Assembly: GCA_026874595.1 (NCBI GenBank)
Contig: CM049308.1
Span: forward strand, 48,307,327 to 48,371,326
Direction of reading: 5' to 3'
Origin: Sipunculus nudus
Taxonomy: Eukaryota; Annelida; Sipuncula; Golfingiida; Sipunculidae
Length of the DNA stretch: 64,000 nt
In this document: one piece after another, positions 1 through 64,000 of the stretch
Layout: each line of letters opens with the position of its first letter
Position numbering within the stretch: the stretch's first letter is position 1
Notes under the pieces: model-generated
Seen by the model: the letters and a program-made list of their open reading frames with translations, nothing else
Database searches by the model: none
What the model was told of the DNA's origin: nothing
Position numbers and translations under genes: made by a program

Positions 1-2129
1 AGATGGGGTCTACACCCAAACACGCAAAACTCTTTAACCTGCCAAGACTAAAAGCCAAGGCAAAGACAGCCCGTGTCTTACTTACAGAAATGCAAATTGC
101 AGATGACGCTGAAGATGACGTTATACTGAAGAAGGCCAACAACGACTCGTGGACCGGCTTGCCTTTACTAAGCCTGCAGTTTTTACCGGAATGTCAGCAT
201 CAAAAAGATGGAGGTCATGACATGAGTCCCGACAACTCCCTGGTCAATTACCATCAATTTTTGCAGTTAACTATGGTTAATTCCTTAAGATAACTATATA
301 TCCAATTGAGAACTGACAAAGCATCCAACGTGATGTGTGTGAAAGAACAGGAGCGGGACGCTGAGCACAAAGATTGTGTTCAAAGCTTGTATCATCAACA
401 CCCTCAATGGCCATATACACATACACACATCAAGAGACAAGGCACAATGTTTCTTTTTGAGATGTATCCACAAAATGATATCCATCAAATGGGAAGACAA
501 GGTGACCAATACAGACATCCTCCTTCAGTCAAAACGACCATCTCAACTATGCTCACCGAAATAGACGGTGAGGCGAGGTCGTATTCCAAAGGACTTTCTC
601 TTTGGGCGACTGAAATTGGCTCAAACCAAAGAGGTGGCCCCAATCTTTGTTTGCAGCATCAGATATGCCCACATTGATCTACAGACATAAGTTGGGGGGG
701 GGGGGGGGTAAACAATACAGGAATTTAACAATAAAGGAGAGGAAGGCATCAGTGACCAAAAACCACATCAGAATCAAACACGGTGCAACCCTTGGTGGGC
801 ACAGAAAAGAGATCAGTTATAATGATACGCGGGAGAGGTCCATTGGTGCTTTTCTATCATACATCCGATTAATATATAGCACCAAATGCCTTTGATAAGC
901 AAATACTCGCACAGTGACACGGGCTGTAGGCTACCTTAAATACTCGGGAACCTCCCGCCATTTGAAGAAAGTGAACGTAATCCAACGCCTGAACAGACGT
1001 CACCGAGGCAGGAGCTTTCTTTATTGCCCATATCAACGGCCGGTCCTGCATGTAAATTGGGCGAATCTGTGATACACGTATTTGCATATCAGCACTTCAC
1101 AATGCCGTTGAAGGACCTCGCGTTTTTCCCTCTCATGGATGTATAAGTAAAACCGAGTATGGCATAGACTGAATGATCCACGCTGTATCTCCAGAAACGA
1201 GCCAAAGAGAAATTCAGGAAGGCGGGTTATAGTGGCTTACTTATCAATTCCCTTCTGTGTTCCATGTCTTCAGCAACACTGAAGAAAGTCTGAACAAGGG
1301 TATATAAAACAGAAGTTTTGTCATTTAGCTCACACATAACAGGTTACCATGAAATGAGGATTTCAAGGAATTTTAACTAAGACATGTTTTGGTTAGCAGG
1401 AAAAACCAATGTCTGTGACTGGCCTGTTAGCGGAAGAATAGGTGGACAGCTGGACTGGCTAAAGGATGGACGATGGACAAAGAATCACGTTACCGGTTCA
1501 TGCAGAAAAACAAAAACAACATTAATATGGCACATCTGAGTTTACTCATCATTATACATTTAACAAAACCTGAGGTACATGGTTAAATCTAAATAATACT
1601 GTGAAATTTCTTAATATAAAATGCTGGTAAAATCATTGTGAAGTTTGATTACCACAGCGTTCATTCAAAAACCTTCTATGCACAATTTTATGAAAAAATT
1701 GTGTTGTCTGTGAGCAGGTCTGGGTTTTTTATCCACTGTTTATACAGTTAGTAAAGACATGGCTTTGGTGCTGTCACTATTGAGCACTACAGAGTGTAAC
1801 AGTGGAGCATCATATATACACATAAGACTAGAAAATGGTAACATATGAATGATGTTACTGCTGCATTTACCTCCATGTATATTATATTTCGCAATGAACT
1901 GTGGATTATATACAGCAGCCATGTAGTTCGTTATTTCATAACTTTTTTTATAACTTTGAATACACTCTCCAGTTAACAAAAATAATAATAAACTGGAGTA
2001 TTCAACACCTTGCCAGGAGTGTGTATTATAACAAAATATTCAACATCTGAACCATGATAATGAAGTACATGTATATTAAATTATAAATTTTTCTATGAAC
2101 ACATGTATCTGTCGATTCCATAACAAAAA
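1..2129. other. Unassigned sequence, no recognisable gene
   Basis: Mixed-composition sequence lying beyond the 3' end of the oxidase gene. Roughly 550-1300 is richer in G+C and CpG than most of the window. Short open frames exist on both strands (up to 123 codons) but none shows a family motif, splice pattern or composition I recognise. A G15 run sits at 694-708. I see no tRNA or rRNA. Confidence 0.4.
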
Positions 2130-3941
2130 CAAGGGACTCATGGGTCACATCGCTCAGCTGAATTTTGGAAAATGTTAGTAAATGCAAAATATAATTGAAT
2201 ATAAATATATATATATATACATGTATATACATTAGCATTTGAGAACTAAGGGAAAATGGTACCGCTAACTGGTGATAATCAAATATTAAATATATATTCG
2301 ACAAATTAATACTGTGCACTTTTATGGACCATATTTAAGATGCAGGAGCATCTTATGATCAAGTATAAAGTATCAGTATTTCAGCAGTATCAAAGTAATA
2401 TGTGTGTAAAATAATCATGGGAATGTATGAACACCTGTCATTTATAGCATAAGGAAGAAATTGGCGATTAGCTGAAGTATAATAATACACATTTTATTAA
2501 CTGAAATAAAATGCTGTAAAAATTAAAATATCCATTTTGAAATCAGCATAAACTAAATCTGATAAGTATATATTGTTCTGTGTAATACATGAAAATTGTG
2601 GCCTTTAACCATTCAATAATGCAATAAGGAGAAAAAAAATTATGCTTAAAAATTATATGAAAGGATACATCTGACGGAAAAAAAGAGATGGACAAACAAA
2701 GCCAACAACTTTATTCTGTATTCTGCTGAGGCAGGAAAATAAGGAACAAATGTTTGCATAAGATCCTCTTCTTTTTATTTTAAAAATTTCTTTCAAGTTT
2801 ATAAATTTTATACATTTGCAATATAACATGTATCTGAATACATACAAGCTGATTCAATATTCTAAATTGCATCACCATGTATCCCTAATCATCTGAAAAT
2901 ATAACTTCATTCAGAATTTACAATTTTAAATTGCACCTTCATATATCCATAATTTGGCTAATATATTATCAAATAATGCTTCATGATGGGTTTAATTATA
3001 TTTCAATTTGTTAAAACCATTTGAAAGAAAATTAATTTCTTTAAAAATGTTACATTACCACAACATGGCATTATGGATTACTCTTTGATTTAAATCAGTT
3101 TTGAACAATGCACTGGAAACAGCTTTACAATTTAGGAAATACTTTCTAAACAATAACAATTTTCATTACAATTGGTTGGGGAGGGGAGGATGATAACAGA
3201 GTGACCCATTACAAATCAGTTCAGCAGAGGGAGCTGCACTGAATGACCTCCAGTGATCTTAAGAGCCTCCAAAAAAAATTTTAAAAAAATACCCTAAATT
3301 TGGGAGCCTTTATTTCCAAATTTAAATTTGAACAGATAAAATCCTCATCCTATCATGCTGTGAAAATTAAATCCACAATACTTACATGAAAACATTTAGG
3401 TACTGATTTAAAATTATGCTACTAATTAAAAAAAGCAAAATGCAGATCTAATTTTTGGAATACAATTAAATCTTGAATAAAAAAATTTATATTATTGAAA
3501 AAAGTCTCTTGGATCAACAATTCTCATGTTGAGTGAGTAAATATCTTTCCCGATTCTTTAACAAAGTGAATTATGTTCGGGTCCATAACCTTTTATTATT
3601 AATTACACAGTACTGACCTCATTTTATTGGTATGTACATAGGAAAAATATAGAGGAATATTTATACAAATATGATCAAAAACAGATCAGTGGTTTTGATA
3701 TAAGGCATTCTTGAAGTGTTACAATAGGTTTTAAATGGAAAATTGAGGCTTTTCCTTGAAGGTGTAAAGTCATAGTGATCAAATTATCAGTATGGTAGGA
3801 GATTTTGGGACATCTAACTGTATGCTGAAATTCGGATTTGTAGGTCAAACAGTTTCAAAATGTGCCAGTTTCACGGATGGACAGCTGAAAAACAAACCAC
3901 CATCACTATAGCTAAATTTGACTTATAGTCAGATGAGCTAA
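2130..3941 (-). mobile_element. Helentron-like non-autonomous element, family A
   Basis: The element is bounded by CAAGGGACTCATGGGTCA followed by GCTCAGCTGA at the low end, and by the AGTCAGATGAGCTAA hairpin end at the high end. The interior is AT-rich. It contains phrases shared with the other family A copies: a GGCAGGAAAATAAGG motif, a G-rich patch near 3175, and a GGGTCCATAAC motif near 3577. No protein is encoded. Orientation is assigned minus because the end beginning TTAGCTC... starts with the inverted repeat and the opposite end carries the terminal palindrome, as in Helentrons; this is inference. Confidence 0.6.
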
Positions 3942-4367
3942 AAAGAAAGAAACCTCACAGTTAAAAAAAACCTCAAATATTTATAATTATAAAAGTCAGA
4001 AGAGTAACCATAAAGTGTACAAGGTGTTAGATTAAAACATACAAAACATTACAACACTCATACAATTTTCATAATCTTCATATAAAATAAAAATAACCAA
4101 ATAAACTAACAAAGTAAATTCCAATGAGAAAATGAGACCCACGTGAAACAGACCTCAGCTGAATTTGTCTAACCACAGAAATTTATAAAATTCTATCTTG
4201 CACAGAAAAGGTTCTAGTGTTTTTATATGCTGTAGTACAGTGAACCCTTGAAAGTACGAGGTGAGGTGTAAGCAAGGTCTGATATAAACAGCAAATAAGA
4301 CTTGTGACCGAGAAAAATGTGTCGTTATTTTGAGATGGTCCCTAAACTGTGGTGGTTGTTTAATCTA
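3942..4367. other. Unassigned AT-rich spacer
   Basis: AT-rich sequence between two mobile elements. No open frame or motif that I can support. Confidence 0.4.
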
Positions 4368-5615
4368 CAGTAGAGAACCGTCTTTCCGAAGCCATCGGGG
4401 GGACAAGCTTTTCTTTCGGTATAACAAATTTTCAGGAAATCGGTCATTGGTCAAGAGGCAAGTTTGTACAACAGTTAATGATTAATTTAACGCCATTTTA
4501 CCCCGGTAACACAGTGTTTCTCTTCGACCTACGTAACTGGCATATAAAAATATTGGATTAATAGCTTGATTGGTAAAGATCAGTCTAACCTGTTTTTAGG
4601 ATACGTGTGTGCCACTTTTTTTCAACAGAGGGAAAGGTCAAATGACTTTGCCATTTGTGTGGTTTCTTTATTTCTTTGACTCACAAGGAGGCCCCAAAGT
4701 GGCAAACGCAAAACGAGTGAACGGCAAGGGAATAAACCTTTTGAAAGTTTGTAGAGCCAACTAATTAAAATGGATTATTTATAATTTTCAGATCTAACGT
4801 AGGTTTAAAGTTATTCAATACCCCAGCTGATGTTGCATATTTAACTTCTTTACTTCGTTTCATATGAATGTTCTCTCTATATTCGATGATGGCAGGCACA
4901 GTCGAGCCGCTCCAGGTTTGTCAGTTTGTCATCAAAGCATAAAGCGGCTTTAAAGCCGTCGGTTTTCTCTTCTTTGACTTCATATCTCTGACAAGTGACA
5001 GCAAGACAATCGTGTTAGAGTTGTGTTTTTCTTTGCAGTAAAATTAAAAGTATTAATAAGTTAAATAACAGCAAGTTTAAGTAGATGACCAAATTGTTCT
5101 TAGGAATGAAATACTCATTTGTATGGCCAGACCCGCATGCTTTGACCTCGCACGTTAACCTATTCGAGCACAAACGATGTATGAATGATACCTCACCAAT
5201 GTCCACTTGAGTAAACTGGTCAGTTGTTAGGCCTGACATCCTATCCCAAGCCAAAGAATACAAACTCGATTACATAAAGAATATGGTTGATAACACACAA
5301 GTGCTCTTGGATAAACTGCTCAGCTGCTTTCTGAGGGTATAAGGAGCTTAGTGTTGAGGGACTAGCTGTTTCACACCTTTGCCAGGCGACAACATCCGCC
5401 CAGAACTAATTAAGGTCACCACTGAGCTTAAACGCCTGACTGCAGGCCTTTGTGACTCGTGTTTACAAAAAAAAATCATTTGCATTATTTACATGCTTGA
5501 AAAATATTTCGTAAATACAAATAAATTTTCGGTTCCCAATTTTAAATTTCGGAAAAACAATTCCGGAAAAACAAATTTTCGGAAATTTGTAATTAAAAAA
5601 AATGGCGCTCTACTA
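4368..5615. mobile_element. Possible pogo-like TA-flanked element
   Basis: The left end CAGTAGAG preceded by TA mirrors the right end CTCTACTA followed by TA. Both ends are followed inward by stretches rich in TTTCCGAA/TTCGGAAA phrases (about 4380-4445 and 5520-5585). The inverted repeat is short and imperfect. The interior has no transposase that I recognise. This could be a decayed miniature transposon or chance similarity. Confidence 0.35.
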
Positions 5616-7186
5616 TATTTGAAAAAATCTGGCTTGCTGGAGCTCTCCCTGTCAATCATACACTAAAGGCCTGATGGGGCAACACCACTCCCTGTACGCC
5701 TCTGTATAGACAAGAGAGTCTATATGGATGATACAGTTCTATATGACATGGTTTTCTATAACTTGAATTAAAGCTACATTTTTTATCAACTGCTTTGAAG
5801 TTTCATACTTTAAGAAGCTTTGATCCTTATGCACACATGATATGAAAACTGAAACAACAGTACTTGCTGGGAAAATGTACAACCATAATAGCAAGGCCAT
5901 ATTATGGTAGTGATTTTACAGTTAAATTAACAAAGCCAATTATTATGCAAAATTCTAATTTTATTTCTGGTGTATACTCAAGTCTAAATTACTAGTAGCT
6001 TTCCTGCTGTTTTTGTAAAGTACATTGTATTCCAGCCCATAACTTCTACAAATTACTGAACTGATTCCCTCCATGTATTTGGAAAATATCCTGAAGAAAC
6101 ACCATACCAATATAAAGGAACTAATCTTGCAGTCATGAAGTGTGAAACTGAAGTATTTACTCCATTTAAACAAGGCCTGAGGTCACAGTGACATTGTTTC
6201 AGGTATGTATTAGTTTTTTTTTCCTGATTGAGTGCAAAATTTAAGATCTGAAACTATAAACGTTTGGGCCCTGCCTGGTTGGGCAGATGTTAGACAAAGG
6301 GCCTATTCTGTAATTTAGGTGACTTCCAGTCAGCTCAGCTAAAAACTGAGACCCATGCACTGACTTATCAACAGACCAAATCAACATGCGTGTGTGATTG
6401 CTACACTTCTGACACAGTTTATATCACCAAGCAGACCTTCAGACCTAATGTTCAGATGACAAGTTATAAATAAATGCAATTTCTGGTAGGAATCACATAT
6501 CATGTTACAGTCTTACAAAATTAAAATAACATTAATCATTAATTATGAACTTTTGCATCATCATTCTACAAAACAATTTCATGTAAAAGGATATGTACCT
6601 GGTACAAAGGATTCTAGGAAAATCCACAATATGGATGTATGTTAAAGCTTGACCTAATTCTTATGTACCCATAATCCAATGTACCCATCATTCTTATACA
6701 CCTAACCTGATCTGAATAATATTTCAAATTATCCCCCAATTGAACCCAATGAATCAACCATATGTCAGTCTTCATCAGCAGCAATACAACACCAATAACT
6801 GATATGTGGACTTTGCATTACTTTAAAATGAATTTCATGAATATCTGAATAGCATGTTGAAGGCATTCATAATTACATTTATCAAATACAACTTGAAAAT
6901 ATGCTTAATTAAAATGAGGACCTTACCTGACACTGCTTTCTCATTAAATAAGACGTCCTCAGCTATATAATAAAGTTATCACTAGGTAAATGAAGGGATA
7001 CTTAAAGGGCATTATACTGAACTTGAAACACTATTAATTAGTCTAGTATTGCTACCACAAACATGGCATGTAAAAACTTGTCTCATTTAGATCTGATTCA
7101 CAAAGACATACTTTTCACATACAGAGGAAATAATTTGTATTCTTAAAAAAATCTGTGTGCCATATTGTCATTATATACCTGTGTGC

Positions 7187-7188
<2 letters not shown>
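5616..7188. other. Unassigned AT-rich intergenic sequence
   Basis: No gene, repeat array or terminal structure that I can support. Open frames are short and without motif. Confidence 0.4.
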
Positions 7189-7268
<80 letters not shown>

Positions 7269-7300
7269 ATATACATATATTATATACATATATATATATG
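7189..7300. repeat. (TA)n microsatellite, interrupted
   Basis: Long runs of alternating TA broken by TTGCT and GTTATATAC segments. The Tyr/Ile-rich open frame across it is a by-product of the repeat. Confidence 0.95.
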
Positions 7301-7766
7301 ATACTTATAAAAGGAAGTTGGTCCTCTTTTGTCCTTAATGTTCTGTGAAAATGCTTTGCGTATTACACTGTGCTATACCTCATTTTAAAGTTTCTTGTTG
7401 CTGCAGTGACCTCACTGATATGAGAATAAACAATTTTTAATGTACACATCATTTTAGTGTTTTTGCCTGTTTTTTAAATTGCACTGAGGTAACCATGGAA
7501 AAGAGCCAAACTGCCTTTGGCAAAGACTGGAATGTCTGAACCTCACTGCACGTGATGTGGTTATACAATCTCCAGTGCAGGATTATAAGGCCTATTCTGT
7601 GTGTGAATAAACCCTGCTGTCAGTGACAGATTTTAGCATATTTGGCCCCACATTTTACCCAGTCTCTAACCCACTTGCAAGCATATGGTCAATAAATGTG
7701 AAAAATATGTGACTCTCACAGGGCACTTGCACAAATCACAGGTGAAGTACAAGCATTATTAGCATA
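7301..7766. other. Unassigned spacer
   Basis: AT-rich sequence without a supported feature between the TA microsatellite and the TCGCGA element. Confidence 0.4.
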
Positions 7767-8194
7767 CTGTGGTTGGCTTCATATTCGCGATGCTGAAATT
7801 TCGCGATTTCACCATTTTGAATGATTCGCGAGGGTTTCATTTTCGCGATCTCTCCAGAACCTATATAAAAACTTTAGTAAAGCCATACCTGTCAGTATTA
7901 TAAAATGAGAATAAGTCATGAGTTTGTGATATTCTACTCATATAACGGTGGTCCCGTACACGCAGCACAGGTATAGTTTAGTTCAAATTTAAGGGAACGT
8001 TTTCCCTATACCTGCATCTAATTTATTATAAAAGTTCTCACTGTCTAACCTATTCACATACAAGTATTGGTTTTACTAAATAAGGAGGACATACTCAATT
8101 GGCCAATTATTCCCGAGGGTTTCATTTTCGCGATTATTTCCCATTCGCGAATATCGCGAAATTTAAACCCTCGCGAACAAAAAGGCAACCACAG
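7767..8194. mobile_element. 428-bp TA-flanked MITE with TCGCGA repeats
   Basis: The ends CTGTGGTTG and CAACCACAG are perfect inverted repeats, each flanked by TA (7765-7766 and 8195-8196). Immediately inside, both ends carry several copies of TTCGCGA/TCGCGAA and a shared AGGGTTTCATTTTCGCGA phrase. There is no coding capacity. The TA duplication, short length and symmetric ends fit a pogo/Tc1-mariner type miniature element. Confidence 0.75.
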
Positions 8195-8868
8195 TATTTA
8201 TCATAGGAAGGCAGATACTAGTGATTGTCTTTGTATATGTTTACAGTCCAACCTGTCTTAATGAACACCTAGAAAGTGCCGGCAATTGGCTATGATGACC
8301 ACTGGATATCAGTCCCTTTCAAATTTCTGTCAAATTTCCTATAGATAAACCCTGTGAAATATGACCACCTTGCTATTATTTTTTTGCATTTTTTTGCTGG
8401 CCAAAGTGATATAATACTAATAAACTGACCTGCCTAATGCGGGCACTCTTTGTGCTACACCTTGATCAGCACTGACCAATCAGCTGATTGCCAATGTGTG
8501 AAGTCATGGTCTCTTGCACGGCTCACTTTCAATTTTTACTGGTGTGCACATGTACTGAACACCAGACTATTTGTTTTGGCATTCCCTGGGCTGACCCTGG
8601 ACATGTGGCTCTAGCTAGACCATGTGATTGGCTCACACGACCTGCTTATCCACCTGAATGAAGTTCCCCCCCCCCAAAGTTTATTTAAGATCTTTGCCCC
8701 TGTGGTTTGTCTTTAATCTATTCAGCGCACTACAAGAAAGGCTTTACAACAAAGAGTGAATAACTATGATGTTTCTGTGAAGCAAGTGATGTGAGTAACC
8801 AGTGGTGTCATCAAACAATTTTTTTTGTCATTCAGATGAGCACATTTGTCGTGTCAGAAGAACCTCAA
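8195..8868. other. Unassigned spacer
   Basis: No supported gene. It has a weakly palindromic AT/GC mix and a C9 run near 8668. Confidence 0.35.
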
Positions 8869-10682
8869 CAAGGGACCTATGGGTCACTGTGCTCAGCTGA
8901 CGTTAACCTTGAAGGTAAAAATCTAAAATAATATCAAATGGAGATAAAGTGTAAGAGGAAGAGGTAATAAAGGCCATGGTTGGTTTATATGATTGGTTTG
9001 TATTGATGAGCAAGAAATTGTTGCAAAAAATATTTTGTGACCTGGCCATGTGTTTCCTAATGTTGAAACTAAAGCATGCGAGCAGTTTGTGAACAAATGA
9101 TCTGTTTTATTACCATGATCATTAGTTGGTTTTTCGATTAACTGTTGACATTTCAGTAGTTTACACATTTGTTCAATTGAATCTATTTTTTTTTTGTATA
9201 ATATATATTATTAAATATATGTAGTTTTTTATTATGAAATGTATACAGTAGAAATATAGCACATATTTAACAACATAAAACAGGGCAAACAAAGCCTGAT
9301 CTCAAATTCTGCTGAGGCAGGAAAATAATGAACAAATGTTTGTTAAATCCTCATTTTTTTATTACATCAATATATATCTGAATATAAAAGTTGATTCATA
9401 ATTCTCATGTGCATCATCATAAATCTCAATCTTGTCAGATAACACCACATCATGCATACAAATGTTTATTTATTTTTTACCACAAAAATATATCTTTTAA
9501 ATCTGCAAAACAATGAATATCTAAAAATAATACTTGATTTAGATTTCACAATTTTTAATTGTGTCTTTATTTATCCATAATGTGATTCATATTTTATAAT
9601 AATTTAAGCATACTGATGGGTTCAATTATATTTGTTAAAATCATTTAAAAGAAAATTGATTTCTGGATTACACCTTAATTATTTTTTTCAAGGAAAGTTT
9701 TATCAGAGTGGAAACAGCATTACAATTAAGGAGATACAGTGAAAACAATAACAATTACTGCATAACACTTGGTGGGTTGGGTTTGCGGGGGGGGGGGGGG
9801 GGTTGATTGGGGTGGTGATATGAGAATAACTGTACACCTGTCACAGCAGGGGATCTCCCCCAATGACTGTAACAAATCAGAAACCCTGGCATAGCTGACT
9901 TCAAGTGACCTGGAGTGGGACCCTGCATCTGTAATCAAAGCAAGTGACTACAAAAAAAAAAATCAATAACTAGCTTAATTTTCAAGCTTTTATTTTCAAA
10001 TTTCAGATTTAGACAAACTAAATATTTATGTTTACATGCTGTGAAAATTAAATCAATGGTGCTTACAGGAAAAAAACGTGCCATGGTCAAAGTTGGGCAA
10101 AATTTAAGGTACCAATTTTTTTTTTTATGCTAATAACTTAAAAAATTTACAAAATTCAGATCTAATTTTGGGTAAACAATTGAATCTTAATTAAAAATAG
10201 TTATATACTTGAGAAAATAGACTCTAGTTTCAAAATTTTTCATGTTAAGTGAGTTATTATTTTTCCTGATTTTTAACAAAGTCCATTATGTTTGGGCCCA
10301 TAACTTAAAGAATTTATACTTTACAGACTTAATTTCTGGCATGTACATAGGAACTATATAGAGGAATATTTATGGTAAATATGAGGAAAACAGATGAGTG
10401 GTTTTGATATTAGGCAGTCCTGAAGTGTGAAAATAGGATTTTAATAAAAAATTGAGGTTTTTCCTTAATTTCTCAAAGGAATGAAGTCGCAAAGACCCAG
10501 TTTTCAGCTTGGTAGGAGATCTTGGGGACATCTAACATTATGCTGAATTTTGGATTCCTAGGTCTTACGGTTTCAAAACGTGCCACATCTACGGACGGAC
10601 GGACGGACGGACGGACAGACGGACGGACGACGGACAATAGACCACGACTATAGCTCAGATGACTTACAGTCAGCTGAGCTAA
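8869..10682 (-). mobile_element. Helentron-like non-autonomous element, family A
   Basis: The low end is CAAGGGACCTATGGGTCA with GCTCAGCTGAC. The high end is an ACGGACGG microsatellite (about 10593-10632), then CTATAGCTCAGATGACTT and AGTCAGCTGAGCTAA. The interior contains the family A GGCAGGAAAATAATG motif, a G16 run at 9787-9802 and the GGGCCCATAACTT motif near 10303. This is the same layout as 13451-16071 and 50838-52459. Confidence 0.7.
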
Positions 10683-11559
10683 TAAAAATGAGTTTGTATT
10701 GTACCTTATTACAATAGGTTTAGTGATTGACTTATTAACATACAACAGTAAATTATATTCAATTTGTGTTTTGTAAAGGTTACTGAATTGGCATAAATTG
10801 TTGTTGTACAAACAATATTAGTTCAATGTCTTGCAAGACCACACCAGCACACCCGACTCAACATGAATTGGAAATCATTCAGTTGGAGGAGAGTCAAGGG
10901 ACAAGTCTGCACAAGTGTAAAATTACAATATAATCAACTGTTTGCAAATTCATTTCATTCACTTATAAAAATTACACATATAAATACATAATTACAAAAC
11001 ACATTAACACAAAGATTTACCCTTTTTACAAAATATGTATCTTACTCATAGCCAATAAGATGGTCTAATATGTATAGTTCCGTCAAACATGTCACCCAGG
11101 TTTGTGCTGTTCATAAATTTTCTGAACCTGTCTAATGACCACCTTTCTATTATGACCACTTGAGCCCAGACCTTGGGTGGTCGCATTATACAGGTTCAAC
11201 TGTATATAGGTAGGCAGAGTGAGTCCATGACTTCAATTTTTCTGTAAGCAATACACTGGTCATGAGTCCGATTCAATTAGTATATGTGACAGTTTCCTAT
11301 GGTGACAATAATAATATACATAACCAGTCAAAGATCTTCAAAAACCTGAATGCCCCCATGTCCCATTCTAGTTCAGAAATGTAAACATCATCACTGATCC
11401 GGTCTTCAAGGTAACACACTGATGTATGAATTTCTTACCATGAGCACAAAGCCACAAAATAAATGTAAAATATATGTGTACAGATCTTACTGAGATAGTA
11501 TCCTACTCATTGCATCTCCCAACTGCAATAAAATGCTTGGTTACCAGGTTTATCAGCAA

Positions 11560-11560
<1 letters not shown>
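10683..11560. other. Unassigned sequence downstream of the oxidase gene
   Basis: The flank 3' of the minus-strand oxidase gene. I looked for a minus-strand AATAAA within a few hundred bases of the stop codon and did not find a convincing one, so the polyadenylation site is not placed. Confidence 0.35.

Positions 11561-11611
<51 letters not shown>
11561..11611. repeat. (TA)25 microsatellite
   Basis: Uninterrupted TA alternation over about 50 bp. Confidence 0.95.
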
Positions 11612-11613
<2 letters not shown>

Positions 11614-11884
11614 ATTTTGCCATTGGATGGTAAAACATTTTTAGTGTTAATCATCACAATTCAGACAATCCTATGACACAGTTTTCACACTGAAACAGTA
11701 ATCAAAATCAGTACAACAAAATCAACAATAATTTTCCTGAGAATCTGAAAACACTGTGGTGATTGTTTAAATGTAATATTCATTAAAAGCAGCTGTCATG
11801 TTTGAGCTCATGATACAAGAATACATTAAGGTAAGCCGTGGTGTGAAGAAGCTGCCGCAGCCCCTCCAGTTGAACTGGTGAGAA

Positions 11885-12043
11885 TCACAGCTTTGATGTG
11901 ACTGGCGTGTTTGGAAAGTAAGCCCACTCAGCCTTGTCAGTAGGAATACCTGCAATGGGTGCATGTACAGCATTCACAGGATGCATGAAGGCCTCTATCA
12001 ACACCCTGGACAGGTCTTTTGTCTCTCTACACAAGGCTAGGTA
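11885..12043 (-). CDS. Oxidase terminal coding exon with PTS1 signal
   Basis: The exon begins in phase 0 at TAC after the acceptor CTTTCAG (12044-12050). It encodes 52 residues starting YLALCRE, passing APIAG and ending PVTSKL, then TGA at 11885-11887. The final SKL is the canonical peroxisomal targeting signal. The junction with the previous exon (LRDQ | YLALCRE) reads smoothly against the family pattern. The acceptor side is directly followed on the intron side by the 47-bp tandem array that repeats this same junction. Confidence 0.93.
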   Translation of the reverse strand, partial: YLALCRETKDLSRVLIEAFMHPVNAVHAPIAGIPTDKAEWAYFPNTPVTSKL

Positions 12044-15000
12044 CTGAAAGTACATATGTCAGATGAATGGTAATGATACAAGGCTAGGTACTGAAAGAAC
12101 ATATGTCAGATGACTGGTAATGATACAAGGCTAGGTATTGAAAGAACATATATCAGATGACTGGTAATGATACAAGGCTAGGTACTGAAAGAACATATGT
12201 CAGATGACAGGTAATGATACAAGGCTAGGTACTGAAAGAACATATGTCAGATGACAGGTAATGATACAAGGCTAGGACTGAAAGGACATATGTCAGATGA
12301 CTGGTAATGATACAAGGCTAGGTACTGAAAGAACATATGTCAGATGACTGGTAATGATATAAAGCTAGGTACTGAAAGAACATATGTCAGATGACAGGTA
12401 ATGATACAAGGCTAGGTACTGAAAGAACATATGTCAGATGACTGGTAATGATACAAGGCTAGGTACTGAAAGAACACATGTCAGATGATTGGTAATCATT
12501 CAAGGCTATGTACTGAAAGAAACAGATATAAGCTTTCATATTGTCACTAGTGAGGAATCAAGTGATAGATACCTTGGGTCTAAAGACTACTATTTTCATG
12601 TATCAAACATGTTTTCCAATCAGCAGTATGTAGCAATATAAACTGAGCTAAGACAGAAATACAACAGATTTGAGAGAAAAACAAACTGATTTAATCCTTT
12701 TTAGTCATATCATATAACTAGGAACCCATGGGTCTCAATGCTCAGCTGAATTTGTTTATAAAGACATATTTATGAGCTTTTTCAAAATGTGGGTCCCTAG
12801 ACCTTGACCCTTGACCTTGTGACCCAAAACTCTGAGAACTTACTCTCCATAAACTAACACCATTTTAATTTTCAAAAGTATCTGTTGAAACGTTAGTCCA
12901 GTGACCTTGACCTCTGATCAGGTAGCCTCAAAATGTTCAGACTTCTTCCACTTTGAGCAGGTAAGTGATATGTGAAGTAAGGTAATTATATGCTTCTAAT
13001 TTATTTAATTTTAGAGACAGAATGTTAAAATTTCAGATTCTAATAACCATTTAGTGTCATTACAGAATGCTTTTATAACAAATGTGGTAAAAAATATTGG
13101 GTGTGAATGAAGGTTAAGTAAAACTATTCCAAGTGTGTTTGTTGCATGGAGGATTTCATCAAGATCCCAGACATTGCCCTGATTTGATTGGCTGGTACAC
13201 GTGTGACATCATGGACTGAATTTTATCAACAACTCAGATCTAGTAATGCATGTTGTTTTCATTCTCTCCTGAAAATTTGGGACTGGCAGTGGCAGAAATA
13301 CTGTGCATTCACTGAGATCTAGAATTTTTAGTCACAGGGGATTTCCCAGTGTGTGACGTCACTGCCTAATTGACAGTGCTCATTGATGTGCCAATAGTTT
13401 TTGAACAAATCACACAACCTCATGTTTTTAGTGGAAAAAAAATATGGAAACAAGGGACCCATGGGTCACGGCGCTCAGCTGTTATTTATGATAAAAAAAT
13501 ATGTTTAAAAAATGAGGCACATGCTTGTTTTGTGTGGAAATAAATATAAGCTTTATTATGAGTTGAGGGTGTTTAGCTTATGTATGATTTTGATAGTATC
13601 TTTGGAGACAGGGAAGAGGATTGATTTCATTTATTTTTATTAACAAATGGAGTGCTTTTGTCACACAGATTTTGACTTGGCCATATAACTTATAAGCAGA
13701 ACATATAATATAAGAGTTTAACTATTTATTAAAAATAATTACAAGTTGTCCCAAATATAATTTTTATTAAAAATAATAAGAGAATCGTATGATTTTTTAA
13801 AATAAAATACAACTGAAATGATTATTAAAAGAATATCAAAGAATATATTCATGAATGCATTCATGAATACATTTTGAAAGTATTTGCACTGGTATTCATA
13901 TACTTTCATTTTTACCTGAATTCCCATTCTTATGCAAGAAATTTTATAATGGAGTACATATTCATATTCGTATTCAAATACATTTGCAAAGTATTCGCAC
14001 CATGTCTGGTATTTATTCAGTTTTCACCGAACAATGATGTTGAGAATCCAGAATATACAAAATTCACACATTTAAATAATGATCATAAGTACCTGGTTTT
14101 AAGGCTTTTATTCATTTTAACAAAAAATAAATGTAATATATTCATTCTGGACTAATTTCACATCAATGTACACACTAGAAACAGCAGGAATCTAGATTAA
14201 AATTATCAACTGCATCTTTGCCTATCATTAATTTCCTTCATATGATCCCTAATGATTGGTAATGAATAATATGATTTATTTTTTTATCATTAAAATTGAA
14301 CTAAAAAATACCATAGGTAACTGCATGGTGTTATTTGGAATACGTGACATTCTATCAATCGATACAAGATTCTTATATCGTCAGTAACTGCAAGTTAATT
14401 TCCTGTTATTATCAACTTACAAATTCCTTTTCTTTTTTTCTTTAATTTGTTATTAAAAACCAATAATAATTTATTAATTTATTGTTTATTGTTATGTTGT
14501 TAGTTAAAACTACTAGATGAGTTGGGTTGGACACCTGGATCAACTGTGGCTGGCCATAAGCTGCCTGGCTGCCCCAGTGTATGCCTCGCCTCAAGCGTGC
14601 ATAATTTGATGAAAGGTCAACAAGGTCAACATATAGGTGACTCAAGAGGGGCTGGGGAGAGCTAAGGTCTGACATGGTCTCATAAAAACATTAATCAAAG
14701 CTACAATTTTTGGCCAATTTCTTTCAGCTTTCTAAACTAAAAAGCTGAAATCCTTATGTGTGCATGATATGAAAATTATATCAACAGTGCTCACACGAAA
14801 CAAACGTGCCTTGGTCAAAGTTTGGCAAAATTTAAGGTACCAATTTTATATTTATACTAATAACTTATAAAATTTGAAAAATTCAGAACTAATTTTGGGT
14901 ATTCAATTGAATCTTGATAATATAATGTTACATCCCTGACAAAAAATCTCTAGCTTCAGCAATCCTCTTGTTAAGGGAGTTAATATATTTCTTGAATTTT

Positions 15001-18000
15001 TACAGAGTGCATTATGTTTGGGCCCATAACTTAAAACAATTACACAATACTGACATCATTTCTGGCATGTGCATAGAGACTGTATAGAAAAATATGTATA
15101 TTATATATGATTAAAGTCAGAACAGTAGTTTTGATATTAGGCAGTCTTGTAGTGTAACAATGGGTTTTTAATGGAAAAATGAAGTTTTTCATTAATATCT
15201 AAGTCCTAGTGACCAAATTCTTGGCATGGTAGGGATTTTGGAGACATCTAATTGTATGCCAAATTTTAGGAACTGAGAGCTGAAGCTGGGGAGCTGAGCT
15301 CTTGCAAACTGCATAACACTAGCTTGAGGTAAACAATATGTTACATGGTGCTTCAAAACTTGAATAAAATATACAGTTTTTGATCAACTGGTTTCAAATT
15401 TTTGGTGTTTACAGACAAAATGCTAACAAAAACATGCTGTGAAAATTAAATTCATAGTACTTACAGGAAAAAAACGTGCCATGGTCAAAGTTGGGCAAAA
15501 TTTAAGGTAACAATTTTTTATTTTTGTTAATATTTCAAAAAATTTAAAAGATTTTGATCTAATTTTTGGTATACAATTTAATTTTGATTAATTAAAGTTA
15601 CATTACTGGAAAAAAGTCCATAGCTTTAACATGTTTTGTGTTAAGTGATCAAATATCTTTCCTGATTTTTTACAAAATGCATTATGTTTGGGCCCATAAC
15701 TTTTTTAAATTATACAATACAGACATAATTTCTGACATGTACATAGGAACTATATAGGGGAATATTCATGGTAAATATGAGGAAAAACAGATGAGTAGTT
15801 TTGATTTTAGGCAGTCCTAAAGTGTGAAAATAGGTTTTTAATTAAAAATTGAGGTTTTTCCTTAATTTCTCAAAGGAACCAAGTCGCAAAGACCCAGTTT
15901 TCGGCTTGGTAGGAGATCTTGGGGGAATCTAACATTATGCCCAATTTTGGATTCCAAGGTCTTATGGTTTCAAAACGTGCCACATCTACGGACGGACAGA
16001 CGGACAGATGGACGGACGACGGACAATGGACCACGACTATAGCTCAGATGACTTATAGTCAGCTGAGCTAAAAAATTTTTTCCTCCAGGGATTGGGCTAA
16101 TTTTATGTAAAATCTATATTAATATTTTTTTTTACATAACAAATTATGTTATATGATTATATAATGAGATTAGGAATACATTTGTTTAACCTGAAAACCT
16201 TTTTTATCAAAATGTTTAGAATAATAACAGATGCTTTCTAAGAGCAAAATCAGAATACAGATATATTTTATTCATGTATTTATTAGCTCAGCTGACTATA
16301 AGTCATCTGAGCTATAGTCGTGGTCCATTGTCTGTCGTCCGTCCGTCTGTCCGTCCGTCTGTCCGTAGATGTAGCACGTTTTGAAACCGTAAGACCTAGG
16401 AATCCAAAATTCAGCATAATGTTAGATGTCCCCAAGATCTCCTAGGAAGCCGAAAACTAGGTCTTTGCAACTTCGTTCCTTTGAGAAATTAAGGAACAAG
16501 TGACCCATGGGTCATGACGCTCAGCTGACTGGGAAGAGATTCGCAAAAGGAAATTTTATCACCAGAATGGTAGTATATACCCATTCAACTGAAGCATCAA
16601 ACAGATTAACCAACAGGCCAAGATTTAGTCTGTATTTATATATCTCAAAAATAGAGAAAAATGTGTAAACTTTTAAAACTAGAATATGGGTAACCGACAT
16701 TCCTACATGTATCTGCCAAAATCAGATAGTGAGGCATGGATTGAGTGGCAAGGGGAAATAGAGTGAGGTATGTTGCATATTAGCATGGATGTCTGCAGCC
16801 TAAATGTGTATGTAGGTTGTGCCACCTACCACAAATCCAGAAATCTGTCCAAGTTGTATACACCTGCAAAATTTTAGGCAGAAAAGTCAAACCACTACAT
16901 GTATATGAGCGATTTTTGCCCATGGCAGACAAACAGACAAACACTGTGCAAAAATCTTTGCAGGTAACCCCTCCAGTTTTGTGTATGATAAAGACCTATG
17001 TGAGATCTAAACACATGCACAATTTTGGCCCAATCGGTCAAATGGTTCCTGAGATATGAGCTTGGATGTGTCCAGCGTTAACTAGAATGTAGGTGGCGCC
17101 ACCTGTCATAAAATCAAGAAAGCTGTCCACGATGTATAAACCTGCAAAATTTTAGGCAGTTATGTCGAACCACTACAGAGAAATGAGTAATTTTAGGCCA
17201 CGGCAGACTAACAGACAGACGCTGTGCAAACATTGTTACATGTGGCGCCACCATTTTTTGTGTATGTTACAGAGCTATCAAAGGGCTACATTTGTATAAA
17301 TTTTATTTCCTGATCGGTCAAACGGTTCCCGAGATATAAGCTTGGATGTCATCAGCATGAATGTGAACGTAGGTGGCGCCACCTGTCATAAAATCAAGAG
17401 AGCTATCCTGGATGTATACACATGACGAATTTCAGGTGAATTAGTCAATTCACTGCAGAGATATGAGTGATTTTAACCCAAGGCAGATGAACAGATGGAC
17501 ACTGTGCAAACATGGTTACAGGTGGCGCCACCATTTTTTGTGTATGTTATAAAGCAATCCAAGGGCTACATTTGTATCAATTTTATTTCCTGATCGGTCA
17601 AACGGTTCCCGAGATATGAGGGTTTATGAGTGGAAACAGACCCACAAATGGACACTGGATAGAGAGGAAAGGTCAGAGGTCAATGCAAATTGGTTAGGCA
17701 CCAGTTCACATGTGACCAGATAATAGGTGTAAGTTTGGGAAAAATCGGTCCATTAGTCTCCGAGGAGCTCTCTGGAAAAGAACGCCGCCACGGCGGGGGA
17801 ACTCGGTCAAAAACATAGTATCTGCAAAACTTCGTTTTGGCGGATACAAAAATACATGTGGCTCCACCAGTCTGCAGAAACTAATAAAAACACTTAATGG
17901 TCAATATCCATGCAAAAAATCATGGTGATCTCTGCATTAGTTGTTCAGATACTTCAGTTTTTGTATCAAATTGTCCATTATTCTGAGGGATACTTCGGAG

Positions 18001-21000
18001 TCCTATAGCTTGAAGGATATGGGTAACAGAGACCTAATTTCAAGTTTCCACAGGCACCTTTCATGGGCCTCCTTGCATGACAAGAATGAAGATTCTAGGT
18101 CCAGTTGTTGCGATTTGTACCCTGTTGACAGATAACCACATCTTTAAAGGTCTCAAAAAAAAAGAAAAAAATTCGTAAAAATTTGAAAAAAATAGAGGTG
18201 GCACACCCAGTCTGCAGAAACTGATGGAACAGCTCATGATCAATATGTATGCCAAAAATCATGACCATCAGTGTTGTAGTTATTGAAATACTGCAGTTTT
18301 TGTATCAAATTTTCCATTATTCATGGGGGGGGGGGGTATTTTGGACCCATACAGCTTAAAGAATATGGGTAACAGAGACCTAATTTCAAGTTTCCATGGA
18401 GACTTTTCATGGGTCTCCCTGTGTGTCAAGAATGAAGATTCTTGGTCCAGTTTTTATGAATTGTGCCCTGTTAACAGATGATCATATCTTTAAAGGTCTC
18501 AAAAATACAGAAAAATTTCGTAAAAAAAACCGAACAAATACAGGTGGTGCGACCAGTCTTCAGAAACTTATGAAACACTCCATGATCAATATCCATGCAA
18601 ACAATTATGGTTATCTCTGCATTAGTTGTTCAGATACTTCAGCTTTTGTATCAAATTTTCCATTATTCTGAGCTGTACTTTGGAGTGCCATAGCTCAAAG
18701 GATATGGGTAACAGAGACCAAATTTCAGGTTTCCATGGAGACTTATCATGGGTCTCCCTGTGTGTCAAGAACGAAGATTTTAGGTCCAGTCGTTACGATT
18801 CGTACCCTGTTGACAGATAACTACATCCTTAAAGGTCTCAAAAATGGAGAAAACAATTCGTGAACATTGAAAAATACAGGTGGCGCCACCAGTCTGCACA
18901 AACTGATGAAACATCTCATGATCAATATGTATGTCGAAAATCATGACCATCAGTGATGTAGTTAATGAGATATTGAAGTTTTTGTATGAAATTTTTGACT
19001 ATTCTGGGGGGTAATTTTGGGCCCCATAGCTCGAAGGATATGGGTAACAGAGACCTAATTTCTGGTTTCCATGGAGACTTTTCATAGGTCTCTCAGTGTG
19101 TCGAAAATGAAGATTCTAGGTCCAGTCGTTACGATTTGTGCCACGCTAACAGATGACAGCATCCTCAAAGGTCTCAAAAATAGAGGAAAAATCGTAAAAA
19201 ATCAAACAGTACAGGTGGCGCCACCAGTCTGCAGGAACTGATCGAACATCTCATGATCAATATGTATGCCAAAAATGAAGACCATCAGTGATGTAGTTAT
19301 TGAGATATTGAAGTTTTTGTATGAAATTTTTTACTATTCTGGGGGGTACTTTGGGGCCCGATAGCTCAAAGGATATGGGTAACAGAGACCTAATTTCTGG
19401 TTTCCAAGGAGATTTTTCATGGACCTCTCAGTGTGTCAAGAATTAAGATTCTAAGTCCAGTATTTATGATTTGTGCCTTGTTAACAGATGTTCACATTTT
19501 TAAAGGTCTCAAAAATAGAGAAAAAAATTCGTAAAAAATCGAAAAATACAGGTGGCGCCACCAGTCTGCAGGAAGTGATGTAACATCTCATGATCAATAT
19601 GTATGCCAAAAATCATGACCATCAGTCAAGTAGTTAATGAGATATTGAAGTTTTTGTATGAAATTTTTTACTTTTCTTGGGGGTACTTTGGGGCCACATA
19701 GCTCGAAGGATATGGGTAACAGAGACCTAATTTCTGTTTTTTCCAAGGAGATTTTTTATGGACCTCTCAGAATCCCAAGTTACAAGGTTCTAGGTCCAGC
19801 GGTTACGATTTGTGCCTGGTTAACGGACGGACAGACGGACAGACGGACAGACGTACGACGGACAAAGAGTGATCGCTATAGCTCAGATGACTTTCAGTCA
19901 GCTGAGCTGAAAACCTCAATTTTTTATTAAAAACCTATTTTCACACTTCAGGACTGCCTAATATCAAAACCACTCATCTGTTTTTCCTCATATTTACCAT
20001 AAATATTCCTCTATATAGTTCCTATGTACATGCCAAAAATTATGTCTGTATTATTCAATTTGAAAAAGTTATGGGCCCAAACATAATGCATTTTGTAAAA
20101 AATCAGGAAAGATATTTGATCACTTAACACAAAACATGTTAAAGATATGGACCTTTTTTCCAGTAATATAACTTAAATTAATCAAAATTAAATTGTATAC
20201 CCAAAATTAGATGAAAATCTTTTGAATTTTTTAAAATATTAATAAAAATAAAAAATTGGTACCTTAAATTTTGCCCAACTTTGACCATGGCACGTTTTTT
20301 TCCTGTAAGTGCTGTGGATTTAATTTTCACAGCATGTTTTTGTTAGCATTTCAACTGTTAACACCAAAAGTTTGAAACCAGTTGATGAAAAACTGTAGAT
20401 TATATTCAAGTTTTCAAGCACTATGTCACATCAAGTTTACATCAAGCTAGTGTTATGCAGCTTGCAAGAGCTCAGCTCCCCAGCTTCAGCTCTCAGTTCC
20501 TTAAATTTGGCATACAGTTAGATGTCTCCAAAATCCCCTACCATGCCAAGAATTTGGTTACTAGGACTTAATACCTTCGAGATATTAATGAAAAACACTT
20601 CATTTTTCCATTAAAAACCCATTGTTACACTTCAAGACTGCCTAATATCAAAACCACTGATCTGACTTTAAACATAAATAATATACATATTTTTTATTCT
20701 CTATGCACATGCCAGAATGATGTCAGTATTGCGTAATTGTTTTAATTTATGGGCCCAAACATAATGCACTTTGTAAAAAATCAAGAAATATATTTACTCC
20801 CTTAACAAGGGGATTGCTGAAGCTAGAGATTTTTTGTCAGGGATGTAACATTATTTAATCAAGATTCAATTAAATACCCAAAATTAGTTCTGAATTTTTC
20901 CAATTTAATAAGTTATTAGTATAAATGTAAAATTAGTAACTTAAATTTTGCCCAACTGACCATGGCACGTTTGTTTCCCGTGAGCACTGTTGATATAATT

Positions 21001-24000
21001 TTCATATCATGCACACATAAGGATTTCAGCTTTTTAGTTTAGAAAGCTGAAAGAAATTGGCCAAAAATTGTAGCTTTTATTAATGTTTTTTATGTAAATC
21101 ATATTATTCATTACTAATCATTAGGGATCATATGAAGGAAATTAATGATAGACAAAGATGCAGTTGATAATATTAATCTAGATTCCTACTGTGTCTAGTG
21201 TGTACATTGATGTGAAATTAGTCCAAAATGAATTTTTTACAGTTATTTTTTAATATAAATAAAAGCCGTAAAACCAGGTACTTATGATAATTATTTAAAT
21301 GTGTGAATTTTGTATATTCTGGATTCTCAACATCATTGTTTGGTGAAAACTGAATAAATACCAGACATGGTGCGAATACTTTGTAATTGTATTTAAATAC
21401 GAATATGATTATGTACTCCATTATAAAATTTCTTGCATAAAGAATGGGAATTCAGGTAAAAATGAAAGTATATGAATACTCGTGCAAATACTTTCAAAAT
21501 GTATTCATGAATGCATTTATGAATATATTCTTTAATATTATTTTAATAATCATTTCAGTTATATTTCTTTTTAAAAAATCATATGATTCTCTTATTATTT
21601 TTAATAAAAATTATATTTGGGACAATATTTATAATTTTTTTTAATAAATAGTTAAACTCTTATATTATTTGTTCTGCTTATAAGTTATATGGCCAAGTCA
21701 AAATCTGTGTGACAATAGTACTCCATTTGTTAATAAAATAAATGAAATCAATCCTCTTCCCTGTCTCAAAAAGGTACTATCAAAATCATACATAAGCTAA
21801 ACAACAACAACTCATAATACAGCTTATATTTATTACCACACAAAACCAGCATGTGCCTCATTTCTAAATAATATTTTTTTATCATATATAACAGCTGAGC
21901 GTCGTGACCCATAGGTCCCTTGTATTACAATTAAGATGGGTATGGGCACCAATTATTCATATTGCCTGTACAGCACTGCTTATATACAAAGAACTCAGTC
22001 TGTTACTGCAATAAATCTACCAGCTTTGTTTACTAAAGTATCTCACAGTCCTTTCATTGTTAAAGGTCCAATAATTAGCCAAAACTCATTTAAGTTAACT
22101 TGAACAAGGACCACCTAAGAAACATTTTTTTGCAGTGTTACAAAATCTGAAACAAAAGTTTCACAGAAGAAGACTACTGCAGCTGTCAGTTTGATATTGG
22201 CTTACTTGGCCACATAACCAACTTCAGCTTTCTACAACTCTACATGTAAGCAATGAACCTAATCTGTTCTTATACAATTGAGAGAACCAAACCCTAGGAT
22301 AGTTTTTTTGTGAAATATTTAACAATTTGGCTTAACAGTTTCATCATAAATATTTTATTGTATTGGCTGCAAGTAGCAAAAATTACATGTTTTTTGCCTA
22401 AAAAAAAACAGTCCATGCAGGTGGTGCCACAAAATCTTCAATTTCAAATATGATTCATGTGACCAACATTTGCATAAAACTTTGTATCCTAGCTCCTGAG
22501 AATCTTATGAGAATCTTATGTTAGTATGCTTACTTTGCCAAAGACTAAATGTAAATTTCTTTAACTCTGCCAAAATTCATCAAACCAAAATCATTTGAAA
22601 AAAATTGAAAGAGCTCATCTCAGGGACTATATCTGTGAATATGGAACAATTTGGACCAATGATTTCAGAGAAGAGGATTTTCAAAGGTTATCTAGCTTTT
22701 TTCCTGTAAAATGTAAATTGATGCAGGTGCTGCCACAGAAAGCTCGATCCCACACCATTTGACATGTGACAGCATAAAATTTTGTGATGCTAGCTCAAGC
22801 TGTTCCTGAGAAATTATGGATTGATATACTGATGACAGATCACCCCCATACAAATAGGTTGATGCAGGTGGCACCAGCAATACCTCAATTCCATAAATGA
22901 CTCATGAGACCAACATTTGCATAAAATTTGGTGATGATAGCTCCTGTCATTTCTGAGATTGTACTTTTAGTATGCTTAATTGGTCAAATGACTAAGTTCA
23001 GCTTCCTGTAACTCAGCAAAAATCACCTAACTGGTTTCAGATATGGAGATTTTTAAAGTTATTTTCAACTTTTCCCCCTGTAACATCTAAAATTTTTGTA
23101 TAAAATTTTTAATTATTATCTTGTAGATTTTTTATTGACCTCCCTGGATGTCCACTTAGATGCATCTAGGGTCAGCAGTTACAATTTTGTGCCTTACAAA
23201 TAGACAGCCAAACTGCTCGACAGCCAACAGACAAAGCCCGATTCCTATACCTCAGTTGACTTTCAGTCAGCTGAGCTAAAAACTAAAATGTGAACTTCTC
23301 TACAGTTTATTTATTGTTTGCAGACAGAATATTCAAGAAGTGACAGAATAAGTGAGTTGCCCACCTGATCTCTGAGGTCTTTGGCCATGCCTGGTGTGAT
23401 GTACTTGTGTTCAAGGTGCCACGCTCGGTCACAGTACATGATGTGTACGCAGTACAGATCACAGAACTAAAAGGAGCAATAGAATAATCACTACACACAA
23501 GGAAGCCAAGGGTCTACCCTCACTCTGCAATATTGTGTATGAAAGTTGTCCCATGAGCCCAAACCATGTTCCCTTTTCAATATTTCATTAGCTGAACTCA
23601 CAAAGCCAAGATATAATATAAATCCAAACAAGTGACCCAGGGGTCATGACGCTCAGCTGACCAGGAAGACATTGACAAAAGTAATTTTATCATCTGAATG
23701 TCAAATTTGAATGAAATACTTTTTCCAAACTTGACCTTTTGTATAAAATCATCCAATATTCATTGGGGTACTATGGAGCTCTGTAGCATGAAGGATATGG
23801 GTAACAGACACCTATTTTCAAGGTTTACAAGATGACTTTTCAGGGGTCTCCCAGCATGTCAAAAAATAAAATTCTAGGTCCAGTTATTATGATTTGTGCC
23901 CTGTTAACAAATCCAAATGTTTATTCTGGGGGGTATTTCAAAGCCGCATAGGATGAAGGATATGGGTAACAGAGATGTAATTTCAGGTGCACAAGGAGAC

Positions 24001-27000
24001 TTTTCAGGGGCCTCCCAGCATATCAAGAAAGGAGATTCTAGGTCAAGTCATTATGATTTGTGCCCTGTTAATATATGACCAAATCTTTATTCTAGGGGGT
24101 ACTTCAGGGCCCCATAGCTCACAGAATATGGGTAACAGGGACCTTATTTCGGGTTTCCATGTAGACCTTTTATGGTCTTCCCTGGAGGTGAGGACAGAAG
24201 ATTCTAGGTCCAGTCATTATGATTTGTGCCCTGTTTACAGATGACCAAATGTTTAAAGATCACAAAAGTAGAGAAAAAAAAATCGTAAAAAATAAAAAAA
24301 ATATAGGTGGCGCCACCAATCTCCAGAAATTGATGAAACACTCCATGATCAATATCCATGCAAACAATCATGGTGATTAATGCATAAGTTGTTCAGATAC
24401 TTGAGCTTTTGTATTAAATTTTGCATTAGTCTGGGGGGTACTTCAGAACCCCATAGCTCGAAGAATATAGGTCACAGTGACCTAATTTCAGGTTTACAAG
24501 GAGAATTTCCATAGACCTCCCAGGATTTCAAGTAAGAAGATTCCCGGTCTAGCGGTTACGATTTGTGCCCTGTTAACAGACAGACGCCTGGATGGCCGGA
24601 CGGACGACGGACAAAAGGTGATCCCTACAGCTCAGATGACTTTCAGTCAGCTGAGCTAAAAATTGAAAAAATACAGGTGGCGCCACCAGAATGCAGAAAC
24701 TGATGAAACATTTCATGATCAATATCCATGCAAAGAATCATGGTGATCAATATAATAATTGTTCAGATACTTGAGCTTTTGTATCAAATTTTTCATTATT
24801 CTGGGGGGTACTTCGGAGCCCCATAGCTCAGAGGTTGTGGGTAACAGAGACCTAATTTCAAGTTTTAAGGAAACTTTTCATGGGCCTCTCAGGTTGTCAA
24901 GAGAGAAGATTCTAGGTCCAGTTGTTACAATTTGTGCCATGTTAACAGATGACCGCATCTTATGAGGTCTCAAAAATAGAGAAAAAAATTCGTAAAAATA
25001 AAAAAAATACAGGTGGCGCCACCATACTGCAGAAACTGATGACACATTCCATGATCAATATCCATGCAAAGAATCATGGTGGTCACTGCAATAGTTGTTT
25101 AGATACTTGAGGTTTTGTATCAAATTGTCCATTATTCTGAGGGATACTTCAGATGACTTACAGTCAGCTGAGCTAAAAACACTTAATGGTCAATATCCAT
25201 GCAAAGAATCATGATGATCTCCGTATTAGTTGTTCAGATACTTCAGCTTTTGTATCTTATTGTCCATTATTCTGAGGGATACTTCAGAGTCCTATAGCTT
25301 GAAGGATATGGGTAACAGAGACCTAATTTCAAGTTTCCACAGGCACTCTTCATGGGCCTCCTTGCATGACAAGAATGAAGTTTCTAGGTCCAGTTGTTGC
25401 AATTTGTACCCTCTTGATAGATAACATAGGTGGCTCCACCAGTCTGCAGGAACTGATGGAACATCTCATAATCAATATGTATGCCAAAAATCATGACCAT
25501 CAGTGATATAGTTATTGAGATATTGAAGTTTTTGTATGAAATTTTTGACTACTCTGGGAGGGTACTTTGGGGCCCCATTGCTCGAAGGATATGGGTAACA
25601 GAGACCTAATTTCTGGTTTCCATGGAGACTTTTCATAGGTCTCTCAGTGTGTCGAGAATGAAGATTCTAGGTCCAGTCCTTATGATTTGTGCCACGTTAA
25701 CAGATGACAGCATCCTTAAAGGTCTCAAAAATAGAGGAAAAAATCGTAAAAAATCAAACAATACAGGTGGCGCCACAAGTCTGCAGGAACTGATTAAACA
25801 TTTCATAATCAATATGTATGCCAAAAATCATGACCATCAGTGATGTAGTTATTGAGATATTGAAGTTTTTGTATGAAATTTTTGACTACCGGGGGGGGGG
25901 GGGGTACTTTGGGGCCCCATAGCTCGAAGCATATGGTTAACAGAGACCTAATTTCTGGTTTCCAAGGATATTTTACATGGACCTCTCAGTGTGTCAAGAA
26001 TGAAGATTCTAGGTCCAGTCGTTACGATTTGTGCCATGCTAACAGATGACAGCATCCTTAAAGGTCTCATAAATAGAGGAAAAAATCGTAAAAAATCAAA
26101 CAATAAAGGTGGCACCACCAGTCTGCAGGAAGTGATGACACATCTCATGATCAATAGTTATGCTACAAATCATGACCATCAGTCAAGTAGTTAATGAGAT
26201 ATTGAAGTTTTTGTATGAAATTTTTTACTTTTCTTGGGGGTACTTTGGGGCTCCATAGCTCGAAGAATATGGGTAACAGAGAACTATTTTGGGTTCCATG
26301 GAGACTTTTCATAGGTCTCTCAGTGTGTCAAGAATGAAGATTCTAGGTCCAGTCTTTATGATTTGTGCCTTGTTAACAGATGTTTACATTTTGAAAGGTC
26401 TCAAAAATAGAGAAAAAAATTCGTAAAAAATTGAACGATACAGGTGGCGCCACCAGTCTGCAGGAAGTGATGGAACATCTCATGATCAATATATATGACA
26501 AAAATTATGACCATCAGTCAAGTATTTAATGAGATATTGAAGTTTTTGTTTGAAATTTTTTACTTTTCTGGGGGGTAGTTTGGGGCCCCATAGCTGGAAG
26601 GATATGGGTAACAGAGACCTAATTTCAGGTTTTCATGGAGACTTTTCATAGGTCTCTCAGTGTGTCGAGAATGAAGATTCTAAGTCCAGTCATTACGATT
26701 TGTGCCTTGTTAACAGATGTTCACATTTTTAAAGGTCTCAAAAATAGAGAAAAAAATTCGTAAAAAAAAAAAAAATACAGGTGGCGCCACCAGTCTTCAG
26801 GAACTGATGGAACATCTCATGATCAATATGTATGCTAAAAATCATGACCATCAGTCAAGTTGTTAATGAGATATTGAAGTTTTTGTATGAAATTTTGGAC
26901 TTTTCTGGGGGGTACTTTGGGGCCCCATAGCTCGAAGGATATGGGTAACAGAGACCTAATTTCTGGTTTCCAAGGAGATTTTTCATGGACCTCCCAGGAT

Positions 27001-29338
27001 GTCAAGTAAGAAGATTCCAGTTCTAGCGGTAACGATTTGTGCCTGGTTAACGGACAGAGGGACAGACAGACAGACAGACGGACAGACAGACGGACGACGG
27101 ACAAAGAGTGATCGCTATAGCTCAGATGACTTTCAGTCAGCTGAGCTAAAAACGAAACATACCATCTTTGAGATATATAATTGTTAATATGTCTTCTAAA
27201 AAGCGTTTTTTTATTTTACGCCTATACTAAATTTGAAGGATTTTATTAAGGTAAAAGTAAAAAATGAAATGATTTGTGAAGATTTCAAAATTAAATACTC
27301 TGTAAAATCGTAATTTTTAAACTTAACTCACTAAACAAAAAAAGGCCTGGGGATTATTATCTAAATTCTCGATTTATTAAAGAAGATTTTCTGTATCTGC
27401 TTTAGTTGTGCTGGAATAAACGATTTTTTGTTAAAAATTAAAATTAAATTAAAATTCTTACAAATTCAAACCTGTTCCTCGGAAACAAAGTTTATTATCA
27501 CCAAACTATAGAAAATTTTCTTAGCTTTCAGAAAATGTATACTTTAGGGGGTATTAAAGCATTAGATTGTTCCATGCAAAGGAAAAACTGAAACAAAGTC
27601 AGGTCAGGTGGGGGGACCAGTTGTGCCACCTTAAGTAGGAATATATTCAAAATAACAAATATTTTATCTCATTGTTTCCTTTCTGTAACAATTTTCACAT
27701 AGTGTTATCTAGGAATAGAATACATCCCCTTAGAAATGTGCTATATCAGTGAAATATAGGGGTTGATCCTTAGAATGTAATTTAATTTATTAATGATCAT
27801 ATACAATACATACTAGGAAAGCTTGATAAATGACTTATCACAGCATAGACTAATGCAGCAAAATAACAATACACCAAATACAGCATTCCATGACTTAGTG
27901 AGTAAGTCTTACCTTCGTGACCAAGTCTTACCTTCTGTAGAAGTTTCTTGTCTTCTTCAACAGGACATTTATTCACAGCTTCCTGGAACTGTTCTAGAGT
28001 CACTGAAAAAATTAAAATGTGACCCAAGAGTCTCAACATTTGGCTGACAACATTTTGTGAAATACTGGTGATGACCTGATATCAGCTGAAAACCTCAGGC
28101 CTGAGCAAAAAGCAAACAAAACAATTAAAGGAAAGGTCAGCTGAGATTCTCAGGCCTTAGCAAAACACAACCAAAACAATTAACAGAATGGTCAGCTGAG
28201 AACCTCAGGCCTGAGCAAATCACAACAAAACAAGAAACAGGATGATCAGCTGAGAACCTGTTAATTGGAGCTGGATCCCAATAACAAGGGACCCATGTGT
28301 CATGTCACTCAGCTGAATTTTGGAAAATTTTGGCAAATGCAAAATATACATTAGCATTTGAAAAGCTAAGAGGAAATAGTCCTGCTAACTGGTGATAATC
28401 AAATATTAAATATATATTTGGCGAACTAAAACTGTGCACTTTTTATGCCTATATTAAAGGAACAGGTGTCTCTTATGATCAAATATTTCTAGAAGTAACA
28501 TTATTTTAGCAATGTGACAGTAATATGTGCATAAAATAACCATGGGAATGTATGAATACCAGTCAATTATAGAATAAGACAGAAAATACAAATTAGCTGA
28601 AGTATAATTATATGCATTTAATTCATTAACTGAAATAAAAATGCTGTAAAAAACATTTAAAACAAGCAAATTTGTGGAATTAATGTCCTCTGCTTTGGGC
28701 TCTTGTTGTCTTTCATGCTTGATAAGCAACCAAAATTATGACTTGTGAAGAAATCTTGAGGGCACATGTAAACATAAACAGATCCACTATGACATGTGGA
28801 GACATCTGCAGGCGAACATAAAAACTAAAACACATTGAGAAATAGGACCAAAATCTACATTGACATGTGAAATATTTTGCAGGTGAACATAAAACTAAAA
28901 CACATTGAGAAATTGGACCAAAATTTAATAATTTTGTTTTGAGCTGGAGAGAATTTTTTTTTCAGATAGACACTCCAAAACCAATCCCAACCAAGATCTG
29001 TATAAGAGAGATCACTGATCCAAATTTGAATGAAATCAGATAATATTTAGGAATGTTATCGCATGGAAACAAAAACCTGACGGATGTGCAGACAGACAGA
29101 CACACAGACAGAGGGACAGACAGACAAACCCAAATCAAATTTTCAAATGAGCATTTATTAACTAAATCTGATAAGTATATATTTTACTGTGTAATACATG
29201 AAAAATGTGGCCTGAATTCATTTAATATTGCAATAAGGAAATAAAAAAACATAATGTGCCTAAGAGTTATATGAAAGGATACATTTGACCAAAACAAAAA
29301 TGAGTTAATGTTATTAATTAGTCTGGATGGAGGAGGAG

Positions 29339-29389
<51 letters not shown>

Positions 29390-32300
29390 GCAAGAAAGAA
29401 AGAGAGAGGGGGTGGGGGGTGAGGGCATGCAATAAGTGCTTATAGGAAAAAAGTTAATTCATAATTATTATATAACTTATGGTTAACAGAGATCGACTTA
29501 CAGAGCTGACCACTTTATGTCCCATTCTTTTGAGGCAAGAATATATGTTTTAATTAGATCCTAATTTTTTTATTACACTATTCTTTTTCTCATGTTAGAC
29601 ATCCTTATACAGACTACAGTTGCTATAAAAATAAAGGGCAAGACTACAGTGCAAGCGCTCAATTACAAGGGGGGGAGGGGGAGGGTTAATGGTGACTGTT
29701 ACAGGACTTCTGCACACAGGATATGAAATTTAAGGCAACAGTGCTTGCAGGAGGAAAAGTTTATTCATAATTATTAAATATTTAAAAACAGAAAGAGAGA
29801 CGGACAAACAAAGCCAATCACTGAATTTCATATTCTGCTGAGGCAGGAAAATAGTGAACAAATTTTTGCATAAGATCCTCTTCTTTTCATTACATCAATT
29901 TTTTTCAAGTTTAAAAATTTTATCAGTTTGCATTACAACATATGTATCTAAAAATATATGTTGATTCACAATTCTAAACTGCGTCAAAATTTATCCCTAA
30001 TTTATTTATATAACAAAACATTGTGCATACACGTGTATTTATTTTTCACCACAATAATTATATATTTATAATTTTGCAAAACAATAAATATCTGAAAATA
30101 TAACTTGATTAAGAATTTACAATTTTAAATTGCCGAAATTAGAGTGGGACGGGTGAAGTGAGGCATGAATTGAGTGGCAGTGGTAAACAGAGTGAGGCGT
30201 GTTGCATATTAGAATGGATGTCTGAGGCCAAATGTGTATGTGGGTTGCAACACCTACCACAATATCCAGAAAGCTGTCCAAGTTGTATACATTTGCAAAA
30301 TTTTAGGCAGATAAGTCTAACCACTACTTGTATATGAGTGATTTTATCCAACTGCAGAAAAACAGATGGACACTGTGCAAAAATGGTGGCACCAATTTTG
30401 TATATGATTAAGAGCTATGTGAGATCTATAAACATGCAGAATTTCAGGAACATACAGCAAACCAGTCCTGAGAAATCAGCCTTGATGTCTGCAGCAGTAA
30501 ACATAAATGTAGGTGGCGCCACCTGCCACAAAATCCAGAAAGCTATCCAAGATGTATAAACCTACAAAATTTTAGGCAGATAAGTCAAACCATTGCTGAG
30601 ATATTAGCAAATTTATCCCACGGCAGACAGACAGATGCTGTCCAAAATGGTTAAATGTGGCGCCACCAGTTTTGCATATGATAAAGACCTTATCGGAATC
30701 TATACACATGCAAAAAATTGGCCCAATCAGTCAAATGGTTCCTGAGATACGAGCTTGGATGTCTGCAGCGTAAACGTGAATGTAGGTGGCGCCACCTGTC
30801 ATAAAATCAAGAAAGCTGTCCAGGATGTATACACAGGCAAAATTTCAGGTGGATAAGTCCATCCAATGCAGAGATATGAGTGATTTTATTCCAAGGCAGA
30901 GAAACAGATGGACGCTGTGCAAAAATGGTTGCAGGTGGTGCCACCATTTTTAGTGTATGTTATAAAGGTATCAAAGGCCTCCATTTGTGCAAAATTTTTA
31001 GCCTGATTGGTCAAACAGTTCCCGAGATATGTGGGTTTATGTGTGGAAACAGATGCACAAATGGACGCTGGGCAGAGAGAAAAGGTCAGAGGTCAACCAA
31101 AAATGAGGGCCCAGCAGTTCACATGTGACCCGATCAAAATTCCTAATTACAAAAAGTTCTGCAGAGTGGTGGCAGATGCGGCGTCCAGCTGAAAACATAG
31201 TATCCGCAAAACTCTGTTTTGGCGGATACAATTAAGGAAATACATTTCAAACAATAACAATTTTTGCATTTCACTAGTTGGGGAGGGGGGGTAGATATGA
31301 GAATTACTGTACACCTGTGACCCCTGCTCCCCCCCCCGGGGATCCTAGCTAAGCTGAGTCAAGGGAGATGCTTGGAGTGAAGCCATTACATTACATAGGT
31401 GAGGCTGCATCTCTCAATGCAGACTACTTGACTGGGTTGGCTTGATGTAAACAGCACTTGACATGGTGTATGAAACCTGAATAAAAGTTACCCTTTTTCA
31501 CCAATTCCATTTAAATTTCAGAAAATTTTAGCTGAACACCTTATCTGTCAATCATGTGAAAATAAAAGTGAATGAAAATACAGGAGAAAAATGTGCTATA
31601 GTTGAAGTTGGGCAAAATTCACGGTAATAATTTAACATTTATGCTAATAAATCATAAAAAAAAAAACAAAATTTTGATCTAATTTCTGGTATAGAACTAA
31701 AACTAATTTGAATATACAAGGGCAATTTTTAAGTGTAACATTTCGTTTTTACTGGAAAATGGAGTTTTTCCTTAATTTCTTGAAGGAATGAAGTCAAAGT
31801 GACCCAGTTTCAGGTTTGGTAGGAGAACTTGGTAGGGACATCTATGTCAAATTTTGGGTTTGTAGGTCTAATGATTTCAAAACGTGCCCTGTTAAAGGAT
31901 GGACCACGTACCGGCTGGGCTGCTAGACCATGGACAAGGACCATGACTATAGCTCTGATGACTTATAGTCAGCTGAGCTAAAAAAATCATTCAAGTGTGA
32001 GCAAATCAGAAGACTCTTAAGGTTCACCTGCTGTAATAAGTAGAGGCAGATGTGAATAAATGTTTTTGAGGTGTGAGGTCGCATATGATTCTTTTTATTT
32101 TTAAACTGAAAAAAAATCATAAAAAGTCTTCAAATCATTAAAGTGTGACCAAAATGTAATTTCATGAGGAGACCCATATATACACTGACATTTTGACTAA
32201 AACTGGACATGAGTTACAATTTTTTAGACATCCCATCTCATATGACAAGTTTGACTTAAATTAAAAAAAAAAATCAAAAATTAATTTTGTGTAACCAAAA

Positions 32301-32727
32301 CTTTATCACTTTAGGAGACCAAAAAAAAATTTGCTGTGTTGATCAGCAGGTTATAAGCATGCTCTATGTTCTCAGTAAAGACGTAAATGAGAAATACCAA
32401 TTTGGATTGAAGAAATATACCTGTAATATTTGGTGCTTATAGCTGAGCCTATCATCAACTGTCAAGCAACAGAATGTGGCCAAACACATGGAAAGTTAAG
32501 TTCAGTGAAGATGCAACTTTGAAAATACTTATACACTGTAAGGACTGAGGTGATGTAACACTGATATTTGATGATATTTCAAGGAGAGAGTAGTTGGAAG
32601 ATAATGCAAAGAATGATTTACCTCTCTGTATGTGACAGAGAGCAAGGCTGGTCACGTGATCCAGGCAGTCTGTCCAGGCCAGAAATGGCTCTTCATGCTG
32701 TGCTGCTACCTGGTGGACAAATACTGA

Positions 32728-32791
<64 letters not shown>

Positions 32792-35700
32792 AATAATCTG
32801 TGTAATACATGTACAAGTTCAATACATTATAGTGAAAAGGCACTACCATGTAGGGGAGCAGTAATAATGTACTATATGTGATGAAATATTTTTCCATGTT
32901 GCATAAATTATATTTCTCACAAAACATATATAGGTCTAACTGAAAACACATTCAAATCATGATATAACAGACACACCAGCAGCTTTAAAAATGAGAAATA
33001 CAAAAACAGCACCACATTAGGCCAGTACATACGGGCCTAGAAAAAAGAAAAGGTATACCGTTTTCCCCCATAGATAATCCGCACCCGTAGATAATCCGCA
33101 CCCCTATTCAGAGCTACAATTTCTGGGGAAAAACCTGTATACCTGTGTATAATACGCAGCTAGATTCTGACGAAATCCTGAATGCTGCAAATTGTTTTTG
33201 TGGTGGTCATCGAATATCCGCTCTCTTCGTGGGTGTGACTTCGTCAGTCAACACAAGTCTCTAAGCTGAAGATCAGTATACTTGAATTAGCAAATTGTCT
33301 ATTCTCCTCCAATTGTTAAGTGTAAAAAGGGGGATTGTGCCTGGACCGCCGTTAACCAGGTATTGCAACACTTGTATTAAGCGTCACCAATGCAAGGCCG
33401 TTCGTGTCCAAGAAAAGGGGTCGTACGAATGTGTTTTAATAAAATATCATCCCCATTCTAACAAAAAAAACCAGCAATGATAATTCTTAGTTACAGAATG
33501 TATACAAAAACACAGGTCTCCTTTGATGTTAATCAAAGGGAAGCTTTCCGTCATGTCGGGTAACAAACTGTGACGAGCGTGTCATAAGGAGAACAACTCG
33601 CACGGCACCCTAGTTAGCCAATTAATGCTAATCATAGAACAAAGAGTCTTCATTAACTCAACACACGCATAAATATGGGTAACCATCATTCAGTCGCTTA
33701 TGGTCATCATGCCACGCAGATCATCGTATTCGACAGCGTTTAAGTTACAAGTTGTTCAGTATGCTGAACAGAATGGGAATCGCAGTGCTGCTCGCCATTT
33801 CGATATCGACGAGAGCAATGTTCGACTGTGGAAAAGATCGAAAGGACAACTTGAAAAAATGCCGAAATCAAAGAGGGCCCACAGGAGTCATTAAGTTTTC
33901 TATCCTAAGGTGGACAAGCAAGTGCTGGAATGGATCAGTGAATGTCGCGCTCAGGGCAATGCAGTGACCACAGTGCAAGTTCGACTGAAAGCCAGCCTGG
34001 TTGCAAAAGATCTCAAAATTAGTGATTTCAAGGCTTCCTCAAACTGGTGTTATCGCTTCATGGCCCGGAATGATCTTTCCATTAGAAGAAAAACCCACAT
34101 CAGTCAAAAGCTCCCAGCTGATTACGAGGAGAAACTGACAGCTTTTCAGGCTCACATAATCAAACGCCGCCAAGTACTGGACCCGCCACTGTCACTCATC
34201 GGTAACGCTGACCAGACGCTGCTAACGTTTGATCTACCTGCCGATACAACTGTGGAAAAGAAGGGAGCGAACACAGTATCAATCCGTACGACTGGTAATG
34301 AAAAAAACAGGTTCACAGACATGCTGGCCTGCATGGCAGATGGCACTAAATTACCCCCGTACGTGGTTTTCAAACGGAAAACCATGCCCAAAGGTGTAAA
34401 ATTCCCGAGCAGTGTACACGTGCGCGTACAGTCTTAAAGGCTGGATGGACGATACCCTGATGAAAGATTGGATTGATAGCGTGTGGGGGAATCGCGCGGG
34501 CGGCCTCACAAAGAAAGAGAATAGCCTATTAGTGTTAGATGCTTTCGGATGCCACCGCAACCCGGCCGTACTGCAACATCTGAAGCAAGTGCACAAGACG
34601 GAGGTGGCGATAATTCCTGGCGGGATGACGTCGATACTACAGCTGCTGGACGTAGGTGTCAACAGGCCCATGAAGACGCTACTGAAATCTAAATACAGAT
34701 TAGAAATACACACGTTTATAATGTTTTTAAATCAAATTTTCTGTGATGTTTAATATCCACAACGGGGTTTCATTTTAAGCATATATATATATGTATTTAT
34801 ATATTTAACTAACTATTATAAAATACCCTAGGTTTGTAATAAATTTATAACACATCTCCGGGATATCATTAATTTACACAGCTGTTCAAACTGTCCATGC
34901 TTGCACAATAGGGTAATTAATTATTAATTATTAATTAACTTAGGAAACCACCAGGCAATCATTCCTCCCATGGTTCAAGTTGTTTAAATAGTAATTAGTG
35001 TATCACGGAACATTTCCCACGGACAAGGACTGACAGGTGCAGGTATATCAGGTAGAAACGATCCCCTTTTGTGATTTAGCACCACATGTAAAAATATGCC
35101 GCAGCGCCATCTGCCGACAGACATTGACATCAAAGGAGGTCAGCCAAGCAATATACTATCATGCATATTTCACAACGGCGATCTTCTGTTGTAAGCCATA
35201 CTTAAGATATATTTTAAGTATCAGAAATGAAAAAAAGTTAATCAAATCAATAATTATGTTGTTTTAATGCAAAATTTGTACAAGGAAAGTGAGTATACAC
35301 TTTGTTTACATAAAATCCTTTATTATCGCTCATCATCGGCTCACCGTACGATGTTCAACCTGACTGAAAATAAGTTTGGAAATTATGTCTCCATGTATAA
35401 TACGCACCAGGGTTTTTTATTTCGATTCTAAGATGAAAAAATGCGGATTATCTATGGGGGAAAACGGTACCGAAAATCCTGTTTTTATCGCCGCGGCCTT
35501 AAAAACAAACTCAAAATCGAAAATCTCGATTTTTTTTCTGAACTCGGGATGCGGCCATAAATAGATGGTTTATCAGAACTCTCTCCCGGACATGGCGCTC
35601 CTTTGGGCGATAATAGGAGATCAAGCACACCACAGAGGAAATACTCTTTGTAGTCACAGATTTATTGTATAAAATTGTATAGTCTAAATGTTCATATAAA

Positions 35701-38700
35701 ATATAATAATTATATGCAATCAACTGAACAATAACAATAAAAACTGAACAATTACAACACTTATAACGAGATTAAAATGAATGAGATTATTCATGGTGAG
35801 GACTAGTGGTGATGTCTGTTGGAAACAAGGGACCCTGGGTCACGGCGCTCAGCTGTTATATATGATAAAAAATATGATTTGGGAAAGAGGCATATGCTGG
35901 TTTTGTGTAGTAATAAATATAAGCTTTATTATGAGTTGTTGGTGTTTAGCTTATGTATGATTTTGATAGTATTTTTGGAGACAGGGAAGAGGATTGATTT
36001 CATTTATTTTATTAACAAATGGAGTGCTATTGTCACACAGATTTTGACCTGGCCATATAACTTATAAGCAGCACATAAAATAAAAGAGTTTAACTATTTA
36101 TTAAAATTTAATAACAAATGTTGTGCCAATATAATATTTATTAAAAATAATAAGAGAATCATATGATTTTTTTAATAAAATATAACTGAACTAATTATTA
36201 AAATAATATAATAGAATATATGCATTCATGAATACATTTTGAAAGTATTTGCACTGGTATTCAAATACTTTCATTTTTACCTGAATTCCCATTTTTATGC
36301 AAGAAATTTTATAATGGAGTACATATTCATATTCATATACATTTGCAAAGTATTTGCACCATGTCTTATCATGAAGAAAAACAGTAAAAGATTTGAGATA
36401 CTGTGATGCATATGAAAAATTTACAGATGGACAGGCAAGTGGACAGAATGGACTAATACCTTCATTTCACTTTCAAAGGAATAATGCATTTAAGTTTATA
36501 TATAAGCCTATTTTTTTAGCATATCCACTTTTTTCATTAATAGTTTTTATCTGATTCATTTTTTTTTATTTACAAGTGTTATAAATTTGTAATATAAAAG
36601 TGAAAATATAAGTTAGAATATTAGAATTCTAAGTTGCAATCATTATATTTCCAGATTGTAGCTCACATTGGGTCATATTATGCATACACATATATTTTAT
36701 TATTTTTAAATCAAATGTTTAAACTGAATGTTAAAGAAAATAATGCCACAACATGGCATCTACAAAATTATTCCTTGAATTCCTATTAAAAGTTTTGCAC
36801 ATTGGAGTTTTCAGGACAAGCTTAATTTTATTCACCGAAATAAAATAAAAGATTCAGTAAATTTGATAAAATAAAAACATCTTTTCAAATAAAGTATACA
36901 CACTGTTGGTTGAATGAGGGACAAACAATATCATTATGCTAATTACAATCTAAGCTATAATTAATAACTGGAATTAATAGTCAATTTCACACCTGGTGAA
37001 GTTTTACTCTTCTGAAGTAAAGCATTACTTATCTGATGAACATCCATACTTTCATAGCAATACATCACTTTGTGGAAACAATTAAATGTGCACTTTAATC
37101 ATTGTAACCCTGGTGGTACAATCCAAAATCTTAAATGTAGCATGTCCAAGAATAAAATAAAATACAGAAAATTATAGCATTCATCTAGTTTATGCACCAG
37201 CTGGGGGGGGGTTGAGTGCAGGGCAGAGGAGAAGCCTGCTAGTAGTGGCCAAGCTGGGTCAAGGCAAGCTGCCTGGGGTGGGTTACATAATGCAAGTGAA
37301 GGCTGTACTACTAGGTGGGCCAGATATAAACAACACTTGACATGGTGTATGAAAACTTGAATAAAAGCTACTCTTTTCAAACAATTTCTTTGAAAGTTCA
37401 GATTTTAAAAGATTAAATCCTTATGTATATATGCTGTGAAAATTAAATCAACAGTGCTTACAGGGAAAAAACGTGCCACTGCCAAAGTTGGACAAAATTT
37501 AAGGTATTAATTTTTTATTTATGCTAATAACTTGAAAAATTTGCAAAATTCAGATCTAATTTTGGGCAAACAATTGAATCTTGATTAAATCAAGTTATAT
37601 TCCTGAAAAAAAGTCTTCAGCTTCAGCAATTCTCATGTTAAGTGAGCAAATATATTTCCTGATTTTTTAAAAATTGCATTATATTTGGGCCTATAACTTC
37701 AAAATAATACCCAATACTGACCTAATTTTTGGTATGTGCATAGAAAATATATGGAAGAATATGAATACTAAATATGATCAAAAACAGATCAGTGGTTTTG
37801 ATATTAGGCAGACTTGAAGTGTAACAATTGCTTTATTATGGAAAACGGAGGTTTTTCCTTAATATCTCGAAGGAACGAAGTTCTAATGACCCAATTTTCG
37901 GTATGGTAGGAGATTTTGGGGACATCTAATGGTATGCAGAATTTTGGATTCATAGGTCCAATGGTTTTAAAATGTGCCCTGTTAACGGACGGACGGCCGG
38001 ACGGACGGACGGACGACGGACAAAGGACCACGACTATAGCTCAGATGACTTAGAGTCAGCTGAGCTAAAAATCGGTATTACCGGTCATAACTTTGACGGA
38101 GCCAGATTGCCTTGGAATCTATGTTGTTTATAAATTAAAAGAATCCAGAAAATTAAAATATATAATTTAGAACACCATAAAATCTTTATAAAAGTTCAAA
38201 TTTAGCAGGTTACTTACTGACATTTTTTTAAAGTCTGATACATGTACCTCAAAATTGAATAGCCCATCTTCTCGCCCCAATGTTTCTGGAAAAACTTCAT
38301 CCTTGAATGTGTATAGCCTGGTCATTTACTTGTTTAATCTTTTTTTTTAATACAATCACGGATATATTGTATGAATGGAAATACTGTTAGAGGGGAAACC
38401 CGCTTGTAGATATAAACGGTAGAACATGTCACTACAGCCGATGGAATTTGGTGAATAAACAGATTTAACATGCCGTCCCGTATTCTTGTTTGCTACCGAT
38501 TTTTCAATATATTTTGGATAGAAATATTCTGCTGATCCATTTAAAGTCACTGTATATTTTAATTCTAAAAGTAATATTTTGAAATCTTAATCTATGATGA
38601 AAATTCCATTTCTTGAATTACTCGGAAGATTCGAATCATTTTCATACCGGTAACTTCGGTATTATCATCGTCACATCGTTCGTTGACATCGCTCCATGTC

Positions 38701-41700
38701 ACAATTGCTGATGCATTTGAAAACATCGCTGGTCAACTTAACTAAATATCAAAATAACTGAAGTTACCTTATCGAGATACGCACGTATAGCAAACATGAC
38801 GCGTGAAAACGAGTGATTTTAAAGTGAAATTAAAATGGCCGGTCGCGGTCGAGGTAAGCAAGTTTTTTTCCTCAAGAAAGTTTCCGCGTGGGTGCCATCT
38901 TGTCAAGGTAGGGTTCGCGCAAGGCACACTGGGACAGAATAGGTGGCTGTTCTGTTTTCCACCCACCGCGTACAGCCGTTCAAAATATTCTTAGCAGAAC
39001 ACCAGGGCGGTTCAGCACATGGCCGCACTCAAACTTGATTTTAAAACGTTCGTCAGCCATTTTGCGACTCTTTACGATGTCAGCTTTTTATTCATTTTAC
39101 TTTCTAAACAAATAATCGTTTTTTAAATAATGCTGCAAATGGGTTTAAAGTAGGCATTTATTCCAATGTTGCTTGACCATGCCCAACGAAGTGGGTCGCT
39201 GTGTTACAGCAGGGGTGTTTTAAACGTATTATTTGGTGACAATTACCAAGATTTTTTATAACAAGTAATATATCGCACAAAAGATATACATGTCAAGGTT
39301 CTACATTTAAATTTTTATATGTATACCACGAGCCATAATTAAGTTCCTGCAGGTTGAAAATCTGACAGTTTCCGCAGTCTTAGCCATTATGTCGCCCCCT
39401 GAACGCTACTGCGTGATGGTGCGTAAGTGGATAGTATTCAGGCTTTTTGCTTCAATAAATGTACATACAAACCTCAATTCAGTGTTCATACTATGGTCTT
39501 TGACAATTGCACGTACATGCAAAGAAGCGTTTTGATGCACAGAAGAATCGTTTTGCGTAACCACCATTCAAACGAAACGATCGTTCGGGGAATCTTTCTT
39601 TTTCTGATAAATGCCTGCCAATCCATGTGCAAAAGTCATTAGTAACATACAGATATTTTGTCCCTATCTCGAGCGTTTAATATATATTAAATAAACGTAA
39701 TCTGGCAACATATTTAAGCTCTGTAATTAATACTTTTTTATTCTAGACTTCATTAAAGCAGCTATGTCGTGATTTATTTTGCTAATTATCTTACCCTTAG
39801 GCCAGAGACAGAGTCGGGGTGCGGCCTTTAAGGGGGGTTTTGGGTATTTGGACCTTAGTGGGAGCTCCTTTAAGAGACCTTGAAAACTCAGGGTGCGACT
39901 ATAAATGGACGTGCGGCCATAAAAACAAGATTTACGGTATGTCATCAGATGGAAAATACTAGAAAAACAAAAGGCCTAGTCAAAGAAATGTAATTTATGC
40001 AACACAGGAAAAATATTTCATCATATGCAGACCACAACAGAGCACATTAAATAATAGAAGCTGCTGGCCAAATGTAAAAACAGGGCCAAACACCTGCTGT
40101 GTAACAACAATAATTGTAACAACTTCATAATTCTTGTAAATTTGTGATGTAAAACAATGTCACGAATGCTCACGAAGGACAACGACATCAACACGACTTC
40201 AACACGACTACAATACGACTACCACAAGAAACTCTCAAGAGAGAGTCACGTTCATAAAGCCCCTTCCTACTTCCACGAATTTGGTGACGAATCATCAAGA
40301 ACTGACATCATAATGTAACGGAAAATTTTATTTTCTTAGTGATTTTTAACTTCTTACAAACCAATGAGGAATAAGGTTTAGAAGTAAGAACACTGTGTAG
40401 ATTTGTAAATTTGTTTTAAAGAAGATTTGTATTGTGGTTATTGGTTCCAAATAAATTTGAACTAAAATAATTTGAAGAAGCTGAATCAAATTACGTTTCC
40501 TTTGTAATTTGTATCTTCTTTGTAAACAAACAAGGAAGTTTTTGCAGTGAGTAAACCATGTAGATTAGTAAATTTGTTTCAAAGAAATTTTTTTTATCAT
40601 TAATATTGGTTGACAAAATAAATTTGAACCAAAACAGTTTAAAGAAGCTGAATATATTATACAGTTTCGTCATACTTAAACATATGGTCAATATAATAAA
40701 TTATGAATTTCTTATTTTACTATGGGAAAATAAACGGAGCCTAACACAAATTGATATTAACAGAATCTTATATCACATTGAGAGCTGAATCAATAAGATA
40801 TTTTAACCAATATTTTGAGAATACAGATATTTTACATTCGATTAAGACGGTCGTCTACTTGGACTTAAAGAAGTTAACATCGTATTTGCCACCACATAAA
40901 TAAGGCGTAATTGTCTAATTACTCAAATCAAATGAGACATATATTATCAGTGTTTTAAACTGGATAACTTTTGTCAAATTAAAATATCTGGAGAAGTTGA
41001 GTAAAGTGTTGTTATGGTGTCCTTTTACTTAAATCGTCTTCTTTGTGACATTACAATAGCCATATATCTCATATATAGCTATCTAACAATCCGTAGCAAA
41101 ATTGAATGATCGTAGGAGTATCGTCCACAAGTCGCAGATCAATCGTAGAAATATCGTACCAGTATCTTAGACGTCGTCACGGAGCTGTGAACATTCTTAA
41201 AAGTGTCGTGTCATATCGTGCTGGCTTCGGATCACTGTCGTAGCCAATCGTACTGGCATCGTACTCCTTTCGTACAATATCGTGGTCGTGATGGAATTTT
41301 TATCACTCGACAGGCCGCTTGGCCACGAATCGCCACGAATTCAACATCGTGGCGATTCGACGTCAAATTCGTGAAAGTGGGAACGGGGCTGTACCTGTAA
41401 GCTGCACTGGCTGACCTGAACAGTTGCACCTGTAAACTGTCACTGGCTGACCTGAACAGTTGCACCTGTAAACTGCACTTGCTGACCTGAACAGTTGGAA
41501 CTGTTAACTGAACTGGCTGACCTGAACAGTTGCACCTGTAAAATGAACTGGCTGACCAGAACAGTTGCACCAGTAACTGCATTGGCTAACCAGTTACACA
41601 GGTAAACCACACTGGCTTACTTGGAAGGTTACACAGGTTAACTTTTCTGGCTCACCTGGACAATTGTAGACTTAAAAATTAAACAGATAATCTGCCCTGG

Positions 41701-44700
41701 CTGACCTTATTGATGAGTCGAGCAGCCAGATTCCTGAGTAGCATTTCTTCTTTAAACAGAAAAGCTTTCTGTACAAACTCGAAGCTTGTGACCTCATCCA
41801 TGCTAAAAGCAAGGAAGCTGTAATCACAAATAAAAACTTGAAAGAGATCAAGACAAAAAACATGAAAAACAGTGTATTTTGCATTCAGTTTGGCTTATCC
41901 TATTCAAGAGCACTGCATATGGTGCATAATATGCCTGTTGCATATTATGTGACATATGACCTCATTAAATATGCATGAATTTGCAGAGAATGTAATTCAG
42001 GTGAGAAACTGTATTGGTAAATACTCATCATGAGTTACATGAGAATCCATCAGATTTTTGGTAAGTCATGGTAGAGCAACCAAAGTGTGGTGACCTCTGA
42101 CCTTATTAAATATGCATTGATTTTGCTGGAAATTAAACTTAGGTGATATATATTTTATTTATTCATATTTCTATTGAGTTTAATCAAAATCCATTTATTC
42201 CTTGTACTCTATCACTGCGACACCAAGAACTGGCCTGTACAAAACAGCCTGGTGACCTCAGACCTCAGTAAATATGCTTGAATTTTGCTGAGAATTAAAT
42301 TGAGGTAAGAAACTCTACTTGTAAATATGTATAATGAGTTTCATGAAAAAGCCATAGGATATTTTGTTAGTCACCACAGTGCCATTAAATATGCATGGAT
42401 TTTGCTGGAAATAAAACTTTGCTGAGATATTATATTGATTAATATTTCTATTGATTTTAATCATAATCCATTTTATTCCTTGTACTTTATCATGGTGACA
42501 CCAAGAATTGGCCTGTACAAAGTAGCCTTGTGACCTCTGACCTAATGAAACATATGTGAATTTTGCTGAGAATTATATTGAGGTGAGAAACTCTTTTGGT
42601 AATATGTATTATGAGTTTCTTGAAAATCCATAGGATGATGGATATTGCCCATAACTGAACTTGGGCGAGATAATCTATTGGCGACACTAAATATTTATGG
42701 ACGGACAGACAGTGGGTATACCATAATACGTCTCATCATAGACAAGCATATGCCCTGGAGATCTGTTTGTTTATCCTGGCTTCAGACCTTTGATAAGACA
42801 GTCCCTCTAAAGCATTAGAAGTGTCGCTACATTAAGTTACATTAAACAATTACAAACCAGCAATTAAAGTCCACCCATATTGTTTACGCAATAGATGGTT
42901 AGTTATATATTCTTCTCCTTTAAGAGTTAACATTTGTGAAAGAAAAATTGTCCCATGGATCATGATACTCAGCTTATTGACAAGCATGATCTATTTCATC
43001 ATGGGTTAATATTTTAAATATTAAGTCACATTCAGATTTTGAAATTCTACTTTTCAAATACCATTTTCCCCAAAAGATAACCTTAATGCATATTATACAT
43101 GGGAACATAATTTCACGACTATTTTCCTGCTGCATTGAACATTGTTTGGGAGACTGACAAAATATCACTGGGGCTGAGTGATAATAAAGGATTATTTAGA
43201 AAATTAACAGTATTGGTTTAATTTCAATTAAATAACATAAAGTATGATCTTACTTAGTGCTTTCATTTTAAAATATTTCACAAATACCTAAAAAATGGGG
43301 TGTGCACCCGGTGAGACGTATCCCGATAAGACGTACGTCCCAACGGACCGTGCGATAAAACGCAGGGCGGCAGGACGCACTATATAAACAATGACGAGTG
43401 GCCGATAGGACACACTCCATAAACATCGCCCTGTCACCAATTAGGCGTGTCGTGCTGCGGGACCCGGCGTGTTTACCTCCTGCCCGTCTACGTCTCTCTT
43501 TCAAAAGTGTATTTTTTATGACTAAAACTACGCTAAACGAACACTGCGTGTATACTTTCTGCCCGTCTACGTCTCTCTTTCATAAGTGTATTTTTTATGA
43601 CTAAAACTAAGCTAAACGAACTCTTCGTGTATACTTTCTGCCCGTCTACGTCTCTCTTTCATAATTGTATTTTTTTATGGCTAAAACTACGCTAAACGAA
43701 CCCTGCGTGTATACTTTCTGCCTGTCTACGTCTCTCTTTCATGAGTGTATTTTTATGGCTACAACTATGCTAAACGAACCCTGCGTGCATACTTTCTGCC
43801 CGTCTACGTCTCTCTTTCATAAGTGTATTTTTATGGCTAAAACTACGCTAAACGAACCCTGCGTGCATACTTTCTGCCCGTTTAGGACTCTATTTCATAA
43901 GTGTATTTTTTATGGCTAAAACTACGCTAAAGGAACCCTGCGTGTATACTTTCTGCCCGTCTACGTCTCTCTTTCATAAGTGTATTTTTATGGCTAAAAC
44001 TACGCTAAACGAACCCTGCGTGTATACTTTCTGCCCGTCTACGTCTCTCTTTCATAAGTGTATTTTTATGGCTAAAACTACGCTAAACGAACCCTGCGTG
44101 TATACTTTCTGCCCGTCTATGTCTCTCTTTCATAAGTGTATTTTTTATGGCTAAATCTACGCTAAACGAACCCTGCATGTATACTTTCTGCCCGTTTACG
44201 ACTCTATTTCATAAGTGTATTTTTTTATGGCTAAAACTATACGCTAAAGGAACCCTGCGTGTATACTTTCTGCCCGTTTACGACTCTATTTCATAAATGT
44301 ATTTTTTATGGCTAAAACTACGCTTAAGGAACCCTGCGTGTATACTTTCTGCCCGTCTACGTCTCTCTTTCATAAGTGTATTTTTATGGCTAAAACTACG
44401 CTAAACGAACCCTGCGTGTATACTTTCTGCCCGTCTACGTCTCTCTTTCATAAGTGTATTTTTATGGCTAAAACTACGCTAAACGAACCCTGCGTGTATA
44501 CTTTCTGCCCGTCTATGTCTCTCTTTCATAAGTGTATTTTTTATGGCTAAATCTACGCTTAACGAACCCTGCGTGTATACTTTCTGCCCGTTTACGACTC
44601 TATTTCATAAGTGTATTTTTTTATGACTTAAACTACTCTAAACGAACCCTCCTGAGTAACATCTATGATCGTCACCACAGCTGATTCTGTGAGTTCATCT

Positions 44701-47700
44701 GGAGTCAATCAGTAGTAAGCCACAAACATTAATAATGTCATTAATTATAATTCCCTTCCTTCTTCGCTCCTTCCATCCTTCTTTCTTCCTTCTTTACCTG
44801 ATTCTTTCTTTCAGTCTTTCATTCTTTCTTTCAGTCTTTCTTTCTTTCTGTCTTTCTTTCATCCTTCCCTTCATTTCTTCCTTTTTTCTTCCTTTCATTC
44901 TTTCTTTCAGTCTTTCTTTCTTTCTTTCTTTCAGTCTTTCTTTCTTTCTTTCAGTCTTTCTTTCTTTCTTTCAGTCTTTCTTTCTTTCAATCATTTTTTC
45001 TTTCAGCCTTTCTTTCTTTCAGTCTTTCTATCTTTCTTTCAGTCTTTCCTTCGTTACATGTTTCTTTCTTTCTTTCTTTCTTTCAGTCTTTCAGTCTTTC
45101 TTCCCTCTTCCGGTCTTTCTTTCATTTTTTCTTTTTTTCTTTCTTTCAGTCTTTCTTTCTTTCAGTTTTCCTTTCTGTCAGTCTTTCCGTATATCCTTCA
45201 TTCTTCCTTCGTTACATATTCTTTACTTCTTTCTTTCTTCCTCCGGTCTTACATTCAATTTTCTTTTAGTCTTTCTCTCTTTCTCTCTTTCTCTCTTTCT
45301 TTCTTTCTTTTGTCTTTCAGTCTTTCCTTCATTCATCCCTTCGTTACATAACTCTTTCTTTCTTTCTTTCTTTCTTTCGTTTATTTTTGTTTCCTGGTTT
45401 TACATTAAGTTTACGGTTGGTTGATGGAAGATGGGTATTCATTAGCGGTTCTTTATGGACTCAATTAGCGGTTAGTAGGAACTCAAAGGTATAATTGTTA
45501 TTCGTCATGCACTATTCAGCGGTTTCAACACATAGACTGACCCGTGAAATAAAAAAAACACACACACACACACAATATGAAGAGGAATCTTCAATCAGCA
45601 GGATAGTTTTTAACACTGCGGTTTCAACATGCTGACACACGCAAGAAATTAAATATACACATACAATTTGGAGAGAAATCGTTTTCAGGATAGTTTTATT
45701 GTCTACACCAACCGCGGCACTTAATTTGTTCCAAAATAGGTCACCCGCCACCGATCGTACTTGCGCCAGAGCGGATGTTACTAACTGAATACTACGCACA
45801 GGTAGTATTTTCATGTTAACAAAATAACAACCAACCTAATTTTTTATTCTATAAAGTTATTTTTCTCATAAAATTGTTGTCTTTTATAATGTCTTTTATT
45901 CGGAATGTGGTCCTGTCAGAAGTCGAATATAATCAAAATATGTAAATATTTATTCTTTCCTTAATACATTAAGTGCGTGTAAGAGATCAATATAAATGAT
46001 TCATCATCCAGAAACCTTTGATCGACATTTTTCGTCCGTTAATTAAAGGTTCATCCTTTGAACTGTACAAGTGGCCGCGTCGGGTGAATGGTTTCTCGTG
46101 ACCGCGTTTATACTGCGGCTTCGCTGGTCTCTGGTGAGCAGTTCGTTCATGTTTGAGCAGACTTAATATGTTCTCACGACATGATATACATACTTATAAT
46201 AGTGAAAATTATAACAGGAATATGGAAAATAAAGTAAGATGTTACACGTTAAACCTGTAATTATCAGTCATTTAAACCTCTGGTTAGGCCAATAAATTGG
46301 AGAACGCTGATGGGTTAACCATACCCGGAGTTTATCACTATTGAGGGATGGTCGCACTTTAAGCCAAAATAATGCTCTGATTAACAATAAAATTACTAAA
46401 TATTTTGTCAAACTTCAGTCAAGGAACACAACGATATAAGTGCATGAGGGTAATATAGTAATAATGGATAACACAGATATACTAGGCATTAACGTGTGCT
46501 GATTTGATGTATGTTGCTTCGATCACAGAGCTTAATGATTTCCCAAAGTGACCCAAGAGAGGGTTTACTAACGAAAGTATAATTAACTATTATTACTAAG
46601 TCTTTTTGTTTTAGTAAGTGTAAAGTTTAGACAGTCAGACAAGTGATACATGTACCGTAAAAGTCGTTGCAGAAGTCGCATCCTTATTACAAGTCGCACC
46701 CTGACTTTTAGGAACCCCCTGGGGAATAGCCGTTCAAGTTTTGTTTCAGGAAAAGTCCATTATATAGGTCGCACCCAGACTTCAGAGGCGTCCCAACCAC
46801 CTGATACATATGGAATTTGAGTATCATTCCTTGCGATGCAAGACTACAACCAACGTCCCCGTAGTACTTATGTGGTTTATAAACTAGATAAACCATTTAA
46901 ACATAAAAATAATTGGACAGCTTTAATACAATACTTATATTTAAGGAATAACAACAGAATCTTAACATATAAAGTCGAGGTTCAATTGTCAGGCAAGATT
47001 TGTACAGTGCCAAAGTCAGCTGCGTCGGATAACATTTTGTGCTGTGAAACGATGTCATTGTTGCCGTTTCTTACTAGGTTAAGTAACATTAGAATGCAAA
47101 TATAAAGTTAAATGACTGTATTAATAATCTAAAAGAGTCTGAGGCAAAATACTATCACAATCGAGCAACTCTTTAAATCGTTAAAGATCGTCAAATGTAG
47201 GGTGGATTCATTAGACTGATTAGTTTGCGTACGCGTGACGAGTCCCAATCCGTCATATTGGGCATGATTTTAACTGACTTAAGACAACTGAAAGATGGAA
47301 AGAATAATTGAATTTGATTTTTTTCAGCTAATTTCGGAAATGGGCTCTAAAACTGAATTTAGTAACCCTTGAACTAATTCTTACAACTTACCATCCAGAC
47401 GCGGCACATACTGGTAATACTGAAATCACTGATCATATGTCAGTCAACAGGGGGATAATGAACGCTTTATTGACCGGTCAGTTAATTTTAAATACACATA
47501 ATTGAATTTACAGGTTTACTGAGACTAATGATTTTTTTTTATCTCGAAAACCCTATTTCCATCGTTATCAGTGATTATATTCGAATTGCTTGGATGTATG
47601 GCAAACTCAGCCGTGTTGAACTAGATCCGTCATGACACCAAACGATGCCGGTTCCCGTGGAATTTAGGTACGTATGTGGCATTTTAAGTAAATAACATAT

Positions 47701-50700
47701 ATACCTGTATGGTGTTTGTTATTTCATTGTATTGATTAATGTGTCTTCATTTAAAAAAAATCACGAATACGTCAACGCACGATTGACCGTAATGCATGCG
47801 TGCCGCCATACTGATGACCGGGCATACGATCGTCCTGAAAGAGACACGGGTAACACACGAAGCAAATCGTATATTTGCAGCTCACGTGAAACGTTATAAC
47901 ATTGATATCCAAAACGCTTCAAAACCACGAGATGGTGACAGTGAAGTAATGGTTCTTAATATGAGAGTTTTTAACTGTGGACATCAGTCACGGAAGGCTT
48001 AGTTGACATGGGGATGTAAAGGTCATTGCACGGGTGACCCGGGGCTTGAATTTCCGCTACACGGCTTCAAAGGTCAGCTGGTATTCAGTGATCAACCGGG
48101 CAGGCAAAAGAATTCACGACGTGTCTGTAGTGGATCAAGCTTGAATGACACGCAACTTTACAAGCATAAGCAGATATGGAACCGCGAGTTTTTCATAACG
48201 ACAAGCATACCCATATAGTTAAACGGATAGAAAATGTACATCAAAGAGCGGCAGACTGGCATATGCGTCAAATTTACTCATGATATAACAGTAACACAAT
48301 TTAGGAAGTGTCACTTGAATTGCGACTTGTCACAACGGGTAGGCCTTGAACTGGGCAAATTTAAAATTTGCATTTAATGTTAATAAAATGAAAATTCCGT
48401 CAGTTCACAAAATATAAGCCATAAGAGATGGTTAAAAGTGTAAATTATTGGGGAAAGACGTTTCACAAAGCACTGGTTAAAGGTATCACATATTATCGCT
48501 CAACTGACGTCGTTCCATGTACCGCGAAAGCTGACTGAAACGGGATATATACGTATTACAAGTCGCACCCCGACTTTGCTAGAAAATTCTAGATTTTAGA
48601 ATTCGATTTCCTAGTACAAGTCGCGACTTCTGCAACGACTTTTACGGTACTCTTATTTTAACAATACTTCCTATCGGGATACGCTGCAGTGGGTACGTCC
48701 CGGCGGCCTACGTCCCAAAAATCTGCGTCTCACCGGCCTGTAGTCAAAAATGGCTAGCAAGCCAAGAGAACTGATGATGAAATATGCACGACAGAACTGC
48801 TTGTTGACATTGCTTGATACCATTGTTAGTTAGTAAATGGCTCTATATGCACTGGAACTGGGAACCGTCAGGCCCATGGGACATCTTTCACAGGGAAACG
48901 ATCCATATCACACTAATAACTTTCAAAACAACTAGACCAAAGTGAGGAATACTTGCCTGATTGCTTCCTTAGTTTCAATTAGCCTAATGTTGTCAGCATC
49001 AAAGTCAAATTAATCAGTTATGTGATCATGATCACACCTAGCTCCTGTGCTCTCTCCCTACAGGATACTGGATACACATGCTGCACACAGCCTTGACATA
49101 GCTGCAGGGCCACTCACAGGCGGCATGGCTGTCAGGTGTCCTAAGTGCACCCTGCCATTTTTCTATCTTATAATATATATATAAATCAATCCTGTTTAAG
49201 CCTGTTGGAGCACCTTTCTATACACTTGACAGCTGAAGGGGAATATACTATTTGCTATGATTTCAAATGTAACCATCTTCTCTGATTTCTGTGCTATTTC
49301 TTAAAAAAATCTTCAGTACTTTAAAAGTTATGGGGATCACAATCCCTGAATTCCACAGAGTTGCCTTGAAGATCAAGGTCCATACAATAAAGGTCAATGC
49401 AGGTGGCCCCACCAATATCTCAAATTCAAATATCAATCATATCACCAACATTTGCATAAAATTTGGTAATGCTGGTAATACAGATGAAAGGACAATGAAC
49501 AAAGGGTAACTGCTATAGCTCAGCATGACTGAAGTCAGCTAAGCTAACATATCTGTCAATATTGTTTTTTTAGTAAATCTAGCACAATTTCTGCAGTGGG
49601 CCACACAACAGTGATAAAACCATAGTAACCATAGACCTTAGTTTCACTGTAAGACTGTATCAACTAACCTGGTACGGAACCTGTCAACTAGTCCTGCCAC
49701 AGCTCCTGACAGTGCTGCCCTCATCTGGCTGCCTTCAAACCTCTGCTGGTACTGAACCAACAGCTCCTTCACCACTTGCTGTAAACAAATATCACACAGC
49801 GACATCAGACATGATCAAACAGGGGCAGGCACAAAGAACAGGGGACAGGTCTAGCTATAGCAGTCTTAACATAAACATATCAACTGAAGTACATCAATTC
49901 AATATAAGAATGAAGGACATATAACCAACCAATATCTGACTGAACCCTCTCCATATTAGTGATATCTGTTGCCAATTTCTGAAAATAAGTGTTTGGGTCA
50001 GATACATTCACAAAGAATGACCATATTTGCAATATCTCAAATTATAAACAGAAAAAGTTCTGTCTTATCCTTAGAGACCAGGTTCCTCTCTAGACTCTTT
50101 GTCACTGGTTTTATTTCATTTAACTACAAGGCCTACAGGCCTAATGCGAACCTGTGCAATAGGGTATACATCAAGGATAATGCTTGTATGATAACATGCT
50201 TGACCATGATTGAAAAAGTACTTAATCACTTTTCCAGTGCATGGGTAAAATGTACATGCACAAAGTATTTAACATTTTGAACCTGAATACAAGCACCAAT
50301 TACACAAACATCACTCCTGAAATACTGGCATGGATGTACACACCCCAAACCAATTGCAGGTGACACCACAAGTCTTGTATACAACAAAGATATCAACTAT
50401 GTACAAATAAGCATAATTATCTATAATGATATATCAAAGAAATAAGCATTGGACATACATCGTGCAAAAATCTTTGTAGGTGGCAACACCAGTCTTGTAT
50501 ACATGAAAGCCATCAAAAATGCATGGACAGGCCACAATTCCAGGCTGATATAGGTCCTCTTGAACGGGTGAACACAGATGACCCAGCTCAACTGAGGAAG
50601 GCTGCTGCCTCCTAGTGAACCCAAGGTAATGTTCCAGGGGCAGCTGCTGTGCTGAGGAACTTCTGACCTGTACCTGGCTGTACTGATTGAACTCATGACC

Positions 50701-53700
50701 TGTTGCCTAATCTGACAGAGTTGGCAGTCTGTTGTGCACATGGTGCATGCTCTAGGTAAAGGTTTCTTAATTATGGTTAATTAGTGGATTACAGTACTGG
50801 ACTTAGTTTTGCAAGCATTTGGGGTTCATGAGTTCAACAAGTGGCCTATGTGCCATGATGCTTAGCTGAATTCGTGGAACCTTGAACAATGGGTAACATG
50901 ACTCCCTGAGTGCTTTATGAGGAAAAGGTAATAAAGGCCATGGCTGGTTGACAAGATTGGTTTGTATTGATGAGTAAGAAATTGTTGCAAATAATATTTT
51001 GCGACCAAACTACGCATTTCCTAATGTTAAAATTGAAGAATGTGAGCTGTTTATAACCATAAGATGTATATTATTACCATGATCATCAGTTGGCTTTTTG
51101 ATAAATTGTTAACAAATTGGATAAAAAAGTTCATTCACAATTACTTAATACTTAAAAAAGGACACACAGACTGGTAAACAAAGCTGATAATATACAAAAT
51201 ACATACAAATCATGCATACAAATGTATTCTTATTTCTTACCACAAAAACATATCTTTTAAATTTGCAAAACAATAAATATCTATTAATAATACTTGATTC
51301 TGATTTCACAATTTTAAACTGTGCCTTTGTTTATATTAATTTGCTTCATATTTTATAAATTTATGCATACTAAAGGTTTAATTATATTTTAATTGGTTAA
51401 AGTCCTCTCAAAGAAAATTGATTTCTTTAAAAATGCTACATTGAAACAACATTGGCATCTTCTGGATTACTACTTGAATTACTTATTGAGGAAACTTTTG
51501 TATACTTCCAATAAGAAAATACAGTGCAAACAATAACAATTACTGAAAAAACATATGGTGCGGAGGGTTAGGGTGCTTGGGGGGGGGGGGTGTGGAGCTT
51601 GATATGAGAATAACTGTACACCTGTCACAGTAGGGGGGATCTCCCCCAGTCACTGTAACAAATCAGGAACCCTGGCATAGCTGACTTCCAGTGACCATGA
51701 GTGAGTTCCCTGCATCTGGACAAAGCAAGTGACTACAATAGAGCCTCAAGAAAAAATTCAATAACTAGCCTTATTTTTAAGCTTTTATTTTCAAATTCCA
51801 GATTTAAACAAATTAAATATGTATGTTTACATACAAAAATTTAATCAAAAGTAATCATAGGAAAAAAAGTGCCATGTTCAAACTTTGGCAAAATTTAAGT
51901 ACTGATTTTATTTTTATGATTTTATTTATAACTAATAATATTCACAAAATTCAGATCTAATTTTGGGTAAACAACTGAATCTTAATTAAACAAAATTATA
52001 TACATGTGAAAATAGTCTCTAGTTTTCAAAATTTTTCATGTTAAGTGAGCAGATATTTTTCCTGATATTTTTACAAAGTCCCTTTTGTTCGGGCCCATAA
52101 CTTAAAGAAATTATACTAAAGGGACTTAATTTTTGGCATGTATATAGGAAATTTATACAGAATAATGATAAATATTAAGAAAAACAGATAACTGGTTTTG
52201 ACATTAGGCAGTCCTGAAGTGTGATATTAGGTTTTTACTGGAAATTGAGGTTTATCCTAAATATCTTGGAGGAACGAAGTAATATTGACCCAATTTTTGG
52301 CATGGTAGGAGATTACGGGGATATCTAACAGTATGCCAAATTCGGGATTCGTAGGTCTAATGGCTTCAAAACAGGCCAGTCTAATGGACAGACAGATGGA
52401 CAGACGACAGACAATGGACCACCACTATAGCTCAGATGACTTACAGTCAGCTGAGCTTAAAATACAGGTTGTGCCACCGCTTTTCAGGAACTGACAACCC
52501 TAGCCATGGTCAATATTCAAGGCAAGATTCAGGGCAATCAATGCATTAATTATCAAAATACTGAAGGTTTTGTATAGAATTTATAATTATTCTGTACTTA
52601 CAAGCCCCATAGCTCAGAGAATATAGGTCAATGTCACCTTATTTTGGGTTTCCAAGGAGATTGTTCATGGACCTCCCTGGATATTTAGTTACAGGTTTCT
52701 AGGGTCAGCAGTTACAATTTGTGCCCTGCTAACGGATGGCTGGACAAGGACAAAGCACCATTCCTTACCTCAGTTGACTTAAACAACTAAGCTAAAAACA
52801 GGTGGACAGGGGAACAGGAACGGACTATATAACAGAGGTACCTGCAGCATGACCACATTGTCTCCTTCAAAAGTAACAAAGACATCTGCATCCCTCTTCA
52901 GGTTGGAAATCCTGTTCTCCTCCATGTAGCCCTGGACAGATATAACACAGAAAATAAGGTCAACACAAATACATGCTAAGTATACAATAAAAAAGAAAGG
53001 AACCATCTCCTTACAACTGTTAAGGCCATCTTGTATATGATTCTGCACATGACTATTATATCCATCATCAGAGGTTCAAGGTATAAAGCTATCTCCTAGT
53101 TATGTTGTTGAAACACTTTTGATAATACAGGCTTAATAGCATCAAAATGCCAGTGTTTGCCAGCAAATTTAATAACAAGTGAATAGTCAATAAACGCTAT
53201 CTAACAGATTATCCTACATTATCACTGAAGGACTAGAGTGTCTAATTACTGACACATGTGATGCTGCTCTGTGTACATTATCACTGAAGGACTAGAGTGT
53301 CTAAACACTGATACATGTGATGCTGCTCTGTGTACATTATCACTGAAGGACTAGAGTGTCTAAACACTTATACATGTGATGCTGCTCTGTGTACATTATC
53401 ACTGAAGGACCAGAGTGTCTAAACACTTATACATGTGATGATGCTCTGTGTACATTATCACTGAAGGACCAGAGTGTCTAAACACTTAATCATGTGATGC
53501 TGCTCTGTGTACATTATCACTGAAGGACTAGAGTGTCTAAACACTGATACATGAGATGCTGCTCTGTGTACATTATCACTTAAGGACTAGAGTGTCTAAA
53601 CACTGATACATGTGATGCTGCTCTGTGTACATTATCACTGAAGGATAAAAGTGTCTAAACACTAATACATGTGATGATGCTCTGTGTACATTATCACTGA

Positions 53701-56700
53701 AGGACTAGAGTGTCTAAACACTTAATCATGTGATGCTGCTCTGTGTACATTATCACTGAAGGACTAGTGTCTAAACACTGATACATGAGATGCTGCTCTG
53801 TGTACATTATCACTTAAGGACTAGAGTGTCTAAACACTGATACATGAGATGCTGCTCTGTGTACATTATCACTTAAGGACTAGAGTGTCTAAACACTGAC
53901 ACATGTGATGCTGCTCTGTGTAAATTATCACTGAAGGACTAGAGTGTCTAAACACTGATACATGTGATGATGCTCTGTGTACATTATCACTGAAGGACCA
54001 GAGTGTCTTAACACTTATACATGTGATGATGCTCTGTGTACATTAATCACTGAAGGGCCAGAGTGTCTAAACACTGATACATGTGATGCTGCTCTGTGTA
54101 CATTACAACTGAAGGACTAGAGTGTCTAAACACTTAAACATGTGATGCTGCCCTGTGTACATTATCACTGAAGGACCAGAGTGTCTTAACACTGATACAT
54201 ATGATGCTGCTCTGTGTACATTATCACTGAAGGACCAGAGTGTCTTAACACTTATACATATGATGCTGCTCTGTGTACATTATCACTGAAGGACCAGAGT
54301 GTCTTAACACTGATACATGTGATGCTGCTCTGTGTACATTACAACTGAAGGACTAGAGTGTCTAAACACTTAAACATGTGATGCTGCCCTGTGTACATTA
54401 TCACTGAAGGACCAGAGTGTCTAAACACTGATACATATGATGCTGCTCTGTGTACATTATCACTGAAGGACCAGAGTGTCTAAACACTTAATCATGTGAT
54501 GCTGCTCTGTGTACATTATCACTGAAGGATAAAAGTGTCTTAACACTTAAACATGTGATGCTACTCTGTGTACATTATCACTGAAGGACCAGAGTGTCTA
54601 AACACTGATACATATGATGCTGCTCTGTGTACATTATCACTGAAGGACCAGAGTGTCTAAACACTTAATCATGTGATGCTGCTCTGTGTACATTATCACT
54701 GAAGGACCAGAGTGTCTGAACACTTAAACATGTGATGCTACTCTGTGTACATTATCACTGAAGGACCAGAGTGTCTAAACACTTAAACATGTGATGCTGC
54801 TCTGTGTACATTATCACTGAAGGACTAGAGTGTCTAAACACTGATACATGTGATGCTGCTCTGTGTACATTATCACTGAAGGACCAGAGTGTCTGAACAC
54901 TTAAACATGTGATGCTGCTCTGTGTACATTATCACTGAAGGACCAGAGTATCTGAACACTTAAACTTGTGATGCTGCTCTGTGTACATTATCACTAAAGG
55001 ACCAGAGTGTCTAAACACTTAAGCGTATGCACCATTGTTGACAAGAAGAAAGAGTCTTTACAGTTTCTATGGACAGAAAAGATTTGACGAACCTGGTGAG
55101 CACATTATTTCATCTGCCTAAAAATTAGAACAAGTATTGATAATATACTATATAGCATGTTCAAATGTCAAATACACACAGGTGACCCATTGCCAATACA
55201 ACATCAGCATGATAAGTCTTAGTTATGTATGTCATGTTTCATATCAATAACTATAAGAAGTATGTCAATGCTCGATCAAATCAATCCTGGCCATGTTAAT
55301 GAAAGCAATGTAACTGCTTTCCAAAACCATATGTATTTGTGTCAGTTACTTTTTGTAAATTTATTACAAGAATAAGTGACCCATGGGTCATGACGCTCAG
55401 CTGACTGACATGTTGATAATTTGTCCTTGCACAGACCACTAATGAAGATAGGTGGCATCATTGTTCATGCATATTACCTTAAGTTCATTAAGACCCAACC
55501 CATAAAAACAAATTTGATGACAATCCAACCAGCCTTTCATGAGGAATCTGGCAATTTGTGTTTATTTTGCATTATTTCTGGGATGCTCAAACATACCCCC
55601 AAAACTCTGAGAAAATAGGTCACTGTGACCAAATTTCAGGTTTCTAGGGAGAACTTTTAAGGAACTCTCAGGATGTCAAGTTAAAAGATTCTGGGCCCCA
55701 TGGTTATGATTTGTGCCCTACTTTGGGATCAAATTTTCAATTATTCTGAGGGGTGCTTATAAGCCCCATAGCCCAGAAAATATAGGTAACAGAGACCTTA
55801 ATTCAAGTTTCCAAGAAGACTTTTCACAGATCTCCCAGGATGTCAAGTTTGAAGACTCTAGGACCAATGGTTACAATTTGAGCCCTGTTAAGGGACGACT
55901 GCATCTTTGAAGGTCTCATAAACAGGCCTAGTGAAAAAAAATGTGTTAATTTTTTTTTTAATTTAGGTGGTGCCACCAGTCCACAAGAACTGATGAAACA
56001 CTCTATGATATTATGCATGCAAAGAATCAGGGTGATTAATGCAATAGTTGTTCAGATACTGGAGCTTTTGTATCAAATTTTTAGTTATTCTGGGAGGTAC
56101 TTCTGAGACACATAGCTCAGAGAATATGGGTAACAGAGACCTATTTTCAGGTTTCCATGGAGTTTTTTATGGACCTCCCAGGATGGCAAGAAAGAAGATT
56201 CAAGCTCAAATAGTTATGATTTGTGCCCTGTTAACAGATGACCACATCTTTGAAGGTCTAAAAAATAAAGATAAAATGCGAAAAAATTCAAAGAAGTCTG
56301 GGTGGCACCACCAGTTTGCAGGAACTGATGAAACACTCCATGATGCATATGCATGCAAAGAATAATGCCAATCAATGCACTAGTTGTTCAGATACCAGAG
56401 CTTCTGTATAAAATTTTTAGTTATTCTGGGGAGTATTTCTGAGCCCAATAGCTCGGACAATATGGGTGACAGAGACCTAATTTGAGGTTTCCAAGGAGAC
56501 TTTTCATGGGCCTCCCAACATGTCAAGAAAGAAGATTCTAGGTCTAGATGTTACGATTTATGCCCTGTTAACGGATGACTGCATCTTTTCAGGTCTCAAA
56601 AATAGATAAAAAAATAGTAAAAAATTTAAAAAATACAGGTGGCGCCACCAGTCTGCAGAACCTGATGAAACATTCCATGATCAGTATCCGTGCAAAGAAT

Positions 56701-57521
56701 CATGGTGATCAATGCATTAGTTGTTCAGATATTTGAGCTTTTGTATCAAATTTTTCATTATTCTGGGGGGGTACTTCGGAGCCCCATAGCTTGAAAAATA
56801 TACTTAACAGAGACCTAATTCCAAGTTTTTTAAGAAGATTTTTAATGGACCTCTCTGAATGTAAAGTTAGAAGATTCCAGGTCCAGCTGTTACGATTTGT
56901 GCCTTGTTCACAGAAGACGGCATATTTTGAGGTCTCAAAAATAGAGAAAAAAAATTATTCAAAAAATCAAAAAATATAGGTGGCGCCAACAGTCTGCAGA
57001 AACTGATGAAAGACTCCATGATCAATATCCATGCAAAGAATCATGGTGATCAATGCATTAATTGTTCAGATATTTGAGCTGTTGTATCAAATTTTACATT
57101 ATTCTGGGGGGGGTACTTCGGAGCCCCGTACCTCTCTGGATGTAAAGTTAGACGATTCCAGGTCCAGAAGTTACTCTTTGTGCCTTGTTAACAGACAGAC
57201 TGCCGGATGGCCGGACGGACGACGGACAAAGAGTGATCGCTATAGCTCAGGTGACTTAGACTCAGCTGAGCTAAAAAAGTAAATGATCTTTGAGACAGAC
57301 TGACAATTCTTCAGTGTTAATAGTCAGTGTGAGACATGTTTGGTCTGTGGTGCTGACAAACACCTACCATGCCTCCTGTACATTCCCTGCAGGCTTGCAG
57401 CGCCTCCACACTCTGCCAGGTGCTGTAAGCTTTCAGTCCTGCTGCAAGTGCCTGCAGGCGCCGGTTCTCCAGGATGCTCTGCTGCTGGTGCACAGCCTCA
57501 TCCAGCATCTCACCAACATGT
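11885..57521 (-). CDS. Peroxisomal acyl-CoA oxidase-like gene, 3' part (8 exons seen)
   Basis: This is a flavin-dependent acyl-CoA oxidase/dehydrogenase family gene, expected to catalyse the first step of peroxisomal fatty-acyl-CoA beta-oxidation (2-trans-enoyl-CoA plus H2O2). Eight exons were assembled by eye (57368-57521, 52842-52931, 49669-49778, 41706-41817, 32622-32709, 27932-28002, 23365-23466, 11885-12043). All have GT..AG borders and their phases join exactly, giving 294 residues and a stop. Visible landmarks in order are [33 protein letters not shown] (Glu is the catalytic base position in the family), [27 protein letters not shown], and a C-terminal SKL, the type 1 peroxisomal signal. 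The motifs around FEGDN and CDLY look closer to the bacterial-type acyl-CoA oxidase branch than to vertebrate ACOX1, so no symbol is given. Roughly the N-terminal half must lie beyond 64000. Introns are 3.1-11.3 kb and repeat-filled. Confidence 0.9.
12044..12530. repeat. 47-bp minisatellite copying the exon 8 acceptor
   Basis: About ten 47-bp units, each carrying (plus strand) ACAAGGCTAGGTACTGAAAG, then ACATATGTCAGATGA and TGGTAATGAT. The first 13 bases of that phrase are the first bases of the terminal exon and CTGAAAG is its 3' splice site in reverse. Each full unit therefore carries a decoy acceptor. The last unit near 12490-12525 is diverged. Confidence 0.92.
12531..12720. other. Intron 7 spacer
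   Basis: Ordinary AT-rich intron sequence between the minisatellite and a degraded element end. Confidence 0.4.
12721..13450. mobile_element. Degraded Helentron-like end and unassigned intron sequence
   Basis: GGAACCCATGGGTCTC followed by GCTCAGCTGAA at 12721-12750 is a diverged copy of the palindromic element end. No matching hairpin end was found before the next element at 13451. The stretch from 12790 to 12920 has repeated GACCTTGACC phrases. No gene is visible. Confidence 0.4.
13451..16071 (-). mobile_element. Helentron-like family A copy (left arm of a long inverted repeat)
   Basis: The ends are CAAGGGACCCATGGGTCA and AGTCAGCTGAGCTAA with an ACGGACAGACGG microsatellite near 15989-16022. 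The interior contains two family A half-units, each with a GGGCCCATAAC motif (near 15023 and 15690). About 13451-15860 is repeated in inverted orientation at 19912-21922 and in part at 35826-36365. The matched open frames in these copies reflect shared ancestry, not a gene. Confidence 0.72.
16497..19910 (-). mobile_element. Helentron-like family B element nested in a family A copy
   Basis: The element starts CAAGTGACCCATGGGTCATG and ends AGTCAGCTGAGCTGA. The host copy continues on both sides: ...AATTAAGGAA before and AAACCTCAATTTT after. The uninterrupted homologous site near 15855 has five As, which the two flanks restore exactly, so there is no target duplication. The core has about five tandem ~336-bp units (marked by GGTGGCGCCACCAGTCTGCA near 18878, 19215 and 19551). 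An ACGGACAG microsatellite (19825-19862) precedes the hairpin end. No protein is encoded. Confidence 0.78.
16677..17848. mobile_element. Family C tandem-core element nested in the family B element
   Basis: The left end is AACTAGAATATGGGTA. The right end is a hairpin, GTATCTGC ... GCGGATAC (17818-17847), with a TTCG centre. The core has ~279-bp dimeric units punctuated by GGTGGCGCCACC (17093, 17372, 17520). The family B unit is split: CTCAAAAATAGAGAAAAA stops before 16677, and AAATACATGTGGCTCCACCA resumes after 17848. Confidence 0.7.
21923..23279. mobile_element. Family D repeat element in intron 7
   Basis: From about 22030 there are units with AACTCAGCCAAAAATCA-like and GCAGGTGGTGCCACA-like phrases (near 22420, 22728 and 22864), ending in TGACTTTCAGTCAGCTGAGCTAA at 23279. 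It resembles 49380-49547 and 62820-63871. The low boundary is not clear. Confidence 0.5.
23365..23466 (-). CDS. Oxidase exon 7 (of those seen)
   Basis: This is a 102-bp exon of 34 codons, phase 0 at both ends, between acceptor TTTTAG and donor GTGGGC. It encodes [16 protein letters not shown] near the start and ends AKDLRDQ. The CDLY...W..EH pattern is typical of the C-terminal helical domain of acyl-CoA oxidases. The next exon continues with YLALCRE. Confidence 0.92.
23467..23628. other. Intron 6 spacer
   Basis: Short intron sequence with no feature. Confidence 0.5.
23629..27149 (-). mobile_element. Compound family B Helentron-like block
   Basis: The block starts CAAGTGACCCAGGGGTCATG. It contains about ten ~336-bp family B units (GGTGGCGCCACCA near 24305, 24676, 25011, 26442 and 26780, with variants near 25430, 25767 and 26110). 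Three hairpin ends AGTCAGCTGAGCTAA occur, at 24659, 25176 and 27149, two of them preceded by ACGGACGG or GACAGACAG microsatellites. Several elements, or repeated 3'-end recruitment, are merged here. Nothing is encoded. Confidence 0.7.
27150..27931. other. Intron 6 AT-rich sequence
   Basis: AT-rich intron directly downstream (in gene sense) of exon 6. No element ends or open frames supported. Confidence 0.5.
27932..28002 (-). CDS. Oxidase exon 6
   Basis: This is a 71-bp exon after acceptor TTTTTTCAG, entering in phase 2 (its first two bases complete the GTG valine begun in exon 5) and leaving in phase 0 at CTACAGAAG before GTAAGA. It encodes [21 protein letters not shown], a helix expected between the family's HVER-like and CDLY motifs (21 residues, positions 3-23). 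A second copy of the donor, GAAGGTAAGACTT, lies 19 bp further on; using it would break the frame with exon 7. Confidence 0.9.
28083..28260. repeat. ~60-bp tandem repeat, three copies
   Basis: Three imperfect units share TCAGCTGAGAACCTCAGGCC, TGAGCAAA and CACAACAAAAC phrases. They lie about 80 bp upstream (gene sense) of exon 6. Confidence 0.8.
29342..29387. repeat. (GA)n microsatellite
   Basis: About 23 GA dinucleotides followed by a purine-rich tail to 29410. Confidence 0.95.
30137..31230. mobile_element. Truncated family C element
   Basis: The usual AACTAGAAT start is missing, but the next family C sequence (GTGAGGCATGAATTGAGTGG) is present. Units with GGTGGCGCCACC occur at about 30512 and 30786, and the terminal GTATCCGC...GCGGATAC hairpin is at 31200-31229. 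Confidence 0.7.
31982..32621. other. Intron 5 sequence
   Basis: AT-rich intron with no supported element. A short minus-strand open frame here is only the downstream run-on of exon 5. Confidence 0.45.
32622..32709 (-). CDS. Oxidase exon 5
   Basis: This 88-bp exon enters in phase 0 (GTA) after acceptor CCACCAG and leaves in phase 1 before GTAAAT. It encodes [19 protein letters not shown] early on and ends LCHIQR plus the first base of valine. The PF.AW..CLDH pattern fits the acyl-CoA oxidase C-terminal domain, and the phases match exons 4 and 6 exactly. The acceptor has almost no polypyrimidine tract, and a TA repeat begins 21 bp upstream of it (gene sense). Confidence 0.9.
32731..32788. repeat. 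(AT)29 microsatellite next to an exon acceptor
   Basis: A pure AT alternation that occupies the place where the branch point and polypyrimidine tract of exon 5 would normally lie. Confidence 0.95.
33058..35467 (+). mobile_element. pogo/Tigger-like DNA transposon, 2.4 kb
   Basis: Perfect 26-bp terminal inverted repeats begin CCGTTTTCCCCCATAG (33058-33083 and 35442-35467), flanked by TA on both sides (33056-33057 and 35468-35469). The left end repeats the phrase GATAATCCGCACCC twice; the right end has related TATAATACGCACC. A broken transposase gene lies inside. The element sits in intron 4 of the oxidase gene in the opposite orientation. Confidence 0.9.
33709..34753 (+). pseudogene. pogo-type transposase with Brinker-like DNA-binding domain, broken
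   Basis: The start ATG at 33709 opens a frame with a Brinker/psq-like helix-turn-helix ([19 protein letters not shown]... NVRLWK, residues about 4-45). A CENP-B/Tc5-type helix-turn-helix region follows, around [20 protein letters not shown]_1 catalytic domain comes next, with the three acidic residues in GNADQT (34210-34212), LVLDAFGCH (34538-34540) and [10 protein letters not shown] (34649-34651); 36 residues separate the last two. Two lesions are visible: an in-frame TAA at 33892-33894 between the two DNA-binding parts, and a single-base frameshift at about 34430-34437 just before GWMDD. The C-terminus is also cut short by AT-rich sequence after KYRLE. It encodes no working transposase. Domain order resembles POGK-like pogo proteins. 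Confidence 0.88.
35826..38068 (-). mobile_element. Helentron-like family A copy
   Basis: The low end is CAAGGGACCCTGGGTCACGG. The high end has ACGGACGGACGGACG and AGTCAGCTGAGCTAA. The segment 35826-36365 is a third copy of the start of the 13451 element. The G9 patch at 37202-37210 and the motif TTTGGGCCTATAACTT near 37686 match the family A core. Confidence 0.7.
38069..38834. promoter_or_regulatory. CpG-containing stretch upstream of a possible plus-strand start
   Basis: From about 38600 the sequence gains CpG sites (ATCGTCACATCGTTCG, ACGCACGTATAGC, GACGCGTG) up to the ATG at 38835. No TATA box at a clear distance. Promoter status is inferred only from the neighbouring possible exon. Confidence 0.2.
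38835..38853 (+). CDS. Speculative first coding exon (MAGRGR...)
   Basis: AAAATGGCCGGTCGCGGTCG has a reasonable start context and is followed by G|GTAAGC, a strong splice donor, giving MAGRGR plus one base. An arginine/glycine-rich start of this kind occurs, for example, in RNA polymerase III subunit G/GL-type proteins. No following plus-strand exon was found in the window, so this may equally be part of the surrounding mobile element. Confidence 0.22.
38854..39800. other. Unassigned sequence inside the composite element
   Basis: A moderately CpG-rich stretch (38880-39060, 39380-39600) without a recognisable product. Confidence 0.35.
40150..41375. mobile_element. Possible element with ACGAC-rich and TCGT-rich ends
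   Basis: From 40150 to 40270 the plus strand carries many ACGAC/CACGA phrases. From 41105 to 41375 it carries many TCGTA/ATCGT phrases, the inverted counterpart. A perfect 13-bp inverted repeat (CGAATCGCCACGA at 41326-41338 and its complement at 41347-41359) lies at the right side. Between them is a ~150-bp tandem duplication (about 40330-40480 and 40490-40640). Exact ends were not found. Confidence 0.35.
41396..41705. repeat. ~36-bp minisatellite copying the exon 4 donor
   Basis: About eight imperfect units read (plus strand) CTGGCTGACCTGAACAGTTG, CACCTGTAAACTGCA. In the gene sense each unit contains GGTCAGCCAG or a variant, the sequence of the exon 4 donor (AAG|GTCAGCCAG). Two units closest to the exon carry GGTGAGCC (41649-41656) and AGTAAGCC (41614-41621), better donor matches than the real one. 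Confidence 0.85.
41706..41817 (-). CDS. Oxidase exon 4
   Basis: This 112-bp exon follows acceptor GATTACAG. Its first base completes the serine codon begun in exon 3, and it leaves in phase 0 at AATAAG before the donor GTCAGC. It encodes [14 protein letters not shown], then [19 protein letters not shown]. The F..(K/R)EE..L...A.RL pattern is shared by the family. The donor has C at the third intron base, which makes it weak. Confidence 0.9.
41937..42660. repeat. ~300-bp direct repeat, two to three copies
   Basis: Successive blocks share GTGACCTCTGACCT, AAATATGCATG, GATTTTGCTGGAAAT, TTCCTTGTACT and CACCAAGAA.TGGCCTGTAC. A GGACGGACAGACAG tail follows near 42700. The sequence is non-coding, in intron 3. 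Confidence 0.7.
43500..44648 (+). repeat. 78/79-bp satellite, about 14 copies, higher-order organised
   Basis: The unit is ATGGCTAAAACTACGCTAAA, then CGAACCCTGCGTGTATAC, TTTCTGCCCGTCTACG and CTTTCATAAGTGTATTTTT. Units with five Ts are 78 bp (26 codons), so frames stay open across copies; units with six or seven Ts break the frame. A five-unit block starting at 43912 recurs almost identically at 44308 (396 bp apart). Confidence 0.92.
44735..45384 (+). repeat. TTTC/TTTCAG polypyrimidine tract
   Basis: About 640 bp of CTTT repeats with CAGTCTTTC interruptions. The long Ser/Phe/Leu open frame over it is a repeat artefact. In the oxidase transcript the tract reads as GAAA-rich purine sequence. 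Confidence 0.95.
45450..46620. other. Unique CpG-containing sequence inside the composite element
   Basis: Two imperfect copies of a GCGGTTTCAACA... segment (45522-45620 and 45618-45700) and a (CA)n at about 45559-45575. A CpG-rich patch lies at 46070-46145. No product recognised. Confidence 0.4.
46655..48647. mobile_element. pogo-like TA-flanked element, about 2 kb
   Basis: Perfect 25-bp inverted repeats begin CCGTAAAAGTCGTTGC (46655-46679 and 48623-48647), flanked by TA at 46653-46654 and 48648-48649. Subterminal phrases CAAGTCGCACCC and GGTCGCACCC repeat on both sides. Two adjacent open frames (47796-48002 and 48003-48218, plus) show no transposase motif, so it looks non-autonomous or carries captured sequence. 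Confidence 0.82.
48750..49270. other. Intron 3 spacer
   Basis: Intron sequence without a supported feature. Confidence 0.4.
49271..49547. mobile_element. Family D fragment
   Basis: Contains GCAGGTGGCCCCACCAATA, ACCAACATTTGCATAAAATT and a hairpin-like end GAAGTCAGCTAAGCTAA at 49547. Confidence 0.5.
49669..49778 (-). CDS. Oxidase exon 3
   Basis: This 110-bp exon enters in phase 0 after TTTACAG and leaves in phase 2 (AG of a serine codon) before GTTAGT. It encodes [16 protein letters not shown] and ends GLVDRFRT. It directly follows the [10 protein letters not shown] of exon 2, as in the family where LLQ is followed by a V.K.LL..Y helix. Confidence 0.93.
49970..50740. repeat. Family E dispersed repeat
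   Basis: It includes AAGGCCTACAGGCCTAATGC (near 50128), a ~150-bp unit with TGCAGGTGACACCACAAGTC (50360) and TAGGTGGCAACACCAGTC, and a right part with GACCTGTACCTGGCT and GTTGGCAGTCTG. The same order recurs at 58470-62140, where it is interrupted. Confidence 0.6.
50838..52459 (-). mobile_element. Helentron-like family A copy
   Basis: The low end is CAAGTGGCCTATGTGCCATG. The high end is CAGATGGACAGACGACAGAC then AGTCAGCTGAGCTTAA. The G12 at 51579-51590 and TTCGGGCCCATAACTT near 52090 mark the family A core. Confidence 0.68.
52460..52796. mobile_element. Diverged single family B unit
   Basis: Begins with a degenerate ACAGGTTGTGCCACC, carries CATAGCTCAGAGAATATAGG and TTTCCAAGGAGA, and ends in AACAACTAAGCTAA. 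Confidence 0.5.
52842..52931 (-). CDS. Oxidase exon 2 with the catalytic FEGDN motif
   Basis: A 90-bp, 30-codon exon, phase 0 at both ends, between acceptor TGTCCAG and donor GTACCT. It starts [18 protein letters not shown] and ends [12 protein letters not shown]. In acyl-CoA oxidases the Glu of (T/F)FEG(D/E)N is the catalytic base that removes the alpha proton; its codon is at 52866-52868. With exon 1 it forms GGMGYMEENR, the flavin-side loop where most relatives have GG(A/Q)GY. Confidence 0.95.
53216..55022. repeat. 59-bp minisatellite, about 30 copies
   Basis: The unit is ACATTATCACTGAAGGACTA, GAGTGTCTAAACACTGATA, CATGTGATGCTGCTCTGTGT. Variants (CTAG/CCAG, GATAC/TAAAC, GCTGC/GATGC) recur in blocks, suggesting local duplications. 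It lies in intron 1, about 285 bp upstream (gene sense) of exon 2. Confidence 0.97.
55373..57274 (-). mobile_element. Helentron-like family B element
   Basis: The low end is TAAGTGACCCATGGGTCATG with GCTCAGCTGAC. About five ~336-bp units follow (GGTGGCGCCACCAGTCTGCA at about 56638, a variant near 56979, degenerate earlier). A GGCCGGACGGACGACGGACA tail then leads to CTCAGCTGAGCTAA. Confidence 0.75.
57368..57521 (-). CDS. Oxidase exon 1 of those seen
   Basis: A 154-bp exon after acceptor CTGTCACAG. Its first base ends a codon begun in an exon outside the window, and it leaves in phase 0 before GTAGGT. It encodes [17 protein letters not shown], then [17 protein letters not shown] and ACRECTGGM. 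The AAGLKA..TW....(I/L)Q.CRE..GG signature is characteristic of the acyl-CoA oxidase family. The start methionine is not here; this is an internal exon. Confidence 0.92.
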
Positions 57522-58180
57522 CTGTGACAGAACAGAAATCCCCGACTCTAAGATTATGAACAAGGGCACAAGGACCCAATGCTCACTTGACTTTCATGCG
57601 CAGTGAGTGTTTCTGCTACTTTTGCATCTACAAATACATGAAGTGCCCCTGTTGCGAGAAAATCTAAGGGAAGATCAAGCAATGATTATCTTTAACTAGA
57701 ACGTGAAACTAAGGCAAAAGGTGGGGGGTGATGTTTAAAGTAAAAATTGACATACATAACAGTTCTGTTTAGTTCTAATCAATATGTATAAGGACAATTA
57801 CAATGACACACATAGGTAAACATATTGTATCTGAACTAGATAATAGTGATCTTATTTAAGAAACTTGGTATTCACTAGCTATAAAGCAATACAAAAATTT
57901 GACAGCAACTGATTTGCATGCTTAGGTGTGCCTTAGTTGATAGTATTTTAGTGAAATAGAATCAGTGGTTGAAAAGGAAAAGTGCCAATAAAATCTATCA
58001 ATAAAGGTCAGTATTGTCAAAAAGTTTATCATTTACAGAGAGTCATATGTCCCTTTTTTTACCAGGATTGAACCAAATTAATCAATGAAAACTCTGAAAG
58101 TTATTACTCTAACAAGCAAAGGATTTGTGAAGATCAAGTTAACCAATCCAATTATGGTCATGACTTAAATATACAGGTTG
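57522..58180. other. Intron (gene sense upstream of exon 1 seen)
   Basis: AT-rich intron without a supported element. Confidence 0.45.
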
Positions 58181-58183
58181 CAA

Positions 58184-58470
58184 ACATGGGACTCATGGGT
58201 CCCAGCACTTAGCTGAATTTTCCTATGACAAGAAAAAATGTCAATTTCTGGTGCACAGAAAAAGGTTACAGTTTTTGTTATACTGTCTATAGTATGTCTT
58301 ATACTGTGTACTACAGCCATTTGGAAATACACTGCATTATTTAAGTCTTTCCCACATGTATATTTCCCCTTCTCATAGTTCCAAATATATGTTATGTTGC
58401 TTGGGCTCCTATTTTGATTGTACATGCAATATAAAAGGAATTTTTGTCTGTATGTATACAAAGAAAAAGG
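58184..58470. mobile_element. Degraded Helentron-like palindromic end
   Basis: ACATGGGACTCATGGGTCCC then AGCACTTAGCTGAA resembles the palindromic end of the other elements. No partner end was found. Confidence 0.35.
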
Positions 58471-58677
58471 GCCCCAAAACCTGTAACAAGGCCTACAGGC
58501 CTAATGCAAACCTGTGCGATGAGATTACACCAGGTATAATGCTTCAATGCTAGACCATTACTTTTCAAGAACATGTGTAACATGTATATGAACAATGCAA
58601 GTACTAAACACTTAGAACAAGAAACAATTAAATGAACATCACTGCTGCAATTCTGGCATGGGTGCACACAACACAAA

Positions 58678-60426
58678 AACTAGAATATGGGTAGTCAACA
58701 AGTGACTACGTTTATTCTCCAAAATCAGAGTGGGAAAGGTGAAGTGAGGCATGGATTGAGTGACAAGGGGAAATAGAGTGAGGTGTGTTGCATAATAGCC
58801 TGTATGTTTGCAGTTGAAATGTGTATGTAGGTTGTGCCACCTACCACAAAATCCAGAAAGCTGTCCAAGATGTATAAACATGCATAATTTTAGGCAGATA
58901 AGTCAAACCACAACTGAGATATGAGTGATTTTAGTACACAGCAGACCAACAAACAGAAGCTGAGTAAAAATGGTGGCAGGTGGCGCCACCAATTTTGTGT
59001 ATGATTAAGAGATATGTTGGATCTATACACATGCAAAATTTCAGGGGGATATGTCAAACCAGTCCTGATATATAAGCCTGAATGTGTGCAGCGTATATAT
59101 AAATATAGGTGGCGCCACCTGCCACAAAATCCAGAAAGCTATCCAAGATGTATAAACCTGCAAAACTTTAGGCAGATAAGTCACACCACTACTGAGATAT
59201 GAGTGATTTTTGCCCACAGCAGACAAACAGACAGAAGCTGTGCAAAAATGGTGGCAGGTGGCACCACCAATTTTATGTATTTTTAAGAGCTATGTGAGAT
59301 CTATACACATGCAAAATTTCAGGGGGATATGTCAAACCAGTCCTGAGATAAAAGCCTGAATGTCTGAAGCGCATACATAAATGTAGGTGGCGCCACCTGC
59401 CACAAAATCCAGAAAGCTATCCAAGATGTATAAACCCTCAAAATTTTAGGCAGATATGTCAAACTTTTGCCGAGATATTAGTGATTTTATCCCATGGCAA
59501 ACAAAAAGAAGGACGCTGTGCAAAAATGATTGCAGGTGGCGCCACTGCTTTTGCGTATGAAAAAGACCTATGTGAGATCTATAAACATGCAAAATTTTTG
59601 CCCAATCGGTCAAATGGTTCTTGAGATATGAGCTAGGATGTCTGCAGTGTAATTTTGAATGTAGGTGGCGCCACCTGTCATAAAATCAAGAAAGCTGTCA
59701 AGGATGTATAAACCTGCAAAATATCAGGTGGATAAGTAAAACCACTGCCAAGATATGAGTGATTTTATCCAAAGGCAGATGAACAGATGGACGCTGTGCA
59801 AAAATGGTTGCAGGTGGCACCACCAGTTTTGCGTATGATAAAGACCTATGGGAGATCTATACACATGCAAAATTTTGACCCAACTGGTCAAACTGTTCCT
59901 GAGATATGAGCTTGGATATCTGCAGCTTAAACGTGAATGTAGGTGGTGCCACCTGTCATAAAATCAAGAAAGCTGTCCAGGATGTATACAAATGCAAAAT
60001 TTCAGAGGGATAAGTCCAACCAATGCAGAGATATGAGTGTTTTTATCCCAAGGCAGATGAACACATGGACGCTGTGCAAAAATGGTTGTAGGTGGCACCA
60101 CCATTTTTAGTGTATGTTATAAAGCTTTCCAAGGGCTACATTTGCGCAAAATCTTTATCCTTATCGGTCAAATGGTTCCCGAGATATGTGGGTTTATGTG
60201 TGGAAACAGACGCACAAATGGACGCTGGGCAGAGAGGAAAGGTCAGTGGTCACCCAAAAATGAGGGCGCAGCAGGTCACATGTGACTGATCATAATTCTG
60301 AATTTTGAAAAATTCTGCCAAGTGGTTATGGAGGAGTTCTCCGGAAACCTATGCGGCAAAGGTGGCAGCATCGTCGTCCGACTGAAAACTTACTAGTATC
60401 CGCAAAACTCTGTTTTAGCAGATACA
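58678..60426. mobile_element. Family C tandem-core element
   Basis: Left end AACTAGAATATGGGTAGT, with a small hairpin GTAGTC..GACTAC just inside. About five dimeric ~279-bp units follow, with GGTGGCGCCACC at about 58979, 59107, 59387 and 59664. The terminal hairpin GTATCCGC...GCAGATAC is at 60396-60425. Confidence 0.75.
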
Positions 60427-60474
60427 ATGATTGTAGCTGGCACCACCGGTCTTATATACAACAAAGAGATATAT

Positions 60475-61640
60475 AACTAGAATACGGGTAGTTGACAAGC
60501 GACTACGTGTATCCGCCAAGATCGGGTGAAGTGAAGTATGGATTGAGTGGCAGGGGAAATAGAATTACATGTGTTACATCTTAGAATTGATCTCTGCCAC
60601 ATAAACATGATTATAGGTGGCGCCACCTGTTATTTGAACAAGAAACTATCCAAGATGTATACACATGCAAAATTTCATGTGGAAAAGTCAAACCACTGCA
60701 GAGATATGAGTGATTTTATTCCACAGCAGATAAACAGATGGACGCTGTGCAAAAATGGCTGCAGGTGGCGCCACCTTTTTTTGTGTATGTTATAAAGCTA
60801 TCCAAGGGCTACATTTGTGTAAATTTTTTTTCCTGATTGGTCAAACAGTTCCGGAGATATAAGCATTAATGTCTGCAGTGTGAATGTGAATGTAGGTGGC
60901 GCCACCTGTCATTAAATCAAGAAAGCTATCCAGGATGTATACACATGCCGAATTACAGGTAATTTGGTCAAACCACTGCAGAGATATGAGTGATTTTAAC
61001 CTAAGGCAGACAAACAGATGGACGCTGTGCAAATATGGCTGCAGGTGGCGCCACCATTTTTGTGTATGTTATAAAGCTATCTAAGGGCTACATTTGTGTA
61101 AAAATTTTTTCCTGATTGGTTGAATGAGTCCGGAGATATAAGCATGGATGTCTACAGTGTGAAAGTGAATGTAGGTGGCACCACCTGTCATAAAATCAAG
61201 AAAGCTATGCGGGATGTATACGCATGCGAAATCTTCAGGTAATTTGGTCAAACCATTTCAGAGATATGAGTGATTTTAACCTAAGGCAGACAAACAGATG
61301 GACGCTGTGCAAAAATGGCTGCAGGTGGCGCCACCATTTTTGAGTATGTTATAAAGCTATCCAAGGGCTACATTTGTGTAAATTTTTTTTCCTGATTTGT
61401 CAAACGGTTCCCGAGATATGTGGGTTTATGTGTGGAAACAGACGCACAAACGGACGTTGGGCAGAGAGGAAAGGTCAGAGGTCAAGGTCACCTGGTTAGG
61501 CACCAGTTCACATGTGACCCGATAATTTGTGTAAGTTTCAGAAAAATCCGTCCAGTAGTCTCAGAGGAGTTCTCCGGAAAAAACGCCGCGGAACCCAGTC
61601 AAAAACATAGTATCCGCAAAACTTCGTTTTGGCGGATACA
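60475..61640. mobile_element. Family C tandem-core element
   Basis: Left end AACTAGAATACGGGTAGTTG with the GTAGTTG..CGACTAC hairpin and TATCCGCCAA. GGTGGCGCCACC occurs at about 60615, 60766, 60896, 61044 and 61323, alternating about 150 and 130 bp apart. The terminal hairpin GTATCCGC AAAACTTCGTTTTG GCGGATAC is at 61610-61639. Confidence 0.8.
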
Positions 61641-62140
61641 AATATACCTAATGTCAGTCTGATATGTCAAACCCTCCTGTGAAATAAGCAGGGACATACA
61701 CTGTGCCAAAATTATTGTAGGTGGCCCCACAAGTCTTGTACACTATAAAGCTACCCGATATGTATAAACATGCCCAATTTTAGGCTGATGTATCAAATTC
61801 CTCTGTAGAAATAAGCAGGCGCATACACTGCAAAAGTCAATGTAGGTGGCACCACCTGTCTTGTAAATGAGAATACCATCAAAGACGCATAGACAGGTCA
61901 AAATATCAGTCCAATACATCAAACTTCCCCAGAGTTTGATGCACTGGACTGACAAGGCTTAGGTGAGTAAGGCAGTTGCCCCTGAGTGACCTGTGACAAA
62001 TTGCTGCCTCAAGCTACTGCACTGAGTGAACTCTTGACCTGCACCTGGCTAGACTGAATGCACTTTTGACCTGTACCCAGCTGCACTGAGTGAACTCTTG
62101 ACCTGTTGCATAATCTGACACAGTTGGCAGTCTGCCAAAG

Positions 62141-62819
62141 CTATAAATAGATTCAGACTTAACTTTGATTCCAAATATGATGCAGTGAGCAGTCTGCCAA
62201 AGCTATAAATAGAATGCAGCTACTGCACTGAATGAACTCTTGACCTATACCTGGCTGCATTTCTTCCAATCCTGGCACTGTGCCAGAACTATTTATAGAG
62301 CTGACATCATCTTGGCTAATGGCCAACATCAAGGCACTCACTGGCAATCTGCCAATGGTAAACCAAGTGCTGCCATCTGTACACAAAAGTGGTCCCTACT
62401 TAAAATAACTTTGAAATTTATTTTACCGATACAAAATACTTTTCAGCTGACTTTTTATAAAAAAGAGATCAGGAATATATGTAAAATTATTACAGATTCA
62501 TACTGAATGCAAAATTAAAATACAGATATATCTCACTGATGGCCAATTCTTGAATTACGTTAAGTAGGGATACCAATAATTTATAATCCATGTACAGTTG
62601 TATTTATATAGCCACAGAGAGCTGAATATCCAATGAATATTCCATTTCCTGGTATGATGAATTAATTTAATCATATATCTAATTTTTTTGAAAGCTTTTA
62701 AAAAAACTTTCTTGTCAATATTAACCAAAGATAACCTGAAATCTAAATGTCTAGTGGCATGATGTAATAGATGCTGATAAACTGGTGCCAGGCTAGATGT
62801 AACAGCAACACACAGCTAA
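62141..62819. other. Intron sequence
   Basis: No supported feature apart from the tail of the family E phrases to about 62260. Confidence 0.4.
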
Positions 62820-63871
62820 CATATATGGTAAAATGACTCAATTCAATCTCCATAATTCAGCCAAAAATCATTTATGTGGACCCATTAATGACAAGTATTA
62901 TAAGAAATATTGTAGGGATTATTCTTGTAAGATATTTAACAAACTGGCTTCAGTGGCATCAGTCAAAAAAGGTTTTGCAGGTTTATAACTCATATAGGAA
63001 GATACAGCAAACTGTATAGGAAGTTCAGCTTCCTGTAACTCAGCCAAAAAGCACTGAACCATAACCATTTGAACAAACTTAAATTATCAACATCTGAGGA
63101 TAGTTAATGTGTGAGATTTAAGAATTTGGCCCAGTGGTTTTTGAGAAGAAATTCTTTGTAGCCACCGAGCTAAATTCGGCTGTTATGGCATATGACTTAA
63201 TTCAGCTTACCATAACTTAGGCAAAAGTCACTGAAAAGAGACCATTTGAACAAACTTCAGAAAGCACTAGCCTAGGATTATTTCTGTGCGATATTAAACA
63301 TTTTGGCCACATGGTTTCAGAGAAGAAGTTTTTTATAGCCCTCAGTTTGATACAGGCACTGATGACCCCGTACACAAAAGGCCGATGCAGGTGGCGCCAC
63401 CAATACCTCAATTTCAGATATGACCTATGTGACCAACATTGACATAAAATTTGGGGATGATAGCTCCAGCCGTTTCTGAGATTTAAATTTCAATATGCTT
63501 TTTTGAACAGTTAACAAAGTTCAACCTCCTGTAACTTGGCCAAAAATCTCCGAACTGGAACCATTTGAACAAACTTGAGAAAGATTGTTCCAGGGATCAT
63601 TTCTGTGAAATATTGGTGGCTGGACAGTTTCAGAGAAGAAGATTTTTAAAGCTTTTTCCCTATAAAATCTAAGAAAATGCAGTTAGAAAAAAAATTAACA
63701 AAATCCGATATAGTTTTTTGGATGACTGATTATTTGCAAAAAATTTGATGATGCTAGCTCCTGCCGTTTTTGAGATAGCTATGGTTAACGTACAGACGAC
63801 GCACGATGCACCACACACGACGCACAACGGACGACGCCGCACCATCGCATAAGCTCACAGGTTCGCTAAAA
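62820..63871. mobile_element. Family D element
   Basis: Repeated phrases TCCTGTAACT, GGCCAAAAATC and CCATTTGAACAAACTT, and GGTGGCGCCACCAATACCTC at 63389. It ends in a CACGACGCACAACGGACGAC tract, then GCATAAGCTCACAGG and GCTAAAA at 63871, a different terminus from families A and B. Confidence 0.55.
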
Positions 63872-64000
63872 ATACTGTTTAATCTGCCCTACACAACATG
63901 GTCAATGTATTTTACAAAATATGTATATTCAATGACTCATAAGTCTCGAATCTCAACCAGGTCTGTTTATAAATTTTTTATTCTGTCTATATGCACTTAA

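Follow-up and report, generated by a model that had tools for sequence, protein, structure and literature searches.

A minisatellite that copies the acceptor of the last exon in an acyl-CoA oxidase gene, probably as a tolerated mirage

The oxidase gene and its last exon

The window, that is, the whole stretch of 64,000 nucleotides that was analysed, carries on its minus strand a gene that, by its translated sequence, is an acyl-CoA oxidase (ACOX). Its last coding exon is preceded by a 47-bp minisatellite whose units copy the border between the last intron and that exon, and the upstream copies of the acceptor are referred to here as decoys. Five exons of the gene were identified. The exons at 57368..57521, which encodes part of the C-alpha1 domain (...ACRECTGGM), and at 52842..52931 (GYMEENR...) were taken from a coding-potential scan, and together they match the C-alpha1 domain PF22924 with 68 bits (cut-off 27). 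Lists of open reading frames supplied the exon at 27932..28002, which ends AAG/gtaaga, and the penultimate exon at 23365..23466, which holds 34 codons in phase 0 and ends CAG/gtgggc; both contribute to a match to PF01756. The borders of these four exons were set by eye. Judging from an intronless relative, a segment of about 76 residues should lie between the exons at 52842 and 28002, and it is not among the five exons. The last coding exon (11885..12043) comprises 52 codons and a TGA, and its product ends T-S-K-L. The S-K-L codons directly precede the TGA at 11887-11885 and are predicted to encode a peroxisomal signal of the PTS1 type. Given the border of the penultimate exon, the last intron extends over 12044-23364, or about 11.3 kb. 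Downstream of the stop, a search of the gene strand for eight hexamers (10000-11900) found no AATAAA; of the variants, AATGAA at 11784 lies nearest.

The border at which the last exon begins is supported by the protein that results from its use. When the exons at 28002-27932, 23466-23365 and 12043-11885 are joined, their product matches PF01756 (ACOX) with 33.1 bits (cut-off 22.1). In this match, 87 residues fall on 87 profile positions across both junctions, so that joining at 12043 brings in no net insertion. Two intronless ACOX relatives from the same genome can be aligned to this C-terminus over 68 residues, both junctions included, with no gap. Because entry at a decoy would insert at least 47 nt and close the frame, this gap-free agreement is the strongest evidence that 12044/12043 is the functional border. 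The argument from the relatives rests on this alignment and on the Pfam match, not on tblastn E-values. Searched against the window by tblastn, the relatives gave only weak matches to the last exon (E 2.6 and 5.9) and to the exon at 52.9 kb (E 0.034 and 0.059); no separate match to the exon at 28.0 or 23.4 kb was among those listed. The last exon alone has no family match and a single PDB row with E 1.3, and the joined C-terminus has neither a PDB nor an NCBIfam match. A preliminary description of this DNA had proposed an oxidase with a peroxisomal signal and an exon border at 12043/12044. The matches to PF01756 and PF22924 and the SKL end back the first proposal, and the gap-free alignment, together with the Pfam match of the joined exons, upholds the second.

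Other oxidase sequences are present in the same genome. Two ACOX-like frames (L016 and L017), about 58 kb apart on contig C2, are each open over 648 codons, apparently intronless and alike by eye, and both end without SKL. Unlike these two, the other ACOX matches in the genome sit in short, exon-like open stretches. A genome search for a second close copy of the array-bearing gene found none, its six matches being three of the gene's own exons and three matches with E of at least 4.87. Thus, there is no processed copy in which the choice of acceptor is recorded.

Anatomy of the array

The minisatellite occupies 12031..12521 on the minus strand (10.5 copies of a 47-bp unit, 94% matches by TRF). 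In gene sense, a full unit consists of 34 intronic nt (ATCATTACCAGTCATCTGACATATGTTCTTTCAG, ending CTTTCAG) and the 13 nt with which the exon starts (TACCTAGCCTTGT), and so couples an acceptor module with the start of the coding sequence of the last exon. The exon-side end of the array continues straight into the real last exon, and the copy farthest from that exon (exon +1 at 12512) is incomplete, with a likeness to the unit that begins at TTCTTTCAG. Eleven copies of the acceptor are present, namely the real one at 12044/12043 and ten decoys upstream of it (12078..12521; exon +1 at 12090, 12137, 12184, 12231, 12277, 12324, 12371, 12418, 12465 and 12512). They are spaced by 47 nt, with a single step of 46. 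The AG is kept in nine of the ten decoys, and the exception, with exon +1 at 12137, reads CAA.

At a tolerance of three mismatches, each of two 20-mers taken from the unit has ten matches, all within the array, against an expectation of 0.01-0.02 from shuffles; chance is excluded as the origin of these matches. The genome was searched as one assembly of 1.43 Gb in 153 contigs, the largest of at least 111 Mb. Two units used as queries returned five matches among the best-scoring candidates, all in the 12031-12521 array, by a search that scores only the best candidates and passes over very common words.

This organization is that of the mirages of amphioxus, which are described as minisatellite-like tandem duplications of an exon-intron border in which many, but not all, units keep the splice signals (PMC3087553, PMC3902484). 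Both features are found here: the tandem units span the end of an intron and the start of an exon, and most decoys retain the AG.

For a mirage, homogenised interior units and divergent boundary units would be expected. Several interior copies are identical (12418, 12324 and 12090; 12231 and 12184, by exon +1), a pattern that fits ordinary, recent minisatellite turnover, and private changes at interior positions distinguish units. Divergence is greatest in the outermost full copy, but the interior copies at 12371, 12277 and 12137 are about as divergent as the copy adjacent to the exon. Counted over ten full units, with the real one included and a gap scored as a change, 14 of 470 positions depart from the consensus (11 of 340 intronic and 3 of 130 exonic). 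Among the nine full decoys one AG is broken, where the general rate of change predicts 0.53, and there is thus no sign of selection for or against the decoys. Weak selection may be compatible with so small a sample.

Strength of the acceptors and consequences of decoy use

The real 3' splice region (12044..12077, minus strand) contains a branch-like CTGAC, the short pyrimidine tract TACTTTC and a CAG, and carries two private changes relative to the array consensus. When an acceptor module is defined as a branch-like YTNAY followed by a pyrimidine tract and a YAG, eleven modules pass in the array, including the real site. One of the eleven relies on a TAG at 12130, which replaces the lost AG of its unit. 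Pyrimidines number 8/12 at the real acceptor, fewer than in any other module (9-10/12). The decoys are therefore not weaker by sequence, and a choice of the real site is not explained by pyrimidine count. CTGAC lies upstream in eight of the nine AG-intact decoys, the ninth (12512) having a different branch-like match. Folding of 300 of the 491 nt of the array revealed no unusual structure, the fold being no better than shuffles (z +1.6), and so hiding of the decoys by RNA structure is not indicated. A purine-rich stretch, GTAGAGAGACAAAAGACC (12013..12030, minus strand), follows directly on the shared 13 bases at the real exon and is absent from the units; it is a possible splicing enhancer.

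Use of a decoy would truncate the protein. Entered at the nearest one (exon +1 at 12090), the frame runs for 17 residues and meets a TAG. None of the ten decoy frames stays open for long: eight, including that of the copy reading CAA, stop after 17 residues, and the other two after 25 and 1. The frame opened by the real acceptor has 52 residues, with TSKL at its end. Since 47 is two more than a multiple of 3, translation usually passes through the following acceptor as ...ACC TAG. The predicted loss on decoy splicing is the 52 residues with the SKL, and 30 of the 52 lie inside the Pfam ACOX match, so that the probable outcome would be an inactive enzyme rather than a relocated one. The preliminary description had anticipated about ten decoys, each with CTTTCAG and 13 coding bases, ahead of the real acceptor, a nearest decoy that adds 47 nt and reaches a TAG after 17 residues, and the loss of the exon's coding sequence and SKL on decoy use. 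The array scan finds exactly ten upstream copies, and the translated frames confirm both predictions.

Repeats elsewhere in the window and the genome

Tandem repeats are abundant in this DNA. Arrays with periods of 10-100 make up 6.8% of the window, or 6.0% without the 47-bp array, and cover 11% of a 200-kb genome sample (20 stretches of 10 kb each, of which two consist almost entirely of satellite). At such a density, an array near some exon is unremarkable in itself. An acceptor module within the repeat unit was found in none of nine sampled genome arrays (period 20-100, at least three copies) by a test whose positive control fires, and in two of six array rows of the window, which are the 47-bp array and a 55-bp array.

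The 55-bp array (28081..28259, minus strand, 3.3 copies) lies 79 bp before the exon at 28002 of the same oxidase gene. In gene sense, its unit contains an acceptor-like module, ..TTTTGCTCAG/GCCTGAGG, and two of three copies qualify under the YTNAY, tract and YAG rule; the unit is without sequence of the exon at 28002. On the evidence of these modules, the array may be a second set of decoys in the same gene. Of ten exon loci in the other ACOX genes, one (L022) carries an array, 2.4 copies of 21 bp, that lies no more than 60 bp from the match. This degenerate 21-bp repeat (1380-1510 of L022, contig C7) touches an ACOX exon, and its units resemble, by eye, the acceptor region GTTGCTGACAG; it is possibly a second, older mirage. 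Together with the 55-bp array, it hints that arrays near borders are perhaps not rare in the array-bearing genome.

Other repeats in the window are of different kinds. Minisatellites at 53215-55021 (59 bp x 30.6) and 43462-44650 (78 bp x 15.1) lie between oxidase exons and touch no identified exon. Satellite-like arrays with 273-340-bp units and a common palindrome, GGTGGCGCCACC, occupy 16777-19824, 25428-27051, 30215-30928 and 58825-61419, and a similar array is present on another contig (L012:55-1071). On the plus strand, reading frames at 33694-34684 resemble what we take to be a transposase of the pogo/Tigger type.

A probably tolerated border duplication and its alternatives

The array is probably a tolerated mirage, with splicing mainly at the last acceptor, 12044/12043. 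A 47-bp stretch lying over the intron-exon border (34 acceptor nt and 13 coding nt) would have been copied in tandem, the border in use remaining where the array meets the exon. The penultimate exon (end 23365) would most likely still be joined mainly to 12044/12043, a choice at the RNA level that we infer from the protein it preserves. We propose that the last acceptor is preferred because no other copy has behind it a true exon, complete with purine-rich stretch and 3' end; excision of the intron would then take the decoys with it. Residual decoy use would give a truncated oxidase that lacks PTS1 and is probably non-functional. As the anatomy suggests, the number of units could drift at low cost, because in-register exchange leaves an acceptor and 13 bases on the exon. 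The preliminary description had allowed, as a fallback to tuning, that the array is simply tolerated. This fallback is now the better supported of the two, since like arrays elsewhere are reported without splicing disturbance.

Tuning would require the array to act as a copy-number rheostat, in which more units lead to more decoy splicing and array length sets how much SKL-bearing oxidase reaches the peroxisomes. Several features of the locus would suit such a role: the nine AG-intact decoys all exceed the real site in pyrimidine count, and all nine have branch-like matches, CTGAC in eight. A stop codon in a last exon also usually escapes nonsense-mediated decay. There is precedent for splice choice deciding PTS1 in the malate dehydrogenase of Yarrowia, where introns differ by 4 nt, and in other cases (PMC3798809). 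However, comparable arrays are reported without splicing disturbance (PMC3087553, PMC3902484), each decoy product lacks 52 residues that include conserved ACOX sequence and is therefore probably inactive, and the decoy AGs show no excess conservation. Taking these points together, we consider a rheostat unlikely. In its length-tunable form, each added module would enlarge the truncated share without PTS1, and unequal exchange would reset peroxisomal fatty-acid oxidation from one individual, or even one cell, to the next, which is quite improbable.

Decoy use could instead be leaky and unregulated, with a constant, sizeable share of transcripts entering at decoys and the allele amounting to a partial loss of function. 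Such leakage would agree with a real acceptor that other copies surpass in pyrimidine count, with the absence of a canonical poly(A) signal after the stop, and with reports that human repeat borders can leak (PMC2812944). It is nevertheless doubtful, as the coding sequence past the array is intact and conserved and the mirage precedents are reported as normally spliced.

It is very improbable that the array is a source of new exons or introns, with one unit becoming an exon: this is the model published for the mirages of amphioxus globins (PMC3087553), but the units here have no good donor by inspection, and the frames entered at decoys all close within 25 codons. An assembly artefact is scarcely credible, for although the array is known from a single assembly, its units carry private interior changes and the flanking exon is intact.

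Comparison with known systems

Mirages in amphioxus have been reported in Adh3, the globins BflGb6 and BflGb9, PGBD5 and troponin C (PMC3087553, PMC3902484). RT-PCR of such genes suggested normal splicing (PMC3087553), and the account given in the PGBD5 paper is that the Adh and troponin C mirages produce no aberrant mRNAs (PMC3902484). As reported for BflGb6, the repeat described here takes in the 3' end of an intron and the 5' part of the next exon (PMC3087553). The dimensions differ: the unit is 47 bp here, compared with 150-160 bp in BflGb6 and 10-72 bp in Adh3, and ten acceptors lie upstream here, compared with the 6 and 3 repeat units given for two BflGb6 haplotypes. Unlike in the amphioxus mirages as described, the last exon here bears a PTS1. 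The amphioxus genome is about 0.5 Gb in size, and at 1.43 Gb the array-bearing genome seems too large to be one. Among the literature matches listed, which comprise titles, abstracts and passages of mostly non-subscription papers, none describes a border-spanning array in a mollusc or other non-amphioxus invertebrate, and the arrays to which they give the name mirage all come from amphioxus; the repeats of an earthworm paper, according to its listed text, lie within intron 1 (PMC12783039).

Human genes offer further points of comparison. The CBS variant c.844_845ins68 is a 68-bp duplicate of the border between intron 7 and exon 8, and of its two competing sites the distal one is reported to be strongly favoured (PMC2630376). 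That source calls the duplicated sites donor sites, whereas a title cited there concerns 3' splice sites (PMC2630376). Like the array, this variant duplicates a border with competing sites; unlike the array, it has one extra copy and affects an internal exon. The 31-bp VNTR of CBS, c.1444_1467+7(16_21), is a polymorphic minisatellite whose unit, by its name, consists of an exon end and seven intron bases (PMC2630376). It spans a border as the array does, but on the donor side, whereas the acceptor side is repeated here. For the 38-bp repeats in intron 6 of TERT, copy number reportedly influences splicing, nine or more repeats being needed (PMC3948165). Those repeats are reported to act through RNA:RNA pairing and lie more than 1 kb from the junctions, whereas here the repeats are the sites themselves. 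Variable repeats at human exon-intron boundaries have also been reported to form new introns, and transcripts that keep the repeats accompany 66% of the intron modifications (PMC2812944).

Against this background, ten near-equal acceptors ahead of one exon provide a natural experiment on whether the spliceosome takes the first acceptor met, the last one met or the one backed by a real exon. More broadly, the occurrence of a mirage outside amphioxus would suggest that such arrays are not special to that group.
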